Assembly: GCF_018446385.1 (NCBI RefSeq)
Contig: NC_055987.1
Span: 36,947,702-37,011,701 of the forward strand
DNA from: Zingiber officinale
Taxonomy: Eukaryota; Streptophyta; Magnoliopsida; Zingiberales; Zingiberaceae
Length of the DNA stretch: 64,000 nucleotides
Reading direction: 5' to 3'
A model generated the notes under the pieces. That model worked only from the letters and a program-made list of their open reading frames with translations. It searched no databases and was not told the DNA's origin. Below, piece by piece: positions 1 to 64,000 of this stretch (the first letter of the stretch is position 1; every line of letters begins with the position of its first letter). The translations under genes and the position numbers were made by a program.

Positions 1-1059
1 GTTAGGGGCGAGCTATTTAGTCTTATGCCACAAGATGCCTTGGAATTGCATGCATGCATGTGGAAGCAAATAGTCATGGCTGGTTCATGCATTACACTAT
101 GAATTGGGATCTTGCAGAACAACCGATTGGATGCACCGTGTGTTTAGAGTATTCAGTCGTTACTGTGCATTCCTTAAGGTAGATTTTAAGGAAAATATGC
201 ACCTAAATTTTTTGCCCTTTTCACTTCTTGATAGAAATCTTTCACCTTATTAATAGAAACTTCACTTCTTCTTGCTTGCTTGAATAACTTTCAACTCATC
301 TTGGAATTTCTGCTTGTTTTAGGCCTTTAAAAGTTTATGAGGATTTAAAATTTAAAGTGTTTCGCTTTTGGATAGAAAATCATTGTATTCTAGAGAACTA
401 TTGCTAATAAAATGTAAGTATTGAGTAGGGTAATTATATTTCATAGAAAGAGTCTAGCCCTTATGGTTTTGTTTATTTGGGAGGATGAAAATAAAAGTTA
501 TGAAAATAAATTACTTTTAATTATTTTTTTAAAATTCAAATTAAACGAAAAATAATTTTCTTCCTTCTAACTCTCAATTATACAGTTGAATTTTCTCACT
601 CTATGTCGCCTCATGTAGTCATGCAGTCAGTGTGGCGATCCCGCATGAGGTAACCTTGTGCATCTGGTACGGTGGCCCCACAAGGTTGTCTCGTGAGACT
701 ACGTGCGACGACCCCACCAAGTCACCTTGCACGATTACGACACCTTATGTGGAGTTATATGAAAAAAGATGCATCTATCATGCTCAAATGAGTATTTAGA
801 TGTTTTATAATAGCATAGTTATTATTAATTATTATTATAAAGAGGTGTTTTGAAAAATTTAAATAGATATAATCTATATTGTCACGTTGGGGGTATTGAT
901 TTACCAATGATCCTATAGTTTTATAATTTTTTATCAAATCAAATCAATTAGAAAAGTTTTTGTAATATCTAGATCACGTATCCTAATTTTAAAATTATCA
1001 AATCACGTATCCAATTTTATTTTTGTCCCGGTTCACATTTGATTGCTATAATTGTAGCA
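1..1059. other. Intergenic, no gene supported
   Basis: AT-rich DNA with no ORF that looks coding. A more GC-rich patch near 600-735 contains related segments in opposite orientation (reading CACAAGGTTG against CAACCTTGTG-like text), which suggests an eroded foldback or a transposon end. Nothing else is recognised. Confidence 0.5.
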
Positions 1060-1480
1060 GTTGAATCAATTTATTTTATATATTTTTTAAAAATGATTGA
1101 TTCATGTTTAAAAAACACTGTTCTCAATATGATATGTTAAATTGATGATTGAGGGTATTTATATAATTAGGAGAACTAGACGAACATATATGAATTGATT
1201 TTATATCATTCTGAGCTTTTTAGGTCCATCAACATATTTTGAAACTAGATTTTATGTGTTCGTTTAATTTTTATGATTATATAAATGTTCTTAAACATTA
1301 ATTTGACCTATTATATTGAGAGCCGTGATTTTTTAAATGCGGATGTGTTCGAAAAATCTAATTCGTGTTTAAAAAATCACTACTCTTAACATATTTGGTC
1401 AAATTGATATTTGATGGTATAAATATAATAATTAGACGAACTCACAAGACCTAGTTTCACGTCATTCCAATCTCTTTGAT

Positions 1481-1676
1481 TGTTAGGACCAAAAGAATTC
1501 AAATATCTTTATAATGGTACGATATTGTCCACTTTAGATTTAAGTTCTTATGGTTTTGTTTTTGTGTTATACCTAAAATGTCTCATACTAATGGAAATAT
1601 CTTTCGCTTATAAGTCTATGATTCTTTCCAGGTGTTTTTATTGTGAGACTTTGTTTACAATCATTGCAATCCAACA
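1481..1676 (-). repeat. TRIM LTR (3' LTR of the minus-strand element)
   Basis: It starts TGTTAGGACC and ends CAATCCAACA, matches 2034-2229 along its length with scattered substitutions, and adjoins a CCCCCCTC tract (polypurine on the minus strand). Confidence 0.7.
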
Positions 1677-2033
1677 ATCCCCCCTCAAATGAAGGACCTC
1701 CCTCTCAAGCCTATTCACTTGATGACATCTGATTCTTGATCCACCAGGATTTTCCTGCTTTCGATCCAACCGGCCTATTAGCACTTCCTTGCTCATTGGT
1801 CCATCCGACCTACTAGGATTTTCTTACTATTCGGTCCAATCGATTTACTAGGTCTTCCTTACCTAGCCGTAACTAGAATTTCTCTCTCTAGTGTTAGGTG
1901 TTCTTGATCTAGACATGGGGCTCTTACTTCTTTTGTTAGAGATCAATATTCCACCCACATGACTCAATTGAACTATGACTATTGTGCACAGTCAGCGGTT
2001 AGTCCTTTTGGCCGTCCGAGCTTTAATACCAAT

Positions 2034-2229
2034 TGTTAAGATCAAAAGAATTCAGATATCTTCACAATAGTATGATATTGTCTACTTTGGACCTAAGCTC
2101 TCGTGATTTTATTTTTGGACTTTATCGAAAATACCTCATACTAATGGAGATATTTTTTCCTTATAAGTCCATAATCTTTTCCATGTATTTTCAATGTGGA
2201 ACTTTGTTTATAATCATTGCAATCCAACA
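2034..2229 (-). repeat. TRIM LTR (5' LTR of the minus-strand element)
   Basis: It starts TGTTAAGATC and ends CAATCCAACA. The preceding bases TTAATACCAAT resemble the mirrored primer binding site GATACCAAT seen beside other LTRs in this window. Confidence 0.7.
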
Positions 2230-3457
2230 ATTGGTTCATTAATCAATTTTTGGCCGAATGAACTTAAAGAATTTCGGTCAAAACCGACTGCTAGAACTAG
2301 AGAGGTCAGAATGATGTGAAACCAGATTCTATGTGTTCGTTTAGTTCTCTTGATTATATAAATGTTCTCAAATATCAATTTGTGTTCAAAAAATTTAATT
2401 CATGTTCAAAAAATCACTACTCTCAATATATTAGGTCAAATTGATGTTTGAGAGCATAGATATAATTATAAGAACTTGACGAACTCAGAAGACCTAGTTT
2501 CACGTCATTATGAGCCCTCTAGGTTCATCAACCGATTTTGCCCAAATAAACTTAAAGACTTTCAACCAAAATAAGTAAATAGACATAGAGAGTTTGGAAT
2601 GATGTGAAACTAGATCCTATGAGTTCATTTAGTGTTTCTGATTATATTCATATTGTCAACATCAATCTGACCTAATATATTGAAAGTAAAATTTTTTTGA
2701 ACATGAATTAATTTTTCGGACATATTCGTGTTCAAAAAATCACTATTTTCAATATTATGGATCAAATTGATATATGAGGAGAATTAGGCGAGCATGTAGG
2801 ACATGATTTCATGTCATTCTAAGCTCACTAGATTCATCAGTCGATTTTGGTCGAAATTAGTTGATGGACCTAGAAAGATTGAAATGATATGAAATCAGTT
2901 TATATGTGTTTGTATAGTTATTCTGATTATATAAATGTTTTCAATTATTAATTTGATTAATTATATTGAAAATAATGATTTTTTTACATAAATTAATTAT
3001 TTTTTTAAACCGTAAAATTAATTGATTCGACTGCTATAATTGTAGTAGTGGAACAGTTATAAGGGTAAAAATAGAATTGAATACTTGATTTATAATTTTA
3101 AAACTGGGCTACAGGATTGGATTATTTCTAAAACTTTTCAAAGTTCTATTGACCAAATTCATACTAATTAGACATACTTTGTTTAATATAATCAGATATC
3201 TTTATTCACCTTATGATTCTAATATCAAGGTTTTATTAATTTATTTCTTTGGGCTCAACAACTCTAGTTAATTATATTTAAAAAATCGTTCATAATAAAT
3301 ACCATGAGGGGGCTTTAATCCTGTTTCATGTATTTGGCTCAACTGCTCTTCCGTAGTTTTTCTCTGCAGCAAGATGTTATTTGTTTATTTATTAAATAAT
3401 CTCTTTAATTTAATTTCACGATTATAATCTCCAAACGTTTATTTCTTTATTTAATGA

Positions 3458-5626
3458 TTCTACGCCACAGCACCTCTTAGCGGTCAACTGGTTATTCCTG
3501 AGCACCGCCGCCACCCGAGAAGGTCCTCCCATGCCCTCCTCCCTCACAAGCTCTCGTCGGCCAAGGACAAATACGTGCTTAAGCGGAGGGATCCGCAGCT
3601 TCTCTTCTCCGGCGCCACCGTCACTAGCTCGTCCAAGCTTACGCCACTGGACTTCCCCTCTCCTATCCAACCCTTCAGCAGCTTCCACAACATCTTCCCC
3701 ATCGCCCCACAGCCGCTCCCTCCCCGCCCGACAACTGCAGGGCAGGATGCCTCCGCTTCTGGAGACTACGTGCTTCAGAAGAGACCTCCTGCTGATTTCG
3801 CTGACGACAAGCCACCGCGGCAAGTCTCTCCTGCCCCTCTTGCAAAGGTGCGAGTGTCGGAGCAGAAACCTTCGCCGTCGGCGGTGGATGTTCCCGTTGC
3901 TACTGCTCCTCGAACGGATCCTCCTGTGCTCGGCGCAGTTGCTGATGCTAAAGATGGGGCTGCGTTAGCTCGGCCATCGGACGCATGGAAGCCGGGGGGT
4001 GTCGTCGTTTCCTGGGGAATCCCAACGAAGAAGAAGATCAAAAAGCGCCCGCGTGAAGATGGTGGCGTCTCCATGCTTGATGCCGCCGGTGAAATCGTGC
4101 AAAAGAAGAAGGAGAGCAAAGAACGGAGCAATGATGGGAAGTCGGCCTCCACTTTTGTTAGCGTCGGGCCCGAGCAGCCGAAGCTAGCTGAGCCCTTTCC
4201 GTCTGCTCCTCGTCCTCGGCAGGTCTCTGATCTGGTAGGCAACCTGCGAGAGCTTGCGCTTGATCCGTACTATGGCTCGGACCGAGACGTCCCAGCGGCC
4301 GTGCTCCATGCCTTCCTCAAGTTCCGGTCGCTGGTGTATAAAAAAAGCTTTGTCCTTCCGTCGCCCGCCGAGGCAGAAGCCGCTAAGGTCCAACCTGCCA
4401 AACCTCCACGACTGCTGCCGGAGGCTATTGCTGAATCCTCCAAGATTGCTCCGGCGAAGCCAGCCAAAGTGGGCAAGGTGCCACCTGTCGTCACCAAGCC
4501 ACCTAAGCCCGGTTTTAGATCCAATGACCCTTCAATCGCCGGACGGAAACGTACCGCATCTGATCGCCTGGAGGAAATGAACGTGAAGAAGCAGAAGAAG
4601 ATGGACATGGTCAAGACTCTGGTCGGTGAAAAGAAGGCGGTCATCAGCCAGAAAGGACCCGTCGGGCAGAAGGAAGCCGGCACTTCATCAACGGTGGTCG
4701 CTGCTTCTTTATCAACAACATCGCCCCCTGCTGCGTCGGCGAAGCCTTGCAACGCCAAGGCAGCGGAACCCGTCAAGAATCCAGAACTTCGCCTGTCCTC
4801 TCCGACCGCTCTCGTGATGAAGTTTCCACCACAGACGACGCTGCCGTCCATCGCCACATTGAAGGCAAGATTCGCCCGGTTCGGACCCCTCGAGCTCTCC
4901 AGCTTCCGCGTGTACTGGCAATCCTACACCTGCAAAGTGGTCTACAAGTTCAAGCCCGACGCAGAGGCCGCGCTCCAATACGCGCGGGAAAACAAGATGT
5001 TTGGCCAGCTGAAGGTTTATTTCCATCTGCGCGACTCCGACACGCAGGCGCCGGAGCCGTTCGCTGAAGCCGGCTGGCAGACACAGGAATCCCGCCCCGT
5101 CGAAGGTGCTCAGTTGGGACCGGGAAACAGCGCGAGCAGCAGAATCACCTCCTCGAGGCCGCTAATCAATTCCAACCAGAAGCCAAGTGGGCGGCTCAAA
5201 TCCATTCTGAAGAAACCCGGCGAAGATGCTGCTCCGAGCAGCGGCAGAGAGGCGGCGCGTGTAAAATTCATGTTAGACAACGTCAACGGAAAGCCAGAGC
5301 GGCCGCCATCACCTCCTCCAGAGCTTGTCATCAGTAAGACCACAGAGCCCCCTACTAACCCCCCACCACCGCTTCCCTCTCGCCCGCTCTTTAGAACCAT
5401 TGACACTGCTTCATTTCCACCACCACCACCATTGGCAGCTCCATTACAGCGACTGGCCAACAACCGGGTGGTTCCACCGCCACCCTTCTCCCATGGTAGT
5501 GCGGAGGGAAGAACAATCGTGAACAAGGACTTGGCGAAGCAGATGGTGAGCCTTATGGTTAGGTGCAGCGAGATAGTGAACAGTGTGAAGTCATTGCCAG
5601 GGTACGCTCCTTACCGCCCGCTGTAG
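3458..5626 (+). pseudogene. PWWP-family protein lacking its PWWP domain (5'-truncated, or missing a first exon)
   Basis: One uninterrupted frame runs from just after a TGA at 3455 to a stop at 5624-5626 (about 720 codons). It matches the middle and C-terminal parts of plant PWWP-domain proteins, the chromatin readers that work with Polycomb and demethylase complexes. Visible family signatures are YVLKRRDP (3572), SGDYVLQKRPP, the block KFPPQTTLPSIATLKARFAR with its RRM-like continuation (FGPLELSSFRVYW, TCKVVYKF; 4820-5040), and the end GYAPYRPL. The N-terminal PWWP domain and start methionine are absent. The frame opens without ATG, and the DNA upstream is repeat-rich. A sequence at 3461-3470 (CTACGCCACAG) could be a splice acceptor, so an exon left of the window is possible, though family genes I know are usually single-exon. 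The long frame without stops argues for a recent truncation or an assembly or annotation limit. Family assignment is strong; functionality is doubtful. Confidence 0.75.
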
Positions 5627-6639
5627 AAGGGAGAAGCGCGTTATCGCGGTGTCATTTTGACAAAGACATTGTCATTTGCTTCTGGATCATTTTGATGCTC
5701 AGATTGTGTTGTAACAGGATTAGAAATTAGAACTCATGCTGTTTGTTTGATGATTTGCTCCTGGAATTATTAAAAAGAAGTTCAACTTGATTTTCAAAAT
5801 ACCATTTGTTATTAAGTTGCCGATGGAGGAGGAGATGAGGCATCAGACATTTGGCCCGCACCATGCGATTTCAGTCGCAACTGGCGCATCTCACGCAATT
5901 TTTTCACAGTTCAAAAGAGAAAAGAGAAAAAAAGAGAAAAGAGAAAGAATCCTGCAACTTGTGTAGCAGATATGCTCGTGATGCAGGTGTAAAGCTGAAT
6001 GTTTGACCTATCAGCTGAACGTTTGGAAACCTCCGGCACGCTTTTCCTATATATCTCTTCATCAGTCAGTGTTTTTGTTTCTACAGAATAATGGAGATAA
6101 ATATTCCACGAGGTTTCACTGTATGTACTGTAAATGTAATATTGTTCCTACCTTTTGTCATTTCCCTTTAATTTTCTCCTCTTTCTTATGTATTTATTTA
6201 TTTATTTTATGGCCGGCCCAAAGAATGGCACAGTTTCCAATGCGCATTCTTCTCCTTCTTCGTATGACCGACCAGCCGTTGCTTTTGCCATTTAATATGC
6301 GCCATATCGATTGCTCCTTCTCTTCCTCTCACAGAGAAGCTTCCTTATGAATTAACCTGCCTCTTTCCTCCTCTGACGCTTTAAATCTCTCCTTTGCCTA
6401 CAATAAAGCCAAAGGGAACTGGCGAAGTTTTGAACGAGATGCTCCTCTATCTTTAAATGCTGAATTTAGTTCAATTGCTCAAATCTAACTATTGGGATCG
6501 AAACAAACAATTATCGAATGACCTGGCTCGCAATAGACAACTCCAATTTAACTACTCTTAATTAAGCATCAGCTTAGTCACATAAAATAAACTAATAAAC
6601 CTCTCACACATAAGAAAAGTTCTCAACTCGCTGAATCTA
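5627..6639. other. 3' flank of the PWWP frame and intergenic spacer
   Basis: It holds a likely 3' UTR after 5626 with AT-rich poly(A)-signal-like sequence, and a purine tract (GAAAAGAGAAA repeats) at about 5911-5950. The 115-codon ORF at 6003-6350 has no recognisable family and low-complexity composition, so I do not call it. Confidence 0.4.
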
Positions 6640-7706
6640 TCAATGTGTCAAGCTTCCATTGTGACAACGACCTACTGAAATTACAGTCTCAACGTCATTA
6701 TTGGATCTGTAACCAAACTTCTGATCCAAATGATGGTGATCAAACTGATCAGCAGTAGTGTTCATCATGCTTGCTGGGGCGAGGGTTTGACATGCTCTCT
6801 GCAACATGCTTTGCATGTACTTCTCATGCGCTTCAATCCTCATTTGAAGTATTTCTTGCACCTATTGCATTAACAATAGAATTGTGAGTTTCAACTATAC
6901 TGTTTTAATCGACAATATTAACCGACTGGTTGTTTATATCTCGCCTCTAATTGTTCATACAGTCTCCTTTGCACTTCCATCTGCATCGTGTCCATGTTTC
7001 TTCTACACACATCGATTAACTTAAATTCGATATTTTTTTTATAAAAAAAGGGAGTAAATTTCAAGGTATAATTAACAAACTTACTCGTTCATGTTACTTC
7101 CAGGAAGTTCTAGGGACGATGAATCTACACAATCAAATCAGAACTTGATCATATATATAAACAAATTAAAAAAGAAGAAGTAATTAATCAACTCACCACG
7201 CTTGAAAAAGTTATGATCATGATTAAGATCCTTGTGAGGTTGCTTTCCGAGTCTAAATTTCTACAACAAAACATCACAAAATTGATAAATTAAGGATACG
7301 CATGGCACAAAGATGAACTAATTGTAGTACTTGGAGATGGCTCTTAAGGTGATAGAGAGTGAGGCCCTTGACACCCATAACTCTCATGATGGTCTTCGGC
7401 GTCGCCTCTACAAACAAATCAATTATGTTTGTAATGGTGTTTACTGATGAATATAGCAGACGATCAATCGAGAGACTAAACAAAGAAGAGATAAAAGGGC
7501 AGTTGCCTACTATCCGGTCCTCCGAGTTGCCTAACCGCATCGACAAACCGGTCATGGAGCTCGGTGGTCCATCGCAGGCGGGGCTTGTAATCAGTGGTGA
7601 GGACGAGCTCCGAATCGCCTTGGACAGATAAAGGAGGAGGTCTCTCATGGGAGGAAGAAGAACTCAAAGTTGTTGTTGCCTTGAACATTCTTTTCTTTTC
7701 TTCCAA
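6640..7706 (-). CDS. APL: APL-like MYB-CC (G2-like/GARP) transcription factor
   Basis: Six exons can be placed: 7706-7511, 7407-7331, 7260-7197, 7124-7085, 6999-6945 and 6861-6640. They sum to 654 nt, giving 217 residues. The N-terminus has SVQGDSELVLTTDYKPRLRW, as in ALTERED PHLOEM DEVELOPMENT. A single MYB/SANT repeat follows (about residues 40-98, with WTTELHDRFVDAV, GGPDKATPKTIMRVMGVKG and LTLYHLKSHLQKFRLGKQ), then the MYB-CC coiled coil (MQMEVQRRLYEQLEVQ, MRIEAHEKYMQSML). These proteins are nuclear, bind GNATATNC-type P1BS sites, and dimerise through the coiled coil; APL specifies phloem identity. All junctions are GT-AG except intron 5, where frame and homology place a GC donor at 6944. 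Translation may start at 7706 or at the second ATG at 7688. The protein is shorter than APL (about 350 residues) because the C-terminal tail is brief. The gene could be a shortened paralogue. Confidence 0.85.
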
Positions 7707-8496
7707 TCTTTTGATCAGTTAATCTTAATCTACAAATCTCTGCAGTAGCAATGAGACTAAACAGCTGCTGCTTCTGCTCCTCTCCCTCCACATCTCTCAT
7801 GGCGATGAGTACTTATTCCTCCTCCTGCAGCAAATAACTTAAAGCCACCGACATGAAACCTATTGCTTTGCTAACATGGTGGTAAAAGACGAATACATTC
7901 GCCCCCAGTGCCCCCGCCAACTTGTCCCAGGGTCAACACGGAGGAGCTAAATCATGGATAGCTACTAGCCTTTGGAATAATGACTAACACATAAAGGAGA
8001 CATGTATTTCGATTTTACTAAAAGATTATGTGCAAGTGAGAGAGAGAAGGGAGAGGAAGGGAATAAATAATGTTATTAGGGTGTTAATTACTGTTTTAAA
8101 AAATAAAATTAATAAAAGATTAATTGCCTTAAGATTTATATCAATAAGATCCTAAAAGTAGCCGCATCTTGCAGTCCTATTACCCTCTTGTTTACTGGTT
8201 TATTATGTGTAAGTGCAGCAACATGAATGATGCTCAATCTAATGGGGCTCTCTTTTGTTATCTTAATTCTGCCTTGTTTATATTTTAATAAGTTAAACTG
8301 GACACTAATAGCTAGCAAGGCCACTAACTGCATTGCTCTTGATCAATTTAATTTATCAATTCATTCTTTTGTGACTTCAGTTTTCCACCATTAGACGACC
8401 TTATTCGATCCAATTTTCGAAACACACGCTATGATTGATGATGATCACAGGGAACACATCTTAGTGAAAAAACATTGAAAACTTCTCTTTATATAT
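7707..8496. other. 5' flank of the APL-like gene
   Basis: Upstream sequence of the minus-strand MYB-CC gene. It is moderately AT-rich with a purine run near 8036-8065 (GAGAGAGAGAAGGG-like). No gene or clear core promoter can be fixed by eye. Confidence 0.4.
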
Positions 8497-9260
8497 ATTG
8501 ATCCGGTCTAAAATCGGGAAAAATGGACAGTTGACTAGGTGACTTCAATGTTGATCGTGAAAAGACTTTGGGCTGAAGGAAGATGACATCGAGCAGTCCT
8601 GAATGTCAAAAAACAATATAGAGGAAAGAAAATGTTAGCAACTAGACCAGAGAGGGATATCCGGTATAGACACTGAGACGTTCAAATCAGGCAAGTGGCC
8701 GAGATAAAAATGGAATACGATAAACAATAAAAATGGGCAATGAGATTCGAGTTTCTAATCTTGCGTACCTGCGCCTTTAGGAGTAGATCTCTTATATACC
8801 GCTAGTTTTCCTCTGTGAATGAATATCAATGTATTTCTAAAGAAGGATCAATTATTTTGGCATTCTAATAACTTTTCTAAAATAGACCCACCATTTCTGT
8901 ATTTTGCAGGGTAAAAACTTCCTTCGTACGTGATCCTATCTGAAAGTGGTGGAGATGACACACTGGGCAAATGACTATGTCGTTGACTGAGAGAAGACTT
9001 TGGGATGGAGAAGAGACGACACCTGACACTCCTTCCTATACACATTGTAAAGAGGTCAAAAGGGAGCGTTAGAGCAAGAACCAGGGAGAGGGTCCCTGGC
9101 ACAGACACTCTGACACTCATGTCAATACCATATCAGAGCGAAAAGTGGAGAAGATGAATAGTAGATGCGTGCGTCTTCTAACGTTGTAAAGCGTACCTAG
9201 AAAATAGAGAGGATCCCTTTTTTATATTGACCCTTAGAACTCCCATAATCATGAGATGTT
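8497..9260. repeat. Eroded LTR fragment, related to 43490-43900
   Basis: The stretch beginning GTTGATCGTGAAAAGACTTTGGGC is clearly similar to 43500-43885 in the same orientation, over several hundred bases with many substitutions. A second, more diverged version of the opening motif (GTTGACTGAGAGAAGACTTTGGG) occurs at about 8980, so two pieces of the same LTR family lie next to each other. At the 43 kb copy this LTR sits beside a Tat-like primer binding site and gag remnant, so this is probably a Ty3/gypsy LTR relic. Confidence 0.6.
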
Positions 9261-10689
9261 AGAGAATGTCTAGTGTCATAATATATTGAGTAATAGAATG
9301 TGTACAATACCTTTCGAGGAAGATTCCATTTTATCCATATGAACTGTCTTTTGTAACCCTCATATTAATGAGGGGGTTCAGAATGTCAGATGTTAGAATA
9401 TGCTAAGTAACGTCAAACAATGGAAGCTGTACAAACACCCTCCATGGAAGGTTCCATTTCCTATATATGCCTTGGTAGCAAAATATTTTTTGTCAATTAA
9501 CTATTATTCTCTAACAAGTTATGATTTCCTGATAGTGTTGTCTTCTAGAGGTAGTCTGACCAGCCGCATAATGAGAGTTGTGTTGTAAAAGTGGGGAGTT
9601 GGATTCACTAGACCTGAGTCTTGTTCCCACTTGATTTTTTGATCCGTTAGTTTGACCAACTGGCCCTGCATCTGATCATCCACTAATGCTACAATCAACT
9701 TTATCTTCTTGGAAAAATGCATGTCAGACCCTTGATATGCTAAGTAATGTGCCGTTGATATGCGGGAGGGTCTCTTTATTGAAATGATTTGGTTGTCTTG
9801 TCCATCATAACTGTTGTTTCCTATGTACTCATCACGTGTCCCACGAACTCCTCGTTCTCTGCTATAACAGTTGATGCACACCTTTTTATACCGATCGATT
9901 AATTTCCTGCTCTATGATTTGACGACTACCTTAAATTAGGGCGTTGTGATCGAACGATTGAGCTTAAAGAATCTCTTACGGCCTATGTTTAAATATCCAA
10001 GAAAAGCCATCCATGCTTCATCTTCTTCCATCTTCCCCTTCGGAAACTTCTGTCAACCACGCTCTCTCTCTCGCGATCCATGCTAGTAAGTGTCTTCTCC
10101 AATCTTCCTTTATTTCTCTCTTATCCATCCATGGCCGAAGAAATATTCACTCCTTTATATACTTTCACTCGATCAGACTTCGACAACTATGAGAGATTTC
10201 ACATTCGTATCCCAACTCAGGATCGTCTTCATCGTCCTTTGCCTAGCTATGTCACCTTCTTCAATGATTAACGTTTCGCAGGTATACGCTTTCCAATCCC
10301 CCACTTTTTGTCTGAAATAAGCCACTACTTTGATATTCTACTCCAACAACTCACACCCAATTCCTTCCACTCCATGTGCGGAATGACCATTCTGTTCCAC
10401 CTATATAGCATCCCTCTGACCCTGTACAATTTTCATTACTTTTCTTATCCTAAAAAAAAAAAAATTCAAAATCTAGTGTCTTCTTATTCCAATCTCGTCC
10501 TAAGGCAGCCTTCTTCAAGAAGTTGCCTTCCTCTATTAAGGGATAGAAATCTCATTTCTTTTCCATTTAGATGCTTGATCCTGTGTCTTGGCCAACCAAA
10601 TGACAGTCTTATCTTCCTCCTATTCCTTATTTAGGTGACTACAAACATAATCCCACCTTTGTTTTTTTTGTTTCAGAGAGGCTGGTTGG
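9261..10689. other. Unassigned, probably retroelement debris
   Basis: Short ORFs here have no recognisable domain. A pyrimidine-rich leader-like segment occurs at 10015-10085 after a TTTAAATAT box at about 9988. It resembles the promoter and leader style of the LTR at 12880-12960, but no coding region can be supported. Confidence 0.35.
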
Positions 10690-12342
10690 CTTACAATTCA
10701 ACGTTCCCCACTTGCTGTAGGAGGACCTCCTCTACCTGTTCGAACTAAACTCCATCCGAGTGACGCTTTCCTGTTCCTTCGGTAAGGATTGATAACTTAG
10801 CCTTCCTGTTATTTCTAATTAAGGTATTTTTTTATTTATGCAGTCGACACCCTTTTCCTGGCGTTAGCTTTTGAGTCCCTACAATTAGAGGAAATCGAGT
10901 TAGATTGACAAGAGCAGCTTCTTTTAGCCGAATGGGAAAACCAACTGGATGATCCTTCTGGAGAAGCATCCAGTAGCTAAGTAGGCGATATAGTGAAGTA
11001 CCAGCTATAGAAGGGCTATCTTCCGATCTTCCAATAATACTAGAAGAAATTCTTCCCATTGAAGCAGAAGCACCAATGAAACCTAGACACAAGATGCACC
11101 GACTTGCCCCTACTACACAATTATCCCCTGAGCGGACATCTTGTCCTGCTGTGACTTCCCCCCAATCGACGCCAACTAGGGATAACACTCCAACCCCACC
11201 TTTCGAGTGGATGCCTTCAACCCTAGCTTTCGACAGCTTGGTTCAAGGAGGAGCAATCTTCATGATGAGAGGGTGTTATATCGTGCCTACTCCTCAATTA
11301 TCATCCCTTCTTCCAATCGCTTCGCTGGTCGATGCTTCCTCCAGCAAGCCGAAGGATTGTTACAAATTTTTAGCTATCTACGACGTACCCTCTAATCAAG
11401 TGGTAGCCTCTCCCTTGGATCCACTGGCAGTTTGTGTTGAATATTACAAAAGGGCCATTTAATAGAGGTCTGAGAGTTGTCCATGACCTGGTCAGAAGAT
11501 TACATGATAACGGAGATGACTGATGGGTTTACCCAAGACTTAACCATGGTAAGTTTAAGCTAGCCTACCTTCTCTTATCCTAAACACTTTTGATGATGAC
11601 TTTTCTATAGATTTGGGGAGTCAGGATGAGTATAACCTAAACCTTAGTAGACTTGGCCTGATAGAACATGGCATTGAAAAGGTGACTATTAGAATTGGAG
11701 TCATTGCCAGCTACCAGCCCGACCAGTCAACTGACCGAACTAGAAAGGAAAATCTAGGAGGCTCAGGAGCTGGGGAGGAATGAAGCGGTGAAGACCCAGG
11801 AATTGGAGACCACCCTGAAGACAAGCTTTGGTCCGAAATGGCCAGGTAGACCCAAGTGGTAGCTAACTTGGATGAACAAATTGATGAAACTCAGAGTCTT
11901 ACCGCCAAGTTAGAGGAGCTGAAAACCACCCATGCCTTGGAATTGGATGCCAAGGAAGCCGAGTTGATGGCCAAAGCCCTGCTGATGTCTAAGGAGCAGA
12001 AGAGCATGGACGGCCAAAGAACAGAGCTAGAGTCCTTGCGGGCAGAGTTGGAGACTGCGCAGTTTGAATTGACTGCCTCCAAATCTAAGTTGACAAGAAC
12101 CATATTTGAGTTAGTTGCCTCTTGGGCAGAGCTTAAAGCCTACTGGGTGGGGGAGGATGAGCGCTTTGAGACCAAGAAGCTGGCCTACCTTCAATACCGC
12201 GATTTCAACTTTTAGCTTGACACTTCCATCAACAAGATTTTTCTTTATGGAGCAGATGGAGCTAGTAAACAACTCTGGGAGGCCAACTATTTGGCGTCTA
12301 AACCCCTGCTCGCTTCTTGAATCATCAAAGGCTTCTAACTGA
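10690..12342 (+). pseudogene. Degenerate retroelement-like ORFs including a coiled-coil segment
   Basis: Two open segments (11076-11462 and 11856-12215) lie in one region with similar base composition. The second encodes a strongly heptad-like, Glu/Lys/Leu/Ala-rich coiled coil (LTAKLEELKTTHALELDAKE, ELESLRAELETAQFELTASK). It has no N-terminal start context and no catalytic domain. Long coiled-coil ORFs without known enzymatic function are common upstream of gag, or as extra ORFs, in large plant Ty3/gypsy (Tat-type) elements, and retroelement relics surround this one. I therefore infer retroelement origin. I do not recognise the family and cannot exclude a broken host coiled-coil gene. Confidence 0.35.
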
Positions 12343-13009
12343 GCTCACTCAGGTGCCATACCAAATTTTAAATGATGCAGCCTATATTTGAAATTTTCCT
12401 ACAATGAGAAAAAACTTCACGCATATAACTTAACTTTATTCAAACTTTACTTGTCCTATGACTTTAAGCTGCTATTTTATTAAGTGTGTATAAGTACTTT
12501 GCATGTCTAAGTGATGGGATGACCTAGTCTTATCTCGTTGTATAACGAGCAACTCATAAAACCAAGCACACTTGTAGGGGCTGCAGAACCTTAGAGCTCT
12601 GACTAGTTTTGAGGCTGATTGGGCGTACACCATGAGCCATACTCATGAGACACAAAAGTCAAAGTTCCAAAGGTCCGACCGGCCTTAAGGCCGATCGGCC
12701 TTAGATGCTCACCAAACTCCATAAATGAGAGAAGAAGGATCCTTATCAGTATACATGTTGGTGCATCAGATAATGATTTGCCTACCACATCCTTCATAAA
12801 GGCTATCTCTCTATTGTCGCCACATGTCTATCCACCTCCTTTCCACTGATGTGATAGCTAGGTCATAATTTTTTGTATGAAAAACCACGCCTCTCTCTCC
12901 TTATCCGATAGCTATAAAATCCATCCTGCCTTTTCACCTTCTCCATCCAACGGTCCTTCTTGAAGAGACATGCGGGGTTTCACTTTATAAAGCCCTAGCG
13001 ACTTCCTCA
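12343..13009. repeat. Probable LTR remnant with a palindromic GGCC/CGATCGG motif
   Basis: No gene is visible. At about 12668-12705 there are close self-complementary motifs (CCGACCGGCCTTAAGGCC and CGATCGGCCTT). A TATAAAA-like box (GCTATAAAATCC, about 12910) is followed by a pyrimidine-rich leader. The layout resembles the U3/R part of an LTR. Confidence 0.4.
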
Positions 13010-13730
13010 TGTCGGTCCGCATAGGGTCAACTAGAGGGGGATGAATAGTCTTGAAAATAGAGTTATAAAAATCTCTTTCTTTTCAAACTAGCAAGGATAA
13101 ATAATTAAACAACTATAAATAAATTAATCAATAACATAAAAAAGAGGTAGGATTTATTTGGTTACAATGTAAGTGGTTGTTAATCCAAGACAAATAAAAG
13201 CTCTTTAAGAATATACTTTGTTGAAGGCAGAGAAGTTTCTTACAATCATTGACAACTCTGTAAGGAGTATAAAAATTGATGACAAGTTGTTGTGCTTAAC
13301 TCCTAGCCCCAGGATGCTATTTATAGCATTCTAGATAGCTGTTGCCGTTGGTTTCCATGGGTTGGAGGCACCTCCAATGACATCCAGGGTACCTTCAGTG
13401 GATAACAACGGTTTCCACAAAAAGGTGCCTTCCACAAAAAGGTGCGAGGGCACCTCCAACATTATTGGAGGCACCTTCCACTGGGCTGCTCGACTAGTTA
13501 ACCTTCAAAACTGGTTAACTCTTTGTCGCTCTTCTTTGGGTGATGCTCATGCCTTCCGGAGTTGAGCTCACCTGAACCCAACTCTGACTTTCTTTTCGAG
13601 CAGTCTTCCTCCATGACTTCTCATCCCTTGAATGTCGCACATATCCTTCTTGTCCATCGGTGTACTCTTTCGCAGCACTTCGTCCCTTACATACACCGAG
13701 CATGTCGACTCGCTTCCTATTGTTAGAGTG
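13010..13730 (-). mobile_element. LTR A, left part (SIRE-like family), interrupted at 13730
   Basis: It reads like the SIRE-type LTRs elsewhere in the window: GAGGGGGATGAATAG near the edge, GGTTACAATGTAAGTGGTTG, TTAATCCAAGACAAAT, then an array of GGAGGCACCTCC-like palindromes (13362-13480), then TCGGTGTACTCTTTCGCAG. The last part aligns with 29465-29500 of LTR 2. Its continuation is found at 28452-28595, so a 14.7-kb insertion splits it. Confidence 0.65.
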
Positions 13731-14411
13731 TATACTAAAAACCTAACTTTTGTAAACATTTATTTTTGAAATAAAAGAATCACATTGGTCAAATATCTAC
13801 ATTTTATTTGTTAAGTGTAGTGTTCAATTAATATATAGATAACATGGTGTGTGGTGTCACTCACAGAAGATCATGTTATCAGTTCTTTATAAATTATAAA
13901 CAGTTGCTCACAACTAAGATGGAAAGGAACAAACCATTGATATAGTCGTAGTATAATTAGGTATTAGTTTATCTTGAGTAATAAATTACACTAGTACACT
14001 CTAAGTGTATTGAGAAGGACCATTTTAGGTAAGTTCTTTTTATAATGACTTAATAAAAGAATTGTACCTTAGTTATTATGAAAGTGTGTGCTCTTAATCC
14101 TAATATAATAACAAGCACATATATTTAGTATTTATTTCTTTAACTTATCAAAGGGTGAGATTTAGTTCGATAAATCAATAGGCCCGATAAGTTGGGAAAT
14201 GATATTACTTATAGTGTGTGTTGTTGATTGTAGAAGGAATCTGTGTCCTAGTTATCTAGGTTGAGAATGTCCCCAAGAGGAGCTCATAAGGATTGTCATG
14301 TTAAATCCTGCAAATGGACTTAGTCTAACATGACAATGAAGTTGAGTGGTACTACTTTTGGAGCTAGATATTAATTAAGTGAAGTTGTTAGTGACTTACT
14401 TAATTAGTGGA
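13731..14411 (+). mobile_element. LTR B, left part (TGTTAGAGTG family), interrupted by the Tat element
   Basis: It begins TGTTAGAGTGTATACT and is the reverse-complement counterpart of the right end of the copia 5' LTR at 24181-26557 (which ends AGTATACACTCTAACA). It stops at AATTAGTGGA, where the Tat element begins. The rest is at 26702-28451. Together the pieces total about 2.4 kb, the same length as the intact LTR at 24181-26557. No internal copia region adjoins either end, so this is best read as a solo LTR. Confidence 0.8.
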
Positions 14412-15238
14412 TGATCCGGTGATAAGGACGGGAGACCCTCGTTGCGGAAAGTCAACGACACGTGGAGGTCAAAGGTCAAGAGATGCAACCCTGAGACCCG
14501 ACCGACCGGACTTAGAGGGCCGACCGGCATCAACCGACCGTAATGAGATGGCCGACCGGCGGGAATCCCCCGAGCCAAATGAAAGACAACCCGACTAGGG
14601 GTCGGGTTTCCGATGCTCAAGGTAGAAAGGTTTCAGGGCCGAGCGGGATGTCCGTTCGGCCGGGGTATAAGGCAACAAAGAGTTAGGAGCAATCTCATCC
14701 GAGTATACGATCGAGGCAGAGTGATATGCCTGCCGAGCGGCTGAACCGCTCGGCCCTGAACAGACAAGAAGCGCAAGAGGACAAAGGAGATAGGGGATAA
14801 CATCATCCTCGAGACGTCTGCCGCCGACAAACAGCAGAGTTGGCGGCCGAGTCGTACACAGGATCATACGGTGGAAGCTTCCATCGTCACATCCGGGATA
14901 TGCTCGGACGATTGCGGAATGGCGCCAGAGGTACTTTTCTGACAGGGGCTCGTTAAGGTATGTTTGGGGAAGCGTGCACGCATAGAGAAGCGTGCCCACG
15001 CCTCCCCGGGGTCTTATATAAGGACCCCAAACGTCGACAAAGGTATGCGCAAATTTTTACTGTAGCCACATTACGCTGCCTCTCTCGTTGCTTGATTTGA
15101 GCGTCGGAGGGCCGTCACCAGGAAACCCCTCCCGGCTCGGCTTCTTTGCAGGTTCGCCAGAAATCTATGCCACCAGTCGGAGACAGCGGAGCGTGCCAGG
15201 TCCCCAGCGTCTGTCAACTCAGCGCTCGGACAGGATCA
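14412..15238 (+). repeat. 5' LTR of the Tat element
   Basis: 827 bp, starting TGATCCGG and ending CGGACAGGATCA. Its final portion is repeated at 26558-26701. It contains many CCGACCGG and CCGAGCGG motifs, a GAGCGGCTGAACCGCTC hairpin at about 14737, and a TATA box inside a palindrome at 15008-15028. Confidence 0.85.
15008..15028 (+). promoter_or_regulatory. TATA box of the Tat LTR inside a 21-bp palindrome
   Basis: TTATATAA (15014-15021) is flanked by GGGGTC and GGACCCC arms, so the whole block is almost perfectly self-complementary. It sits about 220 bp before the LTR 3' end, a plausible core-promoter position for U3/R. Confidence 0.6.
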
Positions 15239-15239
15239 A

Positions 15240-15258
15240 ATTGGCGCCGTCTGTGGGA
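15240..15258 (+). other. Primer binding site of the Tat element
   Basis: ATTGGCGCCGTCTGTGGGA follows the 5' LTR after one or two bases. This is the usual PBS form of plant Tat/Athila-type gypsy elements. Confidence 0.7.
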
Positions 15259-15367
15259 ACGCACCTATATTTGAGCCTAGAAGATGGAAGAAGCTGGACG
15301 TCAACTTTTGGTAACGCTATCTCCCAAGGAGCTCGAAGCACTCGTCTAAGCGCGAGCAGCAAAAATC

Positions 15368-16261
15368 ATGGAGCAGCAGCAGAAAGCTCAGGCCGAGCGG
15401 GCAGCGCAGCAGGCGACATCAGCCTCGGGGGGCCGAGCGCCACCCGAAGACAGGCAGGAGCAGCTCTTAATATGGGGGCAGAATAAGGGACCGACCGGCA
15501 CCCAGATGGGGGCGCCGCCCGCCCCGATACCTTTTCATCGGGCTTTGTTCCAGACGCCCTCGGAGGTAGCGCAAGCTAATCAAGACAAGGGATCTTCATC
15601 GGACGAAGCACCCGTCCAAGACGTCAGAAAAGGAAAAGCGCCCCGAACGGACGCGTCACCCGAGCGGATCAACTGGCAGTTTTCAGATGCCATCCTGCGT
15701 GATCCACTGCCGAAGCATTATGCGCCCCCTGCGATTGGGGAATACAATGGAACAACCGACCCAGACGACCATCTGGGTAAGTTCGACAGCACTGCCACTC
15801 TGCATCAATACACAGATGGTGTGAAATGCCGAGTGTTCCTCACCACGCTTTCGGGATCGGCACATCGGTGGTTTCGGAGACTGCCGGACGGATCTATTAC
15901 AAGTTTCAGGGAATTCCGAACGGCGTTCCTCCATCATTTTGCAAGCAGCAGACACTACCAGAAGACAAGCGTCAACCTGTTTGCCATCAAGCAAGGCGCG
16001 AGGGAGCCGCTCCGAGCGTACATTCAGGGCTTCAACCAGGTGGCCATAGACATTCCAACGGTCACCTCGGAAACAATGATGAACGCGTTCACGCAAGGGC
16101 TCGTGGATGGTGACTTCTTCCGCTTGCTCATCCGGAAGCCGCCTCGGGACTACAACCACATGCTACACAAGGCCAACGAATACATCAATGTGGAGGAAGC
16201 CCAGGCGGCAAGAAGGAAAGAAGCCCTGAGTGACCAACCAGCTTTCGCCGAGCGGAAGTAG
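15368..16261 (+). pseudogene. Tat gag (retrotransposon capsid)
   Basis: A 297-codon open frame encodes the plant retrotransposon gag domain. Visible elements are PLPKHYAPPAIGEYNGTTDP, DDHLGKFDSTATLHQYTDG, CRVFLTTLSGSAHRWF, FREFRTAFLHHFASSR and ESLRAYIQGFNQ-like text at GAREPLRAYIQGFNQ. It would assemble into cytoplasmic virus-like particles around element RNA. The frame stops at 16259-16261, while related sequence (the proline- and arginine-rich stretch to about 16750) continues in other frames, so gag-pol continuity is lost. It lies about 110 bp after the PBS, in the expected place. It is part of a dead element, though this segment is nearly intact. Confidence 0.8.
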
Positions 16262-16779
16262 CCCGTCAGTCACCAGCCACCCAGAGGACAAAGAGCCGAA
16301 GCCGCCCGTCCTCATCAGCACACTTTGTCGCACGCCGTCCAGCAAGTCGCGGCTGATCGGCCCAAGCCCAAGGGGAAGGTATGGACCCCGATGTTTTGTT
16401 CACTCCATCAGTCGGCTACTCACAACACCCGCAACTGTCGGAGCCTCCCCCCCATCGCTCATCCTGCGCCGAGGAGCTACCGCCGCCAATCGCCTTCACC
16501 AGACCGGCGACATCGACAACGGAGCCCCGTTCAAAGGATAGAAAGGAGATCCTCCGAGCGGCAGCATCGTCAGCAGCACGGAGCCCACCATCGGGCGTCG
16601 CATGAACGACCTCGACCATCTGCTCGGGAGGAGGAGAATAAGGGCAACACATCTCGGGGCGAGATCAACATCATTGCCGAAGGCCCGACCGGAGGAGATT
16701 CCAATAGAGCCAGGATGGCACACGCAAGGCAGCTGAGGATACATGCAGTCGGCTGCAGCTAGGAGAGGGACCTCGAAGG

Positions 16780-18343
16780 AGTCGAAGTCCCACACGATGA
16801 CGCCCTGATCATTCGAGCGGTAATAGCTAACTATACTATTCACCATATTTTCATTGACACAGGCAGCTCGGTCAACATAATATTCAAGAAGGCCTTCGAC
16901 CAGCTGCAAATAGACCGAGCTGAACTCCTGCCAATGACGATCCCCCTCTACGGGTTCACTGGGAACGAAGTCTTGCCGGTCGGCCAGGTCCGGCTAGCTA
17001 TCTCGTTGGGCGAGGAGCCGCTCAGAAGGACAAGGACCACCACCTTCATCGTGGTCTATGCTCCTTCGGCGTACAATGTTATCTTGGGACGACCGGCTCT
17101 CAATGAGTTCCGGGCGATCGTCTCTACCTTCTTCCAGAAGATCAAGTTCTCGGTGGAAGATCAAGTAGGGGAAATGCGAGGAGATCAACTGGCCGCTCGA
17201 AGATTCTATGTGGAGATGGTCCGAGCCGAGGCCAAGTCCGCTCGGAAAGTACCGCAGTTCGAGGTAAATACTATAACCGAGAAACCACCTTCTTTGGTTT
17301 ATGAAGAAAAGGAGGAGGTGCAGATTGATTCTTCCCAACTGGAGGCCACCACTTTTATAGCATCCGACCTGGAGGCGAGGCAGAAGGAAAAGCTGATCAA
17401 ATGCCTACAGCGAAACTGTGACGTCTTCGCTTGGTCGACCCATGAGCTGCCAGGGGTCTCACCGAGCGTAGCGCAGCACGAGCTTCACGTCCGGCCGGAC
17501 CGTCGGCCAGTGAAGCAAAGGAAGAGGGACTTTAGCGTTGAGAAAAATGTAATCATCTGGGCGGAGGTAGAGAAGCTTCTGGAGGCCGGCCACATAAGGG
17601 AAGTGCAATTCCCGAGTTGGCTCGCAAATGTGATTCTGGTCTCCAAGCCGGGCAACAAGTGGAGAGTCTGCATCGACTTCCGGGACTTGAACAAGGCATG
17701 CCCGAAGGACTTCTACCCCCTACCCCGGATCGATCAACTGGTGGACTCCACGGCCGGGTGCGAGCTGATATGCATGCTGGATGCATACCAAGACTACCAC
17801 CAAGTGCCGCTCGCCCGAGAAGACCAGGAGAAGGTCAGCTTCGTCACGGCGGACGTCACCTACTGCTACAATGTAATGCCGTTCTGGCTAAAGAATGCAG
17901 GAGCCACCTACCAGCGTCTGATGAACAAGGTCTTCAGGGAGCAGATCGGACGCAACTTGGAAGTGTACGTGGACGACATACTTATCAAGTCCTTCCGGGC
18001 GGCCGATCTCTATGCGGATATGGAGGAGACCTTCCAAACATTAAGAAGATATGACGTCAAACTTAACCCTCAGAAGTGCCTGTTCAGAGCAAAAGGCGGG
18101 CGCTTCCTGGGTTACATTGTGACCGAGCGGGGCATAGAGGCGAACCCCAGCAAGATAAAGGCATTACAAGACATGCCGCCTCCCAGAAATCTCCGAGAGG
18201 TACAACGTCTCACCGGTCGGATAACGGCGCTGTCAAGGTTTATCTCTAAGACCGCCGATCGGAGCCTGCTATTCTTTAAGATTTTCGTAAAGCCACCAAG
18301 TTTCAATGGGACGAGGAGTGCGATCGGGCATTCGAGGAACTGA
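16780..18343 (+). pseudogene. Tat protease and reverse transcriptase
   Basis: An aspartic protease motif (IFIDTGSSVNII) is readable at 16848-16885, followed by GFTGNEVLPVGQVRLAISLG and NVILGRPALNEF. The reverse transcriptase follows with KWRVCIDFRDLNKACPKD, YPLPRIDQLVDSTAG, MLDAYQDYHQVPLA, the NAGATYQRLMNKVF block and the catalytic YVDDILIKS (about 17966). The longest single frame is 16934-18343. It ends by a frame change near 18290, because homologous text (FQWDEECDRAFEELK) continues in another frame. In a live element this polyprotein would be cleaved by the protease, and the RT would copy element RNA in the particle. Here it is broken. Confidence 0.85.
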
Positions 18344-19936
18344 AGACTTACCTGAATTCCTTACCCATGTTGGCAAAATCGGCCGTAGGTGAGCCACTCC
18401 ACATTTATTTATCTTCAACTGAGCATGCTGTGGGCTCAGCATTAGTAAGGCCGAGCGGCGAAGAACAACCAGTGTACTTTTTAAGCCATATCTTAAAGGA
18501 TGCTGAGTCTCGTTACACCGGTCTTGAGAAGTAGGCTTTCGCCTTGGTCCTTACCGCTCGGAGGTTGCGCCCTTACTTTTTGGCGCACACCATTATTGTG
18601 ATGATGAATAGCCCGCTGGCAAGGGTACTCCTGAACCCTGAAGCATCCGGACGACTCATCAAGTGAACGACGGAGCTAAGCGAATTTGACATCCAATACC
18701 AACCCTGCTCGGCGATCAAAGCACAGTCCTTGGCAGATTTCGTGACCAAGGTACAAAAGCCCGAGCCCGAAGCTACATGGAAAATATATGTGGACGGATC
18801 GTCCACTCGGCTCGGAAGCGGAATTGGGATCCTGCTACTTTCACCTCAGGGAGAGCGGATGCATTTGTCCGTCCGGCTGGACTATCGGGCAACAAATAAT
18901 GAGGCAGAGTACGAAGCCCTCATAGCCGGATTGCAGGCCGCTCGGCATGTTGGAGCCAGCCAGGTGGTGATTCACTCAGATTCCCAACTAGTCGCTCAAC
19001 AACTCGTGGGGGCCTTTGAGATAAACAATGCAAGACTCAGGTTGTACGCGGACGCCTTTGAAAAACTCAAGACTAGATTCACCGAGGTGGTGGTCCAGAA
19101 GATACCCCGAGCGGAGAACCAGGCGGCAGATGAATTAGCCAAGCTCGCAAGCTTGATATCGCCGGTCGTCATCCAGCAACCAATCGAGCAAGTATCCTTG
19201 GTAGCGCACATAGACCGGATGGAAGGCCTCACATTCCTGAGCGATTGGAGAACAACCATCATGGAGTTTCTACGCTCAGGGGCCACGTCATCCGATCGGG
19301 ACGAAGCTCAGCTACTAAGGAGGAGAGCCGGCCGGTTCACGCTCATCGGAGATCAACTTTACAAAAAGGCGTTCTCCCGACCTTTGCTGAAGTGTGTCAG
19401 TTTGGAAGACGCCGAGTACATTCTCCAGGAGGTACACCAAGGATCTTGCGGAGGTCATCCGAGCGGTCGGTCTTTGGCTAGGAAGATCCTGCTGGCCGGA
19501 TACTTCTGGCCAACGCTACACGAGGATGTCGCTCGAACCGTCGCAACGTGTCTTTCCTGTCAGAAGTACCACAATTGTTCTCATAGGCCGACGGAAGAAA
19601 TGAAAGCGTCCACAGTTTCCTGCCCGTTCGACCAGTGGGGCATGGACATCATAGGACCCTTCCCTATGGCGACCGGACAACGGAAGTTTCTATTGGTGGC
19701 AATAGATTACTTCTCCAAGTGGGTGGAGGCCGAGCCATTGGCCAAGATAACCGAGCAGGTGGTCAAGAAATTCATCTGGCAACACATCATCTGTCGGTTC
19801 GGCATCCCGCGTCGGCTCGTGTCGGACAACGGGTGACAGTTTGTCGGAAAGCAGCTCGAGGAATGGTGCAAGGGATATGGCATTGAGCAACACTTCACGT
19901 CTGTGGCATATCCCCAAAGCAATGGTCGAGCAACAC
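18344..19936 (+). pseudogene. Tat RNase H, second RNase H and truncated integrase
   Basis: After the frame change, the RT-linked RNase H continues (PLHIYLSSTEHAVGSALV, QPVYFLSHILKDAESRY) with in-frame stops at about 18532 and 18664. The open frame 18730-19836 then encodes an archaeal-type RNase H (WKIYVDGSSTRLGSGIGI, NNEAEYEALIAGL, SDSQLVAQQL), characteristic of the Tat clade. The integrase follows, with an HHCC-like zinc region (GSCGGHPSGRSLARKIL, CLSCQKYHN) and the start of the catalytic core (FDQWGMDIIGPFP, FGIPRRLVSDNG). A TGA at 19834-19836 interrupts it. Homology continues to AYPQSNGRA (about 19930), where the sequence switches to copia on the other strand. Confidence 0.85.
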
Positions 19937-20772
19937 AACATTCTTTTCTTACGATCCCTTATAACTTTGATCCCAAGAATGTGTGCACATTCTCCTAAGT
20001 CCTTCATATCAAATTGTTTGGACAATCATACCCTTACGTCCGATAATACCTTGACATTGTTGCCAATTAACAAAATATCATCTACGTATAGTATAAGAAA
20101 TACCATCACGTTTCCGTTACACTTCTTGTATACACAAGACTCATCTGGACACTAAATAAATCCATATGACTGGCTTACTTCATTAAACCGGATGTTCCAA
20201 GACCTTGAAGCTTGCTTTAGTCCATAAATGGACCGATTGAGCTTGCACACTAGATGCTCTTTGCCTTTTTCAATAAACCCTTCTAGTTGCTTCATATGGA
20301 TGTTCTCTTCAAGACTTCCATTAAGGAAAGCTGTCTTGACATCCATTTGCCAAATCTCATAATCCATATGAGCAGCAATGGATAAAAGTATCCGGATAGA
20401 CTTAAGCATGGCTACCGGTGAAAAGGTCTCCTCATAGTCGATTCCCTCTTTCTGAGTGTACCCTTTCGCAATAAGCCTAGCTTTGAAGGTTTCTACCTTC
20501 CCGTCTTTCCCTCTTTTCCTTTTGTAGATCCACTTGCATCCAACGTCTTTTACACCATCAGGTGGTTCTACAAGCTCCCAGACCTTATTAGAGTACATAG
20601 ACTCTATTTCATAATTCATTGCCTTTTGCCAAGATGCTGCATCTATATCTTGGAGTGCTTCGTCATATGTTTGGGGATCAGGTTCATGTTTACCCGGGAT
20701 CAAGTCCGAAGACTCTCCCAAAAACATGAATCTTTCAGGCTGCCTTACAACCCTCCCACTACAACGAGGCAC
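19932..20772 (-). pseudogene. Copia reverse transcriptase, truncated
   Basis: The frame 20772-20152 covers the linker and the RT N-terminal half: ASWQKAMNYEIESMYSNKVW, GCKWIYKRKRGKDG, FKARLIAKGYTQKEGIDYEE, ETFSPVAMLKSIRILL and MDVKTAFLNG. After a stop at 20152 the homology continues (DESCVYKK, then the catalytic YVDDI at about 20075, then DMKDLGECAHILGIKVIRDR). It ends at about 19932, where Tat integrase sequence on the opposite strand begins. RNase H is missing. This enzyme would normally reverse-transcribe element RNA inside the particle. Confidence 0.85.
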
Positions 20773-21015
20773 TGTCTGTGGTTATGTATCATGTGTGACA
20801 CGTGTTGCAGTCTCTTGTGGTACTTCATCTTGTACTGTTGGTACTAAAGTAGACGTATCCTCTCTAAGTTCTTCTAAAATAACTTTGCTACTGGGCTTGT
20901 GATCCATTATATAGTCTTCTTCTAAAAACTGGGCATTGGTGCTAACAATGACCTTCTGGTCTTTAGGACTATAAAATAAACCATCTTTCGTTCCTTTGGG
21001 AAACCCCACAAACAA

Positions 21016-23067
21016 TCAAACTTCTGTACGAGATTCTAACTTATCAGCATCTGGTTTCAGCACATGTGCTGGACTACCCCAAATTCGAATATGTCTTAGA
21101 CTGGGCTTTCGCCCATTCCACAATTCTGTGGGAGTAGAAGAAACTGATTTAGAAGGTACTAAGTTCAGAATGTACACTGCTGTTTCCAGAGCGTATCCCC
21201 AAAACGAATTTGGTAATTCTGAATAACTCATCATCGATCTAACCATTTCCATAAGAGTCCTATTCCTTCGTTCTGCCACTCCATTCTGTTGGGGTGTACC
21301 AGGTGCAGACAGATGGGATTGAATCCCGGCTTCTGATAAGTAATTCCTAAACTCTCCTAAGAGGTATTCGCCACCACGATCAGACCGTAGTGTATTGATA
21401 CTTTTACCTAGTCGTTTCTCCACATCAGCCTTGTACTCTTTGAACTTATCAAAACACTCGGACTTGCGACGCATTAGGTAAATGTATCCGTATCTTGAAT
21501 AATCGTCTATAAAAGAGACAAAATATTCAAAACCTCCTCTTGCTTGGACAGACATAGGACAACACAAATCAGAATGAACCAATTCTAACACTTCTTTGGC
21601 TCTATACCCCTTGGCCTTAAAAGGCCTCTTGGTCATTTTACCTTCCAAGCAAGATTCACAAGTTGAAAAATTTTCCAACTCTAATGAACCCAAAAGTCCA
21701 TCGGCTATAAGCCTCTGAATCCTACTTAAGTTAATATGACCAAGCCTTAGATGCCAAAGATATGCTTGATTCATTTCCGAAGGTTCTTTTCTCTTATTAG
21801 AGTTAGAAGATGAGTTATAAATTTCCTTGTTTTGCTTTGTGGGAGAAATTGGATTTAAAGTATACAAATTGCCAACTAATGCACCAGAACAGATAATCAC
21901 TTTATTTCTCTTAATAACTACATCGTTACTAAAGTAAACTGAATACCCATCTAAAAACAGTTTAGAAACTGAAATTAAATTCTTTCTAAAACTGGGTACA
22001 TAAAGACAATTTCTTAAAACCAAATTTCTATTTCTATTAAAAGATAAGTAGACGTCTCCCACTGCAACAACCACCACCTTAGTAGCATTGCCCATGTAGA
22101 TGGTAATTTCTCCTTCAGTTAGTCGTCGGGTTTCTTTGAGCCCTTGCAAGGAATTGCAGACATGATCAGTGACTCTCGTATCTACACACCAGGTGCTGGT
22201 AGATAACACCGCTAAACATGTTTCAACAACTAGAGCATGAGATATACCTTTGTTGTTCTGATTCCTACGAGGACAGTCCGCCTTCCAATGCCCTGACTGC
22301 TTGCAAATGAAGCACTTGCCCTTCGGCTTCTTCATTCCAGCTTTAGGTCCTGTACTATGAGATTTATTCACTTTCTTTGCTGAACCAACTTGTTTCTTCT
22401 TCTTCTTTCCTTTCGGTTTAGAAGTAGAACCATTTTCAGTATAGTGAATATGAGAATTGTGACGAAACAAACCTTTTACTGCCTGAAGTTCTGTCAGTAG
22501 TTCCGCCAATGAATATACCCTTTTGTTCATATTGTAATTCAGGCGAAATTGCTCAAAACTTCTAGGCAGTGTTTGGAGAATCATATCGATCTGGGTTTCC
22601 CCATCAATTTCTCCTCCAAGAATCTGTATTTCGTTTAGATAAGCCATCATCTTTAGGATATGATCCCTCACAGGAGTACCCTCTTGCATGGTGGCTGTCA
22701 TTATCTTTCTCATGGCTTCTTGTCTAGAAGCCTGATCCTGATGACCAAAGAGTTCCTTGAGATTGCTCATAATATCATAAGCTATTGGTAAATCTTGATG
22801 CTGATGTTGCAATACATTTGACATTGAAGCCAAAATGTAACACTGCGCCATCTCATCTGCCTTTACCCATTTCCTATGATATTCAATCTCCTCTTGGGTA
22901 GATTCACCAGTGGGTACATCAGGACAAGGCTCAATCAGTACAAACTTATAGCTTTCAGCCGTAAGAACAATGTCCAGGTTCCTTTTCCAATCTATGTAGT
23001 TAGGACCAGTAAGTCTATTTTGTTGTAGTATGATGGACAGTGGGTTGAAAGTCATCCTAAGAATCAC
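21016..23067 (-). pseudogene. Copia gag, protease and integrase polyprotein (interrupted)
   Basis: A 683-codon frame. Domains in order: UBN2-type gag (about 1-210), a CCHC zinc knuckle (KCFICKQSGHWKADCP, about 254-270), an aspartic protease region where the expected D-S/T-G reads WCVDTRVTDHVC, a GAG-pre-integrase HHCC segment (WHLRLGHINLSRI, CESCLEGKMTKRPF), and the integrase core (ELVHSDLCCPMS, FVSFIDDYSRYGY, TLRSDRGGEYL, PGTPQQNGVAERRNRTLM). The D, D and E residues of the core are visible. The frame ends at 21016 with a stop after DKLESRTEV, just before the next segment (FVGFPKGTKDGLFY, 21015-20782) that belongs to the same polyprotein. One stop or small indel therefore breaks it. The protease residue change and this break mark it as dead. 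Confidence 0.85.
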
Positions 23068-24166
23068 AAATAACTTTTGGTCAGAACTCTAAATTTAGAA
23101 TAATATTGATTCCTCAAACAATACTATTTTAAATTAACCAACACCTCGAAACGCCGTGAATTTTGTATGCCACGATAGTGTGGACGTATACAAATTCAAC
23201 ATTTGTAAAAGGAGGGTTTCAACCCATTAATTTTATTATCTTGTTAACTTAACTTTTTGACAAATAAAATTAATAGTTGGTATCCTTTGGTCACACGAAT
23301 AATAGCAGTGACTCCGATGGGGAGGATACTATTAAACACGCCTAAGTGTATACCATTACTTGACACTAAGTCCATTAATAATATTGTGCCCCTTCCGATG
23401 GGGAAAATCACACGCTCTTAATTAACTTCCTATAGTCATCCAAAATAGAAGTTTGTTCTAGTGATTCACAAACAAGCTTATCCGATATGGAGGAAGACAC
23501 TCAGAGCCAACGCGCAAGCATGTTTGCATCACTTACAAACCAGTAATGGAGACCATGGAAGTTATTTAAAATCCCTCTCCCACTTAGTTATTTATAAATG
23601 AGGAATTTTAACTATGCTATCCTACTAAAACTGTATACTAACATACACACACAGCATAATATAAAAGCAATAAATAGAAAATCTAATTTTCAACTATTAT
23701 GACTTTTATCTATGGTTGTCCCCCGTGTGTTGTCATCCCAAGCTGCTACCATATTTGGCCACCGCCACCGGGTTTAGATGTCACATCCATCTTGCTCCTT
23801 GTTTCGCTGCGCCTCTGGTCCTCAAAAGGTTCCACACCTTGCAAGATTCGATCTGCGACATAAATAGAATTTTATATTTTTCGATCCTATATTCCTCGAA
23901 GGAATGTACATGTAAACTAGATCGAACATAAAATACTAATAAAAACTAAATATAGCTCCTGCTGTATTTTATAATACAATCATGCACACACATATAATTG
24001 CCCTTGACATGTCCAAGGGTCCAATCACACACATAAAGAAAACTATAAGCCATAATAGTTGGATCCTGCATTCACAAAGTTAGCACGTCCTACTATTAAC
24101 CTGCCTAAATTATGTATGACATGTGCATAATTAAACTAATACCAAATACACAGAGGCAAAACCCTA
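23068..24166. other. Copia untranslated leader
   Basis: Between the PBS and the gag start on the minus strand. It carries no coding frame. CCGATGGGGAGGATA-like and CCGATGGGGAAAATC-like motifs repeat at about 23310-23410. I see nothing else. Confidence 0.5.
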
Positions 24167-24180
24167 GCTCTGATACCAAT
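24167..24180 (-). other. Primer binding site of the copia element
   Basis: The plus strand reads GCTCTGATACCAAT directly against the LTR. The reverse complement, ATTGGTATCAGAGC, is the tRNA-iMet-type PBS of plant copia elements. Confidence 0.85.
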
Positions 24181-26557
24181 TGTTGGTTGCTACTCGGAAA
24201 ACCTAATGGTTCCACTGTACAAAAATTTTGTACAAAGGTCTGAACCTTTTTCCTAGCTACCATGTGTTCTTTTAAATTAAACTTGGATCGCCTGCGGAAC
24301 TTAACACGTTTGATCCAAATTTAATCTATTTGTTCTTTTAGGTTTTGACTTGGATTTCCTGCGGAACTTAACACGTTCGATCCAAATCACCTAGGTTATT
24401 AATTCCATTAAATATTAATTTCCAAAATTAGTTTCCAGTATTGACGTGGCGAGGCACATGACCTTCTTGGATATGGGAGCAACCACCACCGACTAGACAA
24501 AACCTTTTAAGGAAAACTAATATTTAATTTCCTAAAATAACTTTAGGTCAATCAAAAAGAACAATCAAATCACAAGGAAAAGAAAAACAAAAGAACATTA
24601 CATCGAAAACAAATTCGAAACACTAAAAATCGTATGCCTCTTGTATTTGGTATTATTTCCAAAAATAACTAGTATGATGCGAAAAGGAAAAATACTAGTT
24701 ATACCTTCTAGAAAGACCTCTTGATCTTCTACCGTATTCCTCTTCTAACCTCGGACGTTGTGTGGGCAACGATCTTCCAAGATGAGGACCACCAAAACAC
24801 CTTCTTCTCCTCCTTGCTAGGTTCAGCCAAATCAAAAGCTACACCAAGGATGAAGAAAAACACCAACCAAACTCCAAGGGATGAAAGCTTTCTCTCCTTC
24901 TTCTTCTTCTTCTCCAAGTAGTATCCGGCCACCACAAAGAGCTCCAAGCAAGAGAGGGTTTCGGCCACCACAAAGAGGAAGAGATGGAGAGAGGATGGCT
25001 AACCACAACACCAAGGAAAAGAGGGAGAGAATAATAGAGGTCGTGTCTCATGAAGGCACCCCAACCCCCTCTTTTATATTCCTTAGCTTTGGTAAATAAG
25101 GAAATTTAATTATAATAAAATTTCCTTAACTTTCCTTGACATGAATTAATTGAGAAAAATAAAATAAAATTTCCCAATTAAACTTGTAATGGCCGGCCAC
25201 CTCATGGAGAGCAAACAAGACAATTTTCAATCAACAATTAAAAATTCCTTACTTGTCTTCAGAAATTTTAAAAAATAAAATTTCCCTTTAAAATCCCTTC
25301 ATGGTTGATAAAAAGAAATTTCTATAATTTTAATTTTTCAACATGTGAATAATTTCAAAGAGAAAAAATAAAATATCTTTCCTATCTACAAATAAGGAAA
25401 GAGATCTAATCTCTTTTCTTAATCTTTTGTATAAGAGATATTTTAATTTTAATTCTCTTCAATAAATTATATCTTCCACATAAGAAAAATTTAAAATTAA
25501 AAATCTTTTAAATTAATGGGCTGGGTTCAAGCTAGGGCCGGCCACCCATGAACCAAGGCTTGGCCGGCCCTAGCTTGAACCATAAGCTAGCTTGGCCGAC
25601 CCCCTTATCATGGGTATGAAGGTGGGTATAGGTGGGTATAGTACTCTATAAATAAGAGGCTACGATAGGGACCGAGAGGAGGAATTAGTTTTGGTCTCCA
25701 GATAAAATTAAGCATCCCGTGTTCGCCCCGAACACACAACTTAATTTTATCAATAATAATTCATTCCACTAGAGAACTATTATTGAACTACCGCACCAAT
25801 CCCAAATTACATTTTTGGGCTCCTTCTTATTATGAGTGTGTTAGTCTCCCTGTGTTTAAGATGTCGAATGCCCACTAATTAAGTGAGTTACTGACAACTC
25901 ATTTAATTAATATCTTAATCCAAGAATAGTACCAGTCAACCTTATCGTCATGTCGGACTAAGTCCACCTGCAGGGTTTAACATGACAATCTTTATGAGCT
26001 CATCTTGGGGACATTATCAACCTAGATTACTAGGACACAGTTTCCTTCTATAATCAACAACACACACTATAAGTGATATCATTTCTCAACTTATCGGGCT
26101 TATTGATTCATCGAACTAAATCTCACCCATTGATAAATTAAAGAAATAAATATTAAATATATGTGCTTGTTATTATATTAGGATTAAGAGCACACACTTT
26201 CATAATAACTGAGGTATTTGTTCCTTTATAAAGTCAGTATAAAAAAAACAACCTCAAATGGTCCTACTCAATACACTCTAAGTGTACTAGTGTAATTATA
26301 TAGTTAAGATAAACTAATTCCTAATTACACTACGACCTTCAAATGGTTTGTTCCTTTCCATTTTGGTCGTGAGCTACTGTTTATAATTTATAAGGTACTG
26401 ATAACATCCTCTTCTGTATGTGGCACCATATACTATGTTATCTACAATATAAATTAATTGAACAACTACAACTAAATGTAGACAATTTGACCAAATGTGA
26501 TTCTTTATTCAAAATAAATGTTTACAAAAGCTTAGGCTTTCAGTATACACTCTAACA
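24181..26557 (-). repeat. Copia 5' LTR (LTR B family), complete
   Basis: 2377 bp. On the plus strand it runs from TGTTGGTTGC to CTCTAACA. It contains the palindromic TACAAAAATTTTGTACA near its PBS-proximal edge (about 24218), shared by all LTR B copies. ORFs inside are chance. Confidence 0.8.
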
Positions 26558-26701
26558 CCTCTCTCGTCGGAGGGCCGTCGCCGGGAAACCCCTCCCGGCT
26601 AGGCTTCTTTGCAGGTTCGTCGGAAATCTACGCCACCAGTCGGAGACAGCAGAGCGTGCCACGTCCCCAGCGTCCGTCGACTCAGCGCTCGGACAGGATC
26701 A
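26558..26701 (+). repeat. 3' LTR remnant of the Tat element
   Basis: It is about 90% similar to the last 160 bp of the 5' LTR, with a 16-bp internal gap after CCTCTCTCG. Its left part is missing and replaced by the end of the copia LTR. Confidence 0.85.
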
Positions 26702-28451
26702 GTGGACATTTGTTATCTTAAACACGGGGAGACTAACACACTCATATATGAAGAAGCCCATAATATAATTTGGGATTGGTGAGGTAGTGCAATAATAACT
26801 CTCTAGTGGAATGAGTTATTATTGATGAACTTGAGTTGTGTGTTCGGGGTGAACACGGGATACTCAAGCTCATCGGAAGGCCAAAATCAATTTCTCCTCT
26901 AGGTCCCTGTCGTAGCCTCATTAAAGCCTTAAGTCCATTCAAATAAAAACCCTTTTTGGTGTCCAAGAAGGAGGCCAGCCCAAGGCTTGGTGACCAAGCA
27001 AGGGCCGACCACCATCTCCTCTTTAGGGGCCGACCCTTTGCTTGGTGTCCAAGCAATGAAGGGCCGACCACAATTTGTTAAATAAGGAGGGGTGTTTTGA
27101 ATTTTTAAAATCTTCTCTTTGTAGAAAACTATAAGTTTTAAAAGAGAAATTTTAAAATATAAAACTTTCCTTGTTTGAATTAGGCCACATGGTTTAATAG
27201 AGAGTTTTATAAGTTTTAAAACTTTCTTTTTTTAACCATCCTCATGGTTTTAAAAAAAAGGAAGAGAAGTTTTAAAATTAAAATTTTCTATTTTTTTAAC
27301 CATGTTAAAAAAGGAAATTTTTAGAAGAGAAGTTTTAAATTTTAAAACATGTTTTTAATTTTTAAAACTTTCCTTTTTTAACATCCACTTTAGGAAAAAG
27401 AGCTTGTAAAATTTTATAAGAGGATTTCTTCTTTTATAAAATTTTATAAAATTTTTTCTTCCCCATGATGATGTGGCCGACCACCCTTGCTTGGTGCCCA
27501 AGCAAGGGGCCAGCCAAATTAAATCTCGAATCAATCCATGATTGGTGATTGATTCAATCAAGAGGAAAGAAAAGGAAAAATAAAAGGGGAAAAGGAAAAA
27601 CAAGAGGAAGATTTTAATTTTTGTAAAAAGTCTTTCCTTATTTTCCTTGGGCAAGTATTATAAAAGAAGGGGAGGAGAGACCACATGACATAACAATTCT
27701 TATTCTCTTGCTTGGTGATCCTCTTGTGGCCGGCCCTCTCTCCCTCTCTTTTCCCCTTGCTTTCTTTTGCTCCTTGGTGGTGGTGGTGGCCGAATTCTAG
27801 AGGAGGAGGAAGAAGGCTTTGGGTGGTGTTCATCTTGGAGGATCGTCGCCCACACGACGTCCAAGGTGAGACGAGGAATACGACAGAAGATCTCGAGGTC
27901 ATTAGTATACAAAGAGAAGATATAATTAGCAATTATTTTCCGCATCATGCTAGTTATTTTTCTTTGTAAGCATTCCAAACACAAGAGGCATTAGATTCTA
28001 ATTTTTCGGATTTGTTTTGAAGTTGTGTTTTCTTTGTTTTGTTTTTCGAATTTATGATTCGATTGTTCCTTTTGGTTAAACCTAGAGTTATATAAGGAAA
28101 TTAAATATTAGCTTTCTTTAAAAGGCTTTGCCTAGGCAGTGGTGGATGCTCCCATACCCAAGAAGGCCATGTGCCTCGCCATGTAGTCTTGGAAGCCAAT
28201 TTTAGAAATTAATATTTAATGGAATTTATAACATAGGTGGATTTGGATCAATAGTGTTAAGTTCCGTTTGCGATCCAAATCTAAACCATTAAGAACAAAT
28301 AAATTAAATTTGGAATCAATGATGTTAAGTTCCGTCTGCGATTCCTAATTTAACTTCTAAAGAACACAATAAGTCATTTAGGAAAGGTTTGACACTTGTA
28401 CAAAATTTTTGTACAGTGGAACCGGTACGATCTTCTTAGGACTAACCAACA
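26702..28451 (+). mobile_element. LTR B, right part (continuation of 13731-14411)
   Basis: It starts GTGGACATTTGTTATC. The same sequence appears uninterrupted at about 39140 in the third copy (AATTAGTGGACATTTG), which acts as the empty site. It ends CAGTGGAACCGG through CTAACCAACA at 28451. ORFs inside (27355-27984 minus, 27712-27969 plus) are LTR sequence, not genes. Confidence 0.8.
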
Positions 28452-28635
28452 CCTGTGCCATCCTTCTCTCTAGTCGCATCTTTTGCTTAACTTCCTATGT
28501 TCCTAAGCTCCTGCACACTTTGACACAAGACATCAAACACAACATGACCTAACTTGACTTGGTTGACCACATCAAAACTAACTTGGGGTGCTTACACCTC
28601 AGACCGTTTATCTTCCACTTTCAACGCCAACAACC
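28452..28635 (-). mobile_element. LTR A, right part (continuation of 13010-13730)
   Basis: The segment GTGCCATCCTTCTCTCTAGTCGC through CTCCTGCACACTT, and the following GACCTAACTTGACTT, align with 29520-29650 of LTR 2, directly continuing where 13730 leaves off. The flanks of the insertion read CCTAT (13726-13730) and CCTGT (28452-28456), an imperfect 5-bp target duplication. Confidence 0.6.
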
Positions 28636-29656
28636 TGTTGGTCCCTTTGGAGGTTGGCTAGAAGGGGGGGGGGAGTTGAATAGCCTGAAAATAAAAACGC
28701 AACCCTTCTCAAACTTTTAAACTAACACTTGCATAAATAAAGTAAAAATAAAATATAAAAGGAAGTAAAAGGCAGACAGAGATTTACTTGGTTACAATCG
28801 GGGAGGTTGTTAATCCAAGGAAGATGAAGCACTAGTATCTCCTTCAGGCGGAGAAGCTTTTTACAATGTTTAAGCACAGAAATAGAAGCTCAACTCTAAA
28901 CTAAAGCACACAAGCGTTGGAATTATAATTCTTGAGTTCGTTGAAAAGCTTCTGGACCAAAGCTATATTTATACCTTTGGTTGGGGCGCTCCGAAGGGTT
29001 TCGGGCGCCCTGGGAGGGATAAAACTTTATCCCTAATGTTTAGATTGAGTCAAATCTCGATATGATCAAATATCGACTTCCGGGCGCCCCGGTACGGTCC
29101 GGGCGCCCCGGTCTGTTCTGGGCGCCTCGGGCGAGAAAGTCAACCTCGTTGACTTTTTTCAGCCCGGGTCTTCTGCTCCGGCTTCGTTCGCCTCAGACCA
29201 AGTCTTCCGCTCGCTTGGGTGATCTCTGCCATCCAGAATAGGGCTCACCCGAACCCAACTTCCGGTCTTCTCGAGCAGGTTTCTGCTCCGGCTTCTCGTC
29301 CCTCGGAATCGCCGCGTGGTTCCTTCTCGTCCGCCAACGTACTCATCCGCAGTTTTTGTCCCTCAGTCGCACCCCGTGCCGACCTTCTCTCTAGCTGCGT
29401 CTCTTGCTCCTCGAGCAATCTTCCACTTCGGCTTCTCGTCCCTCGGAACCACCGCACACTTCCTTCTCATCCGTCGGTGTACTCTTCCGTAGTGCCTCGT
29501 CCCTCGGACGTATCGCGTGTCATCCTTCTCGCTAGCTGCGTCTTCCGCTCGACTACCTATGCTCCTAAGCTCCTGCACACTTAAACACAAGGTTAGAAAC
29601 ACACAAGACCTAACTTAACTTATTGATCATACTAAAACAACCTTGGGGTTCCAATA
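28636..29656 (-). repeat. LTR 2, left (3') copy, with GGGCGCCC palindrome array
   Basis: It starts TGTTGGTCCC and ends near GGTTCCAATA (the expected CA terminus appears changed). It carries CCGGGCGCCCCGG at 29080-29092 and 29099-29111, and variants at 28983, 29002 and 29119. The right copy at 38552-38822 matches its first 270 bp. Confidence 0.7.
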
Positions 29657-30572
29657 ATCTCCCCCTTTTTGATGTGATCAACCTAAGTTAAGCTAGGGTT
29701 AAAATAGACATAAAATAAACAATTTATATTGTAATAACGTGCAACAAGATAGAAAAATTAAATTTCAAAAAAATTTTAATTTCTACCTCCCCCTAGACTT
29801 ATACTTTTTCTTCTCCCCCTTTGATCACATAAAAAATTGGGGTTGCAAGAAAAATCTAAGGGTTGACACTTAGAAAAATTATAAAAATCTATTCCAATGA
29901 TTTTCTTGAAAATATTTTTAAGTCAAGGAAAATTTCTAAGTCAAAAATAACTTTTGAAAAAATTTCTTAAGTTTTTGTCATCAAGAATTAAGAACTTTCT
30001 AAGCTGAAAACTTTATGTAAGAAAATTTAAAAAAGAAATTTGAGAACATTTATAAAAAAATTTTCTATGTATTTATTTTATTTTATTTTAATTCTAATGC
30101 TTTTATCAGAAAGTTTTAAAATTTCATTTTAATTTACCATAACTTCTTAAATCACACTTTTACAGATTTAAAGCAACCAATATTAAACATGCAAAAAATT
30201 ATATCATGTTAATTTATATTATTAGTTTGTCGAGATTCTTTAATCGACAAACTATTTCTTTTGACTTAATATTTTTTGTTATATTTTGAATTTCTAATTC
30301 ATAAAAATATTTCGATAATATAAATTCTAACTTGATAGAGTTTTTCGACAGTATTTCTAATTTACAAAATTCGTTCGACAAAATATTTTGTAATTTGCAA
30401 AATTTATTTGACAGAAGATTTTCTAATCCGAAAAACTTTTTCGATGATTCAATTTCTAATTCGCAGAATTCTTTTGGCGACTTTTCGATTGATTTAACTA
30501 ATTGTTCAGAAGGTGGAGACCATACCTGACTTACCTTGTCAGCAGTTGATTCTCCCCCTGTCGAGTTACTTT
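29657..30572 (-). pseudogene. Element 2 internal gag-like region, distal part
   Basis: Read on the minus strand from 30572, it gives a repetitive low-complexity frame (SPPSEQLVKSIEKSPKEFCE, then SSKKFFGLENLLSNKFC-like units with a recurring [EQ]F-C-x-L-E/Q-N pattern) and then AT-rich sequence to the PPT at about 29660. This looks like a linker of a SIRE-type gag. No zinc knuckle or enzyme is seen. The opposite end of the same ORF system lies at 38058-38429. Confidence 0.45.
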
Positions 30573-32190
30573 TGTTAGGACCAAAATGTAGCTAGAGGGG
30601 GGGGGGTTGAATAGCTCAGTGCGATCTTCGTGCTTGACGTTTCTTGTTTCTTCAAAGATGTGCAGCGGAAATACAAGAAACATTACAACAATGCTAACAA
30701 ATGGATTTTACTTGGTATCCACCTCACAAGAGGTAACTAATCCAAGGATCCACACACTCACGCACCCTCCACTATGAAAACACTCCTTCTCGGTAACTAC
30801 CGAAGGCGGAGAAGCCTTACAACCTCACAATACAACAATGAGAAAGAAAGAAGCAAAATACAAATGAATCTTACAAGATTACAATGAAAACCCTAGCTTC
30901 TTCTTCTTCTTGTTGCAAATCGCCTCTTGACTTGGATGAGCCTCCAAGAACCTTCAAGAACTGGCGGTGAGAAAGTAAAGATCGCTGTGGAGAAGTTCTG
31001 TGTTCATCTGTCAAGAAGAGAGGAAGTCGTGTCGAAGAAAACGCTCGCCAACATCTATATTTGCGTCAACGGTCGAATCCCAATCGATTGAATTGCTCCC
31101 AATCGATTGGGGAGGCTTTGGATCGATTGATCAATAGATCCAAAGCGCCTCTGTGCTATCTGGAATCGCCTTGAATCGATTGCCCGATCGATTCAAGGCT
31201 TCTCGAGCGATTTCCAACGCTCCAATCAATCGCCCGATCGATTGGAGGCTTCAATCGATCAATTGATCGATTTAGAAGCTTGCTATTCACTCAGAAACTC
31301 TCTCAATCGATCGACCGATTGATTGGGGAAGTTTCAATCGATTACCCAATCGATTCAGCCCATTTCTGCATGAATTCACGTCAACCAATCGATCCACTGA
31401 TCGATTGAACCCCCCAATCGATCAGCCAATCGATTGGGAAGCAGAAATCTGTGCAGAGCTTGAAATTAGCTTCGTTTCGCATCCGAGATCACCTCATTCC
31501 GATATCTGAGTCAAAAGTTATGGTTTTCGGAAGTTTACTACGTCCGAACTTCCTAGTTCCATGCCAACTCCCTATTGGACTTACGGTCGTTAAGACTTCG
31601 GTCAACTTTTGGCTCATCTGGACTTTCTTTTTGTGCCAAGTGTCCGGTCCTCCATTACCCACTTGGACTTCCACCAGATGTTTGGTCAACCTTGACCCAT
31701 CTGGATTTTCCCCGTGCCTGGCTTCACTCACCAGGACTTCCATTCTGCCTAGCTTCACTCACTATGACTTCTCTTCTGCCTGGCTTCACTCACCAGGACT
31801 TTCACCTAGCTTCACTCACTAGGATTTTTCTTTTGCCTAGCTTCACTCACTAGGTCTTTCACCTGGCTTCACTCACCAGGACTTTCACCTAGCTTCACTC
31901 ACTAGGATTTTTCTTCTGCCTAGCTTCACTCACTAGGTCTTTCACCTGGCTTCATTCACCAGGATTTCCCTTCTGCCTAACATCCCAGTTAGGACTTCCC
32001 AGTCAAGTATCTGGTCAACCTTGACCTTCTTGACTCTTCTTCAACCAACCTGATCAGACCCTGATCAGAGGGGAATTGCACCAAACAATCTCCCCAAATG
32101 AACAACTGCATTGTCAAACATCGAAACCCAAACCAAGACTCAAGCTCGGTCAACTAGGTCAGCCTTGACCTGAGGGATATTGCGCCAACA
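30573..32190 (-). repeat. LTR 3, left copy, with ATCGAT array
   Basis: It runs from TGTTAGGACC to GCGCCAACA. An array of paired ATCGAT boxes lies at 31080-31440, and short CTTCACTCACYAGGAYTT repeats fill 31720-31980. ORFs here (31451-31853) are repeat translation only. Confidence 0.8.
31720..31985. repeat. Short tandem repeat of CTTCACTCACYAGGAYTT type in LTR 3
   Basis: Roughly ten degenerate units of about 27-30 bp, CTAGCTTCACTCACTAGGA alternating with CTGGCTTCACTCACCAGGA, end to end. The inner part is itself self-complementary in places (CCTAG and CTAGG, CCTGG and CCAGG). The same array is at about 37550-37800. Confidence 0.75.
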
Positions 32191-34499
32191 ATCTCCCCCT
32201 TTTTGATATTTGACAATACCACATTTAAGTTAGGCTAATCCCATAGCCTCAACCTCCTTCATGCCACTAGGTAATGAAGGCATAAGTTAAACCCTTCATT
32301 CTCCTCCTAAGAGGGCAAACTCCCTCTAGGTAATGGAGTCCTAACTTAACCATGCATTCTCCCCCTATTGACACACATCACAAACATGCCCCCATATTTG
32401 GGCACACATCAAAAACAACACCTCCCCCTGAAGAGTTGCTTATCGTTGTTCACAACTTCACTCGTTGTGATCACCATGATAATGAAGATCCCATACCCTT
32501 CATTATCATCAACGCTCACCCTTGAGCATTAACCACTTGAATAACCCAAATGAAGGTCCCATACCCTTCATTTTTATCAAATGCTCATCCATGAGCAAAC
32601 TCCACTTAAACAATGAGGATACCTACTCCTCATTAATTTCAATGCCCAACCTTGAGCATTTTCTGAAAAGAAGGTTAACCACCTTCCAAGGTTCATGAAA
32701 AATAGTTTTCATGTCTTAAAGAGTCCCTTCCCTTAAAGACATGGTGGTAACTTCTGTCATTGCACCAACAATGACATGGAATCCCTAAACCTTTAGAAAA
32801 CCTAAATTTAGAAGTTTTGAGGTTCAAATATTCAATATTTGAAGCAAACCTCAACCTAAACTTCTACTTAGTCTCCCAATCCATCCTTGTTTTCAACATG
32901 AAAACACCATTTTTATGTATACAAATGCACTTTTAAGGGTTTGGAATGGTTACCTAGACTAACCATGGTTCAAAAATGCTGAAATCAGGCTTAACCAGCC
33001 AAAATCAACAACTTTGATCGATTGGGGTTGGGTCCCAATCGATCGGACCATGCTGAATCGATCCACTGATAGATTCAGGAGGGCTGGATTGATCGGTGGA
33101 TCGATCCAGACGGCTTCTATTTGCGAGAAGCCTGTTCTCAATCGATCGTCCGATCGATTGAGACCCTTTAATCGATCACCCGATCGATTGAGGTCTGATA
33201 GTTGCTGAAAGTTCATTTTAGTCAACTTCAGAAACCCCTAGAAAATTCTACAAAATTCTAAAAATCGTGAAAATTTGTGTAGACATTATTTAGGGTATAT
33301 ATTTTCAAGAAAAAAATAGTTTTCTAAGAAAATACATCATATTTTCAAAGATTGACACAAACTTGAAAACTTACAAAAACTTTAGTATTTTCTTCAAGTT
33401 TGTGTCTTACTATTCAATGATGATTACTATCAAAAGATAGCCTTCACCAAGGTTTTCCAAAATTATTTTAAAACCATTTTCAAAACCAATATCCCACCAT
33501 GTTCCTTGGGTTTAATGCATATGACTTGTACACTAGCTTTCCCAATGATGGGAACACACATAACTATGTGTTTTGATGAACTTAAAACTCAAAAGAATGC
33601 ACCAAATCAACATCTTGAGTTTTGTTCATCATCCTAACATCTCACTTGAATCTACTGTGCACTAAAACACATACAAGTCACCTTATAGGTCTTTGTGAGA
33701 TGTAGATTTTGGTTTTGTCCTAATCTAGGGATCATGCATCTCTATCTAGGCATTTTGAGTGGCAAACATCCACCAAGGATGTTACTTGTTTATATCACCT
33801 GTTGATAAATGTCATTTGTCCTTAATTTTAAGGAAATAAACATAATGCATGATAATGTTATGGCATACATCAAAAAGAAATAATTTTCAAAAGAAAATTT
33901 CCTATAACTAGATGATGTATGTATGTCATGACATGGTATTTTTGTGTTTTTCATCATAAGGTACGAATGCAAAAATAATCATGATGTCATGGCATATAGT
34001 GAGCAAACAATCATGGCAAGGTTTAGCATAGATAAAATACCTAGATTACCTATCTAAGTGTCCTTAAACCTTAGCTAACTTAAAATCTAACCTAGATTGC
34101 CCTCTAAACGCTCCAAGAAAATGCCAAAATCTAAATTGACATTTTTAATTCTCTTGACAAAATTTATGCCGATTGAAATTAAGCATATTCCTCAAGTGTT
34201 GACATATTTCATTTTTCCACAAGAGTAGCACATTTAATTAAGGCTTAGATTTGCCTTAAATTACTAAGAAAATACCAACGTCCCAACTTGGTATTTCTTA
34301 TGCTTTCCCAAATTGTGCTAATTAAAAATAAAATCAATACTTATCAAATTTGGCACATTTTACTCTTTCAAAGAGTAAATCATAAATCCATTTCATTTTC
34401 AAAGGGTTAATAATAACCTTGAAAATGCTCCTTGAGTGTCAATTTCTTCAAAGTTGGGTTAACTACCCTTTTTCTTAGAGTTGACACTCTCTAACCCAT
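32191..34499. other. Element 3 internal non-coding region
   Basis: After the PPT there is no coding frame. It contains CCCTTCATTNTCATCAA-type short repeats (32290-32660) and the ATCGAT block. The rest is AT-rich. It lies where pol would be in an autonomous copy. Confidence 0.55.
33010..33200. repeat. Internal ATCGAT palindrome array of element 3
   Basis: Outside the LTRs, this block repeats the LTR-type motifs (GATCGATTGGGG, CAATCGATCGG, CAATCGATCGTCCGATCGAT, ATCGATCACCCGATCGATTG). The sequence flanking it is not LTR sequence. Confidence 0.75.
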
Positions 34500-35132
34500 C
34501 TATGGGGTAGAGAAGATGCTCCTAGGAATCCAAAATCTATTGGTGCTCCTTGGATGCTCTAGGTACTCACTAGGGATAACTTCCCTAGATACCTTCCTAG
34601 TGACCTTGTTTGACTTCTTAGAAGCCTTGGTCACCTTTTCTAGGTCAACCCTAGGGATTGCTTCCCTTGTGACCTTCTTTGTGACTCTCTTAGACATCTT
34701 AGAAGTCTTAGACACGTTTGTTGCAAAAATACTCTTAGGGATGACCTCCCTAGTATTCTTGACTTGACCACTAGACCTAGGGTTTGTTCCATAACTATAT
34801 GGAACTCTATGATAAGTAGGTACATCCTTTTTGGTTTTAGGTTTGTATCCCAAACCTCTATGGCCCTTGGATGACCCTCGTTGCCCTAAACCTAGATTTT
34901 GCTCATTTTGCCCTTTAAGAATATTTTCCATCCTTTTTAGGGTCTTTTCTAGTTTGTCAAGTCTTGATCTCAAGACTTGATTCTCCATTGCTAAGTTCTT
35001 AGTTTTTGGTTTCCCATTAAGTCCATGAGCATTTTGGTTTCTAGGCTTGTAGCTAAAATCCTTAGTGTTATTGCCTAGACTTTTACCTATCTTCCTAGAC
35101 CTAGGTTTGGTTGTCTTAGCATGGAGAGCCAC
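34500..35132 (-). pseudogene. Element 3 basic gag C-terminal ORF
   Basis: A 210-codon frame without enzyme motifs. The N-terminal half is basic and Asn/Gly-rich, with a leucine heptad stretch (MENQVLRSRLDKLEKTLKRM). The C-terminal half holds three related units with the core V-x-R-E-[VA]-I-P (NTREVIPKSIFA, KVTREAIPRVDL, KVSREVIPSEYL) separated by Lys/Ser-rich linkers. It follows the zinc-knuckle ORF with a gap of about 100 bp and is probably part of one original gag. Charge and coiled coil suggest nucleic-acid binding or particle assembly; that is inference. Confidence 0.5.
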
Positions 35133-35238
35133 ATGATTTTCTTTGATAACATCATGCCTCCTATTTTCATGGTAAATAGCATTAAAATGATATAGATTAG
35201 AACTATCATGCTTTTTACCATTGTTTAAGGGGGTAGGT

Positions 35239-36297
35239 TCAATGAATGATACCTTCCTTTTTTACCTTGGAGGCTCCCCCTTGAGTTGTGCTTCCTCCTT
35301 GAGCATTGACCGCCTTCTTCCCCTTAGGGCATTGACTTCGGTAATGCCCCTTTTGATTGCAAGAGAAGCACACAATGTGCTCCTTGCTCTTCTTTGTGTT
35401 GGGGATGGTCTCCTTGGGCTTCTCCTTGCCCTTTTGTGCCACTTGGCCCTTCTTCTTGACCAATTTAGGGCATTTACTTTTGTAATGCCCTTTTTCCCTA
35501 CATTCAAAACATATAATATGATTTTTATTTTTAAATGAACTATTTATACCTTCTTGTGTAGGGGTGACTTCTTCTCCTTTGGATCCGGATGTGGAGGCTT
35601 CCTCTTGATCCGATGATGATTCTCCTCCAATAGATATGACTTGATTTGTGGAGGTGGAAGCTTCTTCATCCTCTTCTCTTCTTGACCCGGATGTGGAGAC
35701 TTCTCCTTCTTCTTGATCCGGTGTCACCAAAAGTTGCTCCCCCTCAATCCTAAAGGTGGAGACTTCTTCATCTTCATCTTGTACATGGAACAAGGAGTAT
35801 GCTCCCTCCTTGTTCCCTTCATTGCATTCCCTCGAAGATGAAGCTTCGTCTTGGACTTCTTCTTCGGAAGTTGAGCATCTCTCAACTTCGAAGTCCTCCT
35901 CTTGGTATTGCTCCAATGAGTCACCCTCTTTAGATTCCTCTTGATTCGGTATAGTGGAGGGGATCTCATGGATTGATGCCAATTTGCTCCAAAGCTCCTT
36001 TGCATCTTCAAATTCTCCAATTTTGCAAAGAATGGTGCTTGGCAATAAATTAACCAATAATTTGGTTACCTTGTTATTCGCCTCACACCTTTGAATTTGT
36101 TCTTAGCTCCATTTGCTCTTCTTGAGGATTTTGCCCTTTGAGTTTCTTGGAGCCTCGAAGCCTTCCAATAGAGCAAACCATTGCTCTATCTCCATCATCA
36201 AGAAATTTTCAATTCTTGATCTCCAAGAATCGAAGCTTGTAGATACATATGGTGGAGGCACCCTTGTGTCGAATCCAAGTCCGTCTTGAAATTCCAT
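35239..36297 (-). pseudogene. Element 3 gag with two CCHC zinc knuckles
   Basis: Two adjoining minus-strand frames (36297-36103 and 36057-35239) are separated by one stop or frame change near 36100. The upstream part has the gag-opening pattern PPYVSTSFDSWRSRIENFLM. The downstream part has EFEDAKELWSKLASIHE, then a long Glu/Ser-rich acidic region with repeats of EEASTSGS type, then two zinc knuckles (CFECREKGHYKSKCPK and CFSCNQKGHYRSQCPK) about 40 residues apart. It ends with a Lys-rich tail. CCHC knuckles bind element RNA in gag. The acidic repeat region is unusually long. The frame break suggests it is no longer expressed whole. Confidence 0.75.
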
Positions 36298-36420
36298 GTT
36301 GAAGATGAGCTTGAAGAAATCTTTGACTTGAAGAATTTTGCTCCAACTTCTTCACCCTCTAGCTCTTTGCCCCTTCCGGCGATGATTCCGGTGAAGAGCG
36401 GCCTTGCTCTGATACCACTT

Positions 36421-38018
36421 GCTAGAGGGGGGGAGGGTGAATAGCTCGGTGCGATCTTCGAACTTGACGTTACTTGTTTCTTCAAAGATGTGCAGCGGAA
36501 ATACAAGAAACACTACAACAATGCTAACAAATGGATTTTACTTGGTATCCACCTCACAAGGGGTGACTAATCCAAGGATTCACACACTCACGCATCCTTC
36601 ACTATGAAAACACTCCTTCTCGGTAACTACCGAAGGCGGAGAAGCCTTACAACCTCACAATACAACAATGAGAAAGAAAGAAGCAAAATACAAATGAATC
36701 TACAAGATTACAATGAAAATCCTAGCTTCTTCTTCTTCTTGTTGCAAATCGCCTCTTGACTTGGATGAGCCTCCAAGAACCTTCAAGAACCGGCGGTGAG
36801 GAAGTAAAGATCGCTGTGGAGAAGTTCTGTGTTCGTCTGTCGAGAAGAGAGGAAGCCGTGTCGAAGAAAACGCTCGCTAACGTCTATATTTACGTCAACG
36901 GTCGAATCCCAATCGATTAGATTGCTCCCAATCGATTGGGGAGGCTTTGGATCGATCGACCGATCGATCCAGAGAGCCTCTGTGCTCTCTGGAATCGCCT
37001 TGAATCGATTGCCTGATCGATTCAAGGCTTCTCGAGCGATTTCCAGCGCTCCAATCGATCGCCCGATCGATTGGAGGCTTCAATCGATCAATTGATCGAT
37101 TTAGAATCTTATTGTTCACTCAGAAACTCTCCCAATTGATCGACTGATCGATTGGGGAAGTTTCAATCGATTACCCAATCGATTCAGGCCATTTCTGCAT
37201 GAATTCATGTCAACCAATCGATCCACTGATCGATTGAACCCCCCAATCGATCAGCCAATCGATTGGGAAGCAGAAATCTGTGCAGAGCTTGAAATTAGCT
37301 TCGTTTCGCATCCGAGATCACCTCATTCCGATATCTGAGTCAAAATTTATGGTTTTCGGAAGTTTACTACGTCCGAACTTCCTACTTCCATGCCAACTCC
37401 CTATTGGACTTACGACCGTTAAGACTTCGGTCAACTTTTGACTCATCTGGACTTTCTCTTTGTGCCAAGTGTTCGGTCCTCCATTACCCACTTGGACTTC
37501 CACCAGATGTCTGGTCAACCTTGACCCATCTGGATTTTCCCCGTGCCTGACTTCACTCACCAGGACTTCCATTCTGCCTAGCTTCACTCACTAGGACTTC
37601 TCTTCTGCCTGACTTCATTCACTAGGACTTTCACTTAGCTTTAATCACTAGGATTTTTCTTCTGCCTAGCTTCACTCACTAGGTCTTTCACTTGGCTTCA
37701 CTCACCAGACTTTCACCTAGCTTCACTCACTAGGATTTTTCTTCTGCCTACCTTCACTCACTAGGTCTTTCACCTGGCTTCACTCACCAGGATTTCCCTT
37801 CTGCCTAACATCCCAGTTAGGACTTCCCAGTCAAGTATCTGGTCAACCTTGACCTTCTTGACTCTTCTTCAACCAACCTGATCAGACCCTGATCAGAGGG
37901 GAATTGCACCAAACAATCTCCCCAAATGAACAACTGCATTGTCAAACATCGAAACCCAAACCAAGACTCAAGCTCGGTCAACCAGGTCAGCCTTGACCTG
38001 AGGGATATTGCACCAACA
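36421..38018 (-). repeat. LTR 3, right copy, with ATCGAT array
   Basis: It aligns to 30590-32190 with few differences but lacks the first 17 or so bases (TGTTAGGACC...). The array is at 36905-37265 and the CTTCACTCACTAGG repeats are at 37550-37800. It ends CACCAACA at 38018. Confidence 0.8.
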
Positions 38019-38551
38019 GCTTTCTTCCCAAGTCTCTCTCCCTTCATCGATGCTCATCTAGGATGAGCTTTTTGTAGCTTCGGGATGGAGTTCGGCTGTC
38101 TCGGCAGTTTCCTCATTCTCGGACTGTTCTGACAGTGACTTGGTGTCCATCGAGGAGTTGGATTCAACTTCAGCTTGTACTTCATAGATCTTGAAGAACT
38201 TTTCCCAAAGTTCTTTTGCACTTTTATATTCTTCGACTGTGTCGAGATCTTCATTTGGTATTACGCTTAGCAGGTGAACTTCTGCCTGAGCGTTTGCCAT
38301 ACTCTCCTCACGTTGCTTCTCGGTCCAGAGATATTTCTTGATTTCTTCTCCATTCGTTGTCTTTGGTGCTTCATAACCAAATTTCATTATTAAAGAAATA
38401 CCAAAATCTGTGTTTAGATATACCTCCATTTGTTGCTTCCAAAAAGCAAACTCCCCCTCGAATGCTGGTGGGTAGACGCTAGCTCCGACTATCGTTTTAT
38501 TGCTTCGATCGGCAGTTAGTCCTGTTGAAGCGCCTTGGCTCTGATACCACT
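38019..38551 (-). pseudogene. Element 2 gag N-terminal part and primer binding site
   Basis: The minus-strand frame 38429-38058 matches the N-terminal gag (UBN2/DUF4219-type) of copia elements: FGYEAPKTTNGEEIKKYLWT, ANAQAEVHLLSVIPNEDLD and YKSAKELWEKFFKIYEVQAE. Upstream, the phrase QQMEVYLNTDFG-like sequence and the PBS (mirrored GGCTCTGATACCAC, about 38536-38550) lie next to the LTR. The frame is cut by the insertion of element 3 near 38019, with a 5-bp near-duplication (GCTTT at 38019-38023 and ACTTT at 30568-30572). Confidence 0.65.
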
Positions 38552-38822
38552 TGTTGGTCCCTTTAGAGGCCGGCTAGAAGGGGGGTTGAATAGCCTGAAA
38601 ATAAAAACGCAATCCTTCTCGAACTCTTAAACTAACACTTGCATAAATAAAGTAAACAATAAAACATAAAGGAAGTAAAAGGCAGACAGAGATTTACTTG
38701 GTTACAACCAGGGAGGTTGTTAATCCAAGGAAGATGAAATACTAGTATCTCCTTCAGGCGGAGAAGCCTTTTACAGTGTTTAAGCATAGAAACAGAAGCT
38801 CAACTCTAAACTAAAGCACACA
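38552..38822 (-). repeat. LTR 2, right (5') copy, truncated
   Basis: Matches 28636-28912 of the left LTR from TGTTGGTCCC to AAAGCACACAAG, then switches abruptly to LTR B sequence at TGTGTGCTCTTAATCC. Confidence 0.75.
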
Positions 38823-40920
38823 AGTGTGTGCTCTTAATCCTAATATAATAACAAGCATATATATTTAGTATTTATTTCTTTAACTTATCAAAAGGTGAGA
38901 TTTAGCTTGATAAATCAATATGCCCGATAAATTGGGAAATGATATTACTTATAGTGTGTATTGTTGATTATAGAAGGAAACTATGTCCTAGTAATCTAGG
39001 TTGAGAATGTCCCCAAGAGGAGCTCATAAGGATTGTCATGTTAAACCCTGCAGATGGACTTAGTCCGACATGACAATGAGGTTGAGTGGTATTACTCTTG
39101 GAGCTAGATATAAATTAAGTGAGTTGTCAGTAACTTACTTAATTAGTGGACATTTGTTATCTTAAACATAGGGAGACTAACACACTCATGATAAGAAGGA
39201 GCTCATAATGTAATTTGGGATTGGTGCGGTAGTGCAATAATAACTCTATAGTGGAATGGGCTATTATTGACGAACTTGAGTTGTGTGTTCAGGGCGAACA
39301 CGGGATACTCAAGCTCATCGGAAGGCCAAAACCAATTTCTCCTCTAGGTCCCTGTCGTAGCCTCATTAAAGCCTCAAGTCCATCCAAATAAAAGCCCTTC
39401 TTGATGTCCAAGAAAAGGCCGGCCTAAGGCTTGGTGACCAAGCCAAGGGCCGACCACCATCTTCTCTTAAGGGGCGGGTCGGCCCCTTGCTTGGTGCCCA
39501 AGCAAGAAGGGGCCGACCACAATAATTCAAAGATGAGGGTGTGTTTTGAATTTTTAAAATCTTCTCTTTGTAGATATCTACAAGTTTTAAAAGAGATATT
39601 TTAAATTTAAAAACTTTCCTTATTTGAATTAGGCCACATGGTTTAAAAGAAAGTTTAAAAAATTTTAAAACTTTCCTTTTTTAACCATCCTCATGGTTTT
39701 AAGGAAAAACGAAGAGAAGTTTTAAATTTGAAAATTTTCTATTTTTGTAACCATGTTAAAAAAGGAAATTTTTAGAAGAGAAGTTTTAAATTTTAAAACA
39801 TGGTTTTAATTTTTAAAACTTTTCTTTTTTAACATTCACTTTAGGAAATTAAAAGAGAGCTTGTAAAATTTTATAAGGGTTTTTTCTTTACTTATAAAAT
39901 TTTTACAAGGATTATTTCTTTCCTTTTAATTGTGGCCGGCCACCTTTGCTTGGTGCCCAAGCAAGGGGGCAGCCAATCATCCTTTAAAAGATTCAATCAA
40001 TTAAATCAATCAATGATTGGTGATTGAATCAATCAAGAGGAAAGAAAAGGAAAAATAAAAGGGGAAAAGGAAAAACAAGAGGAAGATTTTAATTTTTGTA
40101 AAAATTCTTTCCTTATTTGCCTTGGGCAAGTAATATAAAAGAAGGGGAGAGGAGGCCTCATGGGATAACAATTCTTATTCTCAAGTTGGTGCTTCCTCTT
40201 GTGGTCGGCCCTCTCCCTCTTCTTATCCCCTTGCTCTCTTTTGTTCCCTTGAGGTGGTGGTGGCCGAAACATAGAGAAGGAGAAGAAGGTTTTTGGGTGG
40301 TGTTCATCTTGGAGGATCGTCACCCACACGACGTCCAAGGTAAAGCGAGGAATACGGTAGAAGATCTCGAGGTCATTAGCATACAAAGAGAAGGTATAAC
40401 TAGTAATTTTCTTCCGCATCATGCTAGTTATTTTTCTTTGTATGAATTCCAAACACAAGAGACAATAGATTCTATTTTTTCGGATTTGTTATTCGAGTTT
40501 GTGTTTTTGTTTTTCGAATTTGTGATTCGATTATTTCTTTTGGTTAAACCTAGAGTTATATAAGGAAATTAAATATTAGCTTTCCTTAAAAGGCTTTGTC
40601 TAGGAAGTGGTGGTTGCTCCCATATCTAAGAAGTCCTAGTGTCTCGCCATGTTTAACCTGGAAGCCAATTTTGGAAATTAATATTTAATTGAATTTATAA
40701 CATAGGTGGATTTGGATCAATAGTGTTAAGTTCCGCTTGCGATCCAAGTCTAAACCATTAAGAACAGATAAGTTAAATTTGGAATCAATAATGTTAAGTT
40801 CCGTTTGCGATTCCTAATTTAACTTCTAAAGAACACAATAGGTTATTTAGAAAAGGTTCGACGTTTGTACAAAATTTTTGTACAGTGGAACCGGTACGAT
40901 CTTCCTAGGACTAACCAACA
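38823..40920 (+). mobile_element. LTR B, third copy, 5'-truncated
   Basis: It aligns with 14090-14411 followed directly by 26707-28451, so it provides the uninterrupted version of the Tat insertion site (AATTAGTGGACATTTG at about 39140). It lacks the first 350 or so bases of the LTR. It ends CTAACCAACA at 40920. ORFs inside are not genes. Confidence 0.8.
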
Positions 40921-42493
40921 AATCTTACTTATACTTGGTTTTTGAGTCTTTCCCTATTTTTGATGTGTGTCAAAGGGGGAGTTGTTTAACTCAGGGGGAG
41001 AGTTAAAATTTAAAATTGCTTGTTTATTCAATTATTGCATATTTTAACTTTACTTTGAACATTGGTTGCCAAACATCAAAAAGGGGGAGATTATTGATGC
41101 AAGTTGCACCAGAATCAAACCTAAGTTTTGATGTTGTCAAAGGTTCAAATTAAGTCTTGTTATGATCTAACAAGTTGACTGAGTGTGTAGGATGTTTACT
41201 CAACCAGGAAAGACCTAGTTGGAGGCTAGGCAGGAGAAATCTTAGCAGATCGTGGAACCCAGGTGCAAGTCCAAGTAGGTCGAGGAGACCCGAATCTTGG
41301 CAATGTGATCAAGAGGTCTGGAGGACCGAAGATCAAGAGAAAAGTCCTGGGGAGTCGACCAAGGGTAAGTGAAAAGTCCAAACTAGATCTGGAGGATCAA
41401 AGTTTGGCAGGTAGGTTGAGGTAAACAAACTGGAGGAGCGACGGTGAGGTCGTGTTCCTGAAGGGAATAACCTAAGGTCGCTGATCCAACTGAAGAAACC
41501 AGGAAGGTTTCAAAGTTGAGATCAAGACGGTTCTACTGTCTTTCATATTACTTTTGCATTATAATATTATTGTTCTAACATTTGTTTTGCAGAAGATTTT
41601 TGGTTAACACTATTTTGTAGGTACAACTGGATCGGTCGACCGAACAAGGCAAAATCATATTCAAACCAGACCAGAACAGAGTTCAAGTCTGATCAAATAC
41701 TGATCGGTTGACCGAATCTTATGATCGGTTGACCAAACTGAGATGACTCAGCACAGACAACAACGATCAGAGCAGAAGGAAAGCACACTGATCGGTCGAC
41801 CGAACCAATCAGCATTAAAGGCGCATTAACTGTTGATCTCGGCAAATCACGACGAACAGGGAAGGAAGTTGTTCGTTCGATCGGAAAAAGGGTTCGGTCG
41901 ACCGAACCCTTAAAGAGCATTGATTGCCAGAGATCGAGCCAGCGTCAGACTCTAGCCAGGAAGGAAGGGAGCGTGTTCAGCCGACCGAACAAGGAGGATC
42001 GGTTGACTGAACGTCCAGTACACCTATAAAAGGAGGATCAACGTCTGAGGTTGAAGAAGACTGACTACTTCTGATTAACTCAAGTGCTCTTCTGCAAGCT
42101 GCTCGTGCTACAAGTATTCGTCAACTCTGCAAGCCACTTCGTTCGATAGTACCGATCGAGCTTCGACTTTCAACTACTATTGTCGGTATATCTTATTTTG
42201 TACTGCACTTAATTTCATGTAAGATAGTAGGAGTGTTACTATTTTACATCTTTGTATCTGTACGATCCACTTCTTTCCGAGGATTTCGGAAAGAAGGGTT
42301 ATAGTGTTTTGCCCATCGGAGCAGTCAAGGACTGTGGGCCTTCAAGTAGGAGTCGAGCTAGGCTCCGAACGAAGTAAACAGCTTTGTCCATTTTCTTATT
42401 TTCCGCTGTACAATTCTGTTTTAAAAGAAAAAGATAACTTTTAAAGAAAGCGATATTCACCCCCCTCTATCGCTAGCATCCGATCTATCAACA
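40921..42493 (+). mobile_element. SIRE-like element 4: PPT and 3' LTR only
   Basis: A short internal remnant (40921-41094) ends in a polypurine tract, CATCAAAAAGGGGGAGATTA (41075-41094). The LTR follows from TGATGCAAGTTGC (41095) to CTATCAACA (42493). The LTR contains GGTCGACC palindromes at 41630-42010. Orientation is plus, opposite to elements 2 and 3. Confidence 0.7.
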
Positions 42494-44400
42494 TATTGTT
42501 TGGAGACCATGATCGCAGTCGAAACTCTTAGTTGGTCATTCAGCGCCTCCCCTGATTGTACCTATAACACTTCTGAGTGCTATGAGTTCTAGTCCAGTGG
42601 TAAATACAAAAAGGTTGGACCTATTGATGGGGCTCGACTAATGGGACTCGATCGATCTCCACATACTGGATCGCATTTGGCCTCTGCTAGTGAAAATGGG
42701 GCTAGGGGCCCGATCAGGGTCCTTTGTGTAGAAGAGGAGGGAGAGGAGCTCAACTTTCTGAGGCAGAGACTGGAGTAGGCATAGCTACCTCCTTCTTCTA
42801 TGCAGACTGAGTCGCCTCCATGTTGATGTACTTGGTTGCCCTTTCTAGTAGATGGTCAAAATCCATAGGGGGCTTCTTGATCAAGGACCGGAAGAAGCCC
42901 CCATCTGTGAGCCCTTCGGAAAAAGCACTTGCCATAATTTCTGGAGAGACCGAAGGGGCATCTATGTCTACTTGGTTGAATTGTTTAATGTATGCACTTA
43001 GTGCCTCCTTGGACCCTTATTTGTCAAAAAATAAACTCAGTGTGGTCTTGTGGTACCATCGACTGCTAGTGAAGTAGTGGAGGAACGTCTTGAGAAAATC
43101 CTTGAAGCAACAAATGGAGTTGGTCGGAAGCCAATTAAACCATTTTTGTGCATAGCTAGAGAGGGTAGTCAAGAACACTCGACACTTAATGCCATCCTTG
43201 TATTGGTGGAGAATAGCTACATTTTGAATTTGAGAAGATGGTTCTCCGGGTCGGTCGCTCCTCCATGCTCCTCGGTCAGAAATGGCTCGATAGTTTGTCT
43301 TCCAATATTTCTTGGGAAAACGACATACTTATCTGCTCAGAGGAGCTACTATCCATTGGAGCTTTCCCCTTCTGATTATCCTGAGCGGGTGCAGGCACGA
43401 GCAAAAGGCTAATCAGATTTATACAAAGTTTCCACAGATGACGCCAAATTTGATCTCGTTTGAAATTAAGAAAGGCAGATAGCAAGCTAGGTGGCTTCAT
43501 CGTTGACCGTGAAAAGACATTGGGCTAGAGGAAGATGGTGTTGAGCAGTCCTGCATGTCAAAAAAGAATGTAGAAGGAAGAAAATGTCAGCAATCAGGCT
43601 AGGAAGGGATCCCGGTGCAGGCACTCAGACGCTCAAGTCTGACAAGTGGTCGGGAGAAAAATGGAATGCGACAAACAATAACAATGAGAAGTGAGATCCG
43701 AGTGCCTAATCTTGCGCACCTGCGACTTTAAGGGTATACCTCTTATATAGTGATAGTTTTCCTCTATGCATGAATATCGATGCATTTTTAAAAAAGAACC
43801 GACTATTCTGACATTTTGACAACTTTCCTAAAATAGACCTATAATTTTTGTACTTTGTAGGGTAGAAGCTTCCTTCGTACAGATTGCATAGGAAATACTC
43901 CCTTGATTTTCTGACAACCGTTATATAAAATGTCAAAAAATAATATTTGGTCGTTGGGTTGGTGGGCGCTGAATACACTTTGATGGTAGATCGACCGAGT
44001 CCCCTCTAACGTCCAGTCGAACCTCGCTCTCGGATGGAGTCAGGTTAGCTAAGGAATGTTGACCACCTTGAAGACTCGGCCTCCTTGAGGACTTGGCCTT
44101 TGCTCGGTCAAGGAGTCCGGTCGGACCTCATTCTTGGACGAGGTCGGGTCGGCTAAGGAATGTTGACCACCTTGAAGACTCGACCTCTCTAAGGATTTGT
44201 CCTCCCTGAGGACTTGGCCTCCTTGAGGACTTGGCCAAGGAGTCTAGTCAGGCCATACGTCTATCATATTCAATCAGATCGAGAGGATTCGACTCCAAAT
44301 CGCACTAATACGGCTCATGGTTCCATTGAGTCGGGAGGACTCGCAATCCGATCGGCTAGATCAGTCGGTCGAGCCATGCGACCGTACTAGCCCCGAGTGT
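42494..44400 (-). mobile_element. Tat-like gypsy remnant: gag fragment, PBS and LTR
   Basis: Read on the minus strand, 43430-42780 gives gag text in shifting frames: FLTEEHGGATDPENHLLKF, LHQYKDGIKCRVF-like and ATKYINMEA-like, homologous to the intact gag at 15368-16261. A PBS-like segment (minus strand TTTGGCGTCATCTGTGG, about 43437-43453) precedes LTR-like sequence 43455-44400. That sequence is similar to 8497-8930 in its first half and has repeated GAGGACTTGGCC-type units at 44060-44240. Frameshifts throughout make it a relic. Confidence 0.65.
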
Positions 44401-44751
44401 TGATAGCTCCTTAACTTTGACCGCAACATTAGCTGAACTTCTTGACTTCGACTCTCACTTCGGGGACCCTATCCTATTCGTTGTATCATATATGGATATC
44501 ATCCAACCTTTTCTAACTGAAATTACAATCCCTTTTAGTCGCTACGCTGGTTGTCTTTCACCTTCCATAACTCCAATATATCGAGAAACCTGTAAAAGTT
44601 ATGCAATTCCTCCATTACAGAAGCAATCCAAGTTCCTTTGACAGTTTACCGTATGATCAAGAGTAGTTTCTAACCTGTGAATGTACATTGAATCTAATCC
44701 TGTGGATCAAACAAGAAGAATTAAGGCACAACCATGCAAACTCTAGCCTTC
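44401..44751. other. 3' flank of the VSR gene
   Basis: No gene is supported. It probably holds the 3' UTR of the minus-strand receptor gene. Confidence 0.4.
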
Positions 44752-47541
44752 TTAAATTGTCGTATCTTCTCTCAAGGGTTGGGCTTCATTGTGGTGGTTG
44801 TCGAGGGGCATGTACTGTGACATGATCGCCATGATCTCAGAATCCATGTAAGACTACAAAAAGAAAAAAGATGAAAAGGATATAGTATCAGAATCGAAAT
44901 AATCGGGTTCGAAAAAAGCAAGTTTGATAACGAAGTATTTGAGGTTAGGCAACTGACCCTGAGCCTGTATTTGTAGAATACATAGGCTGCTATTGCAGCA
45001 CTGATCACAATTGCTAGCACAAAGAGTGTTACAAACAAGGTGAACTTTGAGGCATTCTTGGCTGCATTTAGACACACGATATGAAGTCACAATCTATTTG
45101 AAAGAAAATTGTGAGAAGATACAACAATGTTCTTACCGATGCATGTGTCCTCGGACTTTATGTACACAAGGTTGCCTCTGCACTTGCAGTCATATCCTCC
45201 CCATGTGTTCTTGCATGAGCATTCAGGGCAAGTACAAGCAAGCTTCTCCGTGCATTCGTCGATATCTGGAGAATTACAACAAGATGAAACTTAATTATGC
45301 TAGTTCAGAAGATTAGATACCACGATTCAAAAGGGAATTACCTTGGCAATTGTGGCCATCACCAGAGAATCCATTTGGACAGCGGCAGCCGGTCAGTTGA
45401 GAATCCTACATGAATTTGGATGTACAAGTGGATCGATAAGTTTTTGAAGAGGATGAATCGATAATGAAAAACGAATTGAAATTGTGACAGAACTGAGCAA
45501 GCTGAGAATTTCTGGTTATCCCTGGTAACATTCCAGCAGCCCCCATTGTCAAATGCACATCTTCCAGGACCTACAGCTGAAACACAACATGCATTAGAAT
45601 TTGTGTGAAGATCTGTTTTTCCGAAACGACATTAAACTTAAAATACCTGTACAAGAATCATAACCATTTCCACTGAATTGAACATTGTTTACCACAGGGC
45701 ACTGGCAAATTCTGCCTCTAAAAGTATCCTAAATATGCAAAGTGTGTTAGCTGATGATGATTATATCTTCCTAGAAAGAGGCAAGAATCAAATCTGGTAG
45801 CTGAAGTTGTACTTTGCAAGCAGTGATGTTTAGTTGTGTGTCCTGCCAGCAGCCTCCGTTGGAAGTGAGGCACTCATTTGTCTCAATATCTTCAAACAAG
45901 GTGAAGTCAAGCCAAAGAACATTGATTGTTGGGTAATTTTAACCATGACAAGAATGCAAATTAACCTGAGTTCAAGCAAACATAAGGCTCGGTAGACTCT
46001 TTAAATCCTGCACAGATTGCTTTCAGCACAGCAGTCCTCTCAAATTTTCCTGCTCAACAACGAGTTTGAACAAGTTGTGTCAGTATGTTTCTTTTTTGTG
46101 TAACAAACAGAGATTTGTAATCCGAACACCTCGATACTGAATGTTGTTTATCATTAAGGTAGGCAGGATAGTTATATCTCCACGACTTCCATTGCCGACC
46201 TTTAAAATCGAAGACAGGATCATAAGTTGTATGGAATCAGAAACTCAGTTAACATTCAATTCATACCTGAAGGTCTTGCTCGATGCTCAGGACTTCGTTC
46301 TCAGCATCGGCTTCAGGATCTCCCATACACTTTGAAACCTTGTCCAAACTCAATCCTGATGAACAATCACATCAACTCGAAGAAGCAAACAAATTAAGGG
46401 CGGCATGGATTTAGATCATAATGATCGAATCTTACCAAGTGAGGTGACAACAGCCTCGCCACATTCCTTGCTGAACTTCTTCTCCTTCATCGAGCACCTC
46501 ACATGGTAATCCGTCACGAAGTCCCACCAGACCCACGGCCGCCCGCTCTCATTCGCGACCCGATGAACGCAGAGCTGCCTCAAGTTCTCGACGACAATGT
46601 CTTTGCCATCGTAGCCCTCATCGAAGTCATGCTCGGGGTCCGGGGCGCAGTACCTGCCATTGTTAATGCATTGTGTCTTGCACTCCCTGCTGGTTTTGAA
46701 GGCGTCAGGGCAGAACCAAGTGATGTAGTGAGGGGTGAACAGGGTGAACCCTCCCTTCTCGAGAATCTGAGCGTTGCCCTTGAAGTCGCGAACGAACTTC
46801 ACCTGTTCGTCGCATCGATCGCCGCACTCGTCGTTGCTGTTCGTCCAAAACTCGTACTCGACCCGCTCGTCGGGGTGAGGCATCGACTCTCTCCAGTCCA
46901 ACTTGACCACCACCTCCTCGCTGCCACCCTTGGCCAAAGCATCCTTGAGCTTGTTGCCGAAGGATAGCGTGATGAGGGCGGAGGGGATGTTGATCTTTTC
47001 GACGTAGCTGTTTTCGTTGTCTTCATCGGGGGCGGCCATGGTTAGAAGAGGTTCATCTACCGAGTCGGCGACGAGGACTGCAGCAGCCCCGGCCTGCTGC
47101 CCGTTGTATGCCTTCAAAGCGAAGTAACAGACTGGAGAGAAAGTGGCGAGGGAAAAGATTAGAGACTGAATTGATCGGTTCTTGGATTGGAATTGATAGA
47201 ACCGAAGAATCAAAGAAAACAGAGGAACAAAAACGATGGATTGGATTACCTCCGCGATCGACGAGAAGAATCACAGGGCGCTTGGACTTGGACCTGAACG
47301 GGTCGCCGTCGAAGGCGATACAGCCGTTCTGTTCACGGTCGGGGTAGATGACGACGCCGGTCAACGTGCCGCCATAGTTAGGCACACCGAAGTTGGCGAT
47401 GGAGGCGTCGTGCCGCCCCTCGATCGACTCTGGAGCGATCACCGTGATGCTCTCCTTCTCCACCACGAAGCGTCCCGACGCTGGCCTCATCAGCACCGCC
47501 AATAAGGCTGCGACAGCGGCGGCGAGCCGGAGAGTCGCCAT
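44752..47541 (-). CDS. VSR: Vacuolar sorting receptor
   Basis: Twelve exons with GT-AG junctions: 47541-47250, 47131-46436, 46355-46267, 46199-46130, 46049-45966, 45889-45813, 45728-45647, 45576-45494, 45405-45342, 45265-45137, 45061-44958 and 44853-44752. They total 1872 nt, giving 623 residues, the usual VSR length. A signal peptide (about 1-24) precedes [11 protein letters not shown]. The PA domain spans about 55-165, then the VSR central domain with [16 protein letters not shown], then EGF-like repeats ([26 protein letters not shown], and the calcium-binding DIDEC type). One membrane span (about 560-583) and a cytosolic tail with the YMPL sorting motif (604-607) follow. VSRs bind NPIR-type vacuolar cargo in the Golgi or TGN and hand it to prevacuolar compartments; YMPL binds AP-complex mu subunits. 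All key parts are intact. I expect a functional gene. Confidence 0.95.
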
Positions 47542-48828
47542 ACTTCTTTGCAGCCTCCTTTTCTTCCACCCCCGATGTAGCTAATTGGATGACGCTATTG
47601 GGGATCACAGAAAAATCGACAATTTAAAAGGGGAAAAGGAAAGAGATCGGCGTGTCAGCTTACGCAGGCCGGATTAAGACACAAGAAGCGAAGAGAAGAG
47701 AAGAAAAGAGAAGATTAGAGTCGAGGAACCAACCAACTACCAAGACAGGTGAAAGCGACAGTAAAATCTCTCATGGATGTCTTATTACGGATATATCCCT
47801 GTATTTTATATTTTAAAAAAATGAATTTCGAAGATTTTTAAAATTGGCCATAAAGTCAACTAATTGGCCATCTCAACTTGACTTTTTTTAAAATCAAATG
47901 GCATATATTTTTTCCAAAAGAAAAAATAATTTGATGAACTTTTTTTTGCTTCTTTTTTGCAAAAGATAGAACATGTATATTTTAGTCATTTAACGAATCT
48001 GCCGGTCCTCCACCCTTACGGCATTGACAATTCTGGAAGAAATGATAAGTTTATTATTATTACTATTATTAAATTTATTAAAATTTTATTTTAATTAATT
48101 GAAATTTTTTTTAGTTACATATAGTGACGGCTCAACCAGACAAGTAATTCGAAGACCATAGTTATCAGATACATACAGAAAATATAAATGATCCTAATGG
48201 TTGGCTTAGCATTACAAGCCTTTCAAACACTACGGACATTTAATATGCTCTAAGAGAATCGAACCATCGTGAGGATTGTACGGGTATACCGCCTTACCAC
48301 TTATCATTTGCCTTGGAGGACTACTTAATTGGAAGTCTTCAGTTGCATCAATCAGTTTGTTCATCTTATATTTACTTACCATGGCTAAATTTTAATAATT
48401 ATATGCTGCAGAACTACTGTACGGACTTTGTCCACGTCCGTGTATTTTTATTTTTTTTAATTTTTAATTTTTTTTTTAAATTCTCGTTATATTATGTCAA
48501 TCAGATTTTATTTTAAAATTTAAGAATTAAATAAAAAAAACATTTAAGATTTATGGGTAAAATTCGTAGGCTAACATTGCTCGGCTAAATTAAATATTAG
48601 TGTGATTATGCTAAACAAATTATATTTAAAAAAAAACAATGGAAAAAAATGGGAGGTCATTATCTCTAATTACTTATTTAAATTTTAAACCTTGACTGCT
48701 TCTTAATATTTTTAATTGCGTTCCACGTTGGAATCTTTGCATTAAGATAAAGATGGTTGACTTGACGCGTCGTGTCTACTGTGGAAATGTTGATGGATAC
48801 AAAATTTTCATTCTTTTGTGCCTAAATG

Positions 48829-48885
<57 letters not shown>

Positions 48886-48900
48886 CTGTTGTTTGATGAG
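47542..48900. other. VSR promoter region and AT-rich spacer
   Basis: Upstream of the VSR start, the sense strand has a pyrimidine tract (plus strand GAAGAGAAGAGAAGAAAAG, 47685-47715), a feature common near plant transcription starts. The remainder is AT-rich with no ORF of note and ends in a long AT dinucleotide run. Confidence 0.45.
48830..48882. repeat. (AT)n microsatellite
   Basis: About 26 uninterrupted AT units. Likely length-polymorphic, and able to form cruciforms. Confidence 0.95.
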
Positions 48901-48923
48901 CAAAGATTAGCAAACTGTACAAT

Positions 48924-49504
48924 TCATATCGACCGAACAAGTTCTTTAAGAAAGAGCTTCCTCATTGGCATTTTTTCAATAGAAAGTTCAACAACCAATA
49001 CTAGATCTCGTACTAACTCCCAACAACACCTGCACATGCCTCGATAAGAATTATGTATTCCTAAATTATTATTGTTATTATCATAAAGAATCGAGTTAAA
49101 GAAACAGGTGGTAGAAGGAGATGAATGAATGGAATAAAATGGGTGTAGCTGGAGAAATGATCCTTCCATGAAGTTGAAAAAGAAATGACACTTTGATGCA
49201 CGTCATACCAATCTGTAGTTATAACTACACTAAACAAAGCTAAGAAAAGACCAACCAACAGCTTATGAGGAGGCTTCAGGGCCAAACTGCGCTTGAAGCC
49301 GAGATTGCAACAGTCAGGTGCTTGCTTGTGGATCTGAGGGGAAGAATTGAGGGAGAGGCTAGGACTTTCCCTTACCAGAAGGCAAAAGCCGGTGAAAGAG
49401 AGTGGTGATTTTGTTCTTCTCCTCTTGCAGTTGCCCGAGGTTTGTAAAATGGCCAAGTTGCAACACAATATAGCTGTCAAAAGTAACAATTGTAGTATTT
49501 TCAC
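48924..49504 (-). other. Open frame with signal-peptide-like start, unassigned
   Basis: A minus-strand frame (49504-49061, 147 codons) begins MKILQLLLLTAILCCNLA, a plausible secretion signal. A basic stretch (NCKRRRTK) and sequence with no recognised family follow. A second hydrophobic run (KLLVGLFLALFSVVI) lies in the middle and the end is low-complexity. No homologous peptide motif (CLE, PSK, RALF, CEP) is visible. It may be a chance ORF in the 3' region of the neighbouring minus-strand gene. I list it only because of the N-terminus. Confidence 0.2.
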
Positions 49505-50264
49505 TTCTAAGAAATCATCATCTTGATTGAAATGACAAAAGGGACTTTTGAGAATTGAGTAACCTTATTGGAAAATGGGTGTTGAATTCATTGATAGTTC
49601 CCTGATTTTTGAGTTCATTGCTCAGTGCACATTCGTCAAGTAAATCATCGATCACGGTTCAGTTGACAACCACACACGCTGAAGTGTTGTGTGCTGAATA
49701 GGAGTTGCATCCCTAGTTTTGCCCAACGGAATTGTGTTGAGAATTCCCTGAAAGTTCGCAGCATTTTCCATAATTTAGCTAACATAAAAAAAGTTTTTAC
49801 ATGCAAAAATCAAAATTTTGGTTAACTTTCCATGCTTTCTTTTGTTTTCAATATTTATAGGAACACCCCAGGATATGCCACACAGCCAACAGAACATCAT
49901 GATACTACTATAGTTGATGTCAAAATATTAACTTAATGTTGCTTTTCACAGATCTGGTTCTTGCATTATTCCTCTGGATTCGACTTCTGTTCGATGTAGA
50001 ATTCATCAGACAGAGACTTGCAAAGTTTTCTAACAAAAGGGAACCAGAGACGAGATATTTGTATAATAATTGCATAAGAAAAATGATGCAAACATGTAGT
50101 TAAGCATCAGATTCTTGATCTGTGAAGCTAAAGAAATGCCAATTTTATAATGCCCTATCGACAGTCATTACAGGGAAGTTGTCCAGATGCATTTGGCAAT
50201 AAGCTAGTAAACAAGTGTGCCTACATGCACCAGACATGGTATTTTGGCTTCCATTTAGTACTCA
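49505..50264. other. 3' flank of the membrane protein gene
   Basis: No ORF of interest. It presumably contains the 3' UTR of the minus-strand gene ending at 50265. Confidence 0.4.
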
Positions 50265-51857
50265 TCAAAACCTAAGGGCATTTATGGGAACCCTCACGAA
50301 TCCAGCTCCAGGAATTGCTACTAGGCATTTTTGCCGAAAGTACACTATAGGTCCACTTATAAGTACTAACCCAACCATGATCACCTGCAATGGAAGTAAA
50401 TTGCTTGTTAATACACGAAAAATTAGGTCAAAAGGCTCATTCTGCAGCCAAAAGATTGCAAGTTTGTACTGAAACCATGGACAAATGAAATGGTATCTCC
50501 ATCTCAGATCTTTTTGGAACACAGGAGATGCTTTGCTTAGTGTTTATGATCAAGATCTCTTCTGTGCAGGTTGTATCTTATGGGACAGGGCCCATTGCAT
50601 CTTAGTCAGGCTGCCCAACTAGCATCTAAACTGAAGTTCAACAGTATGAAAAAGGATTCATATAGTCAAAGACCCAACTAAATGGAAGTTGCAACTTCTC
50701 GCAATTTATACAGATTGTGGTCAATTTGAAAGCCAAAATTGAATGCACTTTCTGAATATCTACATTTTGGTTGGTTTGCTAAGTGCAATTTTCATTAATT
50801 TTGGTTCACTACCTCTCCTTGACCTAATGCAATAAATGGAAAATGAAGTGTACATAAGGTACTATGATGTATAACCTAATAGCAAAATGCATGAAAAAAA
50901 ATCAAATGTTGTTTATGATGTCTAACCTATTCTGTAAACCAAATACTGCCTTGTTTGGGAGATTAACATGTTATACAATTTAAACAAGAAATATGAGTTG
51001 GATTGTGAGGATGCAGCCGATAAAAAAAATGGTGATTTTTTTTACCTCGAATCCAAGAAAAGACAACTTCTCTTTGACCGCAACAGGCACAAAGCTCCAA
51101 TACGTAATGTAGCTGGCATTCCCTGTTTTCAGATTTGAGGAATCATCCAAAAGCTTTCTCCACTTGTAATTGTGGACATCAAACAACTTCTCCTTTACAA
51201 CAATGGTGGAATTCTCTTGAATAGAGGCGAGTCTTTTATTGTCTTTATTTTTGTTGTCTTTCTGTTCCATGTTTGTTATTTCTGTGCATTTGTAAGGCAC
51301 GCGATACCCAGTTTCACTGCAGTGATAGTTCTCATCATTATTCAACCAGAAGAATTGGAATTCGTATGAGCAAAACAAATCACAATGAGAGGAGGAAGCA
51401 AACAAAGAAGTGCATGTATTAAGAGATAACAGAAATAGAGATCTAAACAAATCCTAGTGAAATTTTCATGCCACAATGATTCTCTAATTCAGAATAGGGC
51501 ATCCTCACGAGAAAGATATCGATCGAGTCAGATCATTAATCTTTTGTTTCACAAATATGAGCGAGAGAAATTGCATCAGAGAAAGGGCGAGACGGAGCTA
51601 TAATTATTACCTTCTGGGAGTATTGGCAGGCAAGGCAAGGGCCGGAAGGAGAGCACCGATAGGAAGCGTTCCCCTTCGTCTCCTTGAACCCTAGCAGGGA
51701 TTTGCTCCTTTCCCTTGCTTCCGCTTCTAGTCCTCATCCTCTCCGTCCCGTCGCCATCCGCGGTGGCAAGAGACGACGACGCTGCTGCCATCAAGGCCAG
51801 CGCCACCACCCAGAATCTCGCGCTGGCCGCGGAAGTGCAAGATCTCATCTTTCGCAT
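50265..51857 (-). CDS. Small cysteine-rich single-pass membrane protein, function unknown
   Basis: Three exons can be proposed: about 51857-51611, about 51330-51046, and 50384-50265. Exon 1 opens MRKMRSCTSAASARFWVVAL, a signal peptide. In a second frame of the same exon lies the conserved-looking RCSPSGPCLACQYSQK, ending at a GT donor (51611/51610). Exon 2 continues with YHCSETGYRVPYKCTEI and later LLDDSSNLKTGNASYITYWS. Exon 3 is a membrane span with a basic tail (VGLVLISGPIVYFRQK, ending INALRF). The layout is a short lumenal Cys-rich domain with one span near the C-terminus, as in an uncharacterised plant family I recall but cannot name. The signal-peptide frame and the Cys frame of exon 1 are offset by one base. 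The acceptor of exon 2 is also not certain (GATGAG at 51336-51331 is the only AG nearby). Both deserve transcript checks. Confidence 0.6.
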
Positions 51858-52895
51858 CGCTCCCCGTTCGGATAGCGAACCTGACCCGTGTTTGCCGCAC
51901 AAGGTCGGTCAGAGCAAAGGTAGTTTTGCTTCCACCTGAAACGAACTCCCTCTCACGTGACGCCAAACGCTCTGCCCTCGACCCGTATTTATATTTGGTT
52001 TTCGTTGATTTCTAAACCGCCGAGGAAGTTGAGTCTGGTTGTGGTAGTTGGAATAGACTATGTGGTCTGGGCTCGCTGAGCCATTTCTGCCTTTCTGGTC
52101 TATCCGAACTGTTGCGCCTAAAAAGGACGTTTATATATTTCTATAATAATATATAATAATATGATATTATTTATTTTATACGAGTATTCGATGATTTTGA
52201 TCCATTTCGAATTTTTTTTTGAACATTCGATCATTTTAATTTATCTCGAATTTATCCTTAAATAAGTCGTCCCATATGATACTTGATTTGAATTATGATT
52301 CTGATACCAATTGTTATATCCGAAGGTCTCTATAATAATATTATATTGTTGACTTTGGATCTATGTTTTCATGATTTTATTCTTGGATATTATTCAAAAG
52401 GTCTTATATCAATAGAAATATTCTACGTCATTTTAAATTTATGATTTTTATTAAATATATTTAATGTGAAATTTTAATTGAACCCACACGGACCAAGTTG
52501 ACGTTGCACATTCTGAATGCCACGGTGCAGAGTTGAATCGATCGGTCTAGGTCACGTTTGGGCTCGGTATGGTTCGATGAATAATTTAATTAGTCTGGAG
52601 GTGATTTAGCGATTAACTTACAGGAAGAACCTCACTTCTCTCTTCACGAACCATAAAAAGAAAAAAAAAAACTTCATTTTAGTTCAGGTAAAAAAAATCA
52701 ATTAATAATTTATAACTTGGTTTAAAACTTTAATAGATAATATAAAGGGGTATTTTAGAAAATAACTTTTATTTTGAATATTTCTTACACTTAAGTGATT
52801 TTATAAATGGAACTCTTTTAATACTTCTTTTTTTAAAAAAAAAAAAAACGCAGGGCTGCGCCATTTTATTTCCCAAATTCCGTACAACTTCATTT
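51858..52895. other. Intergenic spacer between divergent genes
   Basis: Shared upstream region of the minus-strand membrane protein gene and the plus-strand RING gene, about 1.6 kb in all. It holds a TRIM-type LTR (52313-52490) and AT-rich sequence. No gene. Confidence 0.5.
52300..52490 (-). mobile_element. TRIM-type LTR, solo or truncated copy
   Basis: TTCTGATACCAATTGTTATATCCG shows a mirrored PBS next to an LTR start at about 52313. The following text (TATTATATTGTTGACTTTGG, CATGATTTTATTCTTGGA, CTTATATCAATAGAAATATT) is a diverged version of the LTRs at 1481 and 2034. The partner LTR is absent. Confidence 0.65.
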
Positions 52896-52904
52896 TTATA
52901 TATA
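52896..52904 (+). promoter_or_regulatory. TATA box of the RING gene
   Basis: TTATATATA is followed by a pyrimidine-rich leader (CACCTTCTCCCCTTGCTC), a typical plant TATA to start-site arrangement. The ATG is at 53482. The leader probably contains an intron, since a donor-like AGGTGCGT at 53041 and an acceptor-like AATCCAG at 53390 flank T-rich sequence. Confidence 0.5.
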
Positions 52905-53481
52905 CACCTTCTCCCCTTGCTCTTGGTTTCGTCTCGTCCGACCACCTCTTCTCCGTCTGAGCAATTCCGCCCTCCTCCTTCCACCTCTTCCCCGTCTGAG
53001 CTGCAAATCCATCGATCTATCACTTCCATCGGGTTCAATTAGGTGCGTCTCTGTCCGTTTCTATCTTCTTTTCCGATCGTCTTTGCCTTCTTGATCGTTT
53101 CTCCGGTAAGAAAATCCTTCCGCTTTCAATTTTGTAGTCTTTTTAACACTAGTATCAGTTTGTTTGAGTCTCATCTTGGTTCCCTTTTACAGTTTTCATG
53201 TTTTCTTTTTCACATTTTGTCAATCTTTAATCAGCTTTCTTTAACGGAGAAGTTAATATACAATCTTTGATATCGAAAGGGAAGGTATGATACTCTTATT
53301 ACCAGTTCTTTTCGATTCTTATGGCTATCTATGCTTGTTGTTGATATTGAATCACTGCTACAGTTTCTATTCTTATGTCTCTGAATCCAGGAAATTAGAA
53401 TCGCAGCAGCAACAATAAGTTCTTGACTTCTCTCATTGCAATTCGAGATTACGTACACACTTAAAACCCCATACGACTTAG

Positions 53482-55061
53482 ATGGAATCGCCGGGTGCTG
53501 ATTGGAGTCCGGAATCCGAGTTAGAGCTTCAGGAGATGTTATTGGGTACTTTATATTCAATCTTAATTAGAGCAGCAATTAGATCTAGCCTTCATATCCC
53601 ATGATTGTCCTGACAAAAATGCTTATCTGCAGGTCTTGCATCTTCTGACGAATTCAAGAAGAACACGAGAATCACGAAAGAAATGATCAATGATGTGATC
53701 AGCAAGGCAAACAAGCCACTCAGTAAAGGCGAGGTCTTGTGGCGCTTGATGATGCAGCTCGACCTTGATGTTGGTCGCGACTTTTCTAGGAATCTTGAGC
53801 AATCGGGCACTTCTAGTACCTCTCAAATCGAGTCACAATTGGACTGGGAAAGTCTCCTGTCTGCAATCAATGAGCAAACTGTAGAGCATTCGAGCGAACC
53901 TAGCGTTATCAGCGAGAGCACTCTACAAAATGCTTCGTTGGAGTCGCTGCTTCAAATGAAATGCAGGCTCGAGAAGGAAGTGCAAGAGTGGAACGATTGG
54001 GGTACGCAAAAGGTGATGCAGGCAGCCGAGAGGTTGAACAAGGACAGGGACGAGCTTCAATTACTAAGACAAGAAAAGAGGAAGCGTCAATTTATGGAAA
54101 CGCTTAGAATGAAGTATACCAGTCTGATGAAAGAAAAAATAGTCCAGGTTATGGGTCTTAAAGATAAGGCTCGTAAAATGAAAACGTTGAATGATCAACT
54201 GAGGATGGAACTGAAAGATGCAGAATTGCACGCTGCAGAAGTGGAAGCTAATAGTGAAAAAGCTTCAAGAAGGATGGAGGAGAACCTCAAAAAGTTAAAA
54301 TCATTTGAAGAAGAAAAGCTCTCGCTTAAAGATGAACTTGCAGCTGAAAAGCGTAGCTTTTTTCAATTGCAACAGCAATTTGAGCAAGCCAGGGGTCTTC
54401 ATGATAATATGAAGGTAAATTTATGAAGGCTATATGAACAATTCAAGTATTTGATTCTATTGTTTCAATATCCTTAATTACATACTAAAAAAATGCTTCT
54501 CTCATTCTGCCTGCTAAATGCTAATGCAACTTATTGCAGTCTCTGTGGAAGAAAGAAGAGAAGTTGAAGAATGATGCTCTTGATATGGCCGAGAATGAAC
54601 GAAAGGAGCTGGAGCAGATCGAGATGTCGGCAAAATCACAAGAAAATGCATTAAAAATTGAAGCAGAAAATAATTTGCAGAGATACAAAAATGATATCCT
54701 TCAGCTAGAGAATCAAATTGCACAGCTAAAATTAGTGGAAAGTTCATCATCCAACATTTATCTTTCTGAGGAGGAATCGAAGTCTGCTTTAGATCGTGAA
54801 TGGGAATGTGTGATGTGCCTATCTGAAACTGTGTCCGTCGTCCTGCTTCCTTGTGCCCACCAAGTTTTTTGCAGACAATGCAACGAGCTTCATGAGAAAA
54901 AGGGCTTGAAAGAGTGCCCTTCCTGTAGGACTCCTATCCAGCGAAGAGTCAGTGTTCGATCAGTTACTGATGATCCTTACCCTGATCCTTACCCTGAACT
55001 CCTTATTTACTTGGCTGAAGATTCAGACTACACTGCTCTTGGAGATCCTACTGCTTTTTGA
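53482..55061 (+). CDS. RING-type E3 ubiquitin ligase, RF298/MIP1-like, short form
   Basis: Three exons: 53482-53545, 53633-54414 and 54540-55061, totalling 1368 nt and 455 residues, all GT-AG. After a short N-terminus (SPGADWSPESELELQEMLLG) and a helix-rich segment, residues about 120-345 form long Glu/Lys-rich coiled coils (QMKCRLEKEVQEWNDWGTQK, LRQEKRKRQFMETLRMKY, AENERKELEQIEMSAKSQEN). The C-terminus carries a C3HC4 RING (about 372-412: CVMC, LPCAHQVFCRQC, CPSCRTPIQRR). Coil plus RING is the signature of plant RF4, RF298 and MND1-interacting protein 1 ligases, which pass ubiquitin from E2 to substrate; the coils would recruit partners. Those relatives are about 700-800 residues. Here the usual N-terminal part is missing, and a tail repeat DPYPDPYPELL follows the RING. 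The family is clear; the exact orthologue is not. Confidence 0.9.
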
Positions 55062-55499
55062 ACCCTCCTCATTCATCTAATGACTGTTACCTAGTTGATT
55101 GTTAATATGAGTTTGTTTCCTGAGCTGAAGCTTCAGGACTTTTGTTGTTGGCAATAGAATAAACCGTGCAGGACGAACAGGCTTGTGAACGTGTTTGGGT
55201 ATTATAAAACATATGCAGTGAACTTTCAGTATTGAAGTCGCGACTTGAATGATGATTGATGATGTTCTTTTCGTTATCCATCTGCTCATTCGATGATCTA
55301 CTAGATGCCTATCGACTCTTAACAGTCGAATAAATAAAGATTAGTAATGTTAAAGCAAAAATAAATTAGTTTAATATGAAAATGTAAGATGTAATTTCCG
55401 ACTATTTATGTTACGCAACTTCTGCCGGCGACTGGTTGAGGTCAATGTCCAAGGAGCAGTTCATTCACTAGAGCCAGCGAAAAAGGATGACTCCTCGAG
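55062..55499. other. 3' flank of the RING gene
   Basis: Likely 3' UTR with poly(A)-signal-like AATAAAG and AATAAA sequences near 55328-55365, then the border of a GC-rich gene-fragment block. Confidence 0.45.
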
Positions 55500-55725
55500 A
55501 GCTCGATGCGCCGCCCCAAGGCAAACTGCCGGATCTGTGCCCTGCTGCCCGCTTCGGCATCACAACAGCCTCGAGGGCAGGGCAGGGGAAATTGATTTTG
55601 GCCTTGGGGCAACGGAACTGGGTCGCCGCGGCGTCGTATGCACGCGCCGCCTCCTCAGCGGTGTCAAAGGTGCAATTCCTTTACCTGATCTCCGCCTACC
55701 TCGCCTTCCTTCACCCTGGAACAAT
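55500..55725 (-). pseudogene. AP2/ERF gene fragment
   Basis: On the minus strand, 55668-55585 reads FDTAEEAARAYDAAATQF followed by RCPKAKINFP. This is the C-terminal half of an AP2/ERF DNA-binding domain (the YDAAA helix and the PKAKxNFP end). The preceding bases up to 55725 contain a stop-broken AEIR-like piece, where the beta strands with WVAEIR should be, and the spacing to FDTAEE is too short. The N-terminal half of the domain is missing or scrambled. Downstream text (to 55500) has no ERF feature I recognise. It cannot bind GCC boxes as it stands. It lies head to head with an FKBP fragment of the plus strand. Confidence 0.75.
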
Positions 55726-55999
55726 AAGACGAGAGAATTAATAATGGCGCAGTGGTTGGGGTGTTTGACTGACAGCGAAGCCGTATAAGATTCCTTCTGC
55801 TCCTCCGACTCGGAGTCGCAGGCGACCGAAGAAATTGTCTAGGTGCCAGGGGCAATTGTCGTACCAGCTGCCGCGGGTGGTGGAGCGCTCTTCCACTCCA
55901 TCCGCGTACCCAGCTGTGCTCAGCCCCATTGGCCGGCGAGAGGCCGGTCTCTTCCACTCTTTCCTCCTCCAAGTAGATCACCCTGCACGAGCCTTCGCC
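55726..55999. other. GC-rich spacer between gene fragments
   Basis: No recognised coding homology. A segment GGCGCAGTGGTTGGGGTG (55746-55763) resembles a tRNA or SINE A box, but no B box or cloverleaf is seen. Confidence 0.3.
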
Positions 56000-56320
56000 G
56001 ACCTTCGGCCTCGCCTTTTGCAATCGCGTCGTCGGCATCGGCACGTTCACCACCAAGGGGTAGCTCATCAAGGTGAAGCAAAACCTTCGTCGGCATCGGC
56101 ACGTTCGCCTTTTGCAATCGCGTCGTCGGCATCGGCACGTTCGTCTTTTGGCACTCTTCGGCCTACTTGACCACGGATTTGCCCTAAAGTTTGGATCTTG
56201 TGTGTGGATTCAAAACCTTCGAAGCCGCATTACGTCAGGAAATTGGAGAACGGCAAGGCGTTCGACAGCAGCTACAAGCACGGGCAGCCGCTCACGTTCA
56301 GAGTCGGCGTCGGCGAGGCA
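56000..56320 (+). pseudogene. FKBP13-like peptidyl-prolyl isomerase fragment
   Basis: Reading FCNRVVGIGTFTTKG then a TAG where Gln is expected, then LIK (56014-56080), matches the start of the mature FKBP13-type domain of the thylakoid lumen. After a duplicated stretch, HYVRKLENGKAFDSSYKHGQ and PLTFRVGVGE (56227-56317) give the next part of the domain. The catalytic half after VGVGE is absent. The fragment is therefore N-terminal only, has an in-frame stop, and is interrupted by a tandem duplication. An intact FKBP13 assists folding of lumenal proteins such as the Rieske subunit; this copy cannot. Confidence 0.75.
56014..56146. repeat. Tandem duplication inside the FKBP fragment
   Basis: The segment CCTTTTGCAATCGCGTCGTC with its continuation GGCATCGGCACGTTC occurs at about 56014 and again at about 56108. 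A partial copy (TCGTCGGCATCGGCACGTTC) begins at about 56088. Confidence 0.85.
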
Positions 56321-56448
56321 AAACTTGCTCAACTCAATCTCTAAAAAAAATTAGAAATTTGTTTTTAGTTGATTTTGGTTTGTTTTCGTGCTATTTGTGT
56401 TTTGGTTTTATTCCTTCTAATGCTCCTGCATACCGCATTAACGTACAC

Positions 56449-56600
56449 TAGGTTCACTGATAAGGAGCAGCTCCACCATAATCACCTGCAATGGGAGTGA
56501 GTCACATGTTACTCCATGAAAATCTAGGTCAAAAGATCTTAATTTTTTTGAGACTAAAAGATTATCAGCAAGAAATTTTCGGATACGACTTTTGAATACA
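56449..56600. repeat. Partial duplicate of the membrane protein gene (exon 3 and intron part)
   Basis: TACACTAGGTTCACT, then CATAATCACCTGCAATGGGAG, then AATCTAGGTCAAAAG, align with 50340-50460 (the exon 3 start and adjacent intron of the minus-strand membrane protein gene) in the same orientation, with moderate divergence. Confidence 0.7.
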
Positions 56601-57399
56601 GGTGGTAGAAGAAAAAATTTAGGAAGAGGAGGTTAAGAGGAACGTTGAAATGAAAATAATTTTTTATTTAAATCAAACTTAAATTATTATTTTTTATCAG
56701 AATCCTAACCTTTATTTAAATAATCTATAAAATAAGAAAAAAATTATAACAGAAAAAAAACTAATATTACAAAAAAAAGATAAAATCTAAATTAATTTTT
56801 TTAAAAAAGAAAACTAATTCTAAAATTTTAAAATAAATAAAAGAAAAAAAATTAAAAGCAGTTATCATATCTAAAAAATTTTATCTTTTTAGATAGGATA
56901 ATTAAAAAATTCTTACATCAATTATTCTATCCATTTCTTAAATTTAAGATTTATGAATAGTACTTTTCTAAATTTAGGGAATAAATTCTATTCCCTAAAT
57001 ATTATAGAGGAGAAAAAAAAGTTGATATATAGTGTAGTAAAAAATGGATATCTAAATTTAATAAAGTAATTTTTTTACCCTAAATTATGTATTTTGGATA
57101 AGGAAACTGATGTGGATGTTCTAACACATCCATGCCAGGGGTACGGGCTGACTACTAGAAAGATGATGATGTCTTGTATAGACTCCGAATAGAGCATAAC
57201 CATATCAGGAGGCCACAAGTTGATCATCTTTTTTGTCGGTAGTCTTGATTGTCCTTCAAAATCCAAAAGAGAGGTTGCTAGTCTCATTTTTTTCTCGTCA
57301 CAACTTAAAGGGGAATATAGTCATATTGGAAGACATGAATTGATTGTGTTGCTAGATGCTCCAACATCAAGTTCATAATAAACATAATTCTTCTCTTGT
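56601..57399. other. AT-rich insertion within the duplicate
   Basis: No ORF of note. A and T runs fill 56630-57070, and 57071-57400 is of ordinary composition. It has no counterpart at the parental locus (50460-50560), so it was probably inserted after the duplication. I could not identify ends or a target duplication. Confidence 0.4.
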
Positions 57400-57715
57400 G
57401 TGATGGATTTCACGTACAACTATAAGTCCACGAGATGTTTTACAAAGTGTTTATAATCATGATCCATTCTTTGCAAGTTGTATCTTACGAGGCAATGTTC
57501 ATTGCACCTTAGACAGACTTCCTAAATAATATCTGAACTGAAGTTCAACAATGGGAAAAGGATTCATAAGAGTCAAAAGTCCTGAATAAGAGGAACTCGC
57601 AACCTCTTACAATTCATACAGATTGGGATCGACAAGTTGAATGCACTTTCTGAATATATATACATTTTGGTTGGTTTACAAAGTGAAAAGTCGATCACCT
57701 TTGGTTCACTGTGAT
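57400..57715. repeat. Second block of the membrane-gene duplicate
   Basis: TTGTATCTTACGAGGCAATG, CTGAAGTTCAACAATGGGAA and TTGAATGCACTTTCTGAATA align with 50560-50810 (intron sequence of the same gene), ending at TTTGGTTCACT, where a copia LTR begins. It is separated from 56600 by about 800 bp of unrelated sequence. Confidence 0.75.
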
Positions 57716-58246
57716 CTACCGGTGGTTCTCATAAAAACCTAAGCCACATGAATTCTAGACAATTAAAATAAGAATTTGTATAGGAAAAACAAGAACATAT
57801 GATCATGGATCTTCGTTTTATCGAGAACATGACATAAGAAAGCAAATAATATATAAACATAATAACAAAGAACTTGATTGAAGAGTCGTATCTTTGTCCT
57901 TTAGTAACGTCAAAAAGATCTTATGGGAGAAGAAATAGCGGAAGGAAAAGGTAGGTCTTCCGAAGGAGTTAGGGTTGACGACGCCGAATTCTCTTCGTCA
58001 ATAGGGAACGAAGAGACGTCTCAAGATTACCCTAATCCTCTGGGGACCAACCCATTATATAGTTGACATCTATTATCAGCCCATCGATAATAATATATAC
58101 GAGACTATAGATTCTACATATATGAGATCCACATCTAATTATCCGAAACCCACTAGACATAAGTTAGATCACTTTAAGGGGTTGGATCGTATTCACGTGT
58201 GTAACTTACAAATAAGTCCACCTAATAGGGATAATTATATTCAACA
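57712..58246 (-). repeat. 3' LTR of the right-hand copia
   Basis: On the plus strand from TGATCTACCGG to TATTCAACA, about 535 bp, bounded on the right by the PPT and on the left by the membrane-gene duplicate. The left edge is approximate. Confidence 0.6.
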
Positions 58247-58800
58247 ATCTCCCACTTGGGCTATATGTGAGTTGTATGTGAAATACAAGTAAAACTTTAG
58301 TTGATATCAAACTTTATTGGTACAAAATACCCTTGTAAATAATCTGGTCATTTAACTTTATTGGTATAGGACTAAAGAGGTCATAGCTATTATATATGAT
58401 CGTAACAAGCTCCAACAATAATCACAATACCAATGTCATTAATGACATTGATCAAGATGTGGATGTGTAGAGTGGAAATTAGATAAAATGTGATCAATAC
58501 ATATCAATTTCCAACTGGTCCTAAGATGACCTTAAAAGAAGTCAGATCATATTTGCAAAATATTTTATGCTAAACTGCAATAGCAAATCATGATCAACTT
58601 TATGATTCCAAAAGGAATCTTAATCATATTTACAAACACCAAATGCTAAACAGCAGTAGTAAATGATGATATTATAATCAGAGTCTCAAACAAACATGTA
58701 AATTCCTTTTAATGTTTTAAACTTTAAGTACGTACAATAATCAAAACAACATATTTGTCTTTTTTTTATCAAATATAGAGCAATAAGATAAATATAGACT
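58247..58800. other. Copia 3' untranslated segment
   Basis: Between the pol stop and the PPT on the minus strand. It has repeated TCATAATCACAATACCAATG- and ATGATCAACTTTATGATTCC-like text but no frame. Confidence 0.5.
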
Positions 58801-58804
58801 CCCA

Positions 58805-59167
58805 CTAGATGAGTTCTTCTTCCATAAGAAGGACTCTCATATCCACAATATGCGCATGAAACACTTTAGGCACCAAGCCTTTGGTGAGTGGATCAGCCAA
58901 CATGGAATCTGTGCTGATGTGCTCTACCATAATCTGACAACTTTGAACTCTTTCTTTAACCGCTAGAAATTTGATGTCGTTGTACGTGGACTTCGACGAA
59001 CTACGATTGTTCTTGGCATAAAGTTCTGTGGCTTTATTATCATAGTAGATCCTCAGTGGCCTATCAATGCCATCAACAATTTGTAATGTTGTGATGAAGT
59101 TCCGCAGCCAAATCCCATGATTGGATGCTTCATAGCATGTTACCAACTCTGCCTCCATAGTAGAAGT
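58805..59167 (-). pseudogene. Copia RNase H, C-terminal part
   Basis: STMEAELVTCYEASNHGIWL, PLRIYYDNKATELYAKN, HISTDSMLADPLTKGL and VFHAHIVDMRVL mark the end of a copia RNase H (the STMEAE motif and the D of the YYDNKA block are visible). The N-terminal part lies at 60975-61261, beyond an inserted solo LTR. RNase H removes RNA from the RNA-DNA hybrid during reverse transcription; this one is interrupted and non-functional. Confidence 0.85.
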
Positions 59168-60974
59168 TGTTAGACTTTCGAGCCGCAAAAACCGCTTTTT
59201 GCGTTGCGGAAACCTCGAAGCTAGCTACGGATCCGTGCGAAGATAAATAAATAAAATTCATGTACATGTTTGTCTACACTAGATCTACCTTAGATCTACA
59301 TGAAAAGGAAGTATACCCTTGTAGCGATGCCTTTCGCTTATCCCGCTCGTCCAAATGGTTGCCGGATCTCGTAGAGTGTCAAGTGTACACTCCTCTACAC
59401 ATATCCACACGGACAAAAGGTGGAGAGAACCACTTAGAGTGTGCTAGCACCCTTGAGAGGTCTCGGCAATGGAGGAGAAGGAGAGCAAGAGAAGAGAGGA
59501 AGAGGAAGAAGAAGCCTTGAATGAGAATTCACTCACCACTAATGTGGCCGGTCACTTAATGGAGGTTTTATACCTCCATGTAATACCAAGAGTCATGGCT
59601 CTTGGTCTTCCTTATGAGGTGGCACATAATGATGTAGCCTTGATAATGTGGAACACTATCATTGGCCGGCCCATGCCAAGTCACAATGAAGTGACATTTG
59701 ATCAAGTCAAACTTGACCCTTCATCTTCCCTCTCAAGTCAAGTCAAACTTGACCTCTTATCTCCTATGGTTGATCAAATCTACCCTTTGATTCAAATCAA
59801 TTTAATTTAATGAATCTCTATTCATTAGTTTAAATTGACTCAATGAATCATAGTCTAAATTAGACTTATTTGACACATGAATCAAATTGAGTCCAACTCA
59901 ATTAGTCTAATTTGGATTACTCTTAATCCAACTTGGTTCATCACATAATCCTAATCCTCTTGGTCCATCATATGAACCTAATCTCTATCTAACTGTCCTT
60001 TGTGTGTGACCCTATAGGTTCTTGTAACATTGGCAATGCTCCTAAACCTATTTAGAAACATAAGTAATGAGCGGTATCTAGCAACACATCATTACTACCC
60101 AAGTTACAAGAATGTTGAGATCCAATATCACCATTGTGACTACTAATTGTGACTCTCACAATATGTGATAATGTCCTTCTATTCTTGACATCTAAATTGA
60201 TCAATTGAGGCATACACTGTGTCATCCTCTAATCAATTTATGACTTGAACTCCAAGTAGACTCACTCTAATCAAATGAACTCAATATCTCATATTGACTC
60301 ATTTGGGCATGGTTATGCACTTAGTGGTCTCACTCTATCAAGAATCATGATGTTACTCCCGTCATATAGGAGGGATAGATCTCATTTACATCACTCACAT
60401 CCCTTTGCATAATTTGTTATATACCCAGTAGTCGCCTTTATAGTCCACCCATTTACGGGTGACGTTTGACGAAGCCAAAGTATGTAACTCCTTATGTAGG
60501 GAACCATGATGACTTCAGGTCCAAGAACTGATAGTCATACTAATAGTCACATGAGAAAGTATATGACACTCATATAACGATCCATGATATTTTTTCATGG
60601 CTGGTCATTCAGTATACATTCTCCAATGCATACCCATGTGTCAACTTGATATCTAATATCCATAACTTGTGAGATCAAGTCATCGAGTTGACCTACATGC
60701 TAGTCTCATCGCATTAACATTGTCCCTGAATGTTAATACTTGACTAGTAATGATTAAAAGTAGTGTTCTCTATATCATCTCACTATCAATTCAACCAATC
60801 GGTTGATATAGATAAGAACCTTCTACTCAAGGACGCTATTATACTTAGTTATTTGACACCAATACAAGTAAGTATAATAACCATAAAGAAATACCTTTAT
60901 AAATATATAGGAATATGATACATCGAGTTCATACAACAATCATCACATGATCGACTCTAGGGCTCTCACTTACA
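59168..60974. mobile_element. Solo LTR inserted in the copia RNase H
   Basis: It begins TGTTAGACTTTCGAG and ends CTCTCACTTACA, flanked by the perfect 5-bp duplication GAAGT (59163-59167 and 60975-60979). About 1.8 kb, no internal region. A TAGAAGTGG sequence reads through if it is excised. ORFs inside are chance. Confidence 0.85.
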
Positions 60975-61261
60975 GAAGTGGCTACTAGCGTTTGCTTGAC
61001 GCTCTTCCAAGATATAACCCCTCCAGCAGGCATGAAGATATAGCCCGAAGTGGACCTCTTGCTATCCAGACATCTAGCAAAATCAAAGTCTGAATATCCA
61101 ATCATCTCCAAGTGATCTGATCTCCGATACGTTAGCATATGTCCTTTAGTTCTTTGTAAATACCGCATCACTTTCTTTACCGCTTTCCAGTGTGGCAGTC
61201 CTGGGTTACTAACATATCTGCCTAACATCCCACTATAAATGTTATATCTGGTCGAGTACAA
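60975..61261 (-). pseudogene. Copia RNase H, N-terminal part
   Basis: GLPHWKAVKKVMRYLQRTKG, MIGYSDFDFARCLDSKRSTS and GYIFMPAGGVISWKSVKQTL are the standard start of a copia RNase H. The homology stops at LVATS, exactly at the solo LTR, and resumes as STMEAE at 59167. Confidence 0.85.
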
Positions 61262-62230
61262 ACTTATGCATACATGATACTTCCCACTGCTGACGCATAT
61301 GGGAATTACTCCATCTCCTTTATTTCAAGTTCAAGCCGTGGACACTGCTGCAAGCTGAACTTGACACCTCTTGATACAGGTGTATCACCGGTTGTATAGT
61401 TCTGCATACCATACCTTACAAGCACCTTTTCAATATAGGCCTGTTGTGAAAGTCCAAGAATGTCTCTTGAACGATCACGATAGATCTGTATGTCTAAAAC
61501 AAAGGATGCTTTTCCAAGATCTTTTATTTCAAAATTACTAGATAGAAATGACTTAGTTTAAAGCAGCAGATCCTTATTATTGCTCACAAGCAATATATCA
61601 TCCACATACAAAATAAGTATAACAAACTTGCTCCCACTGAACTTGACATATATGCACTGATCAATGGAGTTCTCTTTAAATCCAAATGAGATAACCACTT
61701 GATCAAATTTTCGGTACCACTAACGGGACACCTACTTTAAACCATAAATGGACTTCTTTAATTTACATACTAGGTGCTTTGAGTCTTTACACTCAAAGTT
61801 CTCTGGTTGCACCATATATATAGACTCCTCTATGTCTCCATTGAGGAATGTGGTATTTACGTCCATTTGATGTAGCTCCAAATCATAATGAGTTACAAGT
61901 GCCATGATTACCCTAAGAGAGTCTTTCATCGACACGGGTAAGAAAGTCTCCTTGTAATCAATGTTTTCTTTCTAAGTGAATCCCTTGGCAACAAGACGAG
62001 CCTTATACTTTTCAACATTACCCCTTGAATCTCGCTCGGTTTTAAATATCCATTTACAACTAACGGGCTTCTTCCTTCAGGTAATTCAACAAGTTCCCAA
62101 ACGTCATTGTCCGCTATAGACTTCAACTCTTCTTGTATGACATTAATCCACCTTTCAGGATCAGAGCATTGTTTGACTTTTTGGAAAGATGTAGGATCAC
62201 TCTCCAACCCTATGTCAAAATCATATTCTT
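61262..62230 (-). pseudogene. Copia reverse transcriptase
   Basis: Fragments in different frames: DPERWINVIQEELKSIADND and VWELVELPEG (62207-61926), HQMDVNTTFLNGDIEESIYM and LVCKLKKSIYGLK (61935-61732), then YVDDI-like text on the minus strand at about 61585-61600. A stop after SIYGLK and at least one frame change near 62000 break it. It would copy element RNA if whole. Confidence 0.8.
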
Positions 62231-63473
62231 AGAGATAAATATAATCACGAGAATTCATGCTTCTCCGTTTCCTTGTAGATCGCCTTAAAAGCACTTGTGT
62301 TTGAGGTGGTTGAGGTACTTGCTCATCAATATGAGGCAATACTTCAATTTCAGTGGCCGGTTCCTCCAATTGCATTGGAGATGTCATGGAAATATCTTAA
62401 TTCACTACGCTTACTGGATGTGTGATACCCATAATGTGCGGTATGATAACCATACCACTACTGATCGCACTAGTAGTAACCACAGGAGGATTGTCAATGC
62501 ATTCCTTAAAAGATATTTCCCTGATTTTATCACTCCCATTGTCCTCATTGAACTTGGCATTTCCTATTTCGAAGAAGGATCTATTAGAGGGATTATAAAA
62601 TTTATACGCTTTTGACTTCTCAGAGTATCCTACAAAATTACAGCTAACTATTCTTGAGTCCAGTTTCTTTTCATTAGGCTTGTAAGGCCTAGCTTCAGCT
62701 GGACAACCCTAGACGTGTAAGTACCTAATGCTAGGCTTCTTACCCGTCCACATCTCGAATGAGGTTTTAGTTACTGTCTTACTAGGTACTCTATTGAGTA
62801 GGTAAACTGTAGTCTTGAATGCTTCACCCCACAAGGACTCTGGTAGAGAAGTGAAAGCCATCATACTTATTACCATGTCTTTTACGGTTCGATTGCGACG
62901 CTCAACTACACCATTCTGACTGGGTGTACCAGGCATGATATACTGAGGTACAATTCCACACTCAGCATGGTAATTCGCAAATGGTGCTGGACGTTGTTCA
63001 CCTGATTCATCATCTCGACCGTAATATTCACCTCCACGGTCAAATCAGATAGCTTTAATTTTCTTACCTAGTTGAAGTTCAACTTCGACTTTGAAAATTT
63101 TGAACATGTCTAAAGATTGAAATTTCTCATGAATAAGGTACAGATAGCCAAATCTGGAATAGTCGTCTATGAAGCTAATAAAATATGTGTGTCCATTCCA
63201 AGATACCTTAGGAAATGGTCCATAAATATCTGTATGTATTAACTCTAAAACATCACTACAACGGTTAGCCCCCTTATTCCTTTTGTTAGTGGTCTTCCCC
63301 TTGAGACACTCTATGCAGACATTAAAGTCTAACATGTCAAGGGAATCGATAATTCCATGTGACATTAACCTTTCTAGGCGTTGTTTTGATATATGTCCTA
63401 AACGCCTATGACATAACATGGAAGAATTCTCGTTAGTCAATTTACGTTTCGTACCTATACTATGCATTATCAC
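62231..63473 (-). pseudogene. Copia integrase
   Basis: The HHCC region (CHRRLGHISKQRLERLMSHG, CIECLKGKTTNKR) and catalytic-core segments (ELIHTDIYGPFP, FISFIDDYSRFGYLYL; FDRGGEY after a stop near 63045; then PGTPSQNGVVERRNRTVKDM, 62936 on) are in order. Stops occur at about 63045 and 62709, and the linker to RT (62230-62700) is broken. The D-D-E residues can be traced across the breaks, but no single frame encodes the enzyme. Confidence 0.85.
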
Positions 63474-64000
63474 GTTATCAACTGTAGGAGTAAAGTGTTC
63501 AATTTATAAAGCTTATAAACCAAGGAACCATTGCCAACCAATACTGAATTAAAGAAAATACTAAAAATTTCATTTCTAAATGAACAAGAATAACCTGATT
63601 TGTCCAAACAAGAAATTGAAATTAAATTCCATCGAAGAGACGGTACAATAAATGTATTTTCTAAATCCAGAAAGACATTGGTTCCTAAATAAAGCCTAAA
63701 AACACTAATCGACTCGACTTTAGCCTTCTTTCCATTTCCTGTATAGATGTATCTTTCACCATCAAGCGGAAGTCGGCTCTTGAGACAACCTTGCATAGTG
63801 ACACTTATGTGAGTAGTAGCATCGGTATCTATCCACCAAGTGTCAGTGGATACTATAGCTAAATTGACTTCTGAACTAACAAAGTTGAGAAAACTCTCAG
63901 AATCTGCAGTTTGTTTTCCTTTTCCTTTGTTATTGATCCTCTCTCGTTTCTTGCTCGCACTTTGAGGATCAAATGTTAAGTGAGCACTCTCAGATGTCTC
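63470..64000 (-). pseudogene. Copia protease and gag C-terminus, cut by the window edge
   Basis: Minus-strand text VSTDTWWIDTDATTHIS, followed by GERYIYTGNGKKAKVESISV and FVPSLRWNLISISCLDKSG-like text at 63796-63480, corresponds to the copia protease and pre-integrase spacer. At the window end a Lys-rich piece resembles the gag tail after the zinc knuckle. The catalytic triplet reads DTD rather than D-S/T-G. Confidence 0.65.

Follow-up and report, generated by a model that had tools for sequence, protein, structure and literature searches.

The palindrome clusters in several LTRs of a 64,000-nucleotide stretch of the Zingiber officinale genome (the window, meaning all of the DNA analysed here) raise the question of what these arrays are and what they might do. 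The preliminary description of this DNA had proposed that different LTR families each bear an array of their own at a comparable LTR position. Exact word counts confirmed the palindromic words in LTRs A, 2, 3, and 4 (Table 1), and, judged by coordinates, each of these arrays does sit some 350-860 bp away from the LTR end on the PBS side. The four LTRs look like one lineage rather than unrelated types, and the motifs said to be shared beside the arrays were only partly recovered, LTR 4 lacking the exact words and LTRs A and 3 having GGCAGAGAAG and CTAATCCAAG, respectively, in their place. The Tat LTR had also been named as an array bearer; it displayed no dyads (arms of at least 5, gap of at most 3) in 14500-14760 and was dropped as a further case. 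That stretch holds two dyads with a 5-base gap, and 11 of the 16 sense-strand matches to CCG[AT][CG]CGG fall in the Tat internal region at 15393-19459.

Table 1. Coordinates of arrays and associated element features in the window.
Feature	Position	Strand	Basis or remark
TATA box, LTR A	13319..13326	-	~36 bp downstream of array in element orientation
Palindrome array of LTR A, GGAGGCACCTCC and GGYRCC	13362..13480	-	word counts, dyad listing
LTR 2 (3' LTR of element 2)	28636..29656	-	PPT and TG/CA ends, by eye
TATA box, LTR 2	28967..28974	-	pattern match
LTR 2 array, GGCGCC core, CCGGGCGCCCCGG	28983..29131	-	word counts, dyads
LTR 3 (3' LTR of element 3)	30573..32190	-	96% to 36421-38018
TATA-like AATATAGA, LTR 3	31054..31061	-	non-canonical TATA; pattern added after sequence reading
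LTR 3 array, ATCGAT palindromes	31080..31440	-	word counts, dyads, folding
Terminal PPT AGGGGGAG of element 3, then AT/TG	32193..32200	-	further PPT octamers at 32366, 32429
Second ATCGAT array, element 3 linker	32990..33190	-	internal, between gag-like frames and PPT
Element 3 PBS TGGTATCAGAGC	36406..36417	-	pattern match
Element 3 5' LTR (LTR 3b)	36421..38018	-	same array at ~36903-37267
Element 2 PBS	38538-38549		pattern match
LTR 4 array, TCGGTCGACCGA palindromes	41630..42015	+	word counts, dyads, folding
TATA box, LTR 4	42025..42031	+	pattern match

The arrays are strong in LTRs 3 and 4 and weaker in LTRs 2 and A. The truncated, Sirevirus-like LTR A contains GGAGGCACCTCC once (13364) and GG[CT][GA]CC five times, with 21 bp separating two of the word pairs, and LTR 2 contains GGCGCC four times, including two copies of CCGGGCGCCCCGG (29080 and 29099), with 19 bp between its final three words. 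ATCGAT occurs 15 times in LTR 3 and 17 times in the partner LTR; many of these palindromes are coupled as CAATCGATC-n4-GATCGATTG, and long dyads within the LTR 3 array span 31168-31199 and 31413-31438. Eight TCGGTCGACCGA units were found in LTR 4 at up to 3 mismatches, several forming 21-22-bp pairs, and the exact word is present three times (41632, 41792, and 41894). Symmetry in the long dyad at 41888-41911 of this array runs well beyond the core.

Dyads with arms of at least 5, nested dyads included, were counted in the arrays and in 300 dinucleotide shuffles. With gaps of up to 3, the observed count was reached by a single shuffle each for LTR 3b and LTR 4, by 33 for LTR 3, by 31 for LTR 2, and by 104 for LTR A, while that of every one of 8 control stretches from non-array parts of LTRs was reached by at least 50. 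For gapless dyads the corresponding numbers were 1 (LTR 3), 9 (LTR 3b), and 0 (LTR 4), and neither LTR A nor LTR 2 has a gapless dyad with arms of this length. The claim that palindromes exceed a shuffled null therefore stands for LTRs 3, 3b, and 4, is borderline for LTR 2, and is not seen for LTR A, which taken by itself does not exceed chance on dyad count. For the linker array of element 3, 24 of 300 shuffles reached the dyad count. RNA folding gave z-scores of -11.4 for LTR 3, -7.0 for LTR 4, -4.9 for LTR 2, -3.1 for LTR A, and -2.8 for the Tat stretch; since a single control stretch of LTR 3 outside the array scored -3.4, folding of the latter two is not beyond that control. Strong RNA folding is equally compatible with hairpins.

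The window arrays are almost certainly the repeated-motif (RM) boxes of Sireviruses, plant Ty1/copia elements of the SIRE lineage (PMC2829016). In the available text of Bousios et al. 2010 (BMC Genomics 11:89, PMC2829016), Sirevirus LTRs are described as carrying family-specific palindromic RMs upstream of the TATA box, and some families have another such cluster in their linker. The arrays are thus a known feature rather than the undescribed system that had been proposed, and what survives of that proposal is a family-specific, position-conserved, fast-changing, and probably functional array. Further Sirevirus traits were found, including the terminal PPT AGGGGGAG and several more PPT octamers in the linker (PPT matches at 32200, 32366, and 32429 in element 3, at 29666, 29794, 29820, and 30559 in element 2, and at 40974, 40993, and 41082 before LTR 4). 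The AT/TG attachment site that follows the terminal PPT is exact in element 3 but not in elements 2 and 4, which read ATTATTG. The Sirevirus junction between 5' LTR and PBS, CA/A(T or G)TGG plus TATCAGAGC, was found as CAAGTGGTATCAGAGC in elements 2 and 3; none was seen for A or 4, for which the sequence covered lacks the 5' end. The pattern for the C-rich integrase signal, expected close to the 3' end of the LTR, matched LTRs A, 3, 3b, and 4 and missed LTR 2, where a C-rich run was seen by eye. By eye, an apparent inverted repeat flanks the terminal PPT of element 3 alone, and zinc knuckles were the sole Pfam match in that element.

Beyond the window, the expectation that the arrays recur in other copies was borne out for LTR 3 (40 candidates scored of 4566) and LTR 4 (40 of 4124), and less well for LTR A, for which one copy at 92% was found and the rest were at 70-73% or part-length (40 scored of 357). 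The GGCGCC words of LTR 2 recur in sampled LTRs, for example L031 and L062. This sample comprised 40 PPT/3' LTR junctions of the same genome, the first listed on contig C1 and hence non-random, and linkers were read ~1.5 kb upstream of the junctions. The 40 LTRs held 126 palindromes compared to 3.5 expected, and 35 had at least two units. TATA[AT]A lay downstream of the units in 25 of these 35, at most 60 bp from the last unit in 18 and farther away in 7 (maximum 605), and was absent downstream in the other 10; all four window arrays (A, 2, 3, and 4) adjoin a TATA-like box. At 16 sites, from the two main linker-bearing classes, the linker array was of the same motif class as its own LTR. The linkers of the sampled sites contained no long ORF, and a sense ORF of more than 125 aa reaching past the linker array was found at 0 of the 16 sites. 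Linker RM copies in the 2010 set were accompanied by an env-like gene, according to the available text (PMC2829016), and this gene may have decayed or been deleted at the sites sampled here. Genome-wide, GATCGGTC..GACCGATC pairs (gap 1-31) numbered 208,771, compared to 4 for the reversed pattern, and several motif classes exist side by side in this single genome.

Unit spacing is nearly fixed in some classes. Across 24 scanned copies of family 4, one of which (L055) was without units owing to a misplaced TATA anchor, 91 of 98 short spacings equalled 21 bp. Genome-wide, GGTCGACC pairs were 21 bp apart in 41 of the first 50 listed, with varied intervening bases, and of the first 100 GGCGCC spacings listed, 66 fell within 19-21 bp. 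Pooled neighbour spacings peaked at ~10.5 bp (R 0.64, n=61; R 0.68, n=35), in copies that share ancestry; distinct spacings gave P values of 0.017, 0.011, and 0.008 at a preset 10.5 bp and of 0.48, 0.61, and 0.39 on a period scan, and the genome-wide list had no peak at 10.5 bp, 15 of its 100 GATCGGTC spacings lying off phase at 45-49 bp. Helical phasing of the units is suggestive only, and as a general rule it was rejected, being weak once shared ancestry is removed. Symmetry extends into the flanks of the GATCGGTC class, where the next two bases are paired in 83% and 88% of cases, compared to 46% and 53% in shuffled sequence, and the third in 38% compared to 32%. Both fixed spacing and flank symmetry are explicable by whole-unit duplication and inheritance. 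It is conceivable that the palindromes are a functionless by-product of copying, produced by tandem duplication and fold-back template switching, and the whole-step gains and losses of family 4 units, together with dyads that are symmetric well past their core, such as that in LTR 4, fit this account. However, arrays occupy two identical locations across different families and lie close to the TATA box, and similar motifs are reported from grapevine and tobacco elements (PMC2829016), and we consider a by-product highly improbable.

The main rival explanation is that the palindromes act as RNA or single-strand hairpins in small-RNA silencing, packaging, or dimerisation. The element RNA includes both the linker and the U3 region of its 3' LTR, the folding scores of LTRs 3 and 4 are strong, and maize work from 2016 reported LTR palindrome regions as small-RNA hotspots (as relayed in PMC10760457 and PMC5311732). 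Moreover, the ATCGAT class contains 26 paired double changes, and 17 of its 26 one-sided changes keep a G.U pair while 9 break the pair. Flank covariation was rejected as proof of base pairing because units duplicate whole. Unit decay is mainly C-to-T/G-to-A, and RNA stems under selection would be expected to show an excess of C-to-T, which keeps G.U, over G-to-A; on the sense strand, C-to-T and G-to-A numbered 69 and 79 in family 4, 11 and 8 in the GATCGGTC class, and 40 and 28 in the ATCGAT class, the GGCGCC row being uninformative with zero mismatches allowed. As no consistent excess emerged across classes, RNA-stem selection on the basis of strand bias was rejected. The gapless units and fixed 21-bp repeat of family 4, and the tight placement of arrays against the TATA box, also argue against hairpins, which we regard as unlikely.

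Taken as a whole, the data are probably best explained by Sirevirus RM boxes that are read by a dimeric factor, and it seems rather likely that the palindromes are promoter-proximal double-stranded DNA sites for such a protein. Each palindrome would form one binding site for the dimer, probably a host transcription factor, and the bound factor would activate or tune the element promoter; arrays would expand and contract by tandem duplication, and families could switch motif while retaining symmetry. The sequences show the position, symmetry, abundance, spacing, and decay of the units and the agreement in class between LTR and linker; counting against the binding-site reading are the TATA[AT]A boxes that are farther than 60 bp (7 sites) or absent (10 sites), the weak helical phasing, and the strong RNA folding. 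On this reading, one would expect a distinct reader for every motif class and a single reader for the arrays that an element carries in its LTR and its linker. The authors of the 2010 paper were unable to name a common factor for RM boxes (PMC2829016), and our literature search found no named factor; the 208,771 pairs and several co-resident classes make the question of the reader testable in one plant. A more elaborate proposal, that LTR and linker arrays form a class address code whose factor activates or de-silences its own class only, is quite improbable. If true, the reader would be element-coded or one of a set of host paralogues, the palindromes of its class would be spaced in fixed steps, and co-resident Sirevirus families would be regulated separately.

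Compared with the RM boxes in the available text of the 2010 paper (PMC2829016), the arrays described here consist of the same short, many-copy, family-specific palindromes upstream of TATA, with linker copies as well. The CGG-CCG core typical of RMs, to which that set has one exception, tobacco Tnd-1 (PMC2829016), is present in TCGGTCGACCGA, GATCGGTC-n4-GACCGATC, and CCGGGCGCCCGG and is missing from the ATCGAT and GGAGGCGCCTCC-type forms, as it is from Tnd-1. The LTR 4 core CGGTCGACCG equals a published grapevine RM, and the LTR 3 core CAATCGATTG is nested in ACAATCGATTGT of Tnd-1 (PMC2829016), matches that suggest a reader common to flowering plants. In contrast with that set, several motif classes coexist here in a single genome and no ORF of more than 125 aa follows the linker arrays; these features, together with the eudicot-like cores, the near-fixed spacing, and the C-to-T/G-to-A decay, are what is new here. 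The maize palindromes likewise lie in the LTR regulatory region, and that work was based on small-RNA mapping (via PMC10760457, PMC5311732), ours on sequence. A more distant parallel is provided by the VANC-target motifs of Arabidopsis VANDAL elements, which the accessible part of Hosaka et al. 2017 (PMC5735166) describes as short, non-coding tandem motifs with fast turnover between relatives; however, VANDALs are DNA transposons with an element-coded binding protein, and their motif YAGTATTAC is non-palindromic, unlike the arrays in the ginger LTRs.

A TATA-like box lies directly downstream, in element orientation, of the palindrome array in all four array-bearing LTRs (A, 2, 3, and 4), although the LTR 3 box, AATATAGA, is non-canonical. 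Because each array adjoins this box on its upstream side, the arrays lie in the promoter-proximal part of U3. The preliminary description had proposed that each LTR family carries its own palindrome array; compared with shuffled sequence, at least one setting put the palindromes of LTRs 3 and 4 and of LTR 3b, the partner of LTR 3, above chance, whereas those of LTR 2 were borderline and those of LTR A alone did not exceed chance. The weakness of LTR A is likely due to decay, since its GGAGGCACCTCC is a single CpG-to-CpA step apart from the GGAGGCGCCTCC of L065, a sampled genome site. Array words were spaced 21 bp apart in LTR A and 19 bp apart in LTR 2. Element 3, the retrotransposon bearing LTR 3, has a further ATCGAT array in its interior, absent from the preliminary description, with 8 ATCGAT words and two dyads on them with arms of at least 8; 24 of 300 shuffles reached the dyad count of this array. 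By exact word count, no GGCGCC was found in the internal pieces of element 2, which bears LTR 2.

Element 3 has a PBS, a terminal PPT, and a gag-like frame bearing zinc knuckles. It is nested within element 2, whose 5' LTR is interrupted by another repeated LTR-like family with palindromes of its own. CCAAG and CTTGG near the downstream words common to LTRs A, 2, and 3 could, judged by eye, pair in RNA.

Features of the window LTRs, elements, and neighboring repeats, with one dyad from sampled sites
Feature	Position	Strand	Remarks
LTR A words	13367/13388; 13449/13470	minus	LTR A is a fragment
Element 2	28636-38824		host of element 3 insertion; 3' LTR (LTR 2) 28636-29656; 5' LTR start near 38552, interrupted near 38824
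LTR 2 words	29083/29102/29121
Element 3	30573-38018	minus	LTRs ~30573-32190 and 36421-38018, 95.8% identical
Internal ATCGAT array	32990-33190
LTR 4		plus
LTR-like family	26698-28451; 38822-40920		related pieces 24180-24814, 25653-26557, 13721-14410
TTGCTTGGTGCCCAAGCAA-type palindromes of this family	27038; 27484; 39428; 39486; 39946		upstream of TATAAAA at 40134
Conserved dyad TGTACAAAATTTTTGTACA of this family	24216; 28397; 40866
CCTAGCTTCACTCACTAGGACTT-like short direct repeats	31715-31979		LTR 3 U3, upstream of palindrome array
(T/C)TAATCCAAG and GGC(G/A)GAGAAG words	13180-13235; 28810-28856; 30737-30814; 36567-36644		downstream (R/U5 side)
CTAGCCGTTGCGACGCAACGGCTAG dyad	L029 1126; L035 1201; L040 1148; L046 1066		bases after LTR start

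Across the genome (3,090,333,446 bases, 211 contigs), the CAAAAAGGGGGAGATTG pattern had 22,601 forward and 22,808 reverse matches, and 0 when read backwards. From contig C1 we sampled the 40 sites that were listed first (listings of 8, 16, and 16), reading 3 kb around each and scoring GC-containing dyads with arms of at least 8 against 40 shuffles per site. The LTRs held 126 dyads versus 3.5 expected, 24 of 40 sites exceeding all 40 of their own shuffles; the linker, the internal part before the PPT, held 70 versus 1.3, with 17 of 40 sites doing so. Sites whose LTR held two or more units were of the GGCGCC (16), GATCGGTC (11), or ATCGAT (7) class, five of the 40 had fewer than two, and L042 had a mixed LTR set (GTCGAC). 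Linker units of the same class were present at 0/16, 9/11, and 7/7 sites, respectively, and no GATCGGTC site among the 40 had ATCGAT linker units, or the reverse. The L042 match is weak, since AGTCGACT occurs five times in its linker versus once in its LTR. At its far end L049, which is an ATCGAT element, carries three GATCGGTC units; the stretch of L048 overlaps that of L049, and these units are probably part of the L048 element. The last dyad before the TATA box in several GATCGGTC-class LTRs is a different word, CTAGCCGTTGCGACGCAACGGCTAG.

With gaps of 2-6 allowed for the gapped classes, the GATCGGTC class yielded 84 units (78 distinct, 66 with gap 4) and the ATCGAT class 57 (54 distinct, all with gap 4). 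Symmetry extends two bases beyond the core in the GATCGGTC class, three in the GGCGCC class, and three beyond a one-base-shorter core in the ATCGAT class, with weaker signs out to six. In the LTR 4 family, 23/24 copies carried units that matched TCGGTCGACCGA with at most 3 mismatches, 213 in total; spacings below 26 bp were exactly 21 in 91/98, and longer ones ran from 60 to 88. C-to-T or G-to-A changes made up 148 of 178 substitutions, 108 of those 148 in CpG, which would be the pattern expected of methylated arrays. Genome-wide neighbor pairs (gap 1-31, one strand) numbered 16,997 versus 79 for the reversed pattern (GGTCGACC), 129,138 versus 12 (GACCGATC..GATCGGTC), and 163,862 versus 2,173 (GGCGCC); among the first matches listed, spacing was 21 in 41/50, 31-33 in 47/100, and 19-21 in 66/100, respectively.

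Closeness to the TATA box, near-fixed spacing with varied intervening bases, symmetry that outlasts motif change, and the sharing of two motifs with grapevine and tobacco elements fit arrays that would act as double-stranded sites for a dimeric factor. The LTR/linker class match implies one reader per element, which might be supplied by the host or the element. RNA folding of the arrays was strong in LTRs 3 and 4; no strand bias of substitutions was consistent across the classes compared, and the ATCGAT class leaned to G.U-keeping changes (17 vs 9).

No named binding factor for these motifs was apparent in the titles and opening parts of abstracts of the papers listed by searches for one; a 2016 maize study is cited in PMC10760457 and PMC5311732. 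After the linker arrays, 16/16 lacked an ORF >125 aa on the sense strand, in contrast with the Sirevirus set as described by Bousios et al. 2010 (PMC2829016), where an env-like ORF follows them. Table 3 of that paper gives CGGTCGACCG for a grapevine element, which matches the LTR 4 core, and ACAATCGATTGT for tobacco Tnd-1, which matches that of LTR 3.
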